64,000 bases of DNA from Magnolia sinica (lineage: Eukaryota; Streptophyta; Magnoliopsida; Magnoliales; Magnoliaceae), in assembly GCF_029962835.1 (NCBI RefSeq), contig NC_080577.1, positions 744,001 to 808,000 on the forward strand, read 5' to 3'. How positions within the stretch are numbered: position 1 is the stretch's first letter; each line of letters begins with the position of its first letter. Both the position numbers and the translations under genes were made by a program. Below are positions 1-64,000 of the stretch, in pieces. Below the pieces are notes generated by a model. It had not been told where the DNA came from and made no database searches. It saw only the letters and a program-made list of their open reading frames with translations.

Positions 1-524
1 AAAAAGTGCCAGACATCAGTGCTAAGATCTTTCAGCATGTGGGATTTTTGGAAGTCCATCTATGGTGGGAGCAGCCGATTGATGGTCTGGCTCTGTTTGT
101 TAGAAAGATCAACGGTCTGGATCAGTGAACTGTGGACTCCTATTTGTCCAAACGGAAAGCCTGTGTATCTTTGCACCCGGAGATGGGTGGACCATTAGTC
201 CATAAACCAAAAATCTCTTTGATGGGTCAATCTTATTCAGTCAATTTCTGGCTTACAAATAGATGGTTCAGACGGGAAATACAACTGTACGGAATATCTT
301 TGGAACATGGTCCAGCTACAGTGGGAGCCAAGAGATCGATTGTCTGGCGTTTTTCTTTTATTGCTAAGACTAACGGTCATCTAATTCACTCCCAAAAGTG
401 AAAGCCTCTGCAAATATCCTCCTCTTATAAAATCCTCTTCCGGAATATGAATCTCTGTTTTTTATCTGGTTGACATGCATGGCTGATGAAAGTCCACACA
501 TGTGTAGCCCATTTATCTCTAGGG
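1..524. other. upstream non-coding region
   Basis: No gene is recognisable here. The open frames are short and lack family motifs. A TATAAAA motif at about 426-432 could serve an alternative upstream transcription start, but the element at 710 lies closer to the receptor-kinase start codon. Confidence 0.5.
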
Positions 525-717
525 TGACGTCACGTGGTTCTGTTTGTCCACACAACGGACACGTGTCACCACTACCAATCAGATCATTGATTATGGTCGG
601 CTACAATTGGAAGGATTTTCAAAGTTTAGCTCAACTACCACGCCACACGTGTTAATGTCCACTGTTCTTACCACACTCGTACATACCACTGTTTTCCATG
701 CTTCTCCCCTTAAATAC
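525..717 (+). promoter_or_regulatory. G-box/ABRE-like promoter cluster of the receptor kinase
   Basis: Three CACGTG cores lie at 531-536, 560-565 and 646-651. The first overlaps a TGACGTCA palindrome at 525-532, and the second sits in a GGACACGTGTC context. A TATA-like TTAAATAC lies at about 710-717, some 70 bp before the start codon at 784, which is a usual plant spacing. G-box/ABRE cores bind bZIP and bHLH factors, and TGACGTCA is a bZIP (TGA/CREB-like) site. The cluster suggests ABA, stress or light responsiveness; that is inference. Confidence 0.5.
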
Positions 718-783
718 AAAAACCTCATTCCTACGATTATATGGTTTAAGCCGTACACGTACGGAGCATTTCACGAGCCATTG

Positions 784-3700
784 ATGCCCATGGCTGCTTC
801 TTGCCTAGCTACGTTCTTTCTAGTTCTTGCAGGTCTGGTGGGTTGGCGATCGAGACTGGTGCTGGGTCAGGTTCCACTCGGATCAAGGTTGTTGGCTGAA
901 GAGAACCAGGCATGGGTTTCCGACAATGGAACCTTTGCTTTTGGGTTTACTTCAATGGATTCGCCGGATGAAATGCAACTAGCGATTTGGTACGCTGCAC
1001 TTCCCGGTGATCGTATTATAGCTTGGTCTGCTAACAGGTAAGTTGGAAACGAACAAAGAAGGATTTTTCAATGGAATATAACATAACTGAATTTGGGTTG
1101 TTTTCATGATTCCATTGCTGCTGGCTTGTGTTTTTGTACTCTTAAGAACGCAAGTGGCGGTACCATGATTTCACTCCTGGCTGATCCATGAAAAAATAGA
1201 AACTAAAGCTGCATGCTTGTTGTTTCTTGGGCTAGTTTGGATATGTGGATTCGGTGAATAATTTCCATGGCCGCCGTAGAAATTAATATTCAAATTCTGA
1301 CTGTGAATAAGACTATATAACTTGTCAAATTCAAGTTTTGAAACGAACCCAACTGTCTTATTAGTGGAAAACAAGTTTCATTTCTGAATGGATTTTGTGT
1401 TTCCCAAAAGCAGCTTTAAATGAATTACAGTCCTACCTCTGCTGTTTGAATTCTAAGAATCTGTAATGTCATGGGAGGACTGCATCTCTCACTGTACAAG
1501 TACTGTCATCATGCGTCACACTTGCAAATGTAAAACTTGTGAATTAGATCTGGGCTTCATCCAGATATTCTACCTATAAATATGTGACTGCTTCACCCTT
1601 TGAGTGCGCCACACTTCACAAAGTAAAAAATAAAATAAAAATCTATTCATTCCTTTGTTTTGACATGCTGTGACGCTGACCCACCTGAGGTGTGGAATGA
1701 TCTTATTTCTCTTCCAGAAGGTCCAAACAGAGTACAATCGCTATGGAAAGTTCAGATCCCACACACGTGTCACATTTTGACACATGGTGGATGTAGCAAA
1801 CCTCCCTATAGAAAGGCTAAGTTTGTAATGGCGTGTTATGAAAAAGGCTATTCTCGTCAATATTTGAAATGGGTGTGTTACGTAAAGCATCGGTTACCAC
1901 CAAAACCGTTACGTATCGCCCCTTATTGGGCTGTTTTGGGTTGAGACGGCCGATACAACCGCATCATTCATGGGCGATACTAATACGTACTGATTTCGGA
2001 CGATACATTAAACCTTGATTCCAGTTATTTCTCCGAAATGCTACGCCCTTCTAAACGATACCGTTTTCAGGTCATTTGACTCAGTCAACGATTTCCTCTC
2101 TCCTCTCGATTTCCTATCTCTGTAGAAATTCCCCCGTCGGAAGAGGCGCCGTCCTAGCCCTCGACACCACCGGAAATCTTGTACTCACCGACCGCCAGTC
2201 CCTCGTATGGACGTCAAACACCTCCGGCATAGGCGTAAAGTCCGCCGTGATGTCAGATTCCGGCAACCTTGTCCTCCGCAACAGCTCCCTCCACGTGCTC
2301 TGGCAGAGCTTCTCCCACCCGTCTGACACACTCCTCCCCGGCCAACCGCTAACAGTTTCCTTGGAACTCACCACTGCCACGTCACCCTCCCGCGGTGGCT
2401 ACTACTCTTTAAAGATGCTTCAGGAACCTACGTCCCTTAGCCTAGCCCTCACTTACAACTTGCCGGAATCCAACACCTCATCGCCGGAATCCTTATCCAA
2501 TTATTCATATTGGTCGAGCCCGGAGATTTCCAACGCAACGGGCGATGTCGTTGCTCTCCTTGATGAAGGTGGCAACTTCGGCATCATGTACGGTGCGTCG
2601 CCTGCCGGAACTGTGTATGTCTACAAGAACGACGGCGGCGACGGTGTGGGATCCAGCAGCGGAGACCGACTGGTCCTCCGCCGTGTCACGATCGAGGCAA
2701 ACGGGAATTTGCGTCTCTACCGATGGGATGGCAGCGTCAATGGGTCCCGCCAGTGGATTGCAGACTGGGCAGCATTGTCAAGCCCGTGTACGATCGCCGG
2801 GATATGCGGCAATGGGATCTGCAATTTGGATGGGAGCAAGAACAATACCAGCTGTACTTGCCCGCTGGGGAATTCTACGAAGGGCCCCACCGGCGGCGGA
2901 TGTTTGTCGAACTCAATACCTCCAGTGCCTGGGGACTGCAGCGCTCCGATATCTAGATTCAAGATCGTGACATTTCTGCAGACGAAATACTACTTTTCAG
3001 AATCTTCAGTCATCGCGAATTACAGCAGTGGCGTCTTGACGAGCTCTAAATGTGGGGAATCTTGCCTCTTTGACTGCGAATGTGTGGGGTCCATTTACGG
3101 GCTGTTGGAGGAGAAGACGTACTGTTGGACTCTGAGGAGTATGGTGTTTGGAGGATTGCAGGATCCAAGCTCGACCCTCTTCGTGAAGGTCAGAATCAAT
3201 GGCTCGGTGACTACGGTGATACCAAGAGGAAGGTCCGGCGATCCCCACTCTAGAGAGTCCGACGGCCATCGTGAACGGGTTCTAGTAATTCCCATCGTTG
3301 TCTGCATTTCTGTTATCATTGCTTTTCTCTGCTTCTTATTGTATCAGAGTGTAAGCAAAAGGACAGCACAGTGGAATGCGACCGATAGCTGTCTTGCAGT
3401 ACCAGGGGCGCCTCGGAATTTTGGTTACCGAGATCTGCAGATCGCAACCAATAATTTCTCTGAATTACTTGGCACCGGTAAGGCAAACATTTTTTATCTT
3501 TTATGTTTTTTTTTTTTCATCAGTTCTTTTCTGCACTTCAATGACTTGATATGGATGGCCTGGTCTTTCTTAGAATTGAGGAAGGTTTTTGCAGTGATGT
3601 ATGTTCTAAAACTTGGATCTGATGAGGGAATCGGTCTCTCAGTTTCTGAATTTGATTCAGCTGATTCAGTGAGAAACTTCATACTAGAGTATGACATGGC

Positions 3701-6700
3701 GGGCATGCACTCAGCAACTGTGCATGTAACTAAAATTAAACAATCTAAATTGCAGGACCCAGTTTAAATAATTTATAATCTGAAAATATGATGGGATGGA
3801 CGATCCTAATCTCTAATTAAGGGACATTTGTTTTTTGAATTTGGACTTTTGAATATTTTCCATTTCAGTTGTCCACCAGACGTTCAAAAATCGGTGAGAT
3901 AGAACATACATAAATTTGCAGTTACAACCCATCTAAATTGGATTTGTGCGGTTTCATTTGAGCTACGTGCATGCCATGGGTACTTTAAAAAAATAAAATA
4001 AAATAAAATAAAAATTGGATGCATGCACATGAAACATCACTCTGCCATAGTTCCAAAGTTTTTCTCTTCTATATAAATCAACCTAGTTCATTGAATCAGT
4101 GACTCAGTACTCAATGCCTGATCAAACTGATTTCACTCAGCTGGAGTTCCTGAATAAGGTTGCAAATTTGCAATCACGTGGGTGACATTAGTTTGCAATT
4201 TTGGCATAGATTACACTTAGATGAAAACTGGACCACTGTACAATTCATATAGTATTTTTTCACAATTCACATAGTAATTCACATAAGTCCCCTGTTTCAT
4301 TTGCTTACCCTATTTCCCATTCTGAAAGCTGAATTAGTACAAATGCGTGCTATTTAACTTCCCAGGATGGAAATGGGTGTGCGCAAATCAATCAGGTGGG
4401 TGCAAATAGTGGCTCCCTTGTTTAATTTCAGGTACTCCATTCCTTTTTTCTTTCTTTTTTTTAAAGGTGGCTTTGGAAGTGTTTATAAGGGAAGCCTTGG
4501 GGATGGTACACTGGTTGCAGTGAAGAAACTGGAGAGAGTCTTACCCCATGGGGAGAAGGAATTCATTACAGAAGTAAACACCATTGGCTCCATGCATCAC
4601 ATGAACTTGGTTCACCTCTGCGGGTTCTGCTCTGCGGGGCCACATAGGTGCGCAGCTGACATAAAAAAGCTTACCTTATTTCATCAAAATCTTCTTGCAG
4701 AGATTTTCGTTTAAATTCATCTAAGGTTAGACCAAACAATCAGGGCCCATTTGGTAGAGTGCATAGATGCCAATTGCACCCTTTTTAAAATGGTGCCCAC
4801 TTAAATAGGAAAACCACGCTTTCTTTTGAAAGAGTGGAAAACTCATTACTCACAGAGCTACATGGAGCAAGTTCCTTGAGTCATGCTCCAAATGGTAGGT
4901 GTGGTTGTTTCTTCAAATAAAAGAGAGAAGTACGATGACCATTTGAGCCTGTGACCATCAGCTCAATGCAAATTTAGTTGCACCCAAACATGCCTTAAAA
5001 TCACCCTGATTGTTATTCATTTTACAGGCTTTTGGTGTATGAGTTTACAAGTAATGGGTCATTGGATAAATGGATATTCCCTTCATATATTAACCGTGGC
5101 CGGCTACTGGACTGGAAAACTCGCTTTGGAATTGCTGTTGGCACTGCCCAAGGGATCGCATACTTTCATGAGCAATGCCGGGATCGTATTATACACTGCG
5201 ACATTAAGCCTGAGAATATACTCCTGGATGAGAATTTCTGTCCAAAGGTTTCAGATTTTGGACTTGCCAAATTGATGGGCAGAGAGCACTCTCATGTTGT
5301 CACCATGGTTAGAGGCACTAGAGGCTACTTGGCTCCTGAGTGGGTCAGCAATCGACCTATCACTGTTAAAGCCGACGTGTACAGCTACGGAATGCTGCTT
5401 CTTGAGATTATTGGAGGCCGTAGGAACATCGACATGTCTTTGCAGGCAGAAGATTTCTTCTACCCTGGTTGGGCATACAAGGTACACTTCTTTAAAATCT
5501 CCCACTTTTTTTTTTTTTTCTCAGATTGCAATTCAAACTCAAACAGTTTCTTGAGGACCATTATCTAGATAGCCCAGTACCTTGCCAAGGAGCAGCACCA
5601 CCTGAGATCCACTAGCATGCGTGTATGTGCCAACAATTTAAGTGCACCTTGGGTCCTGCAATGAATAACCCATTGGTTATTATTACTAGGAGTGGGTATG
5701 GCACGTCGGGTGCATGTTGAGCTACGAGGGGACAGCGAACAAAGAGAGAGATTCATAAGGGGGAGAGAGGAAAAAAAAAAAAAAAAAGACAGGTGGAAGG
5801 AAAGATAGGGGCAGAGAAGGGAATAATGGGTGACCTATCATTATTGTTTCCCTTGCTATGGCCCACTCGAGTCCTGATTCACTTAATTTTTGGGTTGACA
5901 TCCTAACATGGGCTGATGCAGTAAGTGAATGGAGTGGATGTCACACATTCATAAGGACGGCCCCCCAGAGAGCCTTTCTCTCACTCCCTCCCTAATTAGT
6001 TAGGCAAGATGAGAGATTGCTGAGGACTACACGCATTAACAGGAGCGAAAGGAAGTGGGTGCAATCTATGCCTGTGGTAAAATCTCAACCGTTCCTTGCC
6101 AAGAAGTTACATTTTATGATGAATTTGCACTCTCTTAACTAATCTTGTGAAAACTAATTGCAAGGGCAAAAATACCCAAAGCTATTGGTGTTATCTATGG
6201 TAGAGCTTTTTATTTTTGTTTAATGTTTTTCTCTGTTACCACGCCTATGGCAGTGACTGTTGAAATGAATTGCAAGTAGTTCAAAAAGGATATGACCAAA
6301 TTACAATTACCTTCTTTGAGATTCATCACAATCTGGTCCTTCCCTCTCTATTGAACTGATCAGTGCAATCCAATTCAATAGCATCTCAATGCAGCCTAAT
6401 ATACTAACTGTGTCAAATTTACTATTTTTCTCCAGGAAATGACTAATGCAACGCCGATGAAGGCCGCTGATAGAAGGCTAAAAGGCGAGGTGGAAGAAGA
6501 GGAGCTAGTGAGGGCTATGAGTGTAGCCTTCTGGTGTATACAAGATGAGGTATGGATGAGGCCATCAATGGGAGAAGTGGTGAAGATGTTGGAAGGGTCA
6601 GCTGAGATCAAGGCGCCTCCTATGCCAAATGCAGTTTTGGAGTTGGTTGAGGAAGGTCTAGACCATGTGTACAAGACCATGAAGAGGGAGTTCACCCACA

Positions 6701-6855
6701 ACAGCTCCTCCACGTCCAATAGCCATCTTGTTGGAGGGTTGCATCATGTCCCCAAGGCCATGAAGAGGCAGGCCACTCACCAGAGCTCCTTCACAATCAA
6801 TAGCCATCCATCATCACAGGCTACCTGCAGTTACTCAACCATGTCACCCAGATAA
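784..6855 (+). CDS. G-type lectin S-receptor-like Ser/Thr protein kinase (At5g24080-like)
   Basis: Plasma-membrane receptor-like kinase: the ectodomain would bind an extracellular ligand and the kinase would signal inside. Exons are 784-1037, 2126-3477, 4467-4647, 5028-5481 and 6436-6855. All introns are GT-AG with matching phases, giving 886 residues. I see a signal peptide (about 1-30), a bulb-type mannose-lectin domain across exons 1-2, an S-locus/EGF-like Cys cluster (CGNGIC, CTCP), a PAN-like Cys region and a membrane helix at about 470-494. The kinase has the loop GTGGFGSVYKG at about 534, Lys555 in VAVKK, catalytic Asp654 in IIHCDIKPEN and Asp672 in DFG, then APEW. HCD in place of HRD makes it a non-RD kinase, a type linked in plants to immune receptors. 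The tail ends in TCSYSTMSPR, as in At5g24080. A second ATG at 790 is an alternative start. No frameshift or premature stop is seen. The ligand is unknown. Confidence 0.93.
1868..2025. repeat. TATCG/CGATA-rich dispersed repeat in intron 1 of the kinase gene
   Basis: Intron 1 (1038-2125) is otherwise unremarkable AT-rich sequence. This stretch is dense in CGATAC/GTATCG words and resembles segments at 16620-16850, 19255-19968 and 22495-22620. It ends about 100 bp before the exon 2 acceptor. The element class was not determined. Confidence 0.4.
3478..4466 (+). other. intron 2 of the receptor kinase gene
   Basis: This 989-bp intron splits the glycine-rich loop codon in GTGGFG. The exon 2 reading frame stays open by chance for about 290 bp into it, but the frame past 3477 has no kinase homology. 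It holds a short A/AAAT-rich tract near 3990 and a pyrimidine tract before the acceptor at 4465-4466. No mobile element is recognised. Confidence 0.75.
4743..4994. mobile_element. Tourist-like MITE candidate in intron 3 of the kinase gene
   Basis: The left end reads GGGCCCATTTGG and the right end, reverse-complemented, reads GGCATGTTTGGG. Subterminal GTGCA/TGCAC words are inverted as well. The left flank is TCA and the right flank TTA, an imperfect 3-bp target duplication of the PIF/Harbinger type. A further inverted ACAATCAGGG lies just outside or overlapping (about 4735 and 5006). It fills most of the 380-bp intron 3 (4648-5027). Confidence 0.45.
5482..6435 (+). other. intron 4 of the receptor kinase gene
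   Basis: The 954-bp intron lies between codons (phase 0). It contains an A17-18 homopolymer near 5771 and purine-rich sequence around 5740-5820. No coding or clear transposon signature is seen. Confidence 0.7.
6655..6816 (+). repeat. in-frame 81-bp tandem duplication in the kinase C-terminal tail
   Basis: Two consecutive 27-codon units, 6655-6735 and 6736-6816 (residues 821-847 and 848-874), align without gaps. Shared anchors are GL-HV-K-MKR followed by a Ser-rich stretch ending in NSH. The units have diverged at many positions, so the duplication is old but stays in frame. The Arabidopsis relative, as I recall it, has one such unit before the conserved terminus. Confidence 0.75.
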
Positions 6856-8689
6856 CAATGGTGGGCTACACTAGGACCTGCATCGCACATATGACTAGAA
6901 CGAGCAGCGAAACTGACTTTTGGGCTCCGAGCTATTTGTGGATGAATGGATGGGACTGTCAACTGTAAACTACACATTCTAAAGGGGATACGATCAAAGC
7001 ATTGAATGAAATTAAAGTATATGGACATTCATTTTTCATCATTTTATCACTATTTTGTAATCTTTAAAATCATACAAGCATTGAATTTTAAGTTTTCAAA
7101 AATAAAAAATAAATCTTCAAGCTTTGAATTTTAAGTTTATTAACTCAAATAAGAGAAATACCAGGATGTTTCTTTTTAACCACTTTCATCACTCTCTGGT
7201 GGAATTCAGGACGGGGAAACTAGAGTGGGGGGAAAAGTCTCGTAATCTTTTGAGTATCGAGATGGCCGGTAACCTCATTAGGAACGCACCTCCCATGTGG
7301 TTTAGAATGAGTATCCACATAGCCAGAATTTACTACGGGGACTGAATTCTACAAGGAATAGTCCGAGAACCGACGTGCGGGCGTACACCCAGCTTGGCCC
7401 AATCCTAACTGGGCCAAACACAGAAGGCCCAAATGGCGCCTGAAAACATGGGTGGAACCTGTGCCAGAAAATTGATAAAATCCCTATTTCCCAATCAAAT
7501 GTTCCTAATCTATCCGTTTATCAAGCAGGCCACGTATGCACAAAGAAAAATAGATAACTTAGAAGGAATGAAATCACATGCATGATTCATAAAGGAGGAT
7601 TTGAATGACACGTTTGTAGGATACAACATATACATCTGAAGTTGTGTTGGGCTAGTTGGCTGGCCGTGGTCAGGTTAAAATGACTTGAGCCTAAGCCCAG
7701 CTTGGAAATTTAACAAGCCATGCACGTTAGGCCAAGCCGATCTGTCCAGGTCCATTCCAAAGCCAGAATGGGCTTGTCTTGACACCCTTACCACCCAACA
7801 ACGTGTGGGAAATACTCAACTTAAAATTAAACAGTCCAAATGGTAAGTCCCACTTAAATGGATGATAAACCAAATACACGAGAAAAATACAACTCAAAAT
7901 TCAACCATCCAAATGGTGGGCCCACTTTATATGGATCATAGATCAATATAAATAGTGAAAGGATAATTTGAATGTCAGATTCTAGAATTCAATTTTAAAG
8001 TAGTACATTAATTTTCAAATAGAGTTTAAAATTATTTTATATTAACATGCACTTACCCACTTAGGTTAAAAATCTGTACAAAACAAAACCAAACTATAAT
8101 TTTTAGTTCCGGTCCTTTTCTTCTCTTTTTTAAAAGACATAGCAAAAAATCTTTGTTATATGCAAAGAGCCTCTTAGTAAATACATTATTTTTATGTTGT
8201 TATATGGCCTTTTGCGCAGTCAAGTATCACCGGCTAGGGTACCTCTGGGCTCTGGCCTGGATCGAGTCTGGGTTCAGGCACACCAATGCTCCTCCCCTGC
8301 GTCAATTTCTCTCCTGTAGATTTTCAATCACTAATCTGGACAGTCCATTGATTCATCCAAAAGAAGTTATCGTCAAAACATGCAATCCATTAAGGAAGGC
8401 CCACTTTTAGGATCCTTCCTCTCCAGAGAGTCATTTTGATGGGATGATAATGCTTAGGATCCTTCTGTCAATGTGATTTTTTTTTTCGTGATTACCCGTG
8501 AAGAGTGGGTTGACCTGATGGACGGTCCAGATGGATGATAGCAGTGTCCACCTGTTCAAAGGAATCGTGCGTGTAAGCTTGAGTGCACCAGGGTGCATTT
8601 GAAGAATGAGCAGGTGGCTGAGCGGACATGTAGAATATGTCATGATGAGGCCAGAGGGACGCGGATTAGGTGAGGCAGGAGTAACAGGT
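6856..8689. other. 3' flank and intergenic sequence, no gene seen
   Basis: The kinase 3' UTR and poly(A) region should lie in the first few hundred bases. The rest is AT-rich with scattered short phrases of the dispersed 'gggccca' repeat family (for example near 7910). No recognisable domain occurs in any frame. Confidence 0.6.
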
Positions 8690-9030
8690 TGTTATACATC
8701 CAAATCTTCGGTGGACCACACATTAAGGATTGAATTCCCACCATTAAAAACTTCCTGGGCCACAAAAGTTTTGGATCAAACTGATATTTGTGTTTTGTTT
8801 TCATCCAGTTCTTTGTGACCTTATCAACATTATCAACACGTTGGATGGCAAATAAACATTATAGCAGGCCTTATGAAGTTTTTAATAGTGGTTGTTCAAT
8901 TCCAACTGTTTTCTATAATATGGTTCACCTGAGATTTTGATTCTTGGGACCATGAACTGAAATGATGTGGCAAAACGGATGGATGGTATAGATATACACC
9001 ACGTACATCGAGGTGGGCCCTGCAGTGAGG
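8690..9030 (+). repeat. member of the abundant 'gggccca/gatgtttattt' dispersed repeat family
   Basis: It shows the family's ordered phrases: a note of a GTGGACCACA word, CCACCATTAAAAACTTCC, AAAAGTTTTGGATCAA, a GACCTTATCAAC word, GTTGGATGGCAAATAAACAT, then GTTTTTAAT and GGTGGGCCC. The same order recurs near 18740, 38180, 42375 (inverted), 48250, 55650, 57340, 61790 and 62470. The superfamily is unknown. Confidence 0.6.
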
Positions 9031-9081
9031 ACCTCACCGACTAAGCTGTTATCCCTGCCTCCCCTAATCGGTGCTCACCCG

Positions 9082-9109
<28 letters not shown>
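9082..9109. repeat. poly(T) tract
   Basis: A near-pure T homopolymer of about 28 bases. A poly(A) tract at about 9354-9371 lies some 270 bp downstream. Confidence 0.8.
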
Positions 9110-9112
<3 letters not shown>

Positions 9113-9175
9113 GGGTCGTAAGAAGCGACGTTTGGTTGATGATGTCTACCTTTTAAGTATCTGAGCTGCTGACCT

Positions 9176-9345
9176 CAATCATGGGGTGGGCCTTCCCATC
9201 ATTTGGCTGCGCTAGCCATTCATTTGGTTCCTCGGTGGCTCAATCATTGGATGGGCGCCTCTATCATTGGGCTGCCTTCGCCCTTCATTTGGCTGGTTGG
9301 TTGGCTTAATCATGGGATGGGCCTTGCCATCATGGTCGTACATCC
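9176..9345 (+). repeat. degenerate ~65-bp tandem repeat, about 2.6 copies
   Basis: Units begin at 9176, 9241 and 9307. Each starts with (C/T)AATCAT and then GG-TGGGC, followed by CATTTGGCTG-like words. It lies between the poly(T) and poly(A) tracts. Confidence 0.6.
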
Positions 9346-9559
9346 CCATCATTAAAAAAAAAAAAAAAAAAGTAAAAAAGTTAAAAAAAGTCAGAAATAA
9401 AATGATTTGACGCCCGGATGCCGACTAAATACTGCCCCCGCCTCGACCAAGCTGTCTGCCTTACATAGTGAGATTTAATTGGGCAGTCAGAGACAGAGCC
9501 ATGCATGGCATTTTTGAAAGATTTTCTGTCCTTCATGTGATTGGGCTAATCTCTGATAG

Positions 9560-9915
9560 TAGCTTGGCCGAACAGATCCCATGGGATTAGGAGGGATGGG
9601 ATGGATTTTAAGGTAATGATGGTGGTGCCGGTGGATTGGTTTAAGATCCATGGGATTGTTATATCCCAGGATAAGTTCATCGAGTCTGTTTGGCACGCCC
9701 GGCAAATCCCAGGATTTTACCTTCCAATCCATTCAACCAAACACGCCCCAGTTTTAAGGCAATGATGGTGATGTTAGTAGATTGTTTTAAGATCCATGAG
9801 ATTACTTCTATCCCAGGACAAGTTCACCGGGACTGTTTGGCTCGTCATGCATATCCCAGGGTATCGGGGTCTCATCCCTCCTAAAACCGTGGGATCGGTT
9901 TGGCCAACCAGGCCC
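9560..9915. mobile_element. Tourist-like MITE, copy 1
   Basis: Same element as 60614-60975. Shared anchors include CCCATGGGATTAGGAGGGAT, TTTAAGATCCATGGGATT, AAGTTCACCGGG and GGCTCGTCATGCATATCCCA. The right end GGCCAACCAGGCCC is followed by TAA. The left terminal bases are eroded, so the left edge is set by homology to copy 2. Confidence 0.7.
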
Positions 9916-9918
9916 TAA

Positions 9919-10996
9919 TATAATCTTCCAATCTGACCGGCCAAATGAGCCCTGAGAGTAATTAGAAGCGGGACGACACTCCATCCTAATTTGACCTGGG
10001 AGAGGGATTACTTGGTGATTCAATGCAATGTTAGATTGAGCCACGTACTACTCTAAGTGCAAAGACGTACACAAGGCATGTTTGAAAGCAACCCGTAACA
10101 GCACTATCATGCCAGCACATATGTCCTTCTCAAATATCTCAAACTGATGTGACAGAATTTAATAAGATAATAAACTATTACTAGAGATGAGTGATCGTAC
10201 AGTGTATATAAGACTGAATAACTATCACACATGATTTGTGTGGCCCAATATTTTATATCAGCGCCAGTATTGTAGCACAATCAAAATCTGTTACCCAAGT
10301 AAATTGCTTCCTCTGACCCCAAGGATATAAATAGTGTGCTTGGATTTTCAGTTCCAACTGTTGATACCCATGTCTTTCCAGATCATTGGTCCCCGAGTAA
10401 ATTGCGGACTGCCCGGAAACAGCCATGCTGGCCACATGGGTAGGACTTTGATGAGACCGACATCTCCACCAGCTGAAAAGAAAACTCAGGCTACGGCACA
10501 TGAAGTAGCTGGATGGAACACCCACAGTTGGTTTTGTGCAAGGGCTATTACAACGTTTACATGACATCCAGTCCATTCATATGATGTGCCTCCTTTGGAT
10601 TAAAGAGTAACCCAAAATGACAGTATTTGAAAACTCAGGAGGCCATACCACATGTACTTAAAAGGTTTTACGTATAATTTTTTTTGGATGATCCATCAAG
10701 GCCAAACAAGGGATGGTACGTGGATTTCATGCCAGTCGAAGTGTTTTCGTGTGTTAGAGAAAATAACCCAGGTATAAAATACCATATGCTCGATGGATGG
10801 TGTGGGTTTCAAGCACGTTAAGTGTTTGCCGTGTGGTAGAGAAAATAACCTGAGTGGGTACCAACTGCATTGTACGCAAGCGTTTTTCTCCCGAAACCTT
10901 CCCCACTTAAATATTCTAGTCGTGACTGACCTTGGACCTTTGTCGGTGGACCATTTCTATTAACCATCTATCGGCAGGCCACAAAATAAAGGGTTA
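9919..10996. other. intergenic, nothing recognised
   Basis: Overlapping short frames at 10253-10576 on both strands have no recognisable domain. No repeat structure is obvious apart from two similar 'gtgttagagaaaataacc' phrases near 10745 and 10832. Confidence 0.5.
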
Positions 10997-11100
10997 GTGC
11001 TGTTTGGGAGCATGGATTTGGAACATCCTGGATTTAAAATTCCCTTTGATTTGAAATCCTCCTGTTGTGTTTGGCATCCTTAATAATTCTTTTGAGGACA
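10997..11100 (-). mobile_element. terminal fragment of the MITE found at 61204-61750
   Basis: It starts after a TTA with a TGTTTGGGAGCATGGATTT end and continues with ATTTGAAATCCTC and TGTTGTGTTTGGCA. This matches the right end of the 61204-61750 element read on the other strand. The opposite end was not found. Confidence 0.55.
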
Positions 11101-13475
11101 TTTTGAGAGAATGTTTGAATTAAAGGAGAAAAAGCCTGGAGCGAACTGCATAGTCTTATTTAGATGGCCCATCTATTTTGTAGGACCAACCCAGCGCGGT
11201 AAGCTGATTGAAAGATGGATCAAAATTCCTTTACTAAATTCTAATCCTAAATTTAAACCCTAAACCAAAACTTAGTCTTAACTTAACCAAACTCAATCAA
11301 CCCCGTTAACTGAATCAATCAACCTAGTCAAAACCTAACATTAAAAACCAAGTTCATAAAAAACCCAACCCTAGTCAAATATAGTCAAACTTAGTCAACT
11401 CATTGAGTTGACTCATTGAGTCAACATGTTGACTCAACCTACCAAATTAGCCTACCAGCCAACTCACCTTATTAGAACAAGCCCAAAATTATCCTAAACC
11501 AAGTTCATTTGAAATTGGGAGTAAAACAACAACCTAACACCCTTGTAAGTAGAGCTAGCACAAGTGAATGGGAGCTCACCCGTTAAAGCAGGAGACCTCG
11601 TTTGTGTCTAGCAGCACCTCAGGTGCCTCCAACCATGTGACAGGTCTCCTATACTGCGCACCTGGCATTCATGTGGCTTTTCTCCCGTGTGTACCAGGTA
11701 GTGTTTCTGCAGGTGGACTTCGATAACCCTCCCCTGCATCTAAAATTACAACTCATATTATCCGATTCATTCTTTTGAGATTTTGCAATGTGACAATTTC
11801 AAGTCTCAACCATATAAGCTCCTTTCAACCCTAAACTTGGCAGGAATTACTAAAAAAGTGAGCTTGTGAGCTATAAATATCCACATCCCTTTTCCATTTT
11901 AATCATCTTCCACGTACATGAAAATACACCTCCTCATCCCTTGGAAGATCCAAGCCTTCTCCACTCAAGGAGAAAACCTTCCTTAGCCTTAGTCATTTCA
12001 TCTCTCCACCAAGGAGATGAGAGAGGAGCAAAAAAGAGTCTAGCCAAAGTTAGCCTAGTCTAGCCCAAGCTTTAGTCACATGTGTAACCAAAGCTTCAAT
12101 ACAAGCCACTCAATCTAATCCTCACGACACTACCATACATCTTACTGCTAAACTTTTAACCCAATTTGTCAATTCTTATGCAAGCATTGTGCAACATGTA
12201 TTCTCTTCTCCACGCCTTGCTTATCCAACTCATAAAATTACATCATATAACATCGTGCACCTAACGACTACAAGTGTATGCTCTACAGCTTACTAATATA
12301 ATCGGATTATGCCAATCAAAAACTCTAGTCGATTACTGATGCAAGACGGTTTAAACTAAAATGCATGTGTGAGCACATAAATTATCCAGTAAAATATACT
12401 AAGTAAATCAATTGAAATATTCACATTGCACATTATAGTAAAGATAATAACAAAGGAAACATGCGCTGGTTGGAGACCATCATTACAATCATATGGTACC
12501 GTATTCAAATCATGTGTGAATTGGATCTAGCGAGGGATGAGACTTTTTAATCTTACATGGTTTCAAATCAACGATTAATTTAATTTCTCTAGTCCAGGAA
12601 ATTAAAGGATTTCTAAAATAGGGGCAGCTGGAAAATCTAAGAGAGTGTTGGGATCAATTCTTAAATTTCAGAATTAATAGCAATAAAAAAAATACTAGAT
12701 ATAGAAATTAAAAAACGAAGGTTGGAGGGCTAGAAATAAAAGTTAGAAGAAGAGAAGAGATTAGGGGAATAAAAGAACTTACCACAGAAAGAGAGGAGAA
12801 AGAGGCATCAATCTTTCATTAAAAAAATTATTATGTTTAGAGTAGAAAGCACCATATTTATAAAATTCAGATTTAAAATAAAATGATTAAACTACCCCTA
12901 TAATAAAAGAAGAAAAAAAATGCAAAACAAAACTTTCTTAAAAAAAATATAAGAAAATTCATGTGTAACAGATTAGTTCTCTAACTCATCCTACATGTGT
13001 CCTCCTAATGTGGGGCATTTAATTAATTCAAGGACACGTGTAAGGTATTAAAAATCTTTATTAGTTGTGCCACGAACTGTTATCAAACCATAAAGATGTA
13101 TTCATCGTCCATCTTCATCTTTGATAAGTTTTAAAGGGTCTGATGTCCTCATCAATTAGTTTACGTATGATAAGTGGGAGAATCAAAGTGGATTTATCCA
13201 GCATAGTCTACAACTTGTCATGAGCGTTGCATCTATTACCCCATCACACACAATATTACATACATAATTTCATTCTTTTGCATACATAACATTCAACACC
13301 TTAATTAATTCAAACATATGCTCTGTGACTTACCAAGTTAATCGAATCTTGTCCATTAGCAACTTAAACTGATCAGCTTATCACATGACAAGTGAAAAAG
13401 TTAGCGTGGATTTATCCATTCAAGGATACAGCCTGTCATAAGCATTGTAATTAACACGATGTTCCACCCACCTTG
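11101..13475. other. intergenic; possible decayed LTR-like sequence
   Basis: No coding domain is seen. A near-perfect dyad made of TTGACTCA and TGAGTCAA words lies at about 11400-11440. A CTATAAATA motif at about 11871, followed by a pyrimidine-rich leader-like stretch, resembles an LTR promoter. Around 12840-12870 the minus strand reads TTTATAAATATGG, another TATA-like context. No pair of LTRs could be matched, so no element is called. Confidence 0.35.
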
Positions 13476-13861
13476 CATCTTTAGTATGAAAGAACTAATC
13501 TAAACCGTTAATAGTTTATGAGATCTCGAGAAGTAGAGATCATACATTTGTATGAATAGAGTGGGTGCCTAACACATTCTCTCTTTATAATTGCCGTTCA
13601 TTATTCAAAATCTTCAGCCACGTATCAAAGCGTCATACCAAGAGCTAGGACCACTGCGGTATCAGTGGCATCTTTAGTATGAAAGAACTAATCTAAACCG
13701 TTAATAGTTTATGAGATCTCGAGAAGTAGAGACCATACATTTACATGAATAGAGTGGGTGCCTAACACATTCTCTCTTTATAATTATTTTTCATTATTCA
13801 AAATCTTCAGCAATGGATCAAAGTGTCGTACCAAGAGCTAGGACCACTGCCGTATCAGTGG
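13476..13861 (+). repeat. 193-bp direct tandem duplication
   Basis: The units at 13476-13668 and 13669-13861 are nearly identical. Both begin CATCTTTAGTATGAAAGAAC and end with GGACCACTGC-GTATCAGTGG. The few differences are substitutions plus small changes near 13605 and 13797. Each unit contains CTCTCTTTATAATT. Confidence 0.85.
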
Positions 13862-14752
13862 CAGAGTCACTAGCGAATCCATGTCCGTTGAAACTATGTT
13901 TGTAATCGTCTCTCTCGTATTGCATCTGTCCCCACCTGAGAAGTGAAATGCCCTGATTTTTATTTCTAGGGCAGACAATCTAAACAGTACATTCCCATGT
14001 GATGGAAAGATCCGATCAAGCACATGTGTGCCATATGCTACGTGTGGCTGGGATGGACAGGACTAGGCAATCCTCTAGGAAACAAAAACCGTTGACCTAG
14101 GACACGTACTGTATCCTGTGGCAGCCGCTTTGGTAGAGCAGGTATAACCGGAATACTAATATTAATCTCTCAAGTGTACACGTGGGAGGAGGAAGTTATC
14201 AATCGCGACCACAAAATCTGGTGGACATGATGGTTGATGCTACAGTATCCAAAAGAAATACACCTACTGAAGAATCAGAGCCATCAAAACTTGGCAATTT
14301 CCTCAGCTAAATGTGGATCGTCCATAAAATTTGTTTTCCAACGTCGAATTGAAAGCCATAAATTAAATATATCAGATCATTATATTTCTACTTTTTAGCC
14401 AATTCTTCATCAATATTGAGAGCACTCCAAGGAAAGTCCCTGGTTCTGTTATATGCCTTTCCACGTGTTCGGTGGATCAATGAATATCAGTATATTGCAG
14501 TTCTGAATGATGCACCAGCATCAATTTGTGGGGGCCATGGCCAAGTGCTCGAAATTACATTCCCAAGTAAGAATCGCTTCCACGTCACTCTGGCCTCTCT
14601 CTGTTTTTATGGCTTTCCCACGAAAATACCAACGCTCATTTACTCCCTTAAAATAGATTCTCCGTCCCTCTATTAATTCATCCTTTCTTTCTCTCATTAA
14701 AAGATCGCCTGGGAAATCCTTTTTTCGCAACCCACAAAAAAAAACAGGGAAA
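13862..14752 (+). promoter_or_regulatory. upstream region of ABIL1
   Basis: This is the 5' flank and presumed leader of the ABIL1-like gene. CACGTG cores lie at 14179-14184 and 14462-14467. No convincing TATA box is placed, which is common for constitutively expressed plant genes. The A-rich stretch just before the ATG at 14753 fits a plant leader. Confidence 0.4.
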
Positions 14753-17700
14753 ATGCCGGAAAATCCGGCCATGACCTTCGATGAGGTCTCCATGGAGAGA
14801 AGCAAGAGCTTCATTAATGCCTTGCAGGTACCCTTTTTCTCTTTCATCCCTTTTCAGATCTCCTTCTCTCTCTTTCTCATCGATCGATTTGATGTTCTTT
14901 TGTTTCTGATCGGTTGTTTTTAGGGCTCTGAGGTTTGTAACTTATTGTAGTTTTTCTCGTCTCTGTATTCATTACGGTTACGAAATTTCCTTGAATTTCA
15001 TTGTTTGGTGATGTTTGTGTTTGTTTCAGAACTCTTCATGTTGTGTTTCTGCAATCTTTTGTTTTTGTTTTTTCTTATATAACTTACGAGATGTGTTTCT
15101 TCTTTTGATCCACCCTAGGGTTTTAAATTTCATTTCCGACAGTGGTACTCGACGGGATTTGAGCTTTTTTAGTTTGATTTGTGGTGGTGGTGGTGATGGT
15201 GATGGTGATGGTGATGATGATGTTGACTTTTTTGGAAGGAGTAATAGAGTCCCCTGCTCATGAGCAAATGGCATTCTGGGCTGCGAACATGTACGGTGTC
15301 CATCGGATCTAAACCATTGACTTGGTGGTCTCACGATAGATGGAGATGCCTCGAAATGTTCTAGTTTAGCATATCTAAATCCTTATATGGCAACCGTTGA
15401 AATTAAAGCTAAATATTGTCCAACGATCAAAGGGTTGGGATCTTCTTATATGGGAGATTTGTGGGGGCTTTTCCCATCCATGATAGAGTTTGTCAGATCA
15501 ACGATTAGGATTCCTGAACCATGTGTACTACATGTACAAAAATCCTGCATATCAGCAAACTATACATTTGCTTATGTGCGAGTCACTACTATTCCTCCAA
15601 CTTTTGCTTAGGTACTGAATCATGATATCTTAGGGCTTCAGCTATTAATGATCCCTAAGGCTTCGACTATTGGTATGATTAAGTGTATTTTATTTGGAAA
15701 TCCAAATTTCAGATTTTACACCTTAAACTCATGGACTCTTGTTGTGTGAGGCATCATTGGAGCAAGTTGATAACTTGAAGGATATCTTTTAGATGCTTTG
15801 AACGGTCTTGAGTATTTGGGTCAATACTAGAAAAAAATCCATAACCACTGGCCGTGGAGGAGGAAGTCGTCAATCATTTGACAAGGAGGATGTGGTGTAT
15901 ACGCAGAGCAGCTATGCACATACTTGGGGTGCCCACTTGGTGACAAGCCGAATATCGCCTATTTCTGGAATTCCATTGTTGAAGGAATTGAGGAAAAGCT
16001 AGATAGATAGATAGGGTCACACCTCTCCTTGGGGGGCACAATTAACCTTATCAAAGCTACACTTCCCATTCTCCTGGTCTACCTTCTCTCTTTGTCCTAA
16101 ATTTCGACAGGGGGGATGGCATTGAAAATTGAGCATCTTCAAGGAATTTCTATGGGAGGGGAGAGGTGGGCCATAAATTCCACCTCACCAGTTGAAACAA
16201 GGTGTAGAAACCAGTGCTTGATGGGTTTCTTAATGTTAGAGGAACTGGGCACTTTTTTGAGTAAATGGTCGAGTTTTGGGGAAGAAGCTTGAAGCCGTAA
16301 GCAAGAATGTGATTTTTGGATAATATGACACATCTTAGGGCGTATGGTTTCGATGTCTTTTTAATAGATAAGGGGGATTGTTGGTGCGGAATGATATTAG
16401 TAAGGTTGGCAAGTGTATAAAAGTTGCAAATGGATCCATGCTGAGCATAGTTGGGAATGAATTCAGTAGGGAATCACTTTTTGGTTGGTAAAGGTGACAA
16501 CGTTCAATTTTAGGGGCATGCTTGTTTGGGTGATGATTTGAGTCACCATTCCAATTTTTAGTCATTATTGGAGCTCGTGATAGGCAAGGAAATTGCAATC
16601 AATGCATTGATGGTGTTGGCTGAAATATTGGCCGATATTATCAGTATCGCACATGGGTGATACAAAACCTCAAAGTATCTGCAAAATTACCCTGTTTCGG
16701 TGATGTGAGGTCAATACATGTTGACATTCGTTGATACATGTGAGATATATCCTGATATCGATAAATGATGATATATCAATGAGATGTTATTGAATAAACA
16801 CAATGTCAATTGTTACCACTGATATTTTGCAAGTATTGATCGACACCATCATGTGAAAATAAAAATAAAAAAGAAAAAGAAAAAGAAAAAAGAGACAGAA
16901 GCCTTTTCCCAATTTCATTGAGATATTTTGTCTTGGTTTGTTTTAGCAACCCCACTCTAGTTGTTTTGCATCAAAACATGATATGGATACGGATAGAGGG
17001 AAAAATGCCAAAAACATGATAATTGTTTTAGCAAGTCCACTCTGTAGCAGTGGCACCCCTTAGCCGCCATCTAACTGTAGTTATTGTCAAGAGTATGCCC
17101 ATGGGTACAGGCATGGATATGGCTAGGATAGATGTATCTAGGGTGTGGAAATGGGTATGGAGGTGTCCAATCATAACCAATGCCACAGGGAGTGACAGTG
17201 AAGTTATGGTGACTGCTTAGCATCCACTGATGGGCATACTGGTATCGGGGAATTGGGTGTTCTTGTATATGTATGTTATTTGTCTTTTATTTTTGGATTT
17301 TGCTGTCTCCTTTTTTTGTTTCCCCCTCTTGCTTTTGGTGATTGGTAAGTGACAAGAAGGTTACTTGCAATGGGCCATGTGGTTTTTGCTATTCTTCTTT
17401 TTCAGTAAAGCTGTTAATTCTTTTAAAAAGATTTATATCTTACTGGAAAGGGCCGGGGTTAGATACACCTAATTTACTTATTGAGCACTCTAATCAACAT
17501 ACTTGGGACATGCACGTACAATTCTAGTACAACATTCATACTGCTAGATGATCTTTTTAAAAAATCACATTACAAGACTAATTATGGGGCTGGCGTGGAA
17601 AATCCTTTACTGATACAGTTCAATGTTAAAAACCTCAACTGGTTGAAGTAAAAATAATTGTTAAACGGTTTTTATACCGACCAAGTATCACATAAAGCCT

Positions 17701-20700
17701 TTCTATATGTGAATTCCTGAAACAAGCTTATTTTGCATGATTTGGAGCAAGGGGCTCTTATATACAAAGGGAAACTTGCTATGCTGTACTAGACAATAAG
17801 CGATGGATTTCCTTAAGGGGTAGCTATGGCTTTTTCTGTGGTGACACGATCAAAGCTTTCAACTCGAGGACTGGCTTACGGTTGGCTCATTAAACGCGAT
17901 AAGCTACATACATGCTGACTCATTACTTGCGGACTAGCTTGGTAGGATCCTCACACCTTGAATGATAAAGTTAGAAAGTCGAACTCTCAAGGTGTATCGA
18001 ACCTGTACTTGGAATCTAAGTTGTGTCAACTTCAATGTGTGTTTTGAGAATATTTTTCTAGATTCTATTTGTCTTTTCACCTCCCTTTATTTTCTTCTAT
18101 TTTATTTTAGCTCTCCCTGTGATGTTCCATGGATTTCTTTTAATCTTTATTTTTCCCTTGGGTTTCTTCTCTTATTTTAGCTCTCCATAGCATTATTGGA
18201 TTTAATTTCTTGAATCATGAACATTCGCTATTTGATTTTTCTACTTTGTTCTTTATGATGTTGGCTATTTGCAGGAACTGAAGAACTTGAGGCCTCAGCT
18301 TTACTCTGCTGCAGAGTATTGTGAAAAGTCTTATCTTCATAGTGAGCAGAAACAGATGTAAGAAAACTTGCCCATCAAATTTGACTGTACACCATTTACA
18401 TAATTTCATTCGTATTGAAGATTCTAATATTGAGTAAAGTGACTTACTGTCATCAAATACACAAATTAAAGACTATCATTGATTGATGGCAGAAGTGAGA
18501 ATGAAGAGAGTGAAGAAATAGTTAGAGTGCTCAAGGGGTCGTTTGGATGCCTGTAAAGTACTTAAATTGTAAAGGGATTACAGGGGCTGTTTGGATGCAT
18601 GTATTTGCCTGTAAAGACTTTACAGGCTGTAAACAGATTACAGCTTTTAGCTGTAATCTGAAACCTGGTAAAAAGCCATGTTTCACATTATAGGTAAAGC
18701 CTTTACAACTAAAAAGACATTATTCATGTTAGAACACAATGGTTAATATATACTCATGACATGTGGGGCCCATCGTAATGTGTATGGTCCATTCAATCTA
18801 TCTATCATGTTCTTCCCTTAATTCTCTCCTGTGGCCCTACACAAACAGATCGTCCATTATCAAATGGACCACACAAGGGAAGGATGGGACACCTACTGTG
18901 AAAAACTTCCAGATTGCATTTGGGGCCCACTGTGATGAGTGGAAGACATCCAATTTTGGAAGGTTCACTGCCCAAGCTCTATGATATGAATACCTACTTT
19001 ATTCATTGTAAATACTTTACAGGCTAGCCAAACACACAAATATGTTTACTTGTAAACCGATTACCACTTGAAAGCCAAACAAGATAGCATATAAACCAAT
19101 TACACTTGAAACTCTTTTCAGGTGTAATGTGTTTACCAACTAAAAAAATTGCCAGCATCCAAACAAACCCTAAGGCTTACGTGGTTTGAGATGGTAATGA
19201 CCACATCCATGGGTGAACACAATCGTAGAGAATTCCAGCGCGTTCATAGAAGCAATGTTCGAAATATCGGTATCGTGTTATGTATCGCACCCTTAGGATA
19301 CGGATGCGTATCGGTTATCGCATGAGATATATCGGTTGTATTGTTGTTGTTGGAAACATGGGGAAACATTGGGAAATTGGTCGAATTTTTCAATGAAACT
19401 TTAGCGATCGTTAAAAAAGACATCAATACACACTTACAAATCAAAACATTACAAAAAATAAGTGCACATAATATGTCTTTTTTGTATGGGTTCCTAATCT
19501 ATGCGTTGTCTAAGTGAATTGATGCAAGTATATTCAAAGTTTATTCATATAATTTATAAATATAAGAAGATGTGTGGAAACACAGGCAATACATTCAAAT
19601 GCAAAAGAAGAATCACTAAATCAGGTTACATACATGTTTAATTTTTGATGTTTGGACACAGATTGCAACCGATTTGCGAGAAATTGAGATTTTTTTTTTT
19701 CAATATTTCCGCAACTCAGCCCATCTCTTCCAAATCTCGAAATCAAAGCTCCCAATCCACGATTTTTCATGTAAAAATTTGTAACAATTTGACACTGATT
19801 TAACATGATTTATAGAAAGAAAAAAAAAAGAACGAAAATTGAAAATGCTCACTGGATCGAATATGTGGGATATATCCCATTACTCATGCGTTTCGTATTG
19901 CATAGGTGGGATACAAGATACATCGTGGGATATATCGGCTGATATCGTCGATACTTAAAACACTGCATAGAAGTACTCCCAACTCCCAAGATGAAAGTAT
20001 CTCCTACATATGATTTGTTTTCCTTTAACCTTAACACCATGGATGATATATCCAATTTTCATTGCAAAAATATCCTTATATCTGGACTCGGGATTACTGC
20101 TGCTGCACACACTGGACCCATGGCCATATTAGAAAAGTGGCCAAACCCCCATACTCACATGCCCACATTGAGTTCCATATTAATTAGGTAACAAAAATAC
20201 AATAACCTCACACAGTAATGACCAGTTAGGGACCAGATGAGCAGTGGGCTTCACACATCTGAATCAAGAAGTTCACATAAGGACTGGTTATTTTATACTA
20301 ATCAAGAGTAATATGTTTTTCCTATGGTTGCAACCAGCACAAGGACCCTAAAAGTCGTAGTTATTGGAAAACATTTGATATTAGTTTGGTTGGTGGCAAA
20401 GTTACTCTTTAACTTATCCACTATATTACTTTACAGGGCATCGGTTTAGTTACTTGGAACCCCAGAACTGGGTAATCTTTATCCGGAAGCATTTGTTCTA
20501 TTGTTCATACATGCGACTTATTGTTCTTGACGTTTTTTGTGTCTGACAAAAGCATGCACCATAAACCTATGTGAGTTGTAAATTCACAGTTGAGAAGGAC
20601 TACTTGTTTTTTTTTTTTTTTTCTGTATTTCTGGTGACATGAGTAGCATCGATGTATGATAATTGTTGGATACTGCACATCCTCTTGGTGGAGGCTCATA

Positions 20701-23700
20701 CTAACTCTTCAGGTTCTTCATCTTTTTGATAGATGAAAAAAAAAAACAACTAAATTACACTTCTTAATCAGGGTACTGGATAACCTGAAAGATTATGCAG
20801 TAAGAGCTCTCGTTAATGCTGTTGATCATCTTGGCACTGTTGCTTATAAATTAAATGACTTGTTTGAGCAAGAAGTATCAGATGTCTCTACTGTGGGGCT
20901 AAAGATTTCATGTCTCAATCAGGTAGCTCTTTATACATGTGTCTAGCTGGACTTTTATTATGTCACAAAAGGCCTTGCTTTGTTTGATCGAAGCTGATCG
21001 TTCTGACATTTTTATTTAGCAACTTCTTACTTGCCAAACTTACATGGATAAAGAAGGTCTCAGGCAGCAGAAACTGGTGACAATCATCCCAAGGCACCAC
21101 AAGCATTACATTTTACCAAGTATGGCTAAGAACTGTTATTAGCTTCAGTTCAAATTACAGTTGGAAATGATGAACTGCATTATAACTCTTATTCTTTGAT
21201 TTCCCAAGCTAGATTCTGTCAACAAAAAGGTGCAGTTTAATCCGCAGCCACTGACTGACTTCAGGCAAAAGCACATACAAGCAAAACTACGCCCTCATTC
21301 TTCAGGTATCTTGTTCATTTGTTGGAGGCAGATTCTTTTCATTTCAACTATGTTTATTTTCAATTTAGTTTATTCTTTGATGCACTTAATGAGTTTGTTA
21401 TTGATGGCCTTGACACATGAAATCTAGAAACTCCTACATCAAAAACCCTTTCCTGGCATTTAGCCTCAGAAACAAAGTCTACCTCGAATGGCACCCTGCA
21501 GGCATCTCAAGGGTAATTTTCAGGCTTATTTTATTTATTTCATTTTTTTAATCATTGACAGGGTACTGCATTTCTGTGAGCTAAGTATTTTACCATTTGC
21601 TCATGATGCAGCAAGGGAGACCATGGAGCTTCTGGACCAACTTCTGAAGTCTTCCATCTGCTGGGTATCTCTCATTAGAGTTACTTTCTACTTTAGACAC
21701 ATGCACGCACATACATACATACATATTTGAATGGAGGAAAGATTTATTGAAAAAGGAAATACAGCCAAAGACTAAAAGCTATCGCAACGGATAGCTACGA
21801 CGAGGAATCATCTTAACATGGCCTAGCCCAACTCCCAACACATCAATTTGATCCCTACTGTGACCATGGAAATTTTGAGCCCCTTTTCGCAATTTCAACT
21901 GTCCCTCTCCCCTTTGATCGGTGATTTCTTTCGATTCTTCTTAGTCCAAGAAAGTTATATTGTTTCATTCTTTCCAAAATGACCATATCCCTGCAAGAAG
22001 GGCAAGCTTCTAACAACCTTTCGCCTTTTCCAATCAACATCTGCAAGAAGCCATGAATCCGACTTGGCAGAACCCACTAAGTCCTGAAAAGCCCACAGAA
22101 TATCCACCTGTATGAATTTGTTTTTATTTTTACAACTATTTTGACTGATGGCTGTACCTGTAATTGAAGTTGTATTCCTATTTTTAAATAAGTGCTTATG
22201 CTGTTAACTGTTGTATTTGTAGAATCTGGTGAGGCTATTTCATCCACACCTGCATTAAATCATCGTCATCCAGCTAGTGGAGGTCCTGCGTCCAGTGCAA
22301 TTCTGCGTACAATGGGCGCCACACGGATGGTAATGTCAACTAAAACGACTCAGGCATGCCCTAGTTTCTTCGAACTGCATGCTTGATTCTTTTCATTTCA
22401 AGGGTTTACCGTGTCAAGTTTTATATATGATTCTGCATGTATGCATCTTTCTATTTATGTTTGTGCGGCCTTTTATGATTTTGAAATTTCGTATTGTATG
22501 GGTCAATATGGTTTTATTGGAAACCGTATCAGCTCAACCCCAGATGTGATACAGGGCTGTATGAGTCTTGGGTCCGTTGCCCATATCAGCCGATATGCCC
22601 CCTGTACATCGTGACACAGCCAAGATGGGCATAAAGCTGACCTTTTTGTTTTTTGTCCTACCTTTCCCCACTGCTTGGAGGAAAGACTAGAAAGTAGAAA
22701 CCCATTTTCTATCACTGGGGCATTAAACTTTCTTACATCTGTTTCTGCTCACTATCAAGGTCCTCAGCTTTGGTTCAGTTGAAAAACTCCAACCCTTGAA
22801 TTCGAGTTGAGAAATTTCAGGTTGGGAATAATCACATTTATCTGGGTTGGGTCAGGTCAGGCGAGGTTGAGTATAGAGGACTTTGGGTTGGGCACTTCCG
22901 GTTGGAATTTGAGGCGTGTCAGGTTGCAGGTTTGGTCCTCCTTGGGTTGGGTTGGGCACTGTTTGACCCTCAACCCCACCCAACCCACTCAAGTTGCACC
23001 CCTACTGATGAATGTGTTAAACCTTTTATGTTGAACAATTAGTTAGAAAGTTTACTCATATTGTTTGTGAGGATACTTGTTCTTTGGTCATGTTCTTTGA
23101 TAAATAATCTGAGCTTTGTAGATCACCATATGATTTACTGCTGTAATTAACTCAAACTGCATTAATCACTTGCTATAGTTGGATGCCAAGCAAAGATATG
23201 TTGTTACAGTAGGAAATTTGTGACAAATACAAACAAGTACATTGTATATTCACAAACCATTTGATATGCTTAGAATACAAGGATGCGTTACGTTAACTTC
23301 TATTTGATATAAAGAGAAGCCTATAGAAGTTTCTCCCTTTCCATATTTATATTTACTTATCCTGCTAGATTTGCTTCAACATCTGAGCATGTGTAATATA
23401 TTTTTCAGTAATAGGAGGGAACCTTCAGATTTTTCGCCACTTGAGCCGTATGTGGGGGAACTCGCACGTGCGGTTCTTGGGGGGAGAGCTTTTAGGAGCC
23501 ATCCCATCCCAATAGCGTATATTTGGAGCTCAATATGAAATCCTATTTTATTGCAAGACCTGTTCAGTTTCTTTGTGCTTATCAATTGGAATTCTTCTTT
23601 ATTTTGGCAAATAACAACAATATGGGCTTATGGTTGATTTATTCCTGGCAGGACTCATCAGAGGGCACCAAGGCATTGCTGGCCTTCAGATCCTTTGACA

Positions 23701-23807
23701 CTCCTGGTCGGCGTGAGGTCTCCCGTCCGCCTGTTCGCAGCAAGAGCATGTTGTCGGCTTTCTTTGCCAAAAACAAATCAGCAAAGCTGAAGAGCTCTAT
23801 CTCATGA
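14753..23807 (+). CDS. ABIL1: ABL interactor-like protein (ABIL1-like), SCAR/WAVE complex subunit
   Basis: ABI subunit of the plant SCAR/WAVE complex, which activates ARP2/3 to nucleate branched cortical actin. Nine exons: 14753-14827, 18275-18357, 20772-20922, 21020-21119, 21213-21305, 21428-21512, 21612-21664, 22223-22329 and 23652-23807. All introns are GT-AG with phases that join, giving 300 residues; Arabidopsis ABIL1 is about that long. The N-terminal helical ABI region includes LRPQLYSAAEYCE, LDNLKDYAVRALVNAVDHLG and LLTCQTYMDKEGLRQQ, the part that packs in the WAVE core. HYILPNSVNK and TLSWHLASETKST match the ABIL1 branch. The C-terminus RSKSMLSAFF is conserved in the family, and there is no SH3 domain, as usual in plants. 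Exon 5 must start at 21213: the nearby AG at 21207-21208 would give a stop. The assignment to ABIL1 over ABIL2-4 is from recalled sequence similarity. Confidence 0.9.
14828..15920 (+). other. 5' part of ABIL1 intron 1
   Basis: Intron 1 is long (14828-18274). This part is mostly T-rich intronic sequence with a (GGT)n/(GAT)n microsatellite at about 15181-15222, which causes the Ser/Pro-rich minus-strand reading frame there. No gene is recognised. The stretch 16851-18274 of the same intron is likewise empty apart from an A/G-rich tract near 16858-16895. Confidence 0.6.
15921..16300 (+). mobile_element. decayed L1-type LINE reverse transcriptase fragment in ABIL1 intron 1
   Basis: The + frame from 15921 reads YLGCPLGDKP, then FWNSIVEGIEEKL, then after an in-frame stop SLGGTINLIKATLP. 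This is the order of the C-terminal part of plant L1 reverse transcriptases (YLG-PLG, FW-VV-KI-KKL, LS-GGR-TLIKA-L). Beyond the next stop at about 16098 a shifted frame keeps an IEHLQGI-like phrase. Stops and frameshifts show it is dead. It lies in the same orientation as the host gene. Confidence 0.65.
16620..16850. repeat. GATATATC-rich dispersed repeat, ABIL1 intron 1
   Basis: Dense in GATATATC, GTATCG and TGATAC words. It resembles the segments at 1868-2025 and 19255-19968. Boundaries are approximate. Confidence 0.4.
18535..19170. mobile_element. MITE in ABIL1 intron 2
   Basis: The left end GGGGTCGTTTGGATGC and the right end, reverse-complemented GGGTTTGTTTGGATGC, form terminal inverted repeats. 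The flanks are CAA and TAA, close to a 3-bp PIF/Harbinger target duplication. The left end is repeated internally at about 18581 (GGGGCTGTTTGGATGCATGT), so the terminus appears duplicated. TGTAAAG/CTTTACA words recur in inverted order. Phrases of the dispersed 'gggccca' family lie inside at about 18740-18990. Confidence 0.65.
19255..19968. repeat. long GATATATCGG-rich dispersed repeat, ABIL1 intron 2
   Basis: Both ends are dense in TATCG/CGATA words: AAATATCGGTATCG on the left and CGGCTGATATCGTCGATA on the right, roughly inverted. The middle is AT-rich without coding. It may be a non-autonomous element with degenerate inverted ends; the class is unknown. Confidence 0.45.
22495..22620. repeat. 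TATCGGC-type dispersed repeat, ABIL1 intron 8
   Basis: Contains AACCGTATCAGC, ATATCAGCCGATATGCCCCC and related words shared with the other TATC-rich copies. It lies in intron 8 (22330-23651). Confidence 0.35.
22830..23010. repeat. GGGTTGGG-rich dispersed repeat, ABIL1 intron 8
   Basis: Runs of GGGTTGGGTTGGGC and GGTTGGGC on the left and CAACCCCACCCAACCCAC on the right. A similar stretch occurs at 40890-40980. This is a common low-complexity plant dispersed repeat; the class is not determined. Confidence 0.4.
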
Positions 23808-24149
23808 TCAGTTCCTTTTTGAAGCAAGTGAAATGCTTGCCGATAGAATTTATTTGCCTGGGTAATCTTTTCTTAATATCGGCCTTGTATTCTCTAATTG
23901 TACGGGCTTACATTGTCCATTCCTTTTCCAATCTCTGTATTCCTGCTAACCGTTTTAGAAGCTCTCTCTCTCTCTCTCTCTCTCTCTAATTGTATTATTT
24001 AGTTACCATGTAGTGTAAATTTTCTTCATTCTAATGGAGATTTGGGTTGCCATTGGAGGTATTCTTGGACTTGGTGGGTAGGTGACCATGATCAGCTGTC
24101 TCTTCCACATTTCTTTTTGTTTAATTAAGGAAAACTTCTTCCTCTCACC
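23808..24149 (+). other. ABIL1 3' flank and presumed 3' UTR
   Basis: Follows the ABIL1 stop at 23805-23807. It holds a (CT)12 microsatellite at about 23965-23988. No canonical AATAAA is placed with confidence. Confidence 0.5.
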
Positions 24150-24330
24150 AACACCACCACGGTCATCCAAGCCTTATCCCAATTTATTGGGGTTGGCTAC
24201 ATGAATATTGTTCCACAATTTCACTATCGAGTGCTAGACGTTCAGTTAGACCACAAGTCTTGCTACCTCCATGCATGTCCTTTTGTGCTTTCCCTTCCGC
24301 TTCTCTAACAAGTTTATTGATTATTATTTT
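24150..24330 (+). mobile_element. short non-LTR (SINE or RTE-like) repeat fragment
   Basis: Contains AAGCCTTATCCCAA, then GGGGTTGGCTACATGAAT, a phrase widely dispersed in plant genomes and, as I recall, found at 3' ends of RTE-type/SINE repeats. It is followed by CCACAAGTCTTGCTACCTCC-type sequence. Boundaries are approximate. Confidence 0.4.
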
Positions 24331-24549
24331 TTTGTACGATTCTCCTTCCTTTGGGAATATTGTTGGCTGCAAGTTCTTTTGGGGCCTATTTGATAAGCGG
24401 GATGAGATGGGAAAAGAAGGCATTTATCTTTGTCATGACAATTTCCTTGATTTGCAAGTAAAATCATGGGTTCCATGATCTAATCATTATATTTTTCCAC
24501 TCTTGCAATTTTCAAACAGAGAATTTAAGTGACTGTTCTGATATGAATT

Positions 24550-25562
24550 AGAGATTTTTCACTTATCGGGACGGTCCTGGTGAGATCAGTGTTGACGGTG
24601 GAGGCTAATCTGGCCAAGGAGTCAGCATTGGCATTCTCAGACCTTAGGACTTGTATGATTTCATACTATTCAAATTCCTCGAGTAACCTGCGAACCATGG
24701 TCAGGTAGGTGATCATCTATTTGCCTTTGGCTTAATATTCAGTGGTCACTTGGTTGACCACTAGTTGCGAGTCGATGTAGATTTCCATCTTTTTTCCCTC
24801 CATTGCTTTAGCTAATCTTAGACCGGCCAGGAGCGCTTTGTATTCGGCCTCATTGTTAAAGGCTTGGAAGCCGAATCGTAGGGCATACTCGCTTGAAAGC
24901 CAAATCGTAGGGTGTACTCGATCTTGACTTAGTCAGGTGAGGTTAGGATCAACCTCGCTTCACTTCCTTGAGTATTTGAGGACTCGTCTACATAGAGGGT
25001 CCATGTTTGTGGTGTTGTGCTCTGCTCGATTTCCCCTATGGGTGGCTGGTCTGAAGGGTAGGTAAATTCTCCAATAAATTCAGCCACAGCCAACCCTTTG
25101 ATCGTTGTTCAAGGTCGATAAATGATGTTAAATTTGTCGAGCTCGATTTATCACTTGGCAAGTCACCCTGAAGCCTCAGGTTTCTACATTACTTGGCAGA
25201 GGGGCTAATTGGTTAGGATGACGATGGTATGGGCTTGGAAGTAAGGCCTGAGTCGTCGGGATGACATGACCAGGGCCAGGGCCAGCTTCTCTATCTTTGG
25301 GTAGTGCGTCTTTACATCGGTCATGGCTTTTATCACGTAGTAGACAAGTCGTTGAACGCTTCCTTGTTCCCTGGCTAGGGCCAAGCTAACTATTGTTGGG
25401 GAAATGGCTAAGTACAACACTAACGCTTCCACCCGCATGAGCTTCGAGAGCAGTGGAGGGGACCTAGGTAAGCCTTGATTTGTTAGAATGCTTGTTGGCA
25501 TTCCTCTGTCTAGGTCGGCTTTTTAACTCCCCTGCAGCTGCTTAAAGAAGGGAAGCCACTTG
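24550..25562 (-). mobile_element. Tat-lineage Ty3/gypsy pol fragment (two RNase H domains)
   Basis: Read on the minus strand, the first part (25501 to 25205) is the RT-linked RNase H, with LYLAISPTIVSLALAREQG, VYYVIKAM, YPKIEKLALALV and RRLRPYFQAH. It is followed by a second, plant-type RNase H (about 25130 to 24560) with FGFQAFNNEAEYKALLAGL, MEIYIDSQLVVNQV and NADSLARLA. A dual RNase H is the mark of the Tat lineage of Ty3/gypsy. Several stops interrupt it. It is cut at 25563 by an inserted LTR end. No LTR of its own is seen. Confidence 0.8.
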
Positions 25563-25687
25563 TGTCATGCCCCAAACTTGGAAACCGGGCTCACAAAATT
25601 TTCGATCGCCGAATCTGGTGCCGATAGCCTCCGTAGTACTCGATTCTCGGCTTCCAACGTCTATACGCCAGATTCCGATCCTGGGAT
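25563..25687 (-). mobile_element. 3' end of a Tekay/Del-like LTR (truncated)
   Basis: Reverse-complemented, it starts CCCAGGATCGGAATCTGG and ends GTTTGGGGCATGACA. It is the counterpart of the ends at 40520-40644 and 52920-53049. It is truncated at 25687, where the Sirevirus-like LTR begins, and abuts the Tat fragment at 25562. Confidence 0.7.
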
Positions 25688-27765
25688 TGAAAAGGCCGAG
25701 CTAATAGTCCTAAAGGGGGGGTGAATAGGACTATGTCAAATTAAAAAATTAAATGCGGAATTAAAAAAATATAAATAAAGATAACACTTAAACACTCTCA
25801 CAATGCATAAATGAATAACAACCTCAAACGTACAAGTATTGAGAGGTTGATACAGATGTTGTTCTAAGGACAACCTTACACTAAAAACCAATGGTTTATG
25901 GTAGGACAACCTGATTCTTAGAACGGTCTGTGTATCGAAATCTCAAACCGATACAGAGGAATAAAGAATAAAATAGTAAAGAAAATAACTAAGCTATTAC
26001 AACATTCACACACTTGCATAAAAAGATTACAACATTCTCCACCAATGCTTAAAAAGGAAATTACAACATCTACACAATGCCACAATCAATTATTCACCAC
26101 AAGGCCAGAAATTATAATGGTTCGCTTGTGTGTACACCAATTTAGAAAAACAGCCACACAACTACTCCACTCACAATATCCTCACACAGTGGATATTAGC
26201 ATTCACTATGAAATAGGTTTTTCAAGGTTCACCTAAAACCTTCAAATTGTGTCTTTCAAGTGGGCTTACACAATTCAAAAACCCCACACTCTGAGTTTTC
26301 TGGATCACCTCAGACAAACCAATAGAAAGAAAGATTTTTCCTAGCACAATCTCAAAGAAACTAAAAGAATAGATTTACAGAAATGTAAAATACTTATCTG
26401 GATATTCTCCTTTGATGCAGCCCGGTAGAACCAATTCGAAGTAAATGTTCAACGTAGACGTTTAAATTAAATCACTTTGGGTTAGCCTGATTTGATTTTG
26501 ATTCCAGAAATGGGAAAACTTCAATCCCTTCTTCAAATAAGATTGGAATGTAGAATACAAAATCAAATGCAAAAAAGCTAATTAAAGAGAATACTAAATG
26601 AGCACTAAATAGCTTAAGAATATCACAAACTTATCTCTCAGAGTGGTGTCTTGATTTTGCTTGAATTCAATGAAAAACTTTGAAAATCGTGCTCTATTTA
26701 TAAGTGCAAAAACTGCTCATTCGACTAGCCTAGAGGTCAGCTCGACTGGTCGAAGGACCAACAAACATTTAAAAATTTGGGCGCGATAAGATAAAGCCGT
26801 TCCACGACTGGTCGAATGGCCTACACGACCGGTCGAGTGGCCTCCACGACCGGTCGAGCCATGCCCACGACTGGTCGTGTGGGACCCAATTTGGTTGCTG
26901 GACTTTGAGTCGAGCCTACTCGACTGGTCGAGCACTGTTCACTAGACTGGTCAAGCAGTGTCCAAGACTGGTCGAGGCTATAACAAAAAATTTCAAAAAT
27001 TAGTAACAAACCTTGGACTGGTCGAGGAATTTCTTAGACTGGTCGAGCCCGTACTAGGATTAGTCGAACATAGGCTAAGACTAGTCGAGAAAACAGTCTA
27101 TACACTTATGTAGTGACCCAATTAAAGTATGCAATCAAAATGACCTAACTTATGGTCAATCTAGGGTCATTCATACCTTATAAGTGATATTGAAACATCT
27201 TTTGTTTCGGTTGATGGTTGATCTTGAAGTTCACGAAGCTTGATATCTTGACGTATGTTGAAGCTTGAACTTGTAACACTTTGAAGCTTGAATTTAAAAC
27301 ACTTTGAAGCTTGAACTTGTAACACTTTGAAGCTTGAATTTGAATTACTTGAGTTGAAATTCACCTTGAGCTTTGAGTACCAGAGTAAAGCATTTTGTCT
27401 TGATATAGGTCGAAGCTTGAAAGCTTGATCTATCAGTTGATGTAGTTCTTAAACTTGTATATCTCTTATACTTGTGATGCTTGAATGTTGAACTGGAACC
27501 TCTTGAACTTGTACAAGAATTGCATGATCTTGAACATGAAGATGAGCTACACAAGATATAGATTCCAAGAGGTTTTGGCACTAGAAAATTTGACAATCAT
27601 AGGAGCTAGAAAATATAGCACTTCATTAAAATAAGATAAGCATAACACACACAATAAAGAATCATGCACCAGTTATAACTTGGTTAAAGAATCATGCAAC
27701 AGTTACAACAACCTAGTTAAATCAATGCGCACCAAACGCACCAATACTCTCATCAATACCCAACA
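25688..27765 (-). mobile_element. Sirevirus-like Ty1/copia 3' LTR (~2.1 kb)
   Basis: On the minus strand it starts TGTTGGGTATTG at 27765, directly after a purine tract with AAGGGGGAG (about 27771-27779), and ends CCTTTTCA at 25688. The inner terminal phrase TCCTATTCACCCCCCC fits large copia LTRs. A minus-strand TATA context CTTATAAATAGAGC lies at about 26692-26705. The U3 side carries many GACTGGTCGAG-type boxes. Only one LTR is present in the window. The assignment to Sirevirus rests on LTR size, the AAGGGGGAG tracts and the motif array. Confidence 0.6.
26715..27095. repeat. array of dyad-like CGACTGGTCGA boxes in the LTR U3
   Basis: About fifteen boxes of the form (C/A)GACYGGTCGA occur at irregular 20-50 bp spacing; the perfect palindrome version is CGACCGGTCG (about 26824 and 26851). 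The array sits just upstream of the minus-strand TATA box, where LTR enhancers lie. Arrays of short palindromic motifs have been reported for Sirevirus LTRs, as I recall. Confidence 0.7.
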
Positions 27766-28600
27766 ATACTCCCCCTTAATATCATACAGAAAAAACATGT
27801 ACCTATCCACAATTCCATATTTCACAAGCATGATAAAATTCTCTCCCTTTTTGTCACAATATGACAAAGGCCAATAAAAGATAATGAAAGTAGATAAATA
27901 ACGAAGTAAAAGAAGAGTAATGAGGAAGAAGAAAATATAGGAATAAGATTACTAAGTTAACAAAGATTACCAGGTCCAGAAGCAAGCAAGTCCCCATATA
28001 TAAAACAAGAGAAATTCAAGTAGTTTAAAAGTTATTACATAACAAATATTCAAATACTAATCTGAAACCGATGAAGGTGCAGGTATGGAAGGATCAATTT
28101 GATGAAGTCCCTTATTAATGTGCTTTAGATACTTGCACATGTATTTAAATTGCATTTCATGGGACACATTCATAATTTCAGCCTTCTCCTCAAGTGAGCG
28201 CAAACGCGCATCAAAGTCAGATGGCTGATAATCAGGATCAGCAGTAGAATCAGATTCAATTTCATCAAAAAGATCATCCATATTGATATCATCTAGAGGC
28301 AAATCACCTTTCTCTGCATTTGCGGTAGCAGCTCCACCTGCACCCACATCAACTTGGCCTGGGGCCAACTTTAATTCATCTTGTTAATGTTACAGTTGTT
28401 GAAGGATAAAGGATGAATGAGAGCTTCTCCAACAGGCATAGCCACTAAACTATGGGTCGCTAATACAGTCATAAGATAAGCAACGGGTATGTCACTGTGA
28501 CCTGGGTGAAGACGGAACTGAATTATGCTATGACAAATCAAAGAAAGAAAACATACAGAGACTCCAGAAATGATAGAATGGAGAATATGAACCATGAATA
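27766..28600 (-). pseudogene. 3' internal region of the Sirevirus-like element with an env-like/unknown ORF
   Basis: Minus-strand reading frames at 28595-28371 and 28368-28057 are separated by a stop and a frameshift. The second part is acidic (DINMDDLFDEIES) and ends in a helical stretch before PSSVSD. It sits between pol and the 3' LTR, where Sireviruses carry an extra 'env-like' gene. I do not recognise a specific domain. Downstream lies a GACAAAAAGGGAGAGA-like purine tract (about 27840-27858), the second of the paired tracts typical of such elements. Confidence 0.4.
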
Positions 28601-28901
28601 TAGTAAGTTCGATTTTGTTACCAGATCGAGGATAAACATTTGAAATGAAAATTTTATAAAGGATTCTGTATCTGGGTAACAGAAACTTGGAGGCGAGCGC
28701 ATTACCAATAGTTAAGGTGGATCACATAACTAGAAACAATGCATGGAGCAAGAATTACCCTCCAAAATGTTTCCCTCGCCATGTCCCACCTGAATGAGCC
28801 TGATTTTTAGGCCCCAATCCTAAATTTTGGAGGGCATCTAATCGTTAAAGTGGATTTTATATAATCATCATAATAGAACTTATAAAATCAAAAGTATATA
28901 T

Positions 28902-29580
28902 TGTTAAGGGCAAAATTGAGCCGATCTAATGTATGAGACATGGGGCAACAAGACCATGAGCACAGACTTTCTGAACTATCAAAAGGCTAGAGAAGATGAG
29001 TCAAGTAAGAAAGCTCGGCGACCGAGTTGAAATAGTTGAACCAATTTGGAAACAAGACTTATCAACAGACCTACCAAGCTCAACCTTGACTTCGGACGAC
29101 AACCTCGACCTTAGATGACGAACTCAACATTTGATGCTAACCTCAAGGTCAGATGCAAACCTCGACCTTCAATACTGACCTCGAGCTCAGAACGGAAACA
29201 TTTAAAGAGAATTCTGCACCATATATGTGCGGGACTCCACAGGAAAGTCTCAACTAAAGATCATGCCAATCGACGCATAATTGGAGAAATATTCGAGAAC
29301 GGATTTCGATTCCAATATGGGCCGCTCTAGCATATCTTATAGATCTACTTGGATATAGGAATTTCCTAAGAGCACTTATAAATACATTATCTTCTTCAAG
29401 GAAAAAGTACACATAATCATCCCGATTCGAATACGCCTACTGTGGGTCCGCCAACTAGGCATCGGAGCATCCCGACCACAACCGGTGCCCCCAATGTCTC
29501 ATTGTTCTGCATTAATTTGCAAGTACTCAATGGCTTATAGGAGGTGGAACAAGATCAACCAAATTTGAGAAATAATAGTT
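28902..29580 (+). repeat. 5' LTR of Tat-type element A, with primer-binding-site remnant
   Basis: Starts TGTTAAGGGC at 28902. A CTTATAAATACA TATA box lies at about 29377. At about 29581 the sequence TTGGCGCAATCTATAGGAAC follows, a decayed form of the TGGCGC primer-binding site usual for Tat/Athila elements. The 28602-28901 stretch before it holds nothing recognised. The right edge is approximate because the CA end is eroded. Confidence 0.55.
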
Positions 29581-30024
29581 TGGCGCAATCTATAGGAACG
29601 ACAACAAAGTTGTCCACCAGTTCACTCTGTATCAAATCTACTTATCTGCATTTCCCTTATCCTATTATGGCTAAAGGAAAATAAAAGGCCTTGGCTGCCA
29701 TTACTAAGCCGACCCCAATGTCGGAAGAACAACCTGAGAGCCCTCAAGCACCATTGTTAAATCCTCAACCTGACCCCCGCCCCTGACAATCACACAAAGA
29801 TCCTGGAACACGCCGGGGGGGGGGGGGGGGGGCGTCACTTTAGAGAACCAAGTCCTGGTAATGTTGATCAGATTATGCGGATATTGGAGAGACAACATCC
29901 CTTCCCTAACCAAGGCATGGAATTAGGGGCAACAACTAAGCAATCTCAACCTCCATAAGCACCTCACGACTCATATGTGTTAAAGGATCAACCAACACGA
30001 AGTAGGTGTCTCCCCACATAAACG

Positions 30025-31135
30025 ATGGGAACGATCGAGCTTGCTGAGTCCAATCTGCGCCACACTCTAGAAAAGAGAAGGTGTGGGAAAGCTCCTGAGG
30101 TCACGATAGAAAATGAAGTTCTGTTGGAGGCAGAGATGAAGGAAATCCAAGATCATCTCGGAGACATCCAGCGGGCATGCCAAGCGAAAACCCCTGCCTC
30201 CGTTAACGCTATGCTTGAGGAAGCCGAGCCCCCATTCATGGACGACATCATGAGATCCCAGCTTCCATTTAGGTTCTGAATGCCCCAAGTAACCCCCTAC
30301 ATGGGGTCGGGAGATCCAACCGAACACCTAGAGTCCTTCAGAGCTTATATAGAACTTCACGGTGCTTTTGGACCCGTGATGTGCAGAGCATTCTCCCTGA
30401 TCTTGTCAAGAGCTGCGCAAAAGTGGTATAGACACTTGAAGCCAAAGTCCATCAACTTCTTTACTCAGCTTAGCAAGGCCTTCATCACTCAGTTCATTGG
30501 TGAGAAAGATAGGAGAAAGCTGTTAGCTCACATTCTTACAATTACTCGAAGGGAGGACGAGCTTCTAAGAGATTACATCATTCAATGTCGAAGTAGTCTA
30601 AGTTGAAGGTTACTCCGACCAGATAGCTCTTGTTGCCATAGTAGTTGTCCTTCAATAGGAGAAGTTCATCTTCTCATTTGATAATAACCCCCCAACTACT
30701 CTCACTAACCTACTTAACCGAGCTAAAAAATATTCAAACGCAGAAGAGCTCTTCAGTTCATGAAGAGCTACTCAAGGCAGGAACAACTTGGCCAAGGACA
30801 AAAACCGAAAGGAAGAGGGGGAGCCCTCTGTCATTAACACTAAAAGAAAAAAGGAGGACAACCAAAATAGAGGTTAGCACACCATCTGCCAACCAGAAAG
30901 CCGCTTTCACTCTTACACTCCCTTGAACACTACACTAGAGCAAGTGTTCATGAAGGTACGTGATAAGAGAATCCTGAAATGACTAAGAAAGATGAAGGCC
31001 GACGCCGACAAAAGAGACAAGAGGAAATATTGCCATTTCCATGGAGATCATGGCCATAATATGATGGAGTATTTCGACCTAAAAGAAGAAATCGAGTCCC
31101 TCATCCGAAAGGGACATATATAAGAGTTTTTCGAC
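30025..31135 (+). pseudogene. gag of Tat-type element A
   Basis: The frame from 30025 ends at a TGA at about 30277 and continues in the same family order: GDPTEHLESFRAYIELHG, MCRAFSLILSRAAQKWY, ITQFIGEKDRRK and EDELLRDYI. That is the Retrotrans_gag layout. At about 31030-31130 lies [20 protein letters not shown], the retro zinc-knuckle-like segment with its second Cys replaced by Tyr. Internal stops and shifts disable it. Confidence 0.75.
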
Positions 31136-31351
31136 TAAGAAAGGGATAACCGACTTGCCAGTTAAGCAGAGCAACTCGACGACCATAATAATAATGAAGC
31201 AACATGTGAGATACGCACAATATTCAGAGGACCGTCCGGTGGTGGAGACTCAAACCGAGCACACCGAGCACATGCTTGAAGCATGAATAACAGCGAAAAA
31301 ATGCACTACATATACCTTATCGGCAGATCTGTAAAGGAATAAAGGTTAAGC

Positions 31352-33650
31352 TTGTATGGCCTAAGCTTCACAGAAGAAGATGCCCGAGGAATCCACCACC
31401 CACACGACAATGCCCTAGTAGTGACCATGATAGTGGCCAACCACAAGGTGCACCATATATTGGTGGACATCTGCAGGTCGGTTGACATCCTTTTCACTGC
31501 CACTTTTGATAAGATGGGGATTGGGAGATCCAGACTATGTCCCGTCCAAACTCCCCTGCTTGGCTTTGTCGGAGAGAAGGTAACCTCTAAAGGAAGCATT
31601 CTACTACTTGTAACTGTTGGCGAAGACATTAACTAGACCACAACCATGATCGACTTCCTCATAATAGATTATCCATCGGTCTACAACATGATCTCGGGCA
31701 GACTATCTTTAAATACCATGAGAGCTGTGGGATCCACTTATCGGAATGAAATTCCTAACCGAGCACGATGCTAGCCAAATCAGGGGCGATCACACACGAG
31801 GCTCGACAATGCTACTCAGCAACACTCTGAGCAAAAGTGCAACGACAACAAACAATGCACATCACCTCCCTAGATCCACGGGAGGAGTGTATTAAAAGGG
31901 GGTTGCTAGTGGAAGAGCTCGTGAAAATACCACTCTATGAAAGCGACTCGACTTGCACGGTCTAGGTCAGATCGCTACTTAGACCAAGGCATCAGGCTGA
32001 GATCGTCGACTTGTCAAGGCAACACGCTGACATCTTCATCTAGTCCTACACTGACGTCTTTGTCTAGCCTACCGAGACATGCCCGACATAGACCTGGAAG
32101 TGATGTTCCACTAATTGAACATCGACCTCGACCACAAGCCAATATGACAAAAGTGACGCATGTTCGACCCTAAAAGGTGTATGGCCATTGGTGAAGAGAT
32201 CGACAAACTCCTCGAGGCCGGGTTCATCAAGGAGATCTACTATCCCGACTAGTTGGCGAATATCCTATTAGTAAAAAAGACCAACGAAAAATGGCAAGTG
32301 TGTATCGACTACATCAACTTGAACAAAACATGCTTGAAAGACAACTTTCCATCTTGAGGATTGACCAACTGGTCGATAGCACTACCGTGTACGAGCTCCT
32401 TAGCTTTATAGAATTTAGGGTACAACCAGATCAGCATGTACAAGCATGGCAAACAGAAGACTACTTTCATCATAGACATAGGTATGTACTACCATTGGGT
32501 CATGATGTTTGGCCTGAAGAACACCAGAGCAACATACTAGAGATTGGAGAACAAAATGTCTGCCAAACAGATTCAAAAGACTATCGAGGTATATGTTGAT
32601 GACATGCTCGTCAAAACTGCCGAGGCCGCGGACCACATAACTGACTTGAGAAAGATGTTTGGTATCCTGATGAGGAACAAGATGAAGCTTAACTCGAACA
32701 AGTGTGTTTTTGACATCAGCTCGGGGAAGTTTTTAGGTTTCATGGTCCACCAGAGAGGGATCGAGGCAAACTCAAATAAGATTCGAGCTCTCACAGGGAT
32801 GAGCTCAATAAAGGAAATTTAGCGCCTCACAAGCATAATGAGAACACTGAATAGGTTCGTCTCTAGAGTTACAGACAGATACCTACCATTCTTCAAGTAA
32901 CTAAAAGGGAACATAAGGTTGACTTGAACAAGCGACTGCAAGCAAGCATTTCAACAGTTTAAGGAATATCTGGGATCGCCTTCGCTACTCTCCACAGCCG
33001 AATCGGGGGAGCAATTGTTGCTATATTTAATAGTCTCGACTATGACAATTAGCTCGACCTTAATACGTGAGGTCGAGAACAAATAACTCCCGGTATACTA
33101 CGTTAGCAAAGCTATGGTTCAGGCCGATATGTGATGTCCCGACATAGAGAAATTGATGCTGGTATTAATCATATCATTGCAGCATCTTCGACCATACTTT
33201 TAGGCTTACAAAAGTGAAAGAGTTGCTCAATGAGTTCGACCAGTGTGAAGTCATCATAGTTCCCAGGTTAGAAAATTCCAAAGCAGATGCTCTAGTAAAA
33301 CTAGCCATGACAGTTGATGATGACCTCCCCAAAATCGTACCGATCGAGTTCTTGCCTAAGCTTAGTATCAGCCAACCCAACTAGAAGAAGGTTCTCCCGA
33401 TAAACCAATCACCGAACTGGATGGATCCGATCATACACTACTTGTGGTAAGGCGAGTTGCCCGATGAAAAGTTCTAAGCCCACAAAATTAAGAACATATT
33501 AGCTTGGTATACCATATTGGTTGGCGTAACCTATAAGAGGGGTTTTTTGTTGACATACTTGAGATGCATGTGGCCGAATGAGGCCGAATATGTCATAAAA
33601 GAAATTCACGAAGACATCTGCAAGAATCATTCAGGCGGGGCTATATCTGC
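31352..33650 (+). pseudogene. pol (protease, RT, RNase H, partial integrase) of element A
   Basis: Protease-like segment: HHILVDICRSVDILF, the D(T/S)G site degraded, then VYNMISGRLSLN. The RT segment is in pieces: EEIDKLLEAGFIKEI, then a stop in place of Trp, KWQVCIDYINLN, and VYVDDMLVK with the catalytic DD intact (about 32590), followed by KMKLNSNKCVF and GKFLGFMV. RNase H remnants lie at about 33080-33330. The integrase H2C2 start EIHEDICKNHSGG is at about 33600. At least five stops interrupt it. Confidence 0.75.
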
Positions 33651-36600
33651 CAATAATGTTCTTTTAGATGAAGTTGGTGGTTTTCTGCTTGGTAATTTTA
33701 GCCAAGGGCTCGCTCGGCACACTTCATAAAATAGTTGACAGCGACGATGGCGAATCTGGTATGTCCCTTGCCCATTGGTAGGGGTCTTATGTATCGATGC
33801 CCCGCTGCGGAAAGGGTCAAGGGCTAGGAGGTTCAACTGCTCAGGCGATTGCCATAGTATCACAGTGAAATGTGGCACTTGTTGCATCTCTCTTGTATAC
33901 TGCTTTGTGTCTATGTGGATGGTTGGCCAGTAGTACCCCTATCGAATTACTTTGTGAGATAGAGCCCTCCCGCTAAAATGATCGTTGTAGATGCCTTCGT
34001 GAATTTCTTTTAGGATACATTCGACCTCATCCGATCGTAGCTAAGCATCTTAAGTATGGCAACAAAGAACCTCTCTTGCAGAGTATGTCTCTTAATATAA
34101 TATACCAAGCTAATCTTTTTTTTTTTGCGAGCTTTGTGCTTATCATCGGGTAACTCACCTTGCAGTAAGTAGTGTATGATTGGATCCATACAGCCTGGTT
34201 ATTGGTTTATCATGAGAGTTTCCTTTTGATCGGGTTGGTCGATACTGTGTTTGGGCAAGAACTCGATTGGTATGGTCCTAGTGAGGTCATCATTAACTTC
34301 TGTGGCCAGCTTTTCCAGGACATCCACCTTGGAATTTTCTAACCTGGGATCTAAGGTGACCTTACATTTATCGAACTCGCTGAGCAATTCTCACACTTTT
34401 TGTAGGTAGGCAATCATTATTTCTCATCTGGCTTGAAGATGCTGCAATGATATGATTAATACCAGCATCAATTTCTCTATGTCGGGACATCACATATCGG
34501 CCTGAACCATAGCTTTGCTAACGTAGTATACCGGGAGTTATTTGTTCTCGACCTCACGTATTAAGGTCGAGCTAATTGTCATAGTCGAGACTATTAAATA
34601 TAGCAACAATTGCTCCCCCGATTCGGCTGTGGAGAGTAGCGAAGGCGATCCCAGATATTCCTTAAACTGTTGAAATGCTTGCTTGCAGTCGCTTGTTCAA
34701 GTCAACCTTATGTTCCCTTTTAGTTACTTGAAGAATGGTAGGTATCTGTCTGTGCTCTAGATACAAACATGTTTAGAGTTGTTATCCTGCATGTGAGGTA
34801 TTGGATTTCTTTCATAGTTCTCGAGGAGTTCATCTCCACAAGGGCTAGGATCTTGTTGGGTTTGCCTCTATCCCTCTCTGATTGACTAGGAAGCCGAGGA
34901 ATTTACTCGAGCTGACACCAAAAGCGCACTTGTTCGAGTTCAATTTCATTTGGTACTTTCTCAGGATCATGAACATCTCCTTCAGGTCTACAACATGATA
35001 TGTTGCCTTTGTACTTTTAACAAGCATGTTGTCAATGTAGACTTTCATCGTGCTACCGATCTATTTGGCGAACATCTTATTGATGAGGCGCTGGTAAGTT
35101 GCTCCAGCATTCTTCAGTCCAATAGGCATTACTTTGTAGTAATAAAGTCCTTTATTGGTGACGAAAGTTATCTTCTACTTGTCGTGCTTATGCATGATGA
35201 TTTGATTGTATCATGAGTATGCATCTATAAAGCTAAGGAGCTCGTACACGGTAGTGCTATCGACCAGTTGGTCAATCCTCAAGATGGAAAGTTGTCTTTC
35301 AAGCATGTTTTGTTCAAGTTGATGTAGTCGATACACACTTGCCATTTTTCGTTGGTCTTTTTTACTAATAGGATATTCGCCAACTAGTCGGGATAGTAGA
35401 TCTCCTTGATGAACCCGGCCTCGAGGAGTTTGTCGATCTCTTCACCAATGGCCATACACCTTTTAGGGTCGAACATGCGTCACTTTTGTCATATTGGCTT
35501 GTGGTCGAGGTCGATGTTCAATTAGTGGAACATCACTTCCAGGTCTATGTCGGGCATGTCTCGGTAGGCTAGACAAAGACGTCAGTGTAGGACTAGATGA
35601 AGATGTCAGCGTGTTGCCTTGACAAGTCGACGATCTCAGCCTGATGCCTTGGTCTAAGTAGCGATCTGACCTAGACCGTGCAAGTCGAGTCGCTTTCATA
35701 GAGTGGTATTTTCACGAGCTCTTCCACTAGCAACCCCCTTTTAATACACTCCTCCCGTGGATCTAGGGAGGTGATGTGCATTGTTTGTTGTCGTTGCACT
35801 TTTGCTCAGAGTGTTGCTGAGTAGCATTGTCGAGCCTCGTGTGTGATCGCCCCTGATTTGGCTAGCATCGTGCTCGGTTAGGAATTTCATTCCGATAAGT
35901 GGATCCCACAGCTCTCATGGTATTTAAAGATAGTCTGCCCGAGATCATGTTGTAGACCGATGGATAATCTATTATGAGGAAGTCGATCACGGTCGTGGTC
36001 TGGTTAACGCCTTCACCAGCGGTGACAAGTAGTAGAATGCTTCCTTTAGAGGTTACCTTCTCTCCGACAAAGCCAAGCAGGGGAGTTTGGACAGGCCGTA
36101 GTCTCGATCTCCCTACCCCCATCTTATTAAAAGAAGCCGTGAACATGATATCTGCCGAGCTGGTGTCGACCAATATCCAGTGTACCTTGCGGTTGACCAT
36201 AGTCATGGTGACTACCAAGGCAACGTCGTGTGAGTGGTGGAGCCCTTGGGTATCTTACTCTATGAAGGTCAAGCTACATAAGCTCATCCTTTGTTCCTTT
36301 GTAGTCCTGCCGGTAAGGTAGACGTGATGTTCATTCTCGCTATTGCTCATGCTTCAAGTATGTTCTTAGTGTGCTCTGTTTGAGTCTCCACCACCGGACG
36401 GTCCTCTGAATATTGTGCGTATCTCACATATCATCTATTGTCAGCACCGGTATTTATCGGCCAATACTAGCCGTGTAAGACCCGTGTCCCAGTCCGTACC
36501 GTTTCGTTAGCTTCAGCGGTCATTCCGGTCAAATTCCGGCAACCTTCGCACCGTATTCGGTGTTTGCGCACGATCCTAAGCCAGGTCCCGCGCACCGACG

Positions 36601-38512
36601 TCGGCTTGGTCCGAAAGTTATATCATAGCGACCGCGTCGTCGCCGCGGTTCCAACGCCGTGACTTGCGCACCGAACCGATACCCAGGCAAGAAGATGCCG
36701 ATCAGCGTTTATTCCGAAGAAACACCGCGCGTTGCGGATTTCGAGGGAATCTCTACTATTAGTCTCATCAATCAACCATTAAAGCATCCCATATCCTAAG
36801 TACAACAACCCATCTCCACCTTTTTCAAAAGTCCACCATTCTTTCCACCTCACCACTCCTCTTTTCCAAATTTCAACAACAACCATACACCTTTTTACAA
36901 TTTTCAACCCAAACCATCCCCCATCACTCCATCACCCATCTCTTTCTCTCTCTCTCTCTCTCCCTTTACAACTATCTCTCTTATTCATTTTTTCAAAAAT
37001 CCAATCCAAGAGAGAGCACCATACGTATGAGTCCCCCATGGTGAGAAAACTTCCTTTGTGAGGTCCACCTTTCCCACCCCTTCATCTCTCATCTCAACCA
37101 TCCATTTTTCATCTTCCACCATCAAAGAGGAGCTCAAGGAACTAAGGAAGCCAAGGGAGCAAGAAGATCAAGTAGTGGGTGTCTTGATAGGGTAGATTTT
37201 GATATTTTAAGATGGGCCAAGTGAGGCCAACCGATCAATGGTTTGGATCTCGCTTTGGACCCTAAGATGTGGCCGATGGCCCACTTGGATCATCATGATC
37301 ATTCCATGATGGGGCCATTCCCCATGGACCCCATCATGATGTTTAATTCCTTGTATGCTTAAGGTCATTTAGACCATTTATTTTAGTGGAGAAAGGATCT
37401 CCACCATTGGATTTCAATTCCATGGACCCCACATGTAATGGGACCCACTTGATGTATGATTTAGTGCAAGGGAGGGCCCATAGTGCCGGGGTCCCTCCAT
37501 CACACGGTCTCACTCTCTATCTCTCTCCCTTTTATCTTATTTATTTATTTATTTATTTATTTTTATTTTTTTTGTAATACTGAGGTTATGCGGCCCACTT
37601 GAATGGACCCCACCATGAGGTAGGTATTTTATCCAAATCATTTAAAAGTGGGGCCCACTTTCTATGTGTAAGTATCCTGCCATCCATTCCCTGGTGGCCC
37701 ACCTAAGCAGGGCCCACCTCCTAAGTACATGCAAAGTCCAGCGTCCCTGGACGCTGGACGTTGCTGGAAGGGAACACAAATATATATATATATATATATT
37801 TTTAAACCTTGGAGTGGTCCACTCATGTAGGCCCCACCTTGATGTATGTATTAAATCCATGCCGTTCATTCCTTTCCCAAGATGATTTTAGGCGTTGAGC
37901 CCGAAGGTGGGATCCATCAGACCTTCAGGCGGGCCATACCATAGCAAATGGTAGTTTTCACCATTGAAACTTTTCCCGATTATTTATACATTGTAATATG
38001 TCCAATATTGGACTTGAACTGCTCGTGGTGAGCCATGGAAGAACACTGGACGGTGTGGATGGTTTGGAAGTGGACCCCACCTGCGAAAACCTCGGATGTA
38101 TTGAAATGCGATGCAGCAGGCGCTGCCTGCGCACCTGCGCTCGGGCGAGCGGGCGACCGGACAGCCTCTCACGGCTGTAGCCGTGGGCCCCACCTTGATG
38201 TTTGTACCCCATCTAAACCGCTCATCGGGTGGGCCACTCTCTGACGTGGGCCCACCCCAAAAATCAGCCAGATCCAAGACTCAGGTGGCCCACACCGTAA
38301 GAAACAGTGGGATTGGACCTCTACCTTTGAAAATGTTTTGGGGTCCACCGAAGTTCCAGATTAAGGTGAAATTTGTTATCACCCTTCATCTAGGTCTGCC
38401 TGACCTTATTAGTGGTTTGGATGGAATATAAACATAATGGTGGGCCCCACATGGAGCCCACAGTGAGGTAAGTGTTTTATCTCCACCGTCCGCCTGGACG
38501 GTGGAGCCCACT

Positions 38513-38640
38513 GTGTGCGTGTGTGTGTGTGTTGCTGTGTGCGTGTGTGTGTGTGTGTTGCCGTGTGCGTGTGTGTGTATATACATGTATATATATATAT
38601 ATATACACAATATTATATTATATATAATATAACATGTATA

Positions 38641-38703
<63 letters not shown>

Positions 38704-38712
38704 TATATTATA
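38513..38712. repeat. compound (GT)n-(AT)n microsatellite
   Basis: (GT)n with GTTGC/GTTGCC breaks at 38513-38578, then ATATAC and a long (AT)n to about 38702. The AT part can fold back. A shorter (AT)n lies at 37780-37800. Confidence 0.85.
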
Positions 38713-38756
38713 GATATTATATCATATTTAATATAATGATGAGGGGAGGCCCATCT

Positions 38757-39220
38757 CAATTATTTTGGCCCGTTATTGAGGTCTACTTTGATTACATGTA
38801 AGGCTCATGGGTCGAGGCCCATTTGATGTGCTTTGGGCTCATGGGTCGAGGCCCATTTGATGTGTTAGGGGCCCATGGGTTAAGGCCCATCAAGATGTAC
38901 TAAGACCTATAAGTTGAGGCCCATTTGATGTGCATATGGGGCCCAATTGGCGAGGCCCATTTGATACATATAAGGCCCATGAGAGTAGGCCCATTTGATA
39001 CATGTATGGGGCCCAATTGGCGAGACCCATTTGATACATACAAGGCCCATGTGAGCAGGCCCATTTAATGCATTCTAAGGCCCACGGGTTATAGCCCATT
39101 GTAATGAACATAAGGCCCATTGATGCGGCCCATTGATGTGGCCCACTTGATGAATATAAGGCCCATGAGATACGGCCCATTTGATGTATTGAAGGCCCAA
39201 TGAGATATACCTAAGGTTCA
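38757..39220. repeat. degenerate GGCCCATTTGAT tandem array inside the LTR-like block
   Basis: About a dozen units with AAGGCCCA, then GGCCCATTTGAT and TATAAGG spacing. On the minus strand they read as imperfect MYQMGL-WAP-type peptide repeats, about 45-48 bp per unit. The same array type occurs at 49760-50450 in the second block. Confidence 0.7.
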
Positions 39221-40874
39221 TTGCAATGTGCGGTCCCAATATGATTTATATATGATATTTATGACAGTCATGCCTTGGGAGCAATGGTGGTTTGACGCCC
39301 ACATTGCAAGTATAGTGTGGTTAAATGTCCACATTATGACTTTCCCTAGGGCCCATTGTTAGGCTCGCACACCTGTTATGTAGGCCATCTAGGCCCAATC
39401 CTGTTATGATTATCATCCATCCCATATAACATATTTAATTCCATGATTCATAATCATATGCATCATACGTATGCTTGATATGAGAAATGACTGATCATAG
39501 CATATGCCTTTGGGCAGATTGTTTAGGGGCTCCCGTACAGGGGGTGTTGCCCTACATGAGCGCACGATACGCGCAGGATTGCTGCATGACTGGATAGTGT
39601 GATTCATGCATTCGCATTGTGTGATATGGTTACTGTACGCCCTAGCGACATCAGGGCCGTAGCCTCCACAGACGTATCGTGGTTGGCAGGATTGGATACC
39701 GGAAATACTGTTCTACATGGGGTGCGATAGATATCCCTGGGTGAAAGTCCCTAAACCCTTATGGTACCAGGAGGTTGCTCCAACGTCTAGACCGAGTGGG
39801 TGCATGAGCGCTGGGTGCCGATTACCAGACGGTTGCGCTTTCCACTGTGTCGTGGTCGGTTGGAAGGGGGTGCGGCCTTACCCGCCCGAGAGTAGGGGCA
39901 ATGCTAGGCTGAGTTTGACCAGCTCGAGGAATGGGTCCGCTATTGACAAGCCTAGCCCGATATTGGCAGGCGGATAGTGAGGTCTTTTCCACTCACCTCA
40001 TTGCGCGCGATGGGGCGACAATCTGGCTTGGAGTGTACTAGACCCCGGTGATATTTCAGATTTGAGCCGTATTGACATGTGGACTTAGATGAGGATTTGT
40101 ATGCTTGACTTGCATTTTGCATTGCATGGCCTTGGTATGGCCGACACATTATTTGCACCGCATGGCCTTGGTACGGCTAATGGGATTCTTAGCATTCACC
40201 AGCATGTTCCGCATTACTCTGATACTGCATGACTACATTATCACCTTGAGCATACACTTTCACCACCCTCTAAGCTTTTTATAAGGTTATGCACGACCGT
40301 TGCGTGCAGGTGACGTTGGATCGCAGCAGCACGTGACGCGTGGGTGATCTTCTTTTGGAGTTTTGGTCTATCTTCATTGTATTTCCCTTATGCTCATTGT
40401 ACTTGGAAAGTTTTTGATTATAGTGGAAATGTGATGGAGTTTTTGGTTGTTGTTTGTGGGTTATGCCTTTGGTTATGCTTATTACGAATCAAACGAATGT
40501 TAAAAATCCTCCTTGTAGCATCCCAGGATCGGAACCTGGCGAATGGGCGCTGGGAGCCGAGAATGGGGTTCTACGGAGGCTGTCGGCGCCGGATTCGGCG
40601 ATCGGGAATTTTGTGAGCCCGGTCTCCGAGTTTGGGGCGTGACATAGATCCTTTCACTTTCTTGCATAGGGTAAGTGGGACCCGAGATGATCTTGGATTT
40701 CCTTCATCTCTGCCTCCAACAGAACTTCATTTTCTATCGTGACCTCAGGAGCTTTCCCACACCTTCTCTTTTCTAGAGTGTGGCGCAGATTGGACTCAGC
40801 AAGCTCGATCGTTCCCATCGTTTATGTGGGGAGACACCTACTTCGGGTTGGTTGATCCTTTAACACATATGAGT

Positions 40875-41378
40875 TGTGAGGACTTGGTCTCACTTGGATT
40901 GGGCTTGGGTTGAGTTGGGTTTGAAGTATAGGAACCTTGGGTTGGGCTAGGGTTGAGCGCTAACCTAGCCCATCCCACCAGACTTTCAGCTGTAATTCCA
41001 GGTACAGATGTGGCCCACCTGAGAAAGAGAGGACCAGGAATCTCAACACTCCAATTTTGAATATCCGCATCCCACTGTTGAGATTCCCACCAGCAATTCA
41101 TGGACGGTCAGAGATTAGAAATCACAGTCGAAAAATCCAGTTGATTGAACAATCCTAACCATTGAGTCGTGGACACGTTTTTTTGCTGAAATAAGAACGT
41201 TGGAAGTTTTTCATTTCATCCGTCCAATAAATGTCCACCAATCCAATAGTTTTATTAGAGAGAACGTGCAATTTAATGGATGCCAGGTCTACCACATTTG
41301 AGTGCCTGAGTATCAAGTGTCATTCATAGCCAGAGCATCATAAAAATCATGAAAAAGAAAAGGGAAGGAGTTGATTAC
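40875..41378. other. non-coding stretch between element B and CHY exon 3
   Basis: Begins with GGGTTGGG-type dispersed repeat (40890-40980). The remainder has no coding signature. The minus strand was read for the CHY/CTCHY continuation (CSVC, GEYFC) and none is present. Confidence 0.5.
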
Positions 41379-41641
41379 AAGTTGCACATCATGGCTGGGC
41401 AGCTCATGTCCATTGCCTCCATTCAACAGATTCTGAAGCACATACGCCAAATGTACAAACGTTAGTAAATTTTACAAAACTACCCTTTTCTTCGATGTCT
41501 GAAAATTAAAGTGAGAAAAGATGAGAAAGTAAGAAAATAAGAAACAACCACACCTTAGTTTCGTTGTGGCAGTGCCTACAGGGAAAGATTTCACCACAAC
41601 AAGGTGATCTTATTTTGCAATTCCTCTTGTAATGCTTGCAT

Positions 41642-42161
41642 CTGTGTATTTTTAATAAAAACATGATTAGATCCAGATTGGGAAAATTAGCCAGTGCAAT
41701 CAATTGATCCAGACTGTTGATTAGGTCCAATACACATTTCATTGGCAACAAGAAAAGATCAAGTCATTCTGACAGTAGTTAACCATTTTATCAACGGAGT
41801 TCAATATGGACGGTCAAGATTGTTCACACAAAAATAGGTCTAAAAAGTAATTTGATAATGCTGGTTGTTAGGGGCAATCATGGATTGCTTATGATTCAAA
41901 AGAAACACTTTTGTTAGGCAATCATAACCATCCAATCAATGGCTTAGAAAAGGGACGGCTATAAATAATAAGGAGAAATCAAAGACGTGATACCATCAGA
42001 TCAGTTCTATTTTTTCGTCGAAAACATGAATTCTGTTATTCACCTAACAGACGGTTCAGATCGATCTGTTTGAACTTTCAAAGTTATCAGATTAGAGTGC
42101 AGTAATAGCACTGGAGCATTTCTTTATAAACATAAAAGAGAATTTAAACGGAACAGAAACG
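41642..42161 (-). other. intron 1 sequence of the CHY gene, right of exon 2
   Basis: Ordinary AT-rich intronic sequence between exon 2 and the left end of the foldback element. The open frame over 41641-41751 is intron read-through. Confidence 0.55.
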
Positions 42162-43393
42162 GAGAAATTTGCGACTGTACGACCCATTTATGGCCCATTT
42201 AGGAAACTACGCCTACCTCATTTTCCTTTGCGAGAATACGCCCCAGCTATACGGAAGGCTTGCCAAAGGTCGAAAATACCCTCCTTCAAGCGGATATGTG
42301 GTGCTCGAAGACGAGCGCTGACACTCCTCGAACTCCGAGTTGTACGAACGGTTCAAAAGATATCAGAGTTACATGGGCCCCACAGTTACGTATTTATTAT
42401 ATCCACAACGTTCATCCATAGTTCGAGATCATTTCGGAGCATTATCAAAAAAAAATCCTATCCAAAGATCAACTGGACCACACCACAAAGAGCAACGGGA
42501 AAATTGATTTTAACCGTTAAAAATTTTGTAGGGCCCACCATAACATTTATTTTCCATCCAATATATTCATAATGTCACAAAGACCTGGATGAAGAGGAAA
42601 AACAAATTTTGTAATGATCCAAAACTTCTGGGACCCCTAAAAGGGTTTCAATGGTAGACGTTCAATCTTCCACTGCCTTTTACAGTGTGGTCCACTTGAT
42701 AGCTAAATCTATCTTATTTTTCTTCCCAAGCGTTAGTACGAGTTCGCCAAATAGATGAACGGTTTGGATATAACACATACCTCACAAAAGGACCCACAAA
42801 GGCAGCGGGGATTACAACAGGGAAAAAAAAGAGCTGGTATCTTTGGCTACGGATTATAACCGTAGTGATAGCCGCAGCCAATGCTTTTTCAATTTGTCCT
42901 CTACTATACATCGAAGGTCTTTTGATACGTACTTCGATATATCGAATGTCTTTCGATTAATCGAAAAAGGTCCAAAACTGTCCAGCAACTTTGCATAAAA
43001 AATCCTGCAATTTTCGATTAATCGAAGTGTATTCGATATGTATCGAAGATATAGCTACAGATTATAGCTGTAGCCATAACTGTAGTCCGTAAAAGTCTAT
43101 GCAAATTTTTTTATTTTTTATTTTTTATTTTTTAGTTTTTATTTTTTACATGGAGAACTTTATTCTACCTACAATTTTCTCTAATACATATTTATATAAA
43201 TATGTATATATAAGCATATAAAAAAAAATTCTCTCTTTTTTTCATTTATTTCTCTATTCATTCAACAAGAATATCTTATAAACCAAAATTAGTTACTTGA
43301 TGTACCCTATATGATTTTGGGGTAGGAGAAGATACTTTAGCCAACTAACCTAGTTATTTTCTAAGATTCCATCAGGTCGATGGTCGAAAATCC
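42162..43393 (+). repeat. left outer terminal inverted repeat
   Basis: Pairs with 55081-56289 at high identity by eye, with a few small indels (for example about 14 bp near 42283 and a few bases near 56153). It contains an inverted member of the 'gggccca' dispersed family (about 42375-42800) and a stretch with TTCGATTAATCGAA and TTCGATATATCGAA palindromes (about 42930-43050). Confidence 0.85.
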
Positions 43394-43710
43394 ATTTCAT
43401 TCACTTTGCGGTCAATTTCAATCTGTTCGTAGTCATTTCCATGCATTTCACCGTCAATTCCCTCCACTTCACGGACAATTCCATGCATTTCACGGTCATC
43501 CCAAACTATTTCGTGTTGATTCACGGTCGTTTCGAGGCATTTCGCGGTCAATTCCCTTCACTTCACGGTCAGTTGCATGCATTTCGCGGTCAAATCGCTT
43601 CAAACCATGATCATTCCCATGCACTTCACGGTCAACCCAAACAATTCCGTGCTGATTCACGATCGTTTCGAGGCATTTCGCGGTCAATTCCCTTCACTAC
43701 ACGGTCAGTT
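43394..43710 (+). repeat. outer-left tandem array, plus orientation
   Basis: The first ~115 bp are degenerate 21-bp steps (TTGCGGTCAA, TTCGTAGTCA, TTCACCGTCA, TTCACGGACA). About one and a half 136-bp units follow. Orientation flips at about 43711. Confidence 0.8.
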
Positions 43711-45225
43711 TTGCATGGGAATGATCATGAATTGATGCGATTTGAGCGCGAAATGCATGCAAATGACCGTGAAGTGAAGGGAATTGACCGCGAAATGCCT
43801 CGAAACGACCGTGAATCAACACGAAATTGTTTGGGACGACCGTGAAATGCATGGGAATGATCATGGTTTGAAGCGATTTGAGCGCGAAATGCATGCAACT
43901 GACCGTGAAGTGAAGGGAATTGACCGCGAAATGCCTCGAAATGACCGTGAATCAACACGGAATTGTTTGGGACGACCGTGAAATGCATGGGAATGATCAT
44001 GGTTTGAAGTGATTTGACCGTAAAATGCATGCAAATGATCGTCAAGTGAAGGGAATTAACCGCGAAATGCCTCGAAACGACCGTGAATCAACACGGAATT
44101 GTTTGGGACGACCGTGAAATGCATGAGAATGATCATGGTTTGAAGCGAATTGACCGCAAAATGCATGCAACTGTCTGGTTATTGAAGGGAATTGACCGTG
44201 AAATGCCTCGAAACGACCGTGAATCAACACGGAATTGTTTGGGATGACCGCGAAATGCATGGAAATGATCATGGTTTGAAGCGATTTGACCGCGAAATGC
44301 ATGCAAATGACCGTGAAGTGAAGGGAATTGACCGTGAAATGCCTCGAAACGACCGTGAATCAACACGGAATTGTTTGGGATGACCGCGAAATGCATGGAA
44401 ATGATCATGGTTTGAAGCGATTTGACCGTGAAATGCATGCAAATGACCGTGAAGTGAAGGGAATTGACCGCGAAATGCCTCGAAACGACCGTGAATCAAC
44501 ACGGAAATGTTTGGGATGACCACGAAAAGCATATGAATGATCATGGTTTGAAGCGAATTGACTGCGAAATGCATGCAACTGACCGTGGAGTGAAGGGAAT
44601 TGACCGCGAAATGCCTCGAAACGACCGTGAATCAACACGGAATTGTTTGGAATGACCGTGAAATGCATGGGAATGATCATGGTTTGAAGCGAATTGACCG
44701 CGAAATGCATGCAAATGACCGTGAAGTGAAGGGAATTGACCGCGAAATGCCTCGAAACGACCGTGAATCAACACGGAATTGTTTGGGATGACTGCGAAAT
44801 GCATAGGAATGATCATGGTTTGAAGCGATTTGACCGCGAAATGCATGCAAATGACCGTGGAGTGAAGGGAATTGACCGCGAAATGCCTCGAAACGACCGT
44901 GAATCAACACGGAATTGTTTGGGATGACCGTGAAATGCATGGGAATGATCATGGTTTGAAGCGAATTGATCGCGAAATGCATGCAACTGACCATGGAGTG
45001 AAGGGAATTGATCGCGAAATGCCTCGAAACGACCGTGAATCAACATGAAATTGTTTGGTATGACCGTGAAGTGCATGGGAATGATCATGGTTTGAAGCGA
45101 TTTGAGCGCGAAATGCATGCAAATGACCGTGAAGTGAGGGGAATTGACCGCGAAATGCCTCGAAACGACCGTGAATCAACACGGAATTGTTTAGGATGAC
45201 CGTGAAATGCATGGGAATGATCATG
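43711..45225 (-). repeat. inner-left 136-bp tandem array, minus orientation
   Basis: About 11 units of 136 bp, each with five (TTC)RCGGTCA boxes on the minus strand. Units differ by scattered substitutions, often R (A/G) in the box or A/T in the box flank. Overlapping ~100-codon frames on both strands arise because 136 is 1 modulo 3 and stops are rare in the unit; they are not genes. Confidence 0.9.
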
Positions 45226-46010
45226 ATTTCCTTCTGTGAGCACTTCGATCAATAGAGATTCTTTACCAGATGATGATGGACAATCATTCTCAATTGACCC
45301 ATACAACAACATACCCTCGATTCCATCACCATCTCCTCCCCCTTCTTCTTTTAAATCGAGCTTCTCGATTAGCGAATGGTGGCCCATCTCCTCCACTTGA
45401 AACCCTTCCCCAGTCAATAAGATTCTGGTTGCTGGACCATTGAGGTACATTTTCGATATATCGATATTTACTCGATATATACTTACTTCGATATATCGAA
45501 ATATCGGAGATATAATCGATAATTGCACTAAAAAAGCAGTTCGACGCTGGACATTTTCTGACAATTTCCGATATATCGAAATCTAGTCGATATATCGATA
45601 CCTCGATATATCGACATCTACTCGATTATATCGATAATACAATTTAAAAAGTATTTTGTCGCTGGACAGTGTGTGACTATTTTCGATCAATCGAATAATA
45701 GTCGATATATCGGTCGGTTGTAAGGATGACTTACTAATATTATATCGACTAGATTTCGATATAATCGACAACTTACTCTACCATTAATCGATTAGGTTTC
45801 GATTATATCGAAGAGTTTCGATATATCGTGTTCTATTCGATATATCGAAGTGTAATTTTTCTGTTTTTTTTCTAATGTGTTTTTTTATTTTTTATATATA
45901 TTTTTTTATTTTACTTTTTTAGGTTATCTTGTTAGTGCACACCCATGTCGCTACACACTCCATGTTTTCCAAGTTGTGTTCATAGTGTGCTTCTTCTAGT
46001 CTCTTAAGTT
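45226..46010. other. unique centre of the foldback element
   Basis: Two parts. 45226-45450 has coding-like composition on the minus strand: an open frame with ATRILLTGEGFQVEEMGHH and a Glu/Gly-rich stretch ending near TEG; I do not recognise the protein. 45450-45860 is dense in TCGATATATCGA-type palindromes with two CGCTGGACA phrases. A short AT-rich stretch follows. This resembles a captured host fragment next to an LTR-like palindrome array; that is inference. Confidence 0.55.
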
Positions 46011-46878
46011 GCATGGTCATTTGCATGCATTTCGCGGTCAAACTACTTCAAACCATGATCATTCCTATGCATTTCGCGGTCATCCCAAACAATTCCGTGT
46101 TGATTCACGGTCGTTTCGAGGCATTTCGCGGTCAATACCCTTCACTTCACGGTCATTTGCATGCATTTCGCGGTCAATTCGCTTCAAACCATGATCATTT
46201 CCATGCATTTCGCGGTCATCCCAAACAATTCCGTGTTGATTCACGGTTGTTTTGAGGCATTTCGCGGTCAATACCCTTCACTTCATGGTCATTTGCATGC
46301 ATTTCGCGGTCAAATCGCTTCAAACCATGATCATTCCCATGCATTTCGCGGTCATTCCAAACAATTCCGTGTTGATTCACGGTCGTTTCGAGGCATTTCG
46401 CGGTCAATTCCCTTCACTTCACGGTCATTTGCATGCATTTCACGGTCAATTCGCTTCAAACCATGATCATTCCCATGCATTTCACGGTCATTCTAAACAA
46501 TTCCGTGTTGATTCACGGTCGTTTCGAGGCATTTCGCGGTCAATTCCCTTCACTCCACGGTCATTTGCATGCATTTCGCGGTCAATTCGCTTCAAACCAT
46601 GATCATTCCTATGCTTTTCGCGGTCATCCCAAACAATTCCGTGTTGATTCACGGTCGTTTCGAGGCATTTCGCGGTCAATTCCCTTCACTCCACCGTCAT
46701 TTGCATGCATTTCGCGGTCAATTCGCTTCAAACCATGATCATTCCCATGCATTTCACGGTCATTCCAAACAATTCCGTGTTGATTCACGGTCGTTTCGAG
46801 GCATTTCGCGGTCAATTCCCTTCACTCCACGGTCAGTTGCATGCATTTCGCGGTCAATTCGCTTCAAACCTGCCCTCT
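46011..46878 (+). repeat. inner-right 136-bp array, plus orientation, proximal part
   Basis: About 6 units in the orientation opposite to 43711-45225. It ends in GCTTCAAACC and TGCCCTCT at the insertion of the LTR block. Confidence 0.9.
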
Positions 46879-49096
46879 TGTAAGACCCGTAAACTAGCCT
46901 GTACCATTCCATAAACTTCTACGGTTCCCTCTATACGAGTTTCGGCGACCCGGGACTAATAGAAAGCATTGTCGCATGCTCTTGAGTCACATCCTGTAAA
47001 CCCGAGCCGACTCAAAATGAGACCTATGTCATTTTGACCGCGCTGTCGCCGCGGTTCCGACGATGCGTCTTGTGCGTCAATACGATGCTCAGATTATAAG
47101 ATCCGGCCCGTGCATTATCTAGACCGTTGATCGCTTGATTGTGGGACCCACCTATCCCTATTGTTGTACTTCCCTAGAAACATTAATTACTATGATGTCA
47201 CCCTAGGGGTGACATCACCCTACCATACCACCTTACCTTCCCTTTTCCCCATAAGTCAAACTCATTAATTCCCATTACCTCACCATCCCTCTCTCCCATC
47301 ACTCCCTTACATCATTTCTCTCTTTCAATTCTCTCCATTCCAAGCAATCCCTCCATGGAGCAACCCACGTCCATGGCTCCCATGAGAGAGCTAGTGTGGC
47401 CCACCTCCCTATCTCCCATCTCCACCATCCAATGATCATCTCCACCATTGAAATTGTTTCTTTGGGGCTCTATCATGCATTGGCGGAAGAAGGAAGAAGA
47501 GATCTCGAGGTGGGTGCTCCTTTCTTTCCTCTCATTTTTTTGTGATGTGTGGCCCACTTGGATGAATCCCATCTTGAGGTATGTTTTATCCCAACCGTAC
47601 AAGTCATGTGGACCCTACTTTATAGTGATGGAAACACACAAATATCAAGTTGATTTAAATATGGTGGGCCATGTTCATGTGGGACCCACCTTGGTGACAC
47701 GTGGACCACCTACACGTAGGACCCACTATGATGATTGTGTTATACCTATGCTGTCCAACGTCCCAGGGACGCTGGACAGGGAGTGGCTAAAGTGGTGTGC
47801 GTGCACTGAAATGGTGGTGTACTAATAAGCAAAGGAGAGGAAGAAGAATAGTATTTGGAGGTGGGCTGCTCATGCAGGCCCCACCTTGATGTATGTATAA
47901 AATCCACGCCACCCATTTCACTTCTCATCTCATTTTAGGCGTTGAGCCAAAAGATGAGGCTAATCTGACAATCAAGCAGGCCATACTGTAGGAAATGGTA
48001 ATTTTTACCGTTGAAAACTCACCCAACGATTCTACATGCTGAAAAATACTCAATATTGGTCTTGTTTGGTCAATATTGAGCCGTGAGATGCAATGGTCAG
48101 GATAGATTTTCCTGATGAGGGCCCCACCTAAGAAATTCCCTAGAAAAATTGGATTTAGAGAAAAAAAAAACACAGAATCATAAGGCAGCAACGCTGCTGC
48201 TGTCAGAAGTGGGCGGGCGGACGGCCTGGCTGGACCTCACGGCTCCAGCCGTGGGCCCCACGTGATGCATTTTGAACATCGAAACCGTGCATTTGATGGG
48301 TCCCCATGGACCAGCCGTCCATCCCAAAAATTAGCTGTATACGGAACTCAGGTGGGCCATACCATCTAAAATCATGTGATAATATGCCTAAAAATATAAA
48401 ATCATCTGGTGGGGCCTCCTTGAGTTTTGGATGTGATTGAAACTTGGTTTGGACCCCTAATTATATGGGACACCTATAATGGACGGAGTGGATCTGATTA
48501 ATGTGGGCCCCATCTAGTATAAAAAAAGAAAAAATTTAATAATAGCAATCAATATGCTTTGACGTCCAGAAGGGTCTGGACGTCCATCGTGAAATAGGGA
48601 GGGCCCCCTTGGCCTCAATTGTGGATCTACCATGATGTATGTTCTACATCCATGCCGTTCATTTAATAGGTCCCCTTTTATGATGCGTTGGTTCCAAAAA
48701 TTAGTCATAAAAAGTTCTCGGATGGCCCACACCATCACCTTTCATGCAGTGGTGTACCAAGTCACATGGAATCAACTGCTGGGGTCCACATGCAGCTTGG
48801 ATCCACCTGAAACTCGGTTTGGGCCCTTAAATTGGTGGGACACACACAATGAGTGGGTTGGATTTGTGAACTACATCACGGTGGACCCCCAGGACCATAT
48901 AACCATACCAAAAAAAAAATATATTTGGTGGACAATAAATATTACAGTGGGCCAAAGGCCCACGTGACCTTATAAACTGGTTGTATGGTAAGTAAACATT
49001 GCAGTGGGCCCCTGGCCCATGCGACTTTATCAACAGATTGGACGCAAGTAAACATTTCAGTGGGTCCCATGATCATGTGACCCTATCACAAGGTTA

Positions 49097-49097
49097 A

Positions 49098-49166
<69 letters not shown>
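49097..49166. repeat. (AAT)n-(AAAT)n microsatellite
   Basis: About 14 AAT units followed by about 7 AAAT units. Confidence 0.9.
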
Positions 49167-49167
<1 letters not shown>

Positions 49168-49759
49168 TGCAGTATCCATATCTCATTAATGTCTGCAAAA
49201 AAAATAAACATTTTGGTGGGCCCCAGGTCTATAAGACCTTATCAACAGGTTGGATGCAAATAGATGTTATAGTGGCCCAAGTTGGATGATAAATAAATAT
49301 TACAGTGGGCCCTAGGCCCATGTGACCCTATGACTAGTTTGGATGGAAGATAAACATCATGTTGGCCTCATTTTGGATGGACAGTATGTTGGGCCCTAGG
49401 TGGGGTGGAAAATAAACATTTTGGTGGGTCTTACTTAAGACTTATTTATGTATGTGTTGTGTCCACAACTGTGGACCTCCATCATGGAACATGTGACTTA
49501 TCTATTCCTTCCATCCCTATGGGACCCACTATGATGCATGTGTTTCATCCAACCGTCCAACCATTTTTGGAAAATGATCCTTTTTTCTTAGGTTTGGGAC
49601 GAAAATAAGTCAGATTTACTTATCAAGTGGACCATAGTGCACGGTGAGGATTGAATGACTATCTTTGAAATCTTGAGACCCTATGATTAGATTAGATGGG
49701 AAATAAATGTTATGGCGGACCTTGAAAATTTTAGTAGTGGAAATCATCATCACCACTTA

Positions 49760-50450
49760 TATTGAGTGTGGCCCATTTAACATACATGGGGCCCATTGAT
49801 GTGGCCAATTTGATGTATGTATGACCATGTTATGAGGCCTACTTTGATGTATGTTGTGGCCCATTTGTCAGGCCCACTTTGATGTATCTTTATCCACGCC
49901 ATCCAGGGCAGGCACCCCATTATGATATATATATCAGGGCCCATGGGTCGAGGCCCATTAGTGCTGCTATTTGATACAACCCACTTGATGTGTACGAGGC
50001 CCATTAGGGCGGCCCATTGATGCAAGGCCTATTGTGACATGTATTAGGCCCATGACGCGTGACCCATTTGATGTGTATAAGACCCATGGGTAGGGCCCAC
50101 ATATTATGTATTTGAAGCCCATGAGCAGAGCCCACCTGAGGTTTATATATGGGCCCCATTAATGTGGCCCACTTGTATTCGAGGCCCATGGGTTGCGGCC
50201 CATGGGTCGTGGCCCATTGTGATATATACTCGGCCCATACGTCGTGGCCCATTGAGATGTGTTTCCGACCCATTTAGTGAGGCCATTGTGAAATATTCCT
50301 ACTCTTGTGATGAGGCCCATTGAGATGTATTTCTGGCTCATTGATGCGGCCCACTTGTTGAATTGAGGCCCATTGGTGTGGCGTGCGGCCCAATGTATCG
50401 ACCCACCGTGATGTGTAGGTCCACGTGCTGTATGTGTAAGGCTCACCTGT
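49760..50450. repeat. GGCCCAT tandem array in the second LTR-like block
   Basis: Many units with GGCCCA(C/T)TTGATGT and AGGCCCATG words, spaced 25-50 bp, continuing more loosely at 50940-51200. Minus-strand frames read imperfect WA-MGP/HNGP peptide repeats. Homologous in type to 38757-39220. Around 50770-50930 a separate cluster of GTCGAT/GTCGAG words separates the two stretches. Confidence 0.7.
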
Positions 50451-53049
50451 GATGACTATTTGAGGCCTACTTGTTGGATATTTGGGCCCATCTTATGTTT
50501 GACTCTATGTGGACCACTCCTTGGGAGCAATGTTGGTTAAATGTCCACATTGCTAGGCAGTGATGGTTGGATGTCCACATTGTGACCCTTCCTTAAGCCT
50601 TATCAGGCCCATTCTCATCATTCTCTTAGTGGGTTAACCCAAATAAGTGGGCCCCATTTACCATGGACGGATGGCTCCATGCTACCAGATTTGATATAAC
50701 CATGGTCGAGGGTTGATCTTTATATTATGATTGATCAGATGTTCATCTATGGACCCAATCTTGTCTATGTGACCGGTCGTCGGTGTTGATTATCGATGCT
50801 GATTGTCGGTGCTAATTATCGATGTAGATTATCGTTGTCGATTTGTCGAGGTCGATTGTATTGGTCGGTTCCGATTGTCGAGGCCGATTCTGAGTATCGA
50901 ATTCGATTGCTAAGGCCGATTGTCGAGACTTACATGATGTATATGTGACCCGTAGTTGAGGGCCATTGTGATATGTATTAAGCCTATGATGCATGGTCCA
51001 TTTAATGAATTCAAGACCCATGTGTAGGGCCCACATGTCCTGTGTTTGAGGCCTATGGGCAAGGCCCATTGTGATGTATTCATGGCCCATGGGCAAGGCC
51101 CATTGTGATATGTATTAGACCCATGAGCAGGGTCCACCTGTTGTGTATATGTGGCCTTTGAGTAAGACCCATTGTGTTGTATATTAGGCCCTTGTGTGAG
51201 GCCGTGGGCCCATTATATGTTTGACTCTATGGAGGCCATTCCTTGGGGGCAATGTTGGTTAAGTGTCCACATGGTCGAGGTCGATTATCGATGCTGGTTG
51301 TGGATACCAGTTATGAGTATGTGACAGCATAGCATCATGATACATGCCCATACGCATCATCTGCATGTTTGTTATGAGAGGTGGTTGATCATTGCATATG
51401 TCATTGAGCATGTTGTTATGAGACTCCCTGATAGGTGGAGGTTATCTCACATGAGCACACGGTATGTGCAGGACTGATGCATGACTGGATTGTATGACTC
51501 ATGCATCTCGCATTATGATTACTTTACGCCCTAGCGACATCAGGGTCGTAGCCTCCACAGGCATATCGTGGATGGCCAAATAGGACACCGAAAATGTTTG
51601 GTCCTAGCATACGGGCGCCATAGATGTCCCTGGGTGAAAATCCCTAAACCTCCGTGGCCAGGAGACGCCCCAACGTCGAGACCGAGTGGATACATGAGCG
51701 CCCGAGTGCCAAATACCAGGAGGCCGCGTCTCCCACTGTGTCGTGGTCGGTTGGGAGGGGGTGTGGCCTTACTCGCCCGAGGGTAGGGGGCAATACTAGG
51801 CTAAGTTTGACCAGCTCGTGAATGGGTCCGCTATCGACGTGCTTGGGATAGGTATTGGCGACTATTGGCAAGGCGGATAGTGAGGTTTCTTATGCTCACT
51901 TGGTCGGTGGAAGAGTGGCAGTGCCATTTGGAGTGTACTAAACCCCGGTGATGATTCCAGAGATGAACTGTACCGATATGTGGATTTAGTGAGCAGGAGT
52001 TGCATACTCATTCATGCATTCATTCATTCACTATCTACTCGGGTTGGTGGTAAGCAACTAGTTGATACGTGTGCCTTCGCAATGGCCAGGATTTCGGTTG
52101 GGGCGCGCGACTAACCTGAGATCAGGAGTCTACCACATTGAGTCTGACTATCCAAATTTAGGTATGGGACTGGTTTGGATAGAAGTCTCTTGTGATGGAC
52201 CCCATAGCCTGCGATACTACGTACTACCATCTCGACTTCACACTCCAGTATGGTCATTCCATCCGCACCGCATATTGCATTACATCCGCGGCATATGACA
52301 TCTTGGGTTACTGTGTTTCTACATTTATATGGTTTAGATATGGCTGACGTATTTGTGAACACATAAGAAATGTATATTGTATTGCATCCTCTACATTTGA
52401 TATTTGGCTCTTTATGACTCCTCGTTTGCGTAGCTGTTATATATTGCGTATATATCGATTGGCTCATGGACTTGTTCATATTTCCGCTTACTCTGTTATC
52501 GTATGATCTATGATCTTGTGAGTATTTCTGTTTACTCAGATAATTCATGATCTTGCTAGTATCTTTGCTTATTCCGATATTGTACGGTTTATGGATTACC
52601 AGTACTTCCAGTTTGTATGATAATGGCATTGTATCGAATACTTGGCACTTACCTTGTGCACACACTTACACCACCCTCTAAGTTTTCTATAAGCTTATGC
52701 ACGATAGATGCGTGCAGGTGTTTTTAGGTTGCAGCAGCGTTGAGCTTGGAGCGTGCAGTTGTATTCTGGAGCTTTGATTTCGATATATGTATTTCCCTTT
52801 CAGCATTGTATTCAAATGATTATATTAGTGGATATGTGATGATGATGTTGCCTTTATGATTTGGGTATACTTGTGGTTATGCTTATTACGAGATAAATGT
52901 ACATTGGCAAAAAAAAATCCTCCTTGTAGGATCCCAGGATCGGAATCGGCGTGTGAACGCTAAGATCCGAGAATGGGGTACTACGAGGTTGTTACAGATT
53001 CGGCAATCGGGATTTCTATGAATCCGATTTACGGATTTGGGGCGTGACA

Positions 53050-54795
53050 ATTCCTATGCTTTTCGCGGTCATCCCAAACAATTCCGTGTTGATTCACGGT
53101 CGTTTGAGGCATTTCGCATCAATTCCCTTCACTTCACGGTCATTTGCATGCATTTCGCGGTCAAATCGCTTTAAACCATGATCATTCCCATGCATTTCAC
53201 GGTCATTCCAAACAATTCCGTGTTGATTCACGGTCGTTTTGAGGCATTTCGCGGTCAATTCCCTTCACTTCACGGTCAGTTGCATGCATTTCGTAGTCAA
53301 ATCGCTTCAAACCATGATCATTCCCATGCATTTCGCGGTCATCCCAAACAATTCCGTGTTGATTCACGGTCGTTTCGAGGCATTTCGCGGTCAATTTCCT
53401 TCACTCCACGGTCAGTTGCATGCATTTCGCGGTCAATTCGCTTCAAACCATGATCATTCCTATGCATTTCGCGGTCATCCCAAACAATTCCGTGTTGATT
53501 CACGGTCGTTTCGAGGCATTTCGCGGTCAATTCGCTTCACTCCACGGTCAATTGCATGCATTTCGCGGTCAATTCACTTCAAACCATGATCATTCCCATG
53601 CATTTCACTGTCATCCCAAACAATTCCGTGTTGATTCACGGTCGTTTCGAGGCATTTCGCGGTCAATTCGCTTCACTTCACGGTCAGTTGCATGCATTTC
53701 GCGGTCAATTCGCTTCAAACCATGATCATTCTCATGCACTTCACGGTCGTCCCAAACAATTCCGTGTTGATTCACGGTCGTTTCGAGGCATTTCGCGGTC
53801 AATTCGCTTCACTTCACGGTCATTTGCATGCATTTCGCGGTCAATTCGCTTCAAACCATGATCATTCCCATGCATTTCACGGTCATTCCAAACAATTCCG
53901 TGTTGATTCACGGTCGTTTCGAGGCATTTCGCGGTCAATTCCCTTCACCTCATGGTCATTTTGCATTCGCAATCAAATCGCTTCAAACCATGATCATTCC
54001 CATGCATTTCGCGGTCATCCCAAACAATTCCGTGTTGATTCACGGTCGTTTCGAGGCATTTCACGGTCAATTCCCTTCACTGCACGGTCAGTTGCATGCA
54101 TTTCGCGGTCAAATCGCTTCAAACCATGATCATTCCCATGCACTTCACGGTCGTCCCAAACAATTCCGTGTTGATTCACGGTCGTTTCGAGGCATTTCAC
54201 AGTCAATTCGCTTCACTTCACGGTCATTTGCATGCATTTCGCGGTCAATTCGCTTCAAACCATGATCATTCCCATGCATTTCACGGTCGTCCCAAACAAT
54301 TCCGTGTTGATTCACAGTCATTTCGCGGTCAATTCCCTTCACTTGACGATCATTTGCATGCATTTTACGGTCAAATCACTTCAAACCATGATCATTCCCA
54401 TGCATTTCACGGTCGTCCCAAACAATTTCGTGTTGATTCACGGTCATTTCGAGGCATTTCGCAGTCAATTCCCTTCACTTCACGGCCCTTTGGATGCATT
54501 TCGCGCTCAAATCGCTTTAAACCATGATCATTCCCATGCATTTCACTCGTCCCAAACAATTTCGTGTTGATTCACGGTCGTTTGAGGCATTTCGCGGTCA
54601 ATTCCCTTCACTTCACGGTCCAATTGCATGCATTTCGCGCTCAAATCACATCAATACATGATCATTCCCATGCACTTCACGGTCATCCCAAACAATTCCG
54701 TGTTGATTCACGGTAGTTTGAGGCATTTCATGGTCAATTCGCTTCACTTCACGGTCATTTGCATGCATTTTGTGGTCAATTCGCTTCAAACCATG
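53050..54795 (+). repeat. inner-right 136-bp array, plus orientation, distal part
   Basis: About 12-13 units. Units near 53940 and 54300-54360 have internal deletions of part of the 21-bp ladder. Orientation flips at about 54796, where GCTTCAAACCATGAT meets ATGCCTCGAAACGACCG. Confidence 0.9.
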
Positions 54796-55080
54796 ATATG
54801 CCTCGAAACGACCGTGAATCAACACGGAATTGTTTGGGATGACCGTGAAGTGCATGGGAATGATCATGGTTTGAAGCGATTTGAGCGCGAAATGCATGCA
54901 AATGACCGTGAAGTGAAGGGAATTGACCGCGAAATGCCTCGAAACGACCGTGAATCAACACGAAATAGTTTGGGATGACCGTGAAATGCATGGAATTGTC
55001 CGTGAAGTGGAGGGAATTGACGGTGAAATGCATGGAAATGACCACGAACTGATTGAAATTGACCGCAAAGTGAATGAAAT
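54796..55080 (-). repeat. outer-right tandem array, minus orientation
   Basis: Inverted counterpart of 43394-43710, including the degenerate 21-bp steps next to the outer repeat. Confidence 0.85.
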
Positions 55081-56289
55081 GGATTTTCGACCATCGACCT
55101 GATGGAATCTTGGAAAATAACTAGGTTAGTTGGCTAAAGTATCTTCTCCTACCCCAAAATCATATAGGGTACATCAAGTAACTAATTTTGGTTTATAAGA
55201 TATTCTTGTTGAATGAATAGAGAAATAAATGAAAAAAAGAGAGAATTTTTTTTTTATATGCTTATATATACATATTTATATAAATATGTATTAGAGAAAA
55301 TTGTAGGTAGAATAAAGTTCTCCATGTAAAAAATAAAAACTAAAAAATAAAAAATAAAAAAATAAAAAAATTTGCATAATCTGTAGCTATATCTTCGATA
55401 CATATCGAATACACTTCGATTAATCGAAAATTGCAGGATTTTTTATGCAAAGTTGCTGGACAGTTTTGGACCTTTTCCGATTAATCGAAAGACATTCGAT
55501 ATATCGAAGTACATATCGAAAGACCTTCGATGTATAGTAGAGGACATATTGAAAAAGCATTGGCTGCGGTTATCGCTACGGTTATAATCCGTAGCCAAAG
55601 ATACCAGCTCTTTTTTTTCCCTGTTGTAATCCCCACCGCCTTTGTGGGTCCTTTTATGAGGTATGTGTTATATCCAAACCGTCCATCTATTTGGCGAACT
55701 CGTACTAACGCTTGGGAAGAAAAATAAGATAGATTTAGCTATCAAGTGGACCACACTGTAAAAGGCAGTGGAAGATTGAACGTCTACCATTGAAACCCTT
55801 TTAGGGGTCCCAGAAGTTTTGGATCATTACAAAATTTGTTTTTCCTCTTCATCCAGGTCTCCGTGACATTATGAATATATTGGATGGAAAATAAATGTTA
55901 TGGTGGGCCCTACAAAATTTTTAACGGTTAAAATCAATTTTGCCGTTGCTATTTGTGGCGTGGCCCAGTTGATCTTTGGATAGGATTTTTTTTTTTTGAT
56001 AATGCTCCGAAATGATCTCGAACTATGGATGAACGTTGTGGATATAATAAATACGTAACTGTGGGGCCATGTAATTCTGATATCTTTTGAACCGTTCGTA
56101 CAACTCGGCGTTCGAGGAGTCTCAGCGCTCGTCTTCGAGCACCACATACCCGCTTGAAGGAACAAGCAGGTGCATTTTCGACCTTTGGCAAGCCTTCCGT
56201 ACAGCTGGGGCGTATTCTCGCTGTGGAAAATGAGGTGGGCGTAGTTTCCTAAATGGGCCATAAATGGGTCGTACAGTCGCAAATTTCTC
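55081..56289 (-). repeat. right outer terminal inverted repeat
   Basis: Inverted counterpart of 42162-43393. It ends GTACAGTCGCAAATTTCTC. Confidence 0.85.
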
Positions 56290-56958
56290 AATAAATAATG
56301 ATGATTGAAAAAAAATCTTTTAAATTATACCTTAACACTTTATTCCTGCTAACGCATTACCTTTGAACAACATCCGAGCCGTTCAAAAGGTGGGACTCAC
56401 TATGAAGACCGTTTGTGACTAAAACTAGGACGGTCTGCTTATCAGCAGGCATCACCGTCAAAATCAATGGGCATGATGATGATCTGATCCGATCCACAGG
56501 TATAGCCCACAGACTGAGTGGATTTATCTGACTTTCGGCCCAGGTGATCTTTAATGATATGGCCCACCTTTCTACGGTTTGGATGTTCTGCACAATTTGA
56601 AAATTTTCTAACAACAGAAAGAAAACACATTCACATCAAGCTGCAGTAACGTGCATAGATACGTACGAACGCACCTACCATAACAGGCAACTCGATCAGA
56701 GCCGTCCAAAACATGGGCCCATTTTGAATGGGTTGGAACCCAATAATCTCATTCAATAGAAAACCCAAACCGTCGAATTAACAGACAATTGCTTACTGAA
56801 TCTCAACTACTGCAATTTGTCTTTCCAACCATCCGTTAGAGGGACATGGAAAGAAATGGTAGGTCAGGACTAACTCACAATCGAGCCCATCAATTGGACG
56901 GTCTAGATTGAATACTCATAGAACTTCTAGTGTGAGTACTAAGTATACGTATACGAAC
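56290..56958 (-). other. intron 1 sequence of the CHY gene, left of exon 1
   Basis: Intronic sequence between the foldback element and exon 1. It holds short phrases of the 'gggccca' family but no coding signature. Confidence 0.5.
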
Positions 56959-56987
56959 CTGTATTCTCCTTTGCCATCCGCTTCCAT

Positions 56988-59900
56988 GGCTGTACTACGT
57001 CTACGGCCTAAGAAGGCGTGAGAAATTTCACCTGAGCTTGAATAGATTTCGTCTGTCTATAATACAGATCGACCCGTATGCATATATTCTCAATGAGAAT
57101 TTAGAGCCTCGACATTTGTGGTGGATCCAGATCAAACGGTCTAAAAGTAAACACGTCAGCTACCCCTTAGCTTTTAGTAAATGACAAATGATTAATTTTC
57201 TTATTTTTCCCAAACTACTATTAAAGAGGACCGTAATTTATTGTACGTAATCGAGTCCCAGTGTGGCAGAGGATAACATGCTACCGCGGGCACATCTGCC
57301 CAGGACGTGGATTCTCAGTCCCCGGAAGCTGTGTGGAGCCCACAGAGATTTCCGTGACAAATCCACTCCGTCCATCAGTTTCAAAAGACCACAATAGAAC
57401 AGGATCATAAAAATCAGGCAGATCCAAAACTCATGTTGGACGTACCATTGGAAACATTTTGGGGGCCACAAAAGTTTTATATAAGGATGATATTTGTGCC
57501 TACAGTTTATGTGAGTGGGCCCCACCATAGTGCACATGCGCACCACAACCCAAAGGACAGTTATATGTATGAAAGAAAAAAGACAGTTATATCCAATTGA
57601 CCACGGGTCCATATTCAACTTTGGGCGCAGCCAATGAGCGGACCATCTGATCAACGGGTTCATATTCAACTTTGGGCGCAGCCAATGACCGGACCATCTG
57701 ATGAACAGCCCTCATCTCGCACACAGATGACACATGTTGGGAGAGCTGGATTAGGCTTTAGAAGGTGCCTTTTGTATTTCACCCATCCACTGAACATCCA
57801 GCTCAGGACTGGGAACACTCAAACGGTACCTGTGGCGAGTTTTGCCGTAGAGAAAATGTAGTGATAGGATAGATCAGGAGTTTAGTGGAGGAGACTTGTA
57901 AGAACTCTTAGATTGAAATAGAAAAGTTTATGCAAGACCATCCATCTACAGAGGAGAAGCGTCAACAATCAGAGATGGGACCCATCATGTAATTGGTTTT
58001 GGATCATCCAAAGGTGACTCCAGATCCAAAGGCTATAGCAGTAGGCCAGGTGTATCCCAGGCTGTAGCTGGCAATGTGAATTGAAACCGGCACCAGATGC
58101 CAATTGCACTCGCTGAAATGCGTGTGAGATCAGAAACGTTTGTCGGATGGAGGCCCACCTGATGATCCAATCTGCATGATTTTAGCTGCTGTATAGAATC
58201 CAAATAGTGAAGATTGCCTGATGAGCAAGTCCAACATGAGTGCACTCAAGCCAGTGTAATTAGTGTTCCGCCATGTCAATTTTCAATAACAAAGAGCAAC
58301 AATAGCAACAACCCATAAGATGGGAAGAACTTGGGGATCATCAGATTGGCAATCCTGACCCTCCATTCAATGGACTTGTTAGTGGACCATCAACCATGTC
58401 CTTTAGCTAGTATTTCACTTGTCAATCCAGGTGCTGGCTACTGAGCTGTACAAGGAAGCCATGCAAAATAAAAAGCCATATGAAACATGGATCTTATTTA
58501 ATTTCCTCACATGCTTGGATTCTGGGTGATTGGTTTTAAAATGTCCGCAGACGAGCATCCAATGTCGAAGAAAAATGGCACCAACCACTTCTACTGGCCA
58601 TCATTTTCATTTTTTTTTAAGGGGCATGCACCGTTGTGGTGAGTTCAAATATCTAACCGTTGTTGAGATGCGTCACCTCAGCAAACTTTCAGAGCCAGAA
58701 ATAAGATAAATCAAAAACTAAATGGACCACAGAACAGAGGAAATATCGAGAGGGAAAGCTCATCTTTGACTAGCATGGGGGCCCAACAGTGTTGTTTATA
58801 TATAACCGAGGCCATTCAGTTCAGACCCGAGGGGATATCCAATATCCAGGCTGTTTTGCCACTCAGGAAAGCCCCTGTGGAATTCGAGGGTGGGTTTTCC
58901 CTCAAAGCTCATCTTTCCTGTGACCCACATTAGTTTTGGATCAGACAGTTGTTTTCCAAGGTGACGTATCTGATAGACAAATTGGATAGTGAAAATGCAT
59001 CGCATGGGCCCCACAATCGCCCAGTAACATGGTAAGCTTGTAAACAATGTAGTTTTTCAATCTGAAACTGATGAAATGGATCTGAAATAAGAATGGACAA
59101 TGAAATCTATGATATTAGAAAATATACGTGGGATTTTCTCTCCCTTGTCTGAATATATCAGTAATAATTTTAGGCTGTCCAAAGAGATTAAGAGAAGCTG
59201 ACTAGCGCAAAGACTGATAAAGCAGAGAGCCTGTAAGACGTTTTTTTCTTTTTCAGCAAACATGCAAACTGTACATTCCAAGTTGAGACAACTGCCCTAG
59301 CATGAGCAAAGCTTTTCAAGAGCCATGTTCTCGTCGCCACCAACACTTTCCAGAGTCGCCGTCACCAATGCCTCCGGGAATTCCATCTCTACCAGCTTCT
59401 GTACCTGTAGGCAGGAACGGTTTGGATTCATTGGATTCTCTGATTTTACTAAGGTATTGTGCTCAGTAAGGAACTATATGATACTTTTCAGTTTGTACAA
59501 GCACGGCCCACGGTCTGATGAGCCAGACAGTTGACCTGAGGGCCTCAAAGTGGATGGACCATGGCCCAAAATCTCCTTGAGTAGTTGCCTGAAAATAAAC
59601 CGTCCAGAAAGGAATGAAGCAAAAGAGTCCCCAATCAATTGGAAAGGCCTAACAAATGGATGATTGGGGATGTATAATACTGAGAGATTTTAGGGGGCAG
59701 CCAAGTCCATCCACAGTGTGGCCCACATAATCAATGTTCTGCGCTATCCTGCCAACGATAACCATGCATATCATTGGGTCGAGGGTCACATGAACTTTCC
59801 CCTATGTTATGATGACATTAAAAACATTCCCATGAATGCCTATTGTGATGCGCACAGCCGCACACTTTCATGGATCTCGACTAAGTTGACTTATATATAT

Positions 59901-60610
59901 CCGGCTTATATGTGGCATATGCATATGGGCAATGGACAAAAATCAGGCTGATCAGAACAAGGAAGCTATCCAATCAAGGGGCTTGCAAATATACTGTTAA
60001 AACAAAGCTGAGAGCAGTGGTTGGCTTTCAACAACTGATGGTAACAACAATCAGCCAATTAGGATTTGTCCAATCACTGTATTTTTGGGCCACAGCCCAT
60101 CCACTTGGCACTCCAGATCAATGGTCCTAGTCGCCCTGCACAATTATATGGTCAGAGGATGGAACAACAAACCCACTTTCCACCAGATCAATGGTCCTAA
60201 TCACCCTGCACAATCCATATATAAAATTTTCCTGCACCCATTCATATAACCGTAGCCCCGACTAGACACGTATGACTGTTGATCTGACACAGACTCTCCA
60301 TGGTCGATCGGCTTATCCGATCGTACCAAGATCATGTCCTAGTGTGAATCCATTGTCGGGAAGTGTACCCTATAACGCAAATGAGCCGTGGGCCTCCCCA
60401 AAGGCCCTATTCGTCAGAAATGGCCGCCCACAGGGTATAAACATAGTATAAGAAGGCCCTGGGTCATTTGCACCCTATGTGGGGCTATAAATAGTTCTCA
60501 TTTTACCCTCTCTCTCCCATATACGAATTTCATAAACAAGGCACACATGTAACTTTACACGTGGCACACATGTAGCGTTGAAAAGTATGTTGGAGATCTG
60601 AGCAGTGCTT
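56988..60610. other. upstream of the CHY exon and intergenic, no gene seen
   Basis: The first part would be the promoter of the CHY gene on the minus strand. 57340-57560 and 58900-59030 carry 'gggccca' family phrases. Open frames at 59325-59534 and 59718-60130 were read and have no recognised domain. A second ACCAGATCAATGGTCCTA phrase near 60183 repeats one near 60113. Confidence 0.5.
57604..57705 (+). repeat. 51-bp direct tandem duplication
   Basis: Units 57604-57654 and 57655-57705 share CATATTCAACTTTGGGCGCA and GCCAATGA-CGGACCATCTGA and differ at a few positions. Confidence 0.85.
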
Positions 60611-60613
60611 TAA

Positions 60614-60975
60614 GGGCTTGTTTGGCCGGGCGAATCCCATGGGATTAGGAGGGATGGGATGGATTTTAAGGTAAAGATGGTGGTAACAGTGGATTGGTTT
60701 AAGATCCATAGGATTGCTATATCCCAGGACAAGTTCACTAGGTCTGTTTAGCATGCTGGGCATATCCAGGGATTTTACCATCCAATCCATCCAATCAAGG
60801 GATGGGATCAATTTTAAGTTAATGATGGTGATGTCAGTGAATTGTTTTGAGATCCATGGGATTGCTTATATCCCGGGACAAGTTCACCGGGGCTGTTTGG
60901 CTCGTCATGCATATCCCACGATATCGCGATCCCATCCCTCCTAATACCATGGGATCGGTCCAGCCAAACAGGCCC
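60614..60975. mobile_element. Tourist-like MITE, copy 2, with TAA target duplication
   Basis: The ends GGGCTTGTTTGGCCGG and (reverse complement of the right end) GGGCCTGTTTGGCTGG open a ~45-bp imperfect inverted repeat that includes ATTAGGAGGGATGGG. TAA flanks both sides (60611-60613 and 60976-60978). The 3-bp TAA duplication and GGGCCTGTTTGG end are typical of PIF/Harbinger (Tourist) MITEs. The element also shows an internal near-duplication (GATGGTGGT/GATGGTGAT, AAGATCCAT). Confidence 0.85.
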
Positions 60976-61203
60976 TAAGTGGACTAATCAGGTGGGCGGC
61001 CCATCTTTGTTAAATGTGGACATTTTGGGTATGGGATTGCGTGGTGAGACGTGGCCAGATTTGATAAGCAATTTTCTTAGAGATGTCACTACCACTAACA
61101 GCGTAACATGTCTATTTTGCCACATAGGTCATGCAATTCATGTTTGAAAGTTGTTTGTATAATATCACGTGACCGATCAAATCTAGATGCATGAATTTAC
61201 TTA

Positions 61204-61750
61204 GAGGTCATTTGGCACCATAAATGTAACCGGGATTTCAAATCTCTTAAAGAGGTGGTTTGAAATCGACCTCTTGGATTACATCTAAAATTCTTCCAAA
61301 AGTTGCTATTAATTTATTAAATACATAACCCACTAATGATATCCCAAAATAATTAGATTATCAATTACATAAATATAATTACTTTAATACAATGATCAGC
61401 GCTGTCCAAACATTGTCCACGTAAATCAGCGGTTAAAAATTCTTGGTTAGTCACTAGGACGTAATCTTGTGGTTACAGCCCATCTGAGACTTGGAATTTT
61501 ACCATTTTTGAGTAAAGTATAAATTTCAGTGGGCTTATTACAATCATTGTGTCAAACATTACGTACGTTCAATAATCAAAGATATTAAAGTTGATTTATT
61601 AATTACATCCAAGCCCCTATAAATACACTAAGCATAGCTACCTTTGTATTAAACTTATTCTAAATTTAAAGTGTCAAACACAACATGAGGATTTCAAATA
61701 CAGGGGATTCTAAATCCATGGGTTCTAAATCCATGCTCCCAAATAGGCCC
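61204..61750. mobile_element. MITE with TTA target duplication
   Basis: The left end GAGGTCATTTGGCACCA and the right end, reverse-complemented GGGCCTATTTGGGAGCA, are inverted. TTA flanks both sides (61201-61203 and 61751-61753). Subterminal ATTTCAAAT words are inverted. 547 bp, non-coding. Its right end is also found at 10997-11100. Confidence 0.75.
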
Positions 61751-61789
61751 TTATGTCAGTAAAATCATTTGTGGTCAATGAAACCCTAA

Positions 61790-62160
61790 TTGTGAATTCA
61801 CTTTGATGTATGTCTCTTACATCCATGCAGTTCATCTATCTTGACAACTTATTTTAGAACATGATCCAAAAAATAAAGCAGACTCAAATATTTGGTGAGT
61901 ATATCAAAAGAAACAATAGTCATTAATCACTACAATTTTCTTATGGTCAACAAGAGTTTGGGATCAAGTTTATATGTGTGGCCCTTTTATATAGGTTTTT
62001 GTGACCTTATCAATAGCTTAAATGGAAAATCAACATTTTAGTGGCCTAGAGAAGTTTTTAATGATGGATTTCAATCATCGTTGTTCTATGTAGTGTGGGC
62101 CAACTCAGCAAATGTATGGTGTGGATGTAAGGTAAATACACCAGGGTGGGCCCTATAGTT
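61790..62160 (+). repeat. 'gggccca' family dispersed repeat
   Basis: Ordered phrases TTTGATGTATG, CATCCATGCAGTTCATCTA, GACCTTATCAATAG, AATGGAAAATCAACATTTTA, GAAGTTTTTAATGATGG and GTGTGGGCC. Confidence 0.55.
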
Positions 62161-62469
62161 AGGGATCCACCAAAGGTGCACCCATTAAATCACACCTCCT
62201 CAAGTCAGCATGGACATCTGCATATGGCAAGGTCACTATGCAATCCACACCATCCTATCAAAGGTGGGCTGGTGGAGTAATATGATGGGATTTAATTGGA
62301 TGTTGTTATTGTTAGAGATGGAGCCCATGCAAAACATATTTAAAAGCTGTTCAGTCAAGAGCAGCTGATTGCATCCCGCATTTTTCCCTTGAGCTGAACT
62401 CAGTTCAATCTGGGGCTCTATCGGGCCCACAGTAATGTGTGGGCTGTAAATAGCCAGCAGTTAATAGAT

Positions 62470-62800
62470 AGTGCTCCATGGGCCCCACCATGATGTATTT
62501 ATTTCATCTATATTCCTCATCTAATTTTTTCAGATCATTTTAAGGCATGGTCCCAAAAATGAGGCAGATCAAAATCTAACGTGGACCAACATAGGAACGC
62601 CGACCATTAAAAACTTCCTGGGAGTTACAAAACTTTTAGATGAAGTTGATTATCGTGTTTTCCCTTCATTCAAGGCTTTGTTATCTAATCAACAGGTTGG
62701 ATGGCATATTAGCATTACAATGGGCCCTATAAAGTTTTTAATGGCAGGAGTGCGATCATCACTATTGTGGCATGGTCCACTTAAGATTTGGATTTGTATA
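62470..62800 (+). repeat. 'gggccca' family dispersed repeat
   Basis: Ordered phrases GGGCCCCACCATGATGTATT, CCAAAAATGAGGCAGATC, CCATTAAAAACTTCCTGGG, AACAGGTTGGATGGCATATT, GGGCCCTATAAAGTTTTTAA and GGTCCACTTAAG. This is the best-preserved copy outside the LTR blocks. Confidence 0.6.
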
Positions 62801-63034
62801 GTTTGTTGTCTCATGCCCTAAAATGATATGTAATAATAGATGAAAAGCATGAATAAAACATATATAATAATGAGCCCATAAAGTATTGCCCAGTAGCCAC
62901 CTTAGCTCCATGCAGCTTCAGTAGGCAATCCCCTTGAGTTTTATTCATTTGCTCTGTCCATTTTGCCAAATCGTTTTAGAGCTCACACTCCACCATTAAA
63001 AGCTTCTCAAGATGGTGGAAGTCTTGATCAAGTT

Positions 63035-63290
63035 TGTTAGAATATTGTGTGATCTTGTTACCAAACTTTGTGTGATCTTGTTATATTAGATTGTAAATCT
63101 CTAGCTACGTAATATTCTCTCTAGCTATGTAATATCCTATATTTAGCATCTATGATCTTTCTTACAATTATACATAGTTACTATCAATAGGTTGTAATCA
63201 TATTATAAAGAGGGTGTTCTTCCTTCAATACAATATACATTGAAATATAGAATTTCTACAACAATCTCTCTCTTTCTCTTTATTTCTTCA
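63035..63290 (+). repeat. 5' LTR of a Ty1/copia element (256 bp)
   Basis: Starts TGTTAGAATATTG and ends TATTTCTTCA, directly followed by the primer-binding site. A short LTR fits small copia lineages such as Ale/Retrofit or Tork. The TATTATAAAGAGG stretch at about 63203 is a likely TATA box. Confidence 0.8.
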
Positions 63291-63303
63291 TGGTATCAAA
63301 GCC
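63291..63303 (+). promoter_or_regulatory. tRNA-Met primer binding site of the copia element
   Basis: TGGTATCAAAGCC, one base from the usual TGGTATCAGAGCC complementary to initiator tRNA-Met, immediately after the LTR. Confidence 0.85.
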
Positions 63304-63379
63304 ACACTCTTGTTGCTTATAATTTATTTTTATTTTTTTATATAGCGGTTGTTTAGAGTTCTTTTTAGCCATCTTCAAT

Positions 63380-64000
63380 ATGTCTTTATCTAGCTCAAGT
63401 CTTGATTCAATTATCCGTCCTATTAATCTTATATTGGATGGATCCAATTATAGTCTGTGAGCTCAGAATATGGAAGTCTTTTTAAAAGGACGTCGGCTTG
63501 GTGTTATGTGACTGGAGCAGTCCCTCAACCTACGCCGGGAGACGGTGAGAAAGACGATGCCTTTGCATCTCGCCTGGAAGAGTGGGACAGTATTCACTAC
63601 AAAATACTATCTTGGTTCATCAACACTTTCGTTCCATCCATCAATAGTCTTCTTCCACGACTTGGGAATGCTAAAGTAGCTTAGGACTTTCTGGCAAAAA
63701 GATACAACTGCACCTATGATGCTTCATTGGAGTTTCAACTGGAAGCTAAACTCTATCAGATGCGTCAAGACCGAGGTCAGTCTATTGCTGATTTTTATTC
63801 TCAAACTAATCATCTTTGGGAACAATTATCTGCCGCAGACCCTAACTTGGAATGTTCTAAAGACATTCAAACGTTTGCCACTTGGCTGGATCAACGGAAG
63901 TTTATGCACTTTATGATGGCTCTTCAAGATGATTTTGAATCTACTCGAGCTTCTTTTCTTCACCGTCAGTCACTTCTAACATTGGATGCTGCAATTGCTA
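63380..64000 (+). pseudogene. Ty1/copia gag (start), broken, runs off the window
   Basis: Starts MSLSSSSLDSIIRP at 63380. LDGSNYSL is followed by a stop where Trp is expected (about 63458), then AQNMEVFLKGRRL and a one-base frameshift. It goes on with FASRLEEWDSIHYKILSWF, a second stop for Trp (about 63684), YQMRQDRGQSIADFYSQ and FMHFMMALQDDFESTRA. This is the UBN2/Retrotran_gag layout. Element 63035 onward would continue right of 64000. Confidence 0.8.

Follow-up and report, generated by a model that had tools for sequence, protein, structure and literature searches.

The 64,000-nucleotide stretch of Magnolia sinica DNA analysed here (the window) contains, at 42162-56289, an inverted-repeat element made of 1.2-kb outer arms, tandem arrays of a 136-bp unit and a 0.78-kb centre, in which the array reverses its orientation inside each arm. 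Taken as a whole, it is best explained, with good confidence, as a non-autonomous foldback-type Mutator-like DNA transposon that would have been moved in trans, its orientation switch having formed once in a founder and come to lie in both arms before the element multiplied. The unusual part is the hairpins within the arms; the element class itself is known.

The symmetric layout proposed in the sequence-only reading, a foldback element whose arrays flip in mirror fashion around a centre, was borne out at this locus and recurs in genome copies. With plus defined as the array orientation that has TTCACGGTCA on the + strand, the left outer arm (terminal inverted repeat; 42162..43392, + strand) starts with GAGAAATTTGCG and is followed by an outer array of ~2.3 units in plus (43393..43711), by the left orientation switch (43696..43760), which is an altered version of the shared junction, and by an inner array of 11.2 units in minus (43712..45229). 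Beyond the array-free centre (45230..46011) lies the right inner array in plus, whose centre-proximal part (46012..46870, 6.3 units) is separated from its outer part (53050..54797, 12.9 units) by a 6.2-kb insertion foreign to the element (46871..53049). The right switch falls at 54797..54798, where the junction palindrome is absent, and leads into an outer array of ~2.0 units in minus (54798..55081) and the right outer arm (terminal inverted repeat; 55082..56289, - strand), the counterpart of the left. The outer repeats of ~1.2 kb, the ~0.3 kb of plus and ~1.5 kb of minus array on the left, and the 0.8-kb centre had all been read correctly from the letters. The same holds on the right for the interrupted ~2.6 kb of plus array and the ~0.3 kb of minus array; the interrupting piece, which had been called an LTR, looks LTR-like by its end letters alone (TGTAAG...GTGACA, judged by eye), and no clean target duplication was seen around it. 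The arrays of two other whole copies (L031 and L032) have no gap of this kind. Aligned over 42162-43679 against 56289-54795, the outer inverted repeat is 94-100% identical in its long blocks, gaps aside. The 136-bp unit is composed of ~21-bp subrepeats and has no match in the window outside the element's arrays (E 1e-3). No gene or transposase was found inside the window element, and the longest minus-strand frame of the centre matched no Pfam family.

The outer arm alone, an array-free query, found 39 other places in the Magnolia sinica genome at 95-97% identity and one partial match of 121 bp; the best 40 DNA candidates were scored per search, so that copies resembling the window's are over-represented in these counts. 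Array orientation in other copies, which had been named as a check on the window layout, could thereby be read in 30 arms with flanks, the window's own among them: 29 carry the switch, and the remaining one is interrupted within its outer array. The centre gave 583 first-look candidates, 40 of which were scored, the window's included, at 95% identity or more, together with one short weak match. At 19 of 20 centre loci the arrays face the centre identically, irrespective of the direction of the centre itself; at the remaining one (L053), the array on the left, past 0.8 kb without array, is of opposite sign. The 52-bp element end occurs at 241 places with at most 3 mismatches (control, 0), and neighbouring ends less than 20 kb apart face inward in 32 of 35 cases, which gives the copies element-like boundaries rather than the lone, unbounded arms that the sequence-only reading had named as its counter-evidence. 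Divergence averages 3.1% among outer arms and is 1.9-4.2% between sister arms, which fits a burst, and the inner arrays of four whole copies range from ~10 to 25 units.

Target-site duplications of 10 bp flank three of the five copies examined end to end (L031, L032 and the C1 copy), in the form of TTGTTTAATC twice (10/10), AATGGCAAAT twice (10/10) and the pair GTTTTTATAC/GTTATTATAC (9/10). The duplications sought at element copies are thus present in three other whole copies and absent at the C3 copy and at the window copy, whose two ends show no matching pair. The C3 copy is compound: its right end is truncated, it holds two centres along with three switches, and it is taken as the product of recombination between copies rather than as a separate family. 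The window copy, which also has the 6.2-kb insertion, may have lost or exchanged its target duplication. A partner copy with the window's left flank beside a right end was sought at up to 2 mismatches, with 12 matches against 17 for the control, and none of the 10 left-flank loci fetched had an element end at the match. In two of these 10 loci (L065 and L067), inner parts of the outer arm are present at another place in the locus, at 73-84%.

The switch itself is marked in 12 of 32 arms by a 24-bp perfect palindrome (at most 1 mismatch), the other 20 exceeding 1 mismatch. This junction palindrome is found at 83 places in the genome with at most 2 mismatches (control, 0), and, of the 50 places listed, 24 are situated 1508-1596 bp inward of a listed element end. 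In 21 of 32 arms a variant motif stands close to the switch; further into the arrays it was counted 5 times, against 212 for the usual motif. When the units of the two window arms were compared by overall score, the counterpart was the best match for the first unit after the switch and ranked second for the third unit, and it was neither for the second unit, a pattern that lends weak support to a single origin of the flip.

A gene-bearing relative shares with the element the terminal 121 bp (92% identity), the arrays, part of the centre and the same array/centre boundary, the 121 bp being all that it has in common with the 1.2-kb outer arm. It carries DUF1985 and a protease of the Ulp1 type, and a MULE transposase frame (PF10551, E 9.6e-14) lies convergent with these at the same locus. 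A convergent transposase match lies within 35 kb of 20 of 40 gene-bearing ends, no other transposase arrangement was seen among the 67 of 150 matches compared, and a C48 frame follows 29 of the 40 ends on the same strand. Because the convergent arrangement recurs at half of these ends, we infer that the transposase frame and the 121-bp end belong to one element, and a transposase of this kind would then move window-type elements in trans. The far end of this relative was sought in two ways: no inverted end was found within 13 kb, and the expected target duplication gave 18 matches against 10 for the control, none of them nearby.

We have filed the window element as a non-autonomous, foldback-type Mutator-like element (MULE superfamily) because of its long arms with common ends, the 10-bp target duplications, the many copies and the PF10551-bearing relative. 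Target-site duplications of MULEs measure 8-11 bp, and most plant MULEs have long terminal inverted repeats; here the duplications in three of five copies fall within that range, the repeats comprise the 1.2-kb outer arms together with the arrays, and PF10551 enters through the gene-bearing locus, not the window element. As in foldback elements, the long inverted arms hold tandem subrepeats and could pair with each other, the arm-to-arm complementarity being present by alignment and the folds having been computed within a single arm only. Foldback subrepeats usually keep one orientation per arm, which is typical and not required; the switch in 29 of 30 arms departs from this. In KAONASHI (KI) elements the ULP protease domain is reportedly reversed relative to the transposase, and the gene-bearing relative has the same opposition. 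A tandem-TIR MULE was rejected, since each end of the five copies examined in full has a single outer arm.

The layout probably goes back to one founder, from which it was copied across the genome. In the course of events that we propose, the switch would stem from a single event in a founder arm, in which copying reversed at a TGCATGCA palindrome within the 136-bp unit, left the 24-bp perfect palindrome and then jumped a second time, back into the array. The two arms would have acquired the switch through inverted duplication or arm-to-arm conversion, the element would have multiplied once both carried it, and later copies would have come to differ in unit number and to have the junction palindrome altered or lost. 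The turn-back reading rests on one junction, and a deletion at TGCATGCA could yield identical letters. It had been suggested from the letters that the flips arose once, before the arms were duplicated; the shared 24-bp junction and the near-switch variant (21 of 32 arms) speak for the single origin, and as to the order, arm-to-arm gene conversion fits as well. Switch points that arose independently, in each arm or each copy, would explain why the exact letters differ between the two arms of one copy, both in the window and in L032, and why units two and three past the switch pair unclearly between the window arms. We consider this highly improbable, however, since the 24-bp junction and its neighbouring variant are common across the genome and later trimming of the palindrome would account for much of the variation. 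Palindromic arrays are also difficult to assemble, but the layout is identical at many loci in an assembly that combines nanopore, Illumina and Hi-C data and has a contig N50 of ~45 Mb (PMC10999834), and an assembly artefact is therefore rejected as having practically no chance of being the cause.

A more substantial rival, which we hold to be plausible though somewhat improbable, is that the flip is a deletion scar. The opposed arrays of an ancestor would have flanked a block of genes, and loss of that block at the repeated TGCATGCA would have left the arrays facing each other. The foldback arms would then derive, by inverted copying, from a gene-bearing element with an internal deletion; this reading leaves the identity of the element as it is and differs only in how the flip arose. 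The order in L058 speaks for it (end, array, the genes for DUF1985 and Ulp1, a short array piece, the opposite array, centre), and the base at its boundary between opposite array and centre is identical to that in L031. Against it, the near-switch variant does not stand at the start of the opposite array of L058, the outer sequence of L058 past 121 bp has no comparable match, and the argument draws on this single gene-bearing copy. Another rival is that the in-arm hairpin has been kept by selection, because it offers transposase sites both ways near the ends, a single-strand fold that aids cutting or copying, or a transcript for small-RNA silencing. We think this unlikely. The switch is kept in 29 of 30 arms despite the variation in inner array length, and the predicted folds are very stable, but a young burst from one founder would preserve the layout without selection, and the exact palindrome exceeds 1 mismatch in 20 of 32 arms.

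Folded as DNA, the left switch region of the window lies 28 SD below shuffled sequences (z -28; 20 shuffles), which is not due to chance, and L011 folded as RNA gave z -41 (20 shuffles), so that the element arms are predicted to be able to form hairpins. Each arm might even be a working palindrome, with a ~310-bp hairpin module ~1.25 kb inside each end, where two-way repeated sites or a foldable strand would raise transposition or allow array exchange and so drive the burst; this is speculative and we give it little weight. In the C3 copy the two centres are linked by a third switch module, which suggests that hairpin modules may recombine. CATGCA motifs, which we take to be RY motifs of the B3 type, are frequent in the array and were set aside, since any motif in a repeat unit becomes frequent.

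FARE in Arabidopsis, SoFT in tomato, Tnr8 in rice and FB in Drosophila are foldback elements whose arms are modular or subrepeated, and we know of no in-arm reversal in any of them. A literature search confined to open-licence papers, in the portions available, likewise gave no description of one. Tetris, a foldback element of Drosophila virilis with 8-10-bp duplications and no apparent coding capacity, has been suggested by the authors who described it to be a member of the Mutator superfamily. It differs from the magnolia element in its ~220-bp unit (against 136 bp) and its animal host; the accessible text describes no orientation reversal inside an arm (PMC4079207). The Tm1 Mutator/foldback family of root-knot nematodes, some members of which have a putative transposase, resembles the magnolia element in having composite arms in which a motif is repeated internally and in its duplications, most commonly of 9 bp, but the motif is ~14 bp long and, in the parts available, no in-arm reversal is described (PMC3169594). 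Galileo of Drosophila likewise has long arms enlarged by tandem repeats, with inner sequence copied to the other arm and ectopic recombination invoked, but it belongs to the P superfamily and its tandem repeats are, in the parts available, direct (PMC3573991). MULEs with multiple long TIRs, likewise from plants, have doubled structures at their ends and have been amplified; whole terminal repeats stand mostly in tandem there, whereas in magnolia a tandem array reverses (PMC3310237). The KI MULE of Arabidopsis has a ULP protease domain in reverse orientation, much as the protease frame of the gene-bearing relative lies opposite to its transposase, but KI is described as a non-TIR MULE (PMC2528002), unlike the window element with its long arms, in which no gene was found.

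As far as the available text of these sources goes, foldback arm repeats are described as growing in one direction. If a hairpin formed in a founder arm, came to lie in both arms and was carried into many copies with a recognisable junction, this family preserves, in a form that can be counted, the origin of a palindrome in a plant genome, its passage from one arm to the other and its decay. As the genome also holds a relative that probably bears a transposase, the long-standing question of the role of arm repeats in transposition would become testable.

A single inverted-repeat element of this kind is present in the window, at 42162-56289, and the lengths and switch points that a sequence-only reading had assigned to it were correct. 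Both tips read GAGAAATTTGCG inward, and the outer arms (42162-43679 and 56289-54795, inverted) align in long blocks that are 94-100% identical, with a few gaps. The array inside the arms has a 136-bp unit composed of ~21-bp subrepeats. Going inward from each end, about two units stand in one orientation and are followed by a reversal that continues up to the 0.78-kb centre; the reversed inner array has 11 units in the left arm and 19 in the right. A 6.2-kb insertion (46871-53049), which the earlier reading had called an LTR, interrupts the right inner array; the insertion is there and has LTR-like ends, the label being the softer point, and the single frame tested in it gave no convincing protein family. 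Pieces related to this insertion occur elsewhere in the window, at 37.8-40.6 kb, and the outer array of another family locus, L024, also contains similar sequence.

The window also contains a second nested inverted repeat (29962-40881), with 200-bp ends that are 99% identical (29962-30161 and 40881-40682, inverted) and 2.4-kb arms that are 85% identical (31204-33648 and 36429-33957, inverted). No exact duplication of at least 6 bp was found at its outer ends. An S-domain receptor-like kinase gene is present in pieces at 523-6855, including a frame at 2055-3767 with B_lectin (E 2.4e-18) and S_locus_glycop (E 1.5e-5) matches and a frame at 4999-5568 judged by eye to be kinase-like. A 193-bp tandem duplication (93% identical) is located at 13475-13863.

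The foldback family usually has the two-level palindromic layout, because 29 of 30 arms switch and 19 of 20 centre loci agree. The genome was assembled from nanopore, Illumina and Hi-C reads, with a contig N50 of ~45 Mb (PMC10999834). Its 1,838,573,281 bases were searched with the outer arm only, without array, which gave 9,923 first-look candidates, of which the best 40 were scored, and 41 listed matches. Thirty arms and their 1.5-kb flanks were retrieved, including the left arm of the window copy; judged by coordinates, they belong to 28 elements, both arms being represented for two of these. With this array-free query, an outer array leading into a reversed inner array recurred in all fetched arms except that of L024, where the outer array is interrupted after ~170 bp by sequence resembling the window at 36.5, 37.8, 47.4 and 47.9 kb (74-83%). 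At the agreeing centre loci, the window's included, the arrays face the centre the same way regardless of its direction; at the centre locus L053, the left side is array-free for ~0.8 kb, followed by an array of opposite sign.

Among aligned junctions from 31 arms, the commonest form is CGGTCAGTTGCATGCAACTGACCG, a perfect palindrome, then CTGATCATGAATTGATGCG. In 32 arms, counted with three duplicate rows of the whole copies L031 and L032 excluded, this palindrome was found with at most one mismatch in 12 and at most three in 13, the remaining arms carrying deletions or other alterations at or near it. It occurs at 83 places in the genome with at most two mismatches (control, none), in equal forward and reverse counts because both strands read identically. 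Among 50 listed places, 24 sit 1,508-1,596 bp inside one of 121 ends, where chance predicts ~0.00003 per place, and the other 26 have no such end in this partial end list. The best match within pure array of the window has five mismatches. Close to the switch, 21 of 32 arms carry a variant motif; more than 1.9 kb from the end it was counted five times versus 212 for the usual motif, with four rows extending through the whole element. The shared palindrome and variant motif make the switch look like a single event, in agreement with the sequence-only reading that the flips arose once. Unit-by-unit pairing in the window is weak evidence for one event because the counterpart in the other arm scores best only for unit 1 beyond the switch; it ranks second for unit 3, and unit 2 gives no such match.

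TGCATGCA, the middle of the junction palindrome, is common in the array; the left inner array, 11.2 units long, contains it 11 times. Copying that turned back at TGCATGCA would have produced the junction's first half, and the rest would have come from a second jump, again into the array. Alternatively, though we consider this somewhat improbable, the switch could be the scar of two opposite arrays that once flanked genes since lost. Such an order exists in a gene-bearing relative (L058+L069), which has arrays of the same 136-bp unit and runs from its end through ~630 bp of other sequence to array, then DUF1985 (E 1.4e-13), Ulp1-type peptidase C48 (E 2.9e-19), a short array piece, opposite array, part of the centre, further array and, on the other strand, a MULE transposase frame (PF10551, E 9.6e-14), with an array/centre boundary identical to that of L031. 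Against the scar, the start of its opposite array is without the variant motif found near the switch, and this is the only gene-bearing copy read.

The gene order recurs at other copies of the relative's 748-bp end. The protease and transposase queries gave 1,120 and 1,499 first-look candidates. Within the 66 of 150 protease rows compared, a same-strand protease frame lies 4.1-6.6 kb downstream of 29 of 40 ends, with none on the opposite strand within 15 kb; a convergent transposase match lies within 35 kb of 20 of the 40, with none in another arrangement among 67 of 150 transposase rows. At another family locus, a foldback copy stands end to end with the gene-bearing relative, and the 20 bp between them (L009 2733-2752) could be two 10-bp target duplications; the far side of the gene-bearing relative, sought by its expected duplication, was not found.

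The foldback element appears to move as a unit. Target duplications, which the sequence-only reading had proposed looking for, accompany some copies: perfect 10-bp direct repeats flank L031 (C6) and L032 (C7), and a repeat matching at 9 of 10 positions flanks a further whole copy (C1). None was seen at the window copy, where a 10-bp-type duplication was sought, or at the ends of the compound C3 copy, whose right end is truncated. A 52-bp end occurs at 241 genome places with at most three mismatches (control, 0). We compared 121 distinct ends, 100 listed of these and 21 from the outer-arm search, and the 35 neighbouring pairs less than 20 kb apart comprised 32 inward-facing (spanning 4.4 to 18.2 kb), two outward and one tandem, so that among close neighbours paired arms, rather than the one-arm copies that would have spoken against an element, are the rule. 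Outer-arm divergence over 32 rows averages 3.1% (496 pairs, range 1.5-5.0%), a spread that is understated because the rows were picked by similarity to the window. Sister arms in four copies differ by 2.3, 1.9, 4.2 and 2.6%; the nearest relative of each L031 arm is its sister, which is mostly untrue for other copies. These divergences fit a burst from a founder having nearly identical arms.

The C3 copy (L033 1-9800 with L037) has three switch modules and chains two centres via the third, where the same junction is present in reverse orientation with at most two mismatches. In the simplest reading, it probably resulted from recombination between copies through the arrays. Exchange between copies could also account for the window copy being without a target duplication; a direct search found no partner copy for a flank exchange.

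No transposase was seen in the window element, and the natural reading is mobilisation in trans by a putative Mutator-type transposase of same-end relatives. The arrays may hold putative transposase binding sites, as proposed for repeats of this kind in papers on the Drosophila elements Galileo and Tetris (PMC3573991, PMC4079207). Folding predictions give the in-arm hairpin very high stability, at -456.5 kcal/mol for the L011 switch region folded as RNA (shuffles, -189) and -304.9 kcal/mol for that of the window folded as DNA (shuffles, -99).

Foldback elements with tandem-repeat arms are known already, as are their placement in the Mutator superfamily and the copying of sequence from one arm to the other. 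In the portions of the literature consulted we found no description of a family-wide reversal inside each arm, in line with the sequence-only reading that the arrangement was not known as described, so the novelty is that of a variant. The layout is uncommon and the sequence preserves part of the record of its origin, but the element class is familiar and any function of the hairpin is putative.
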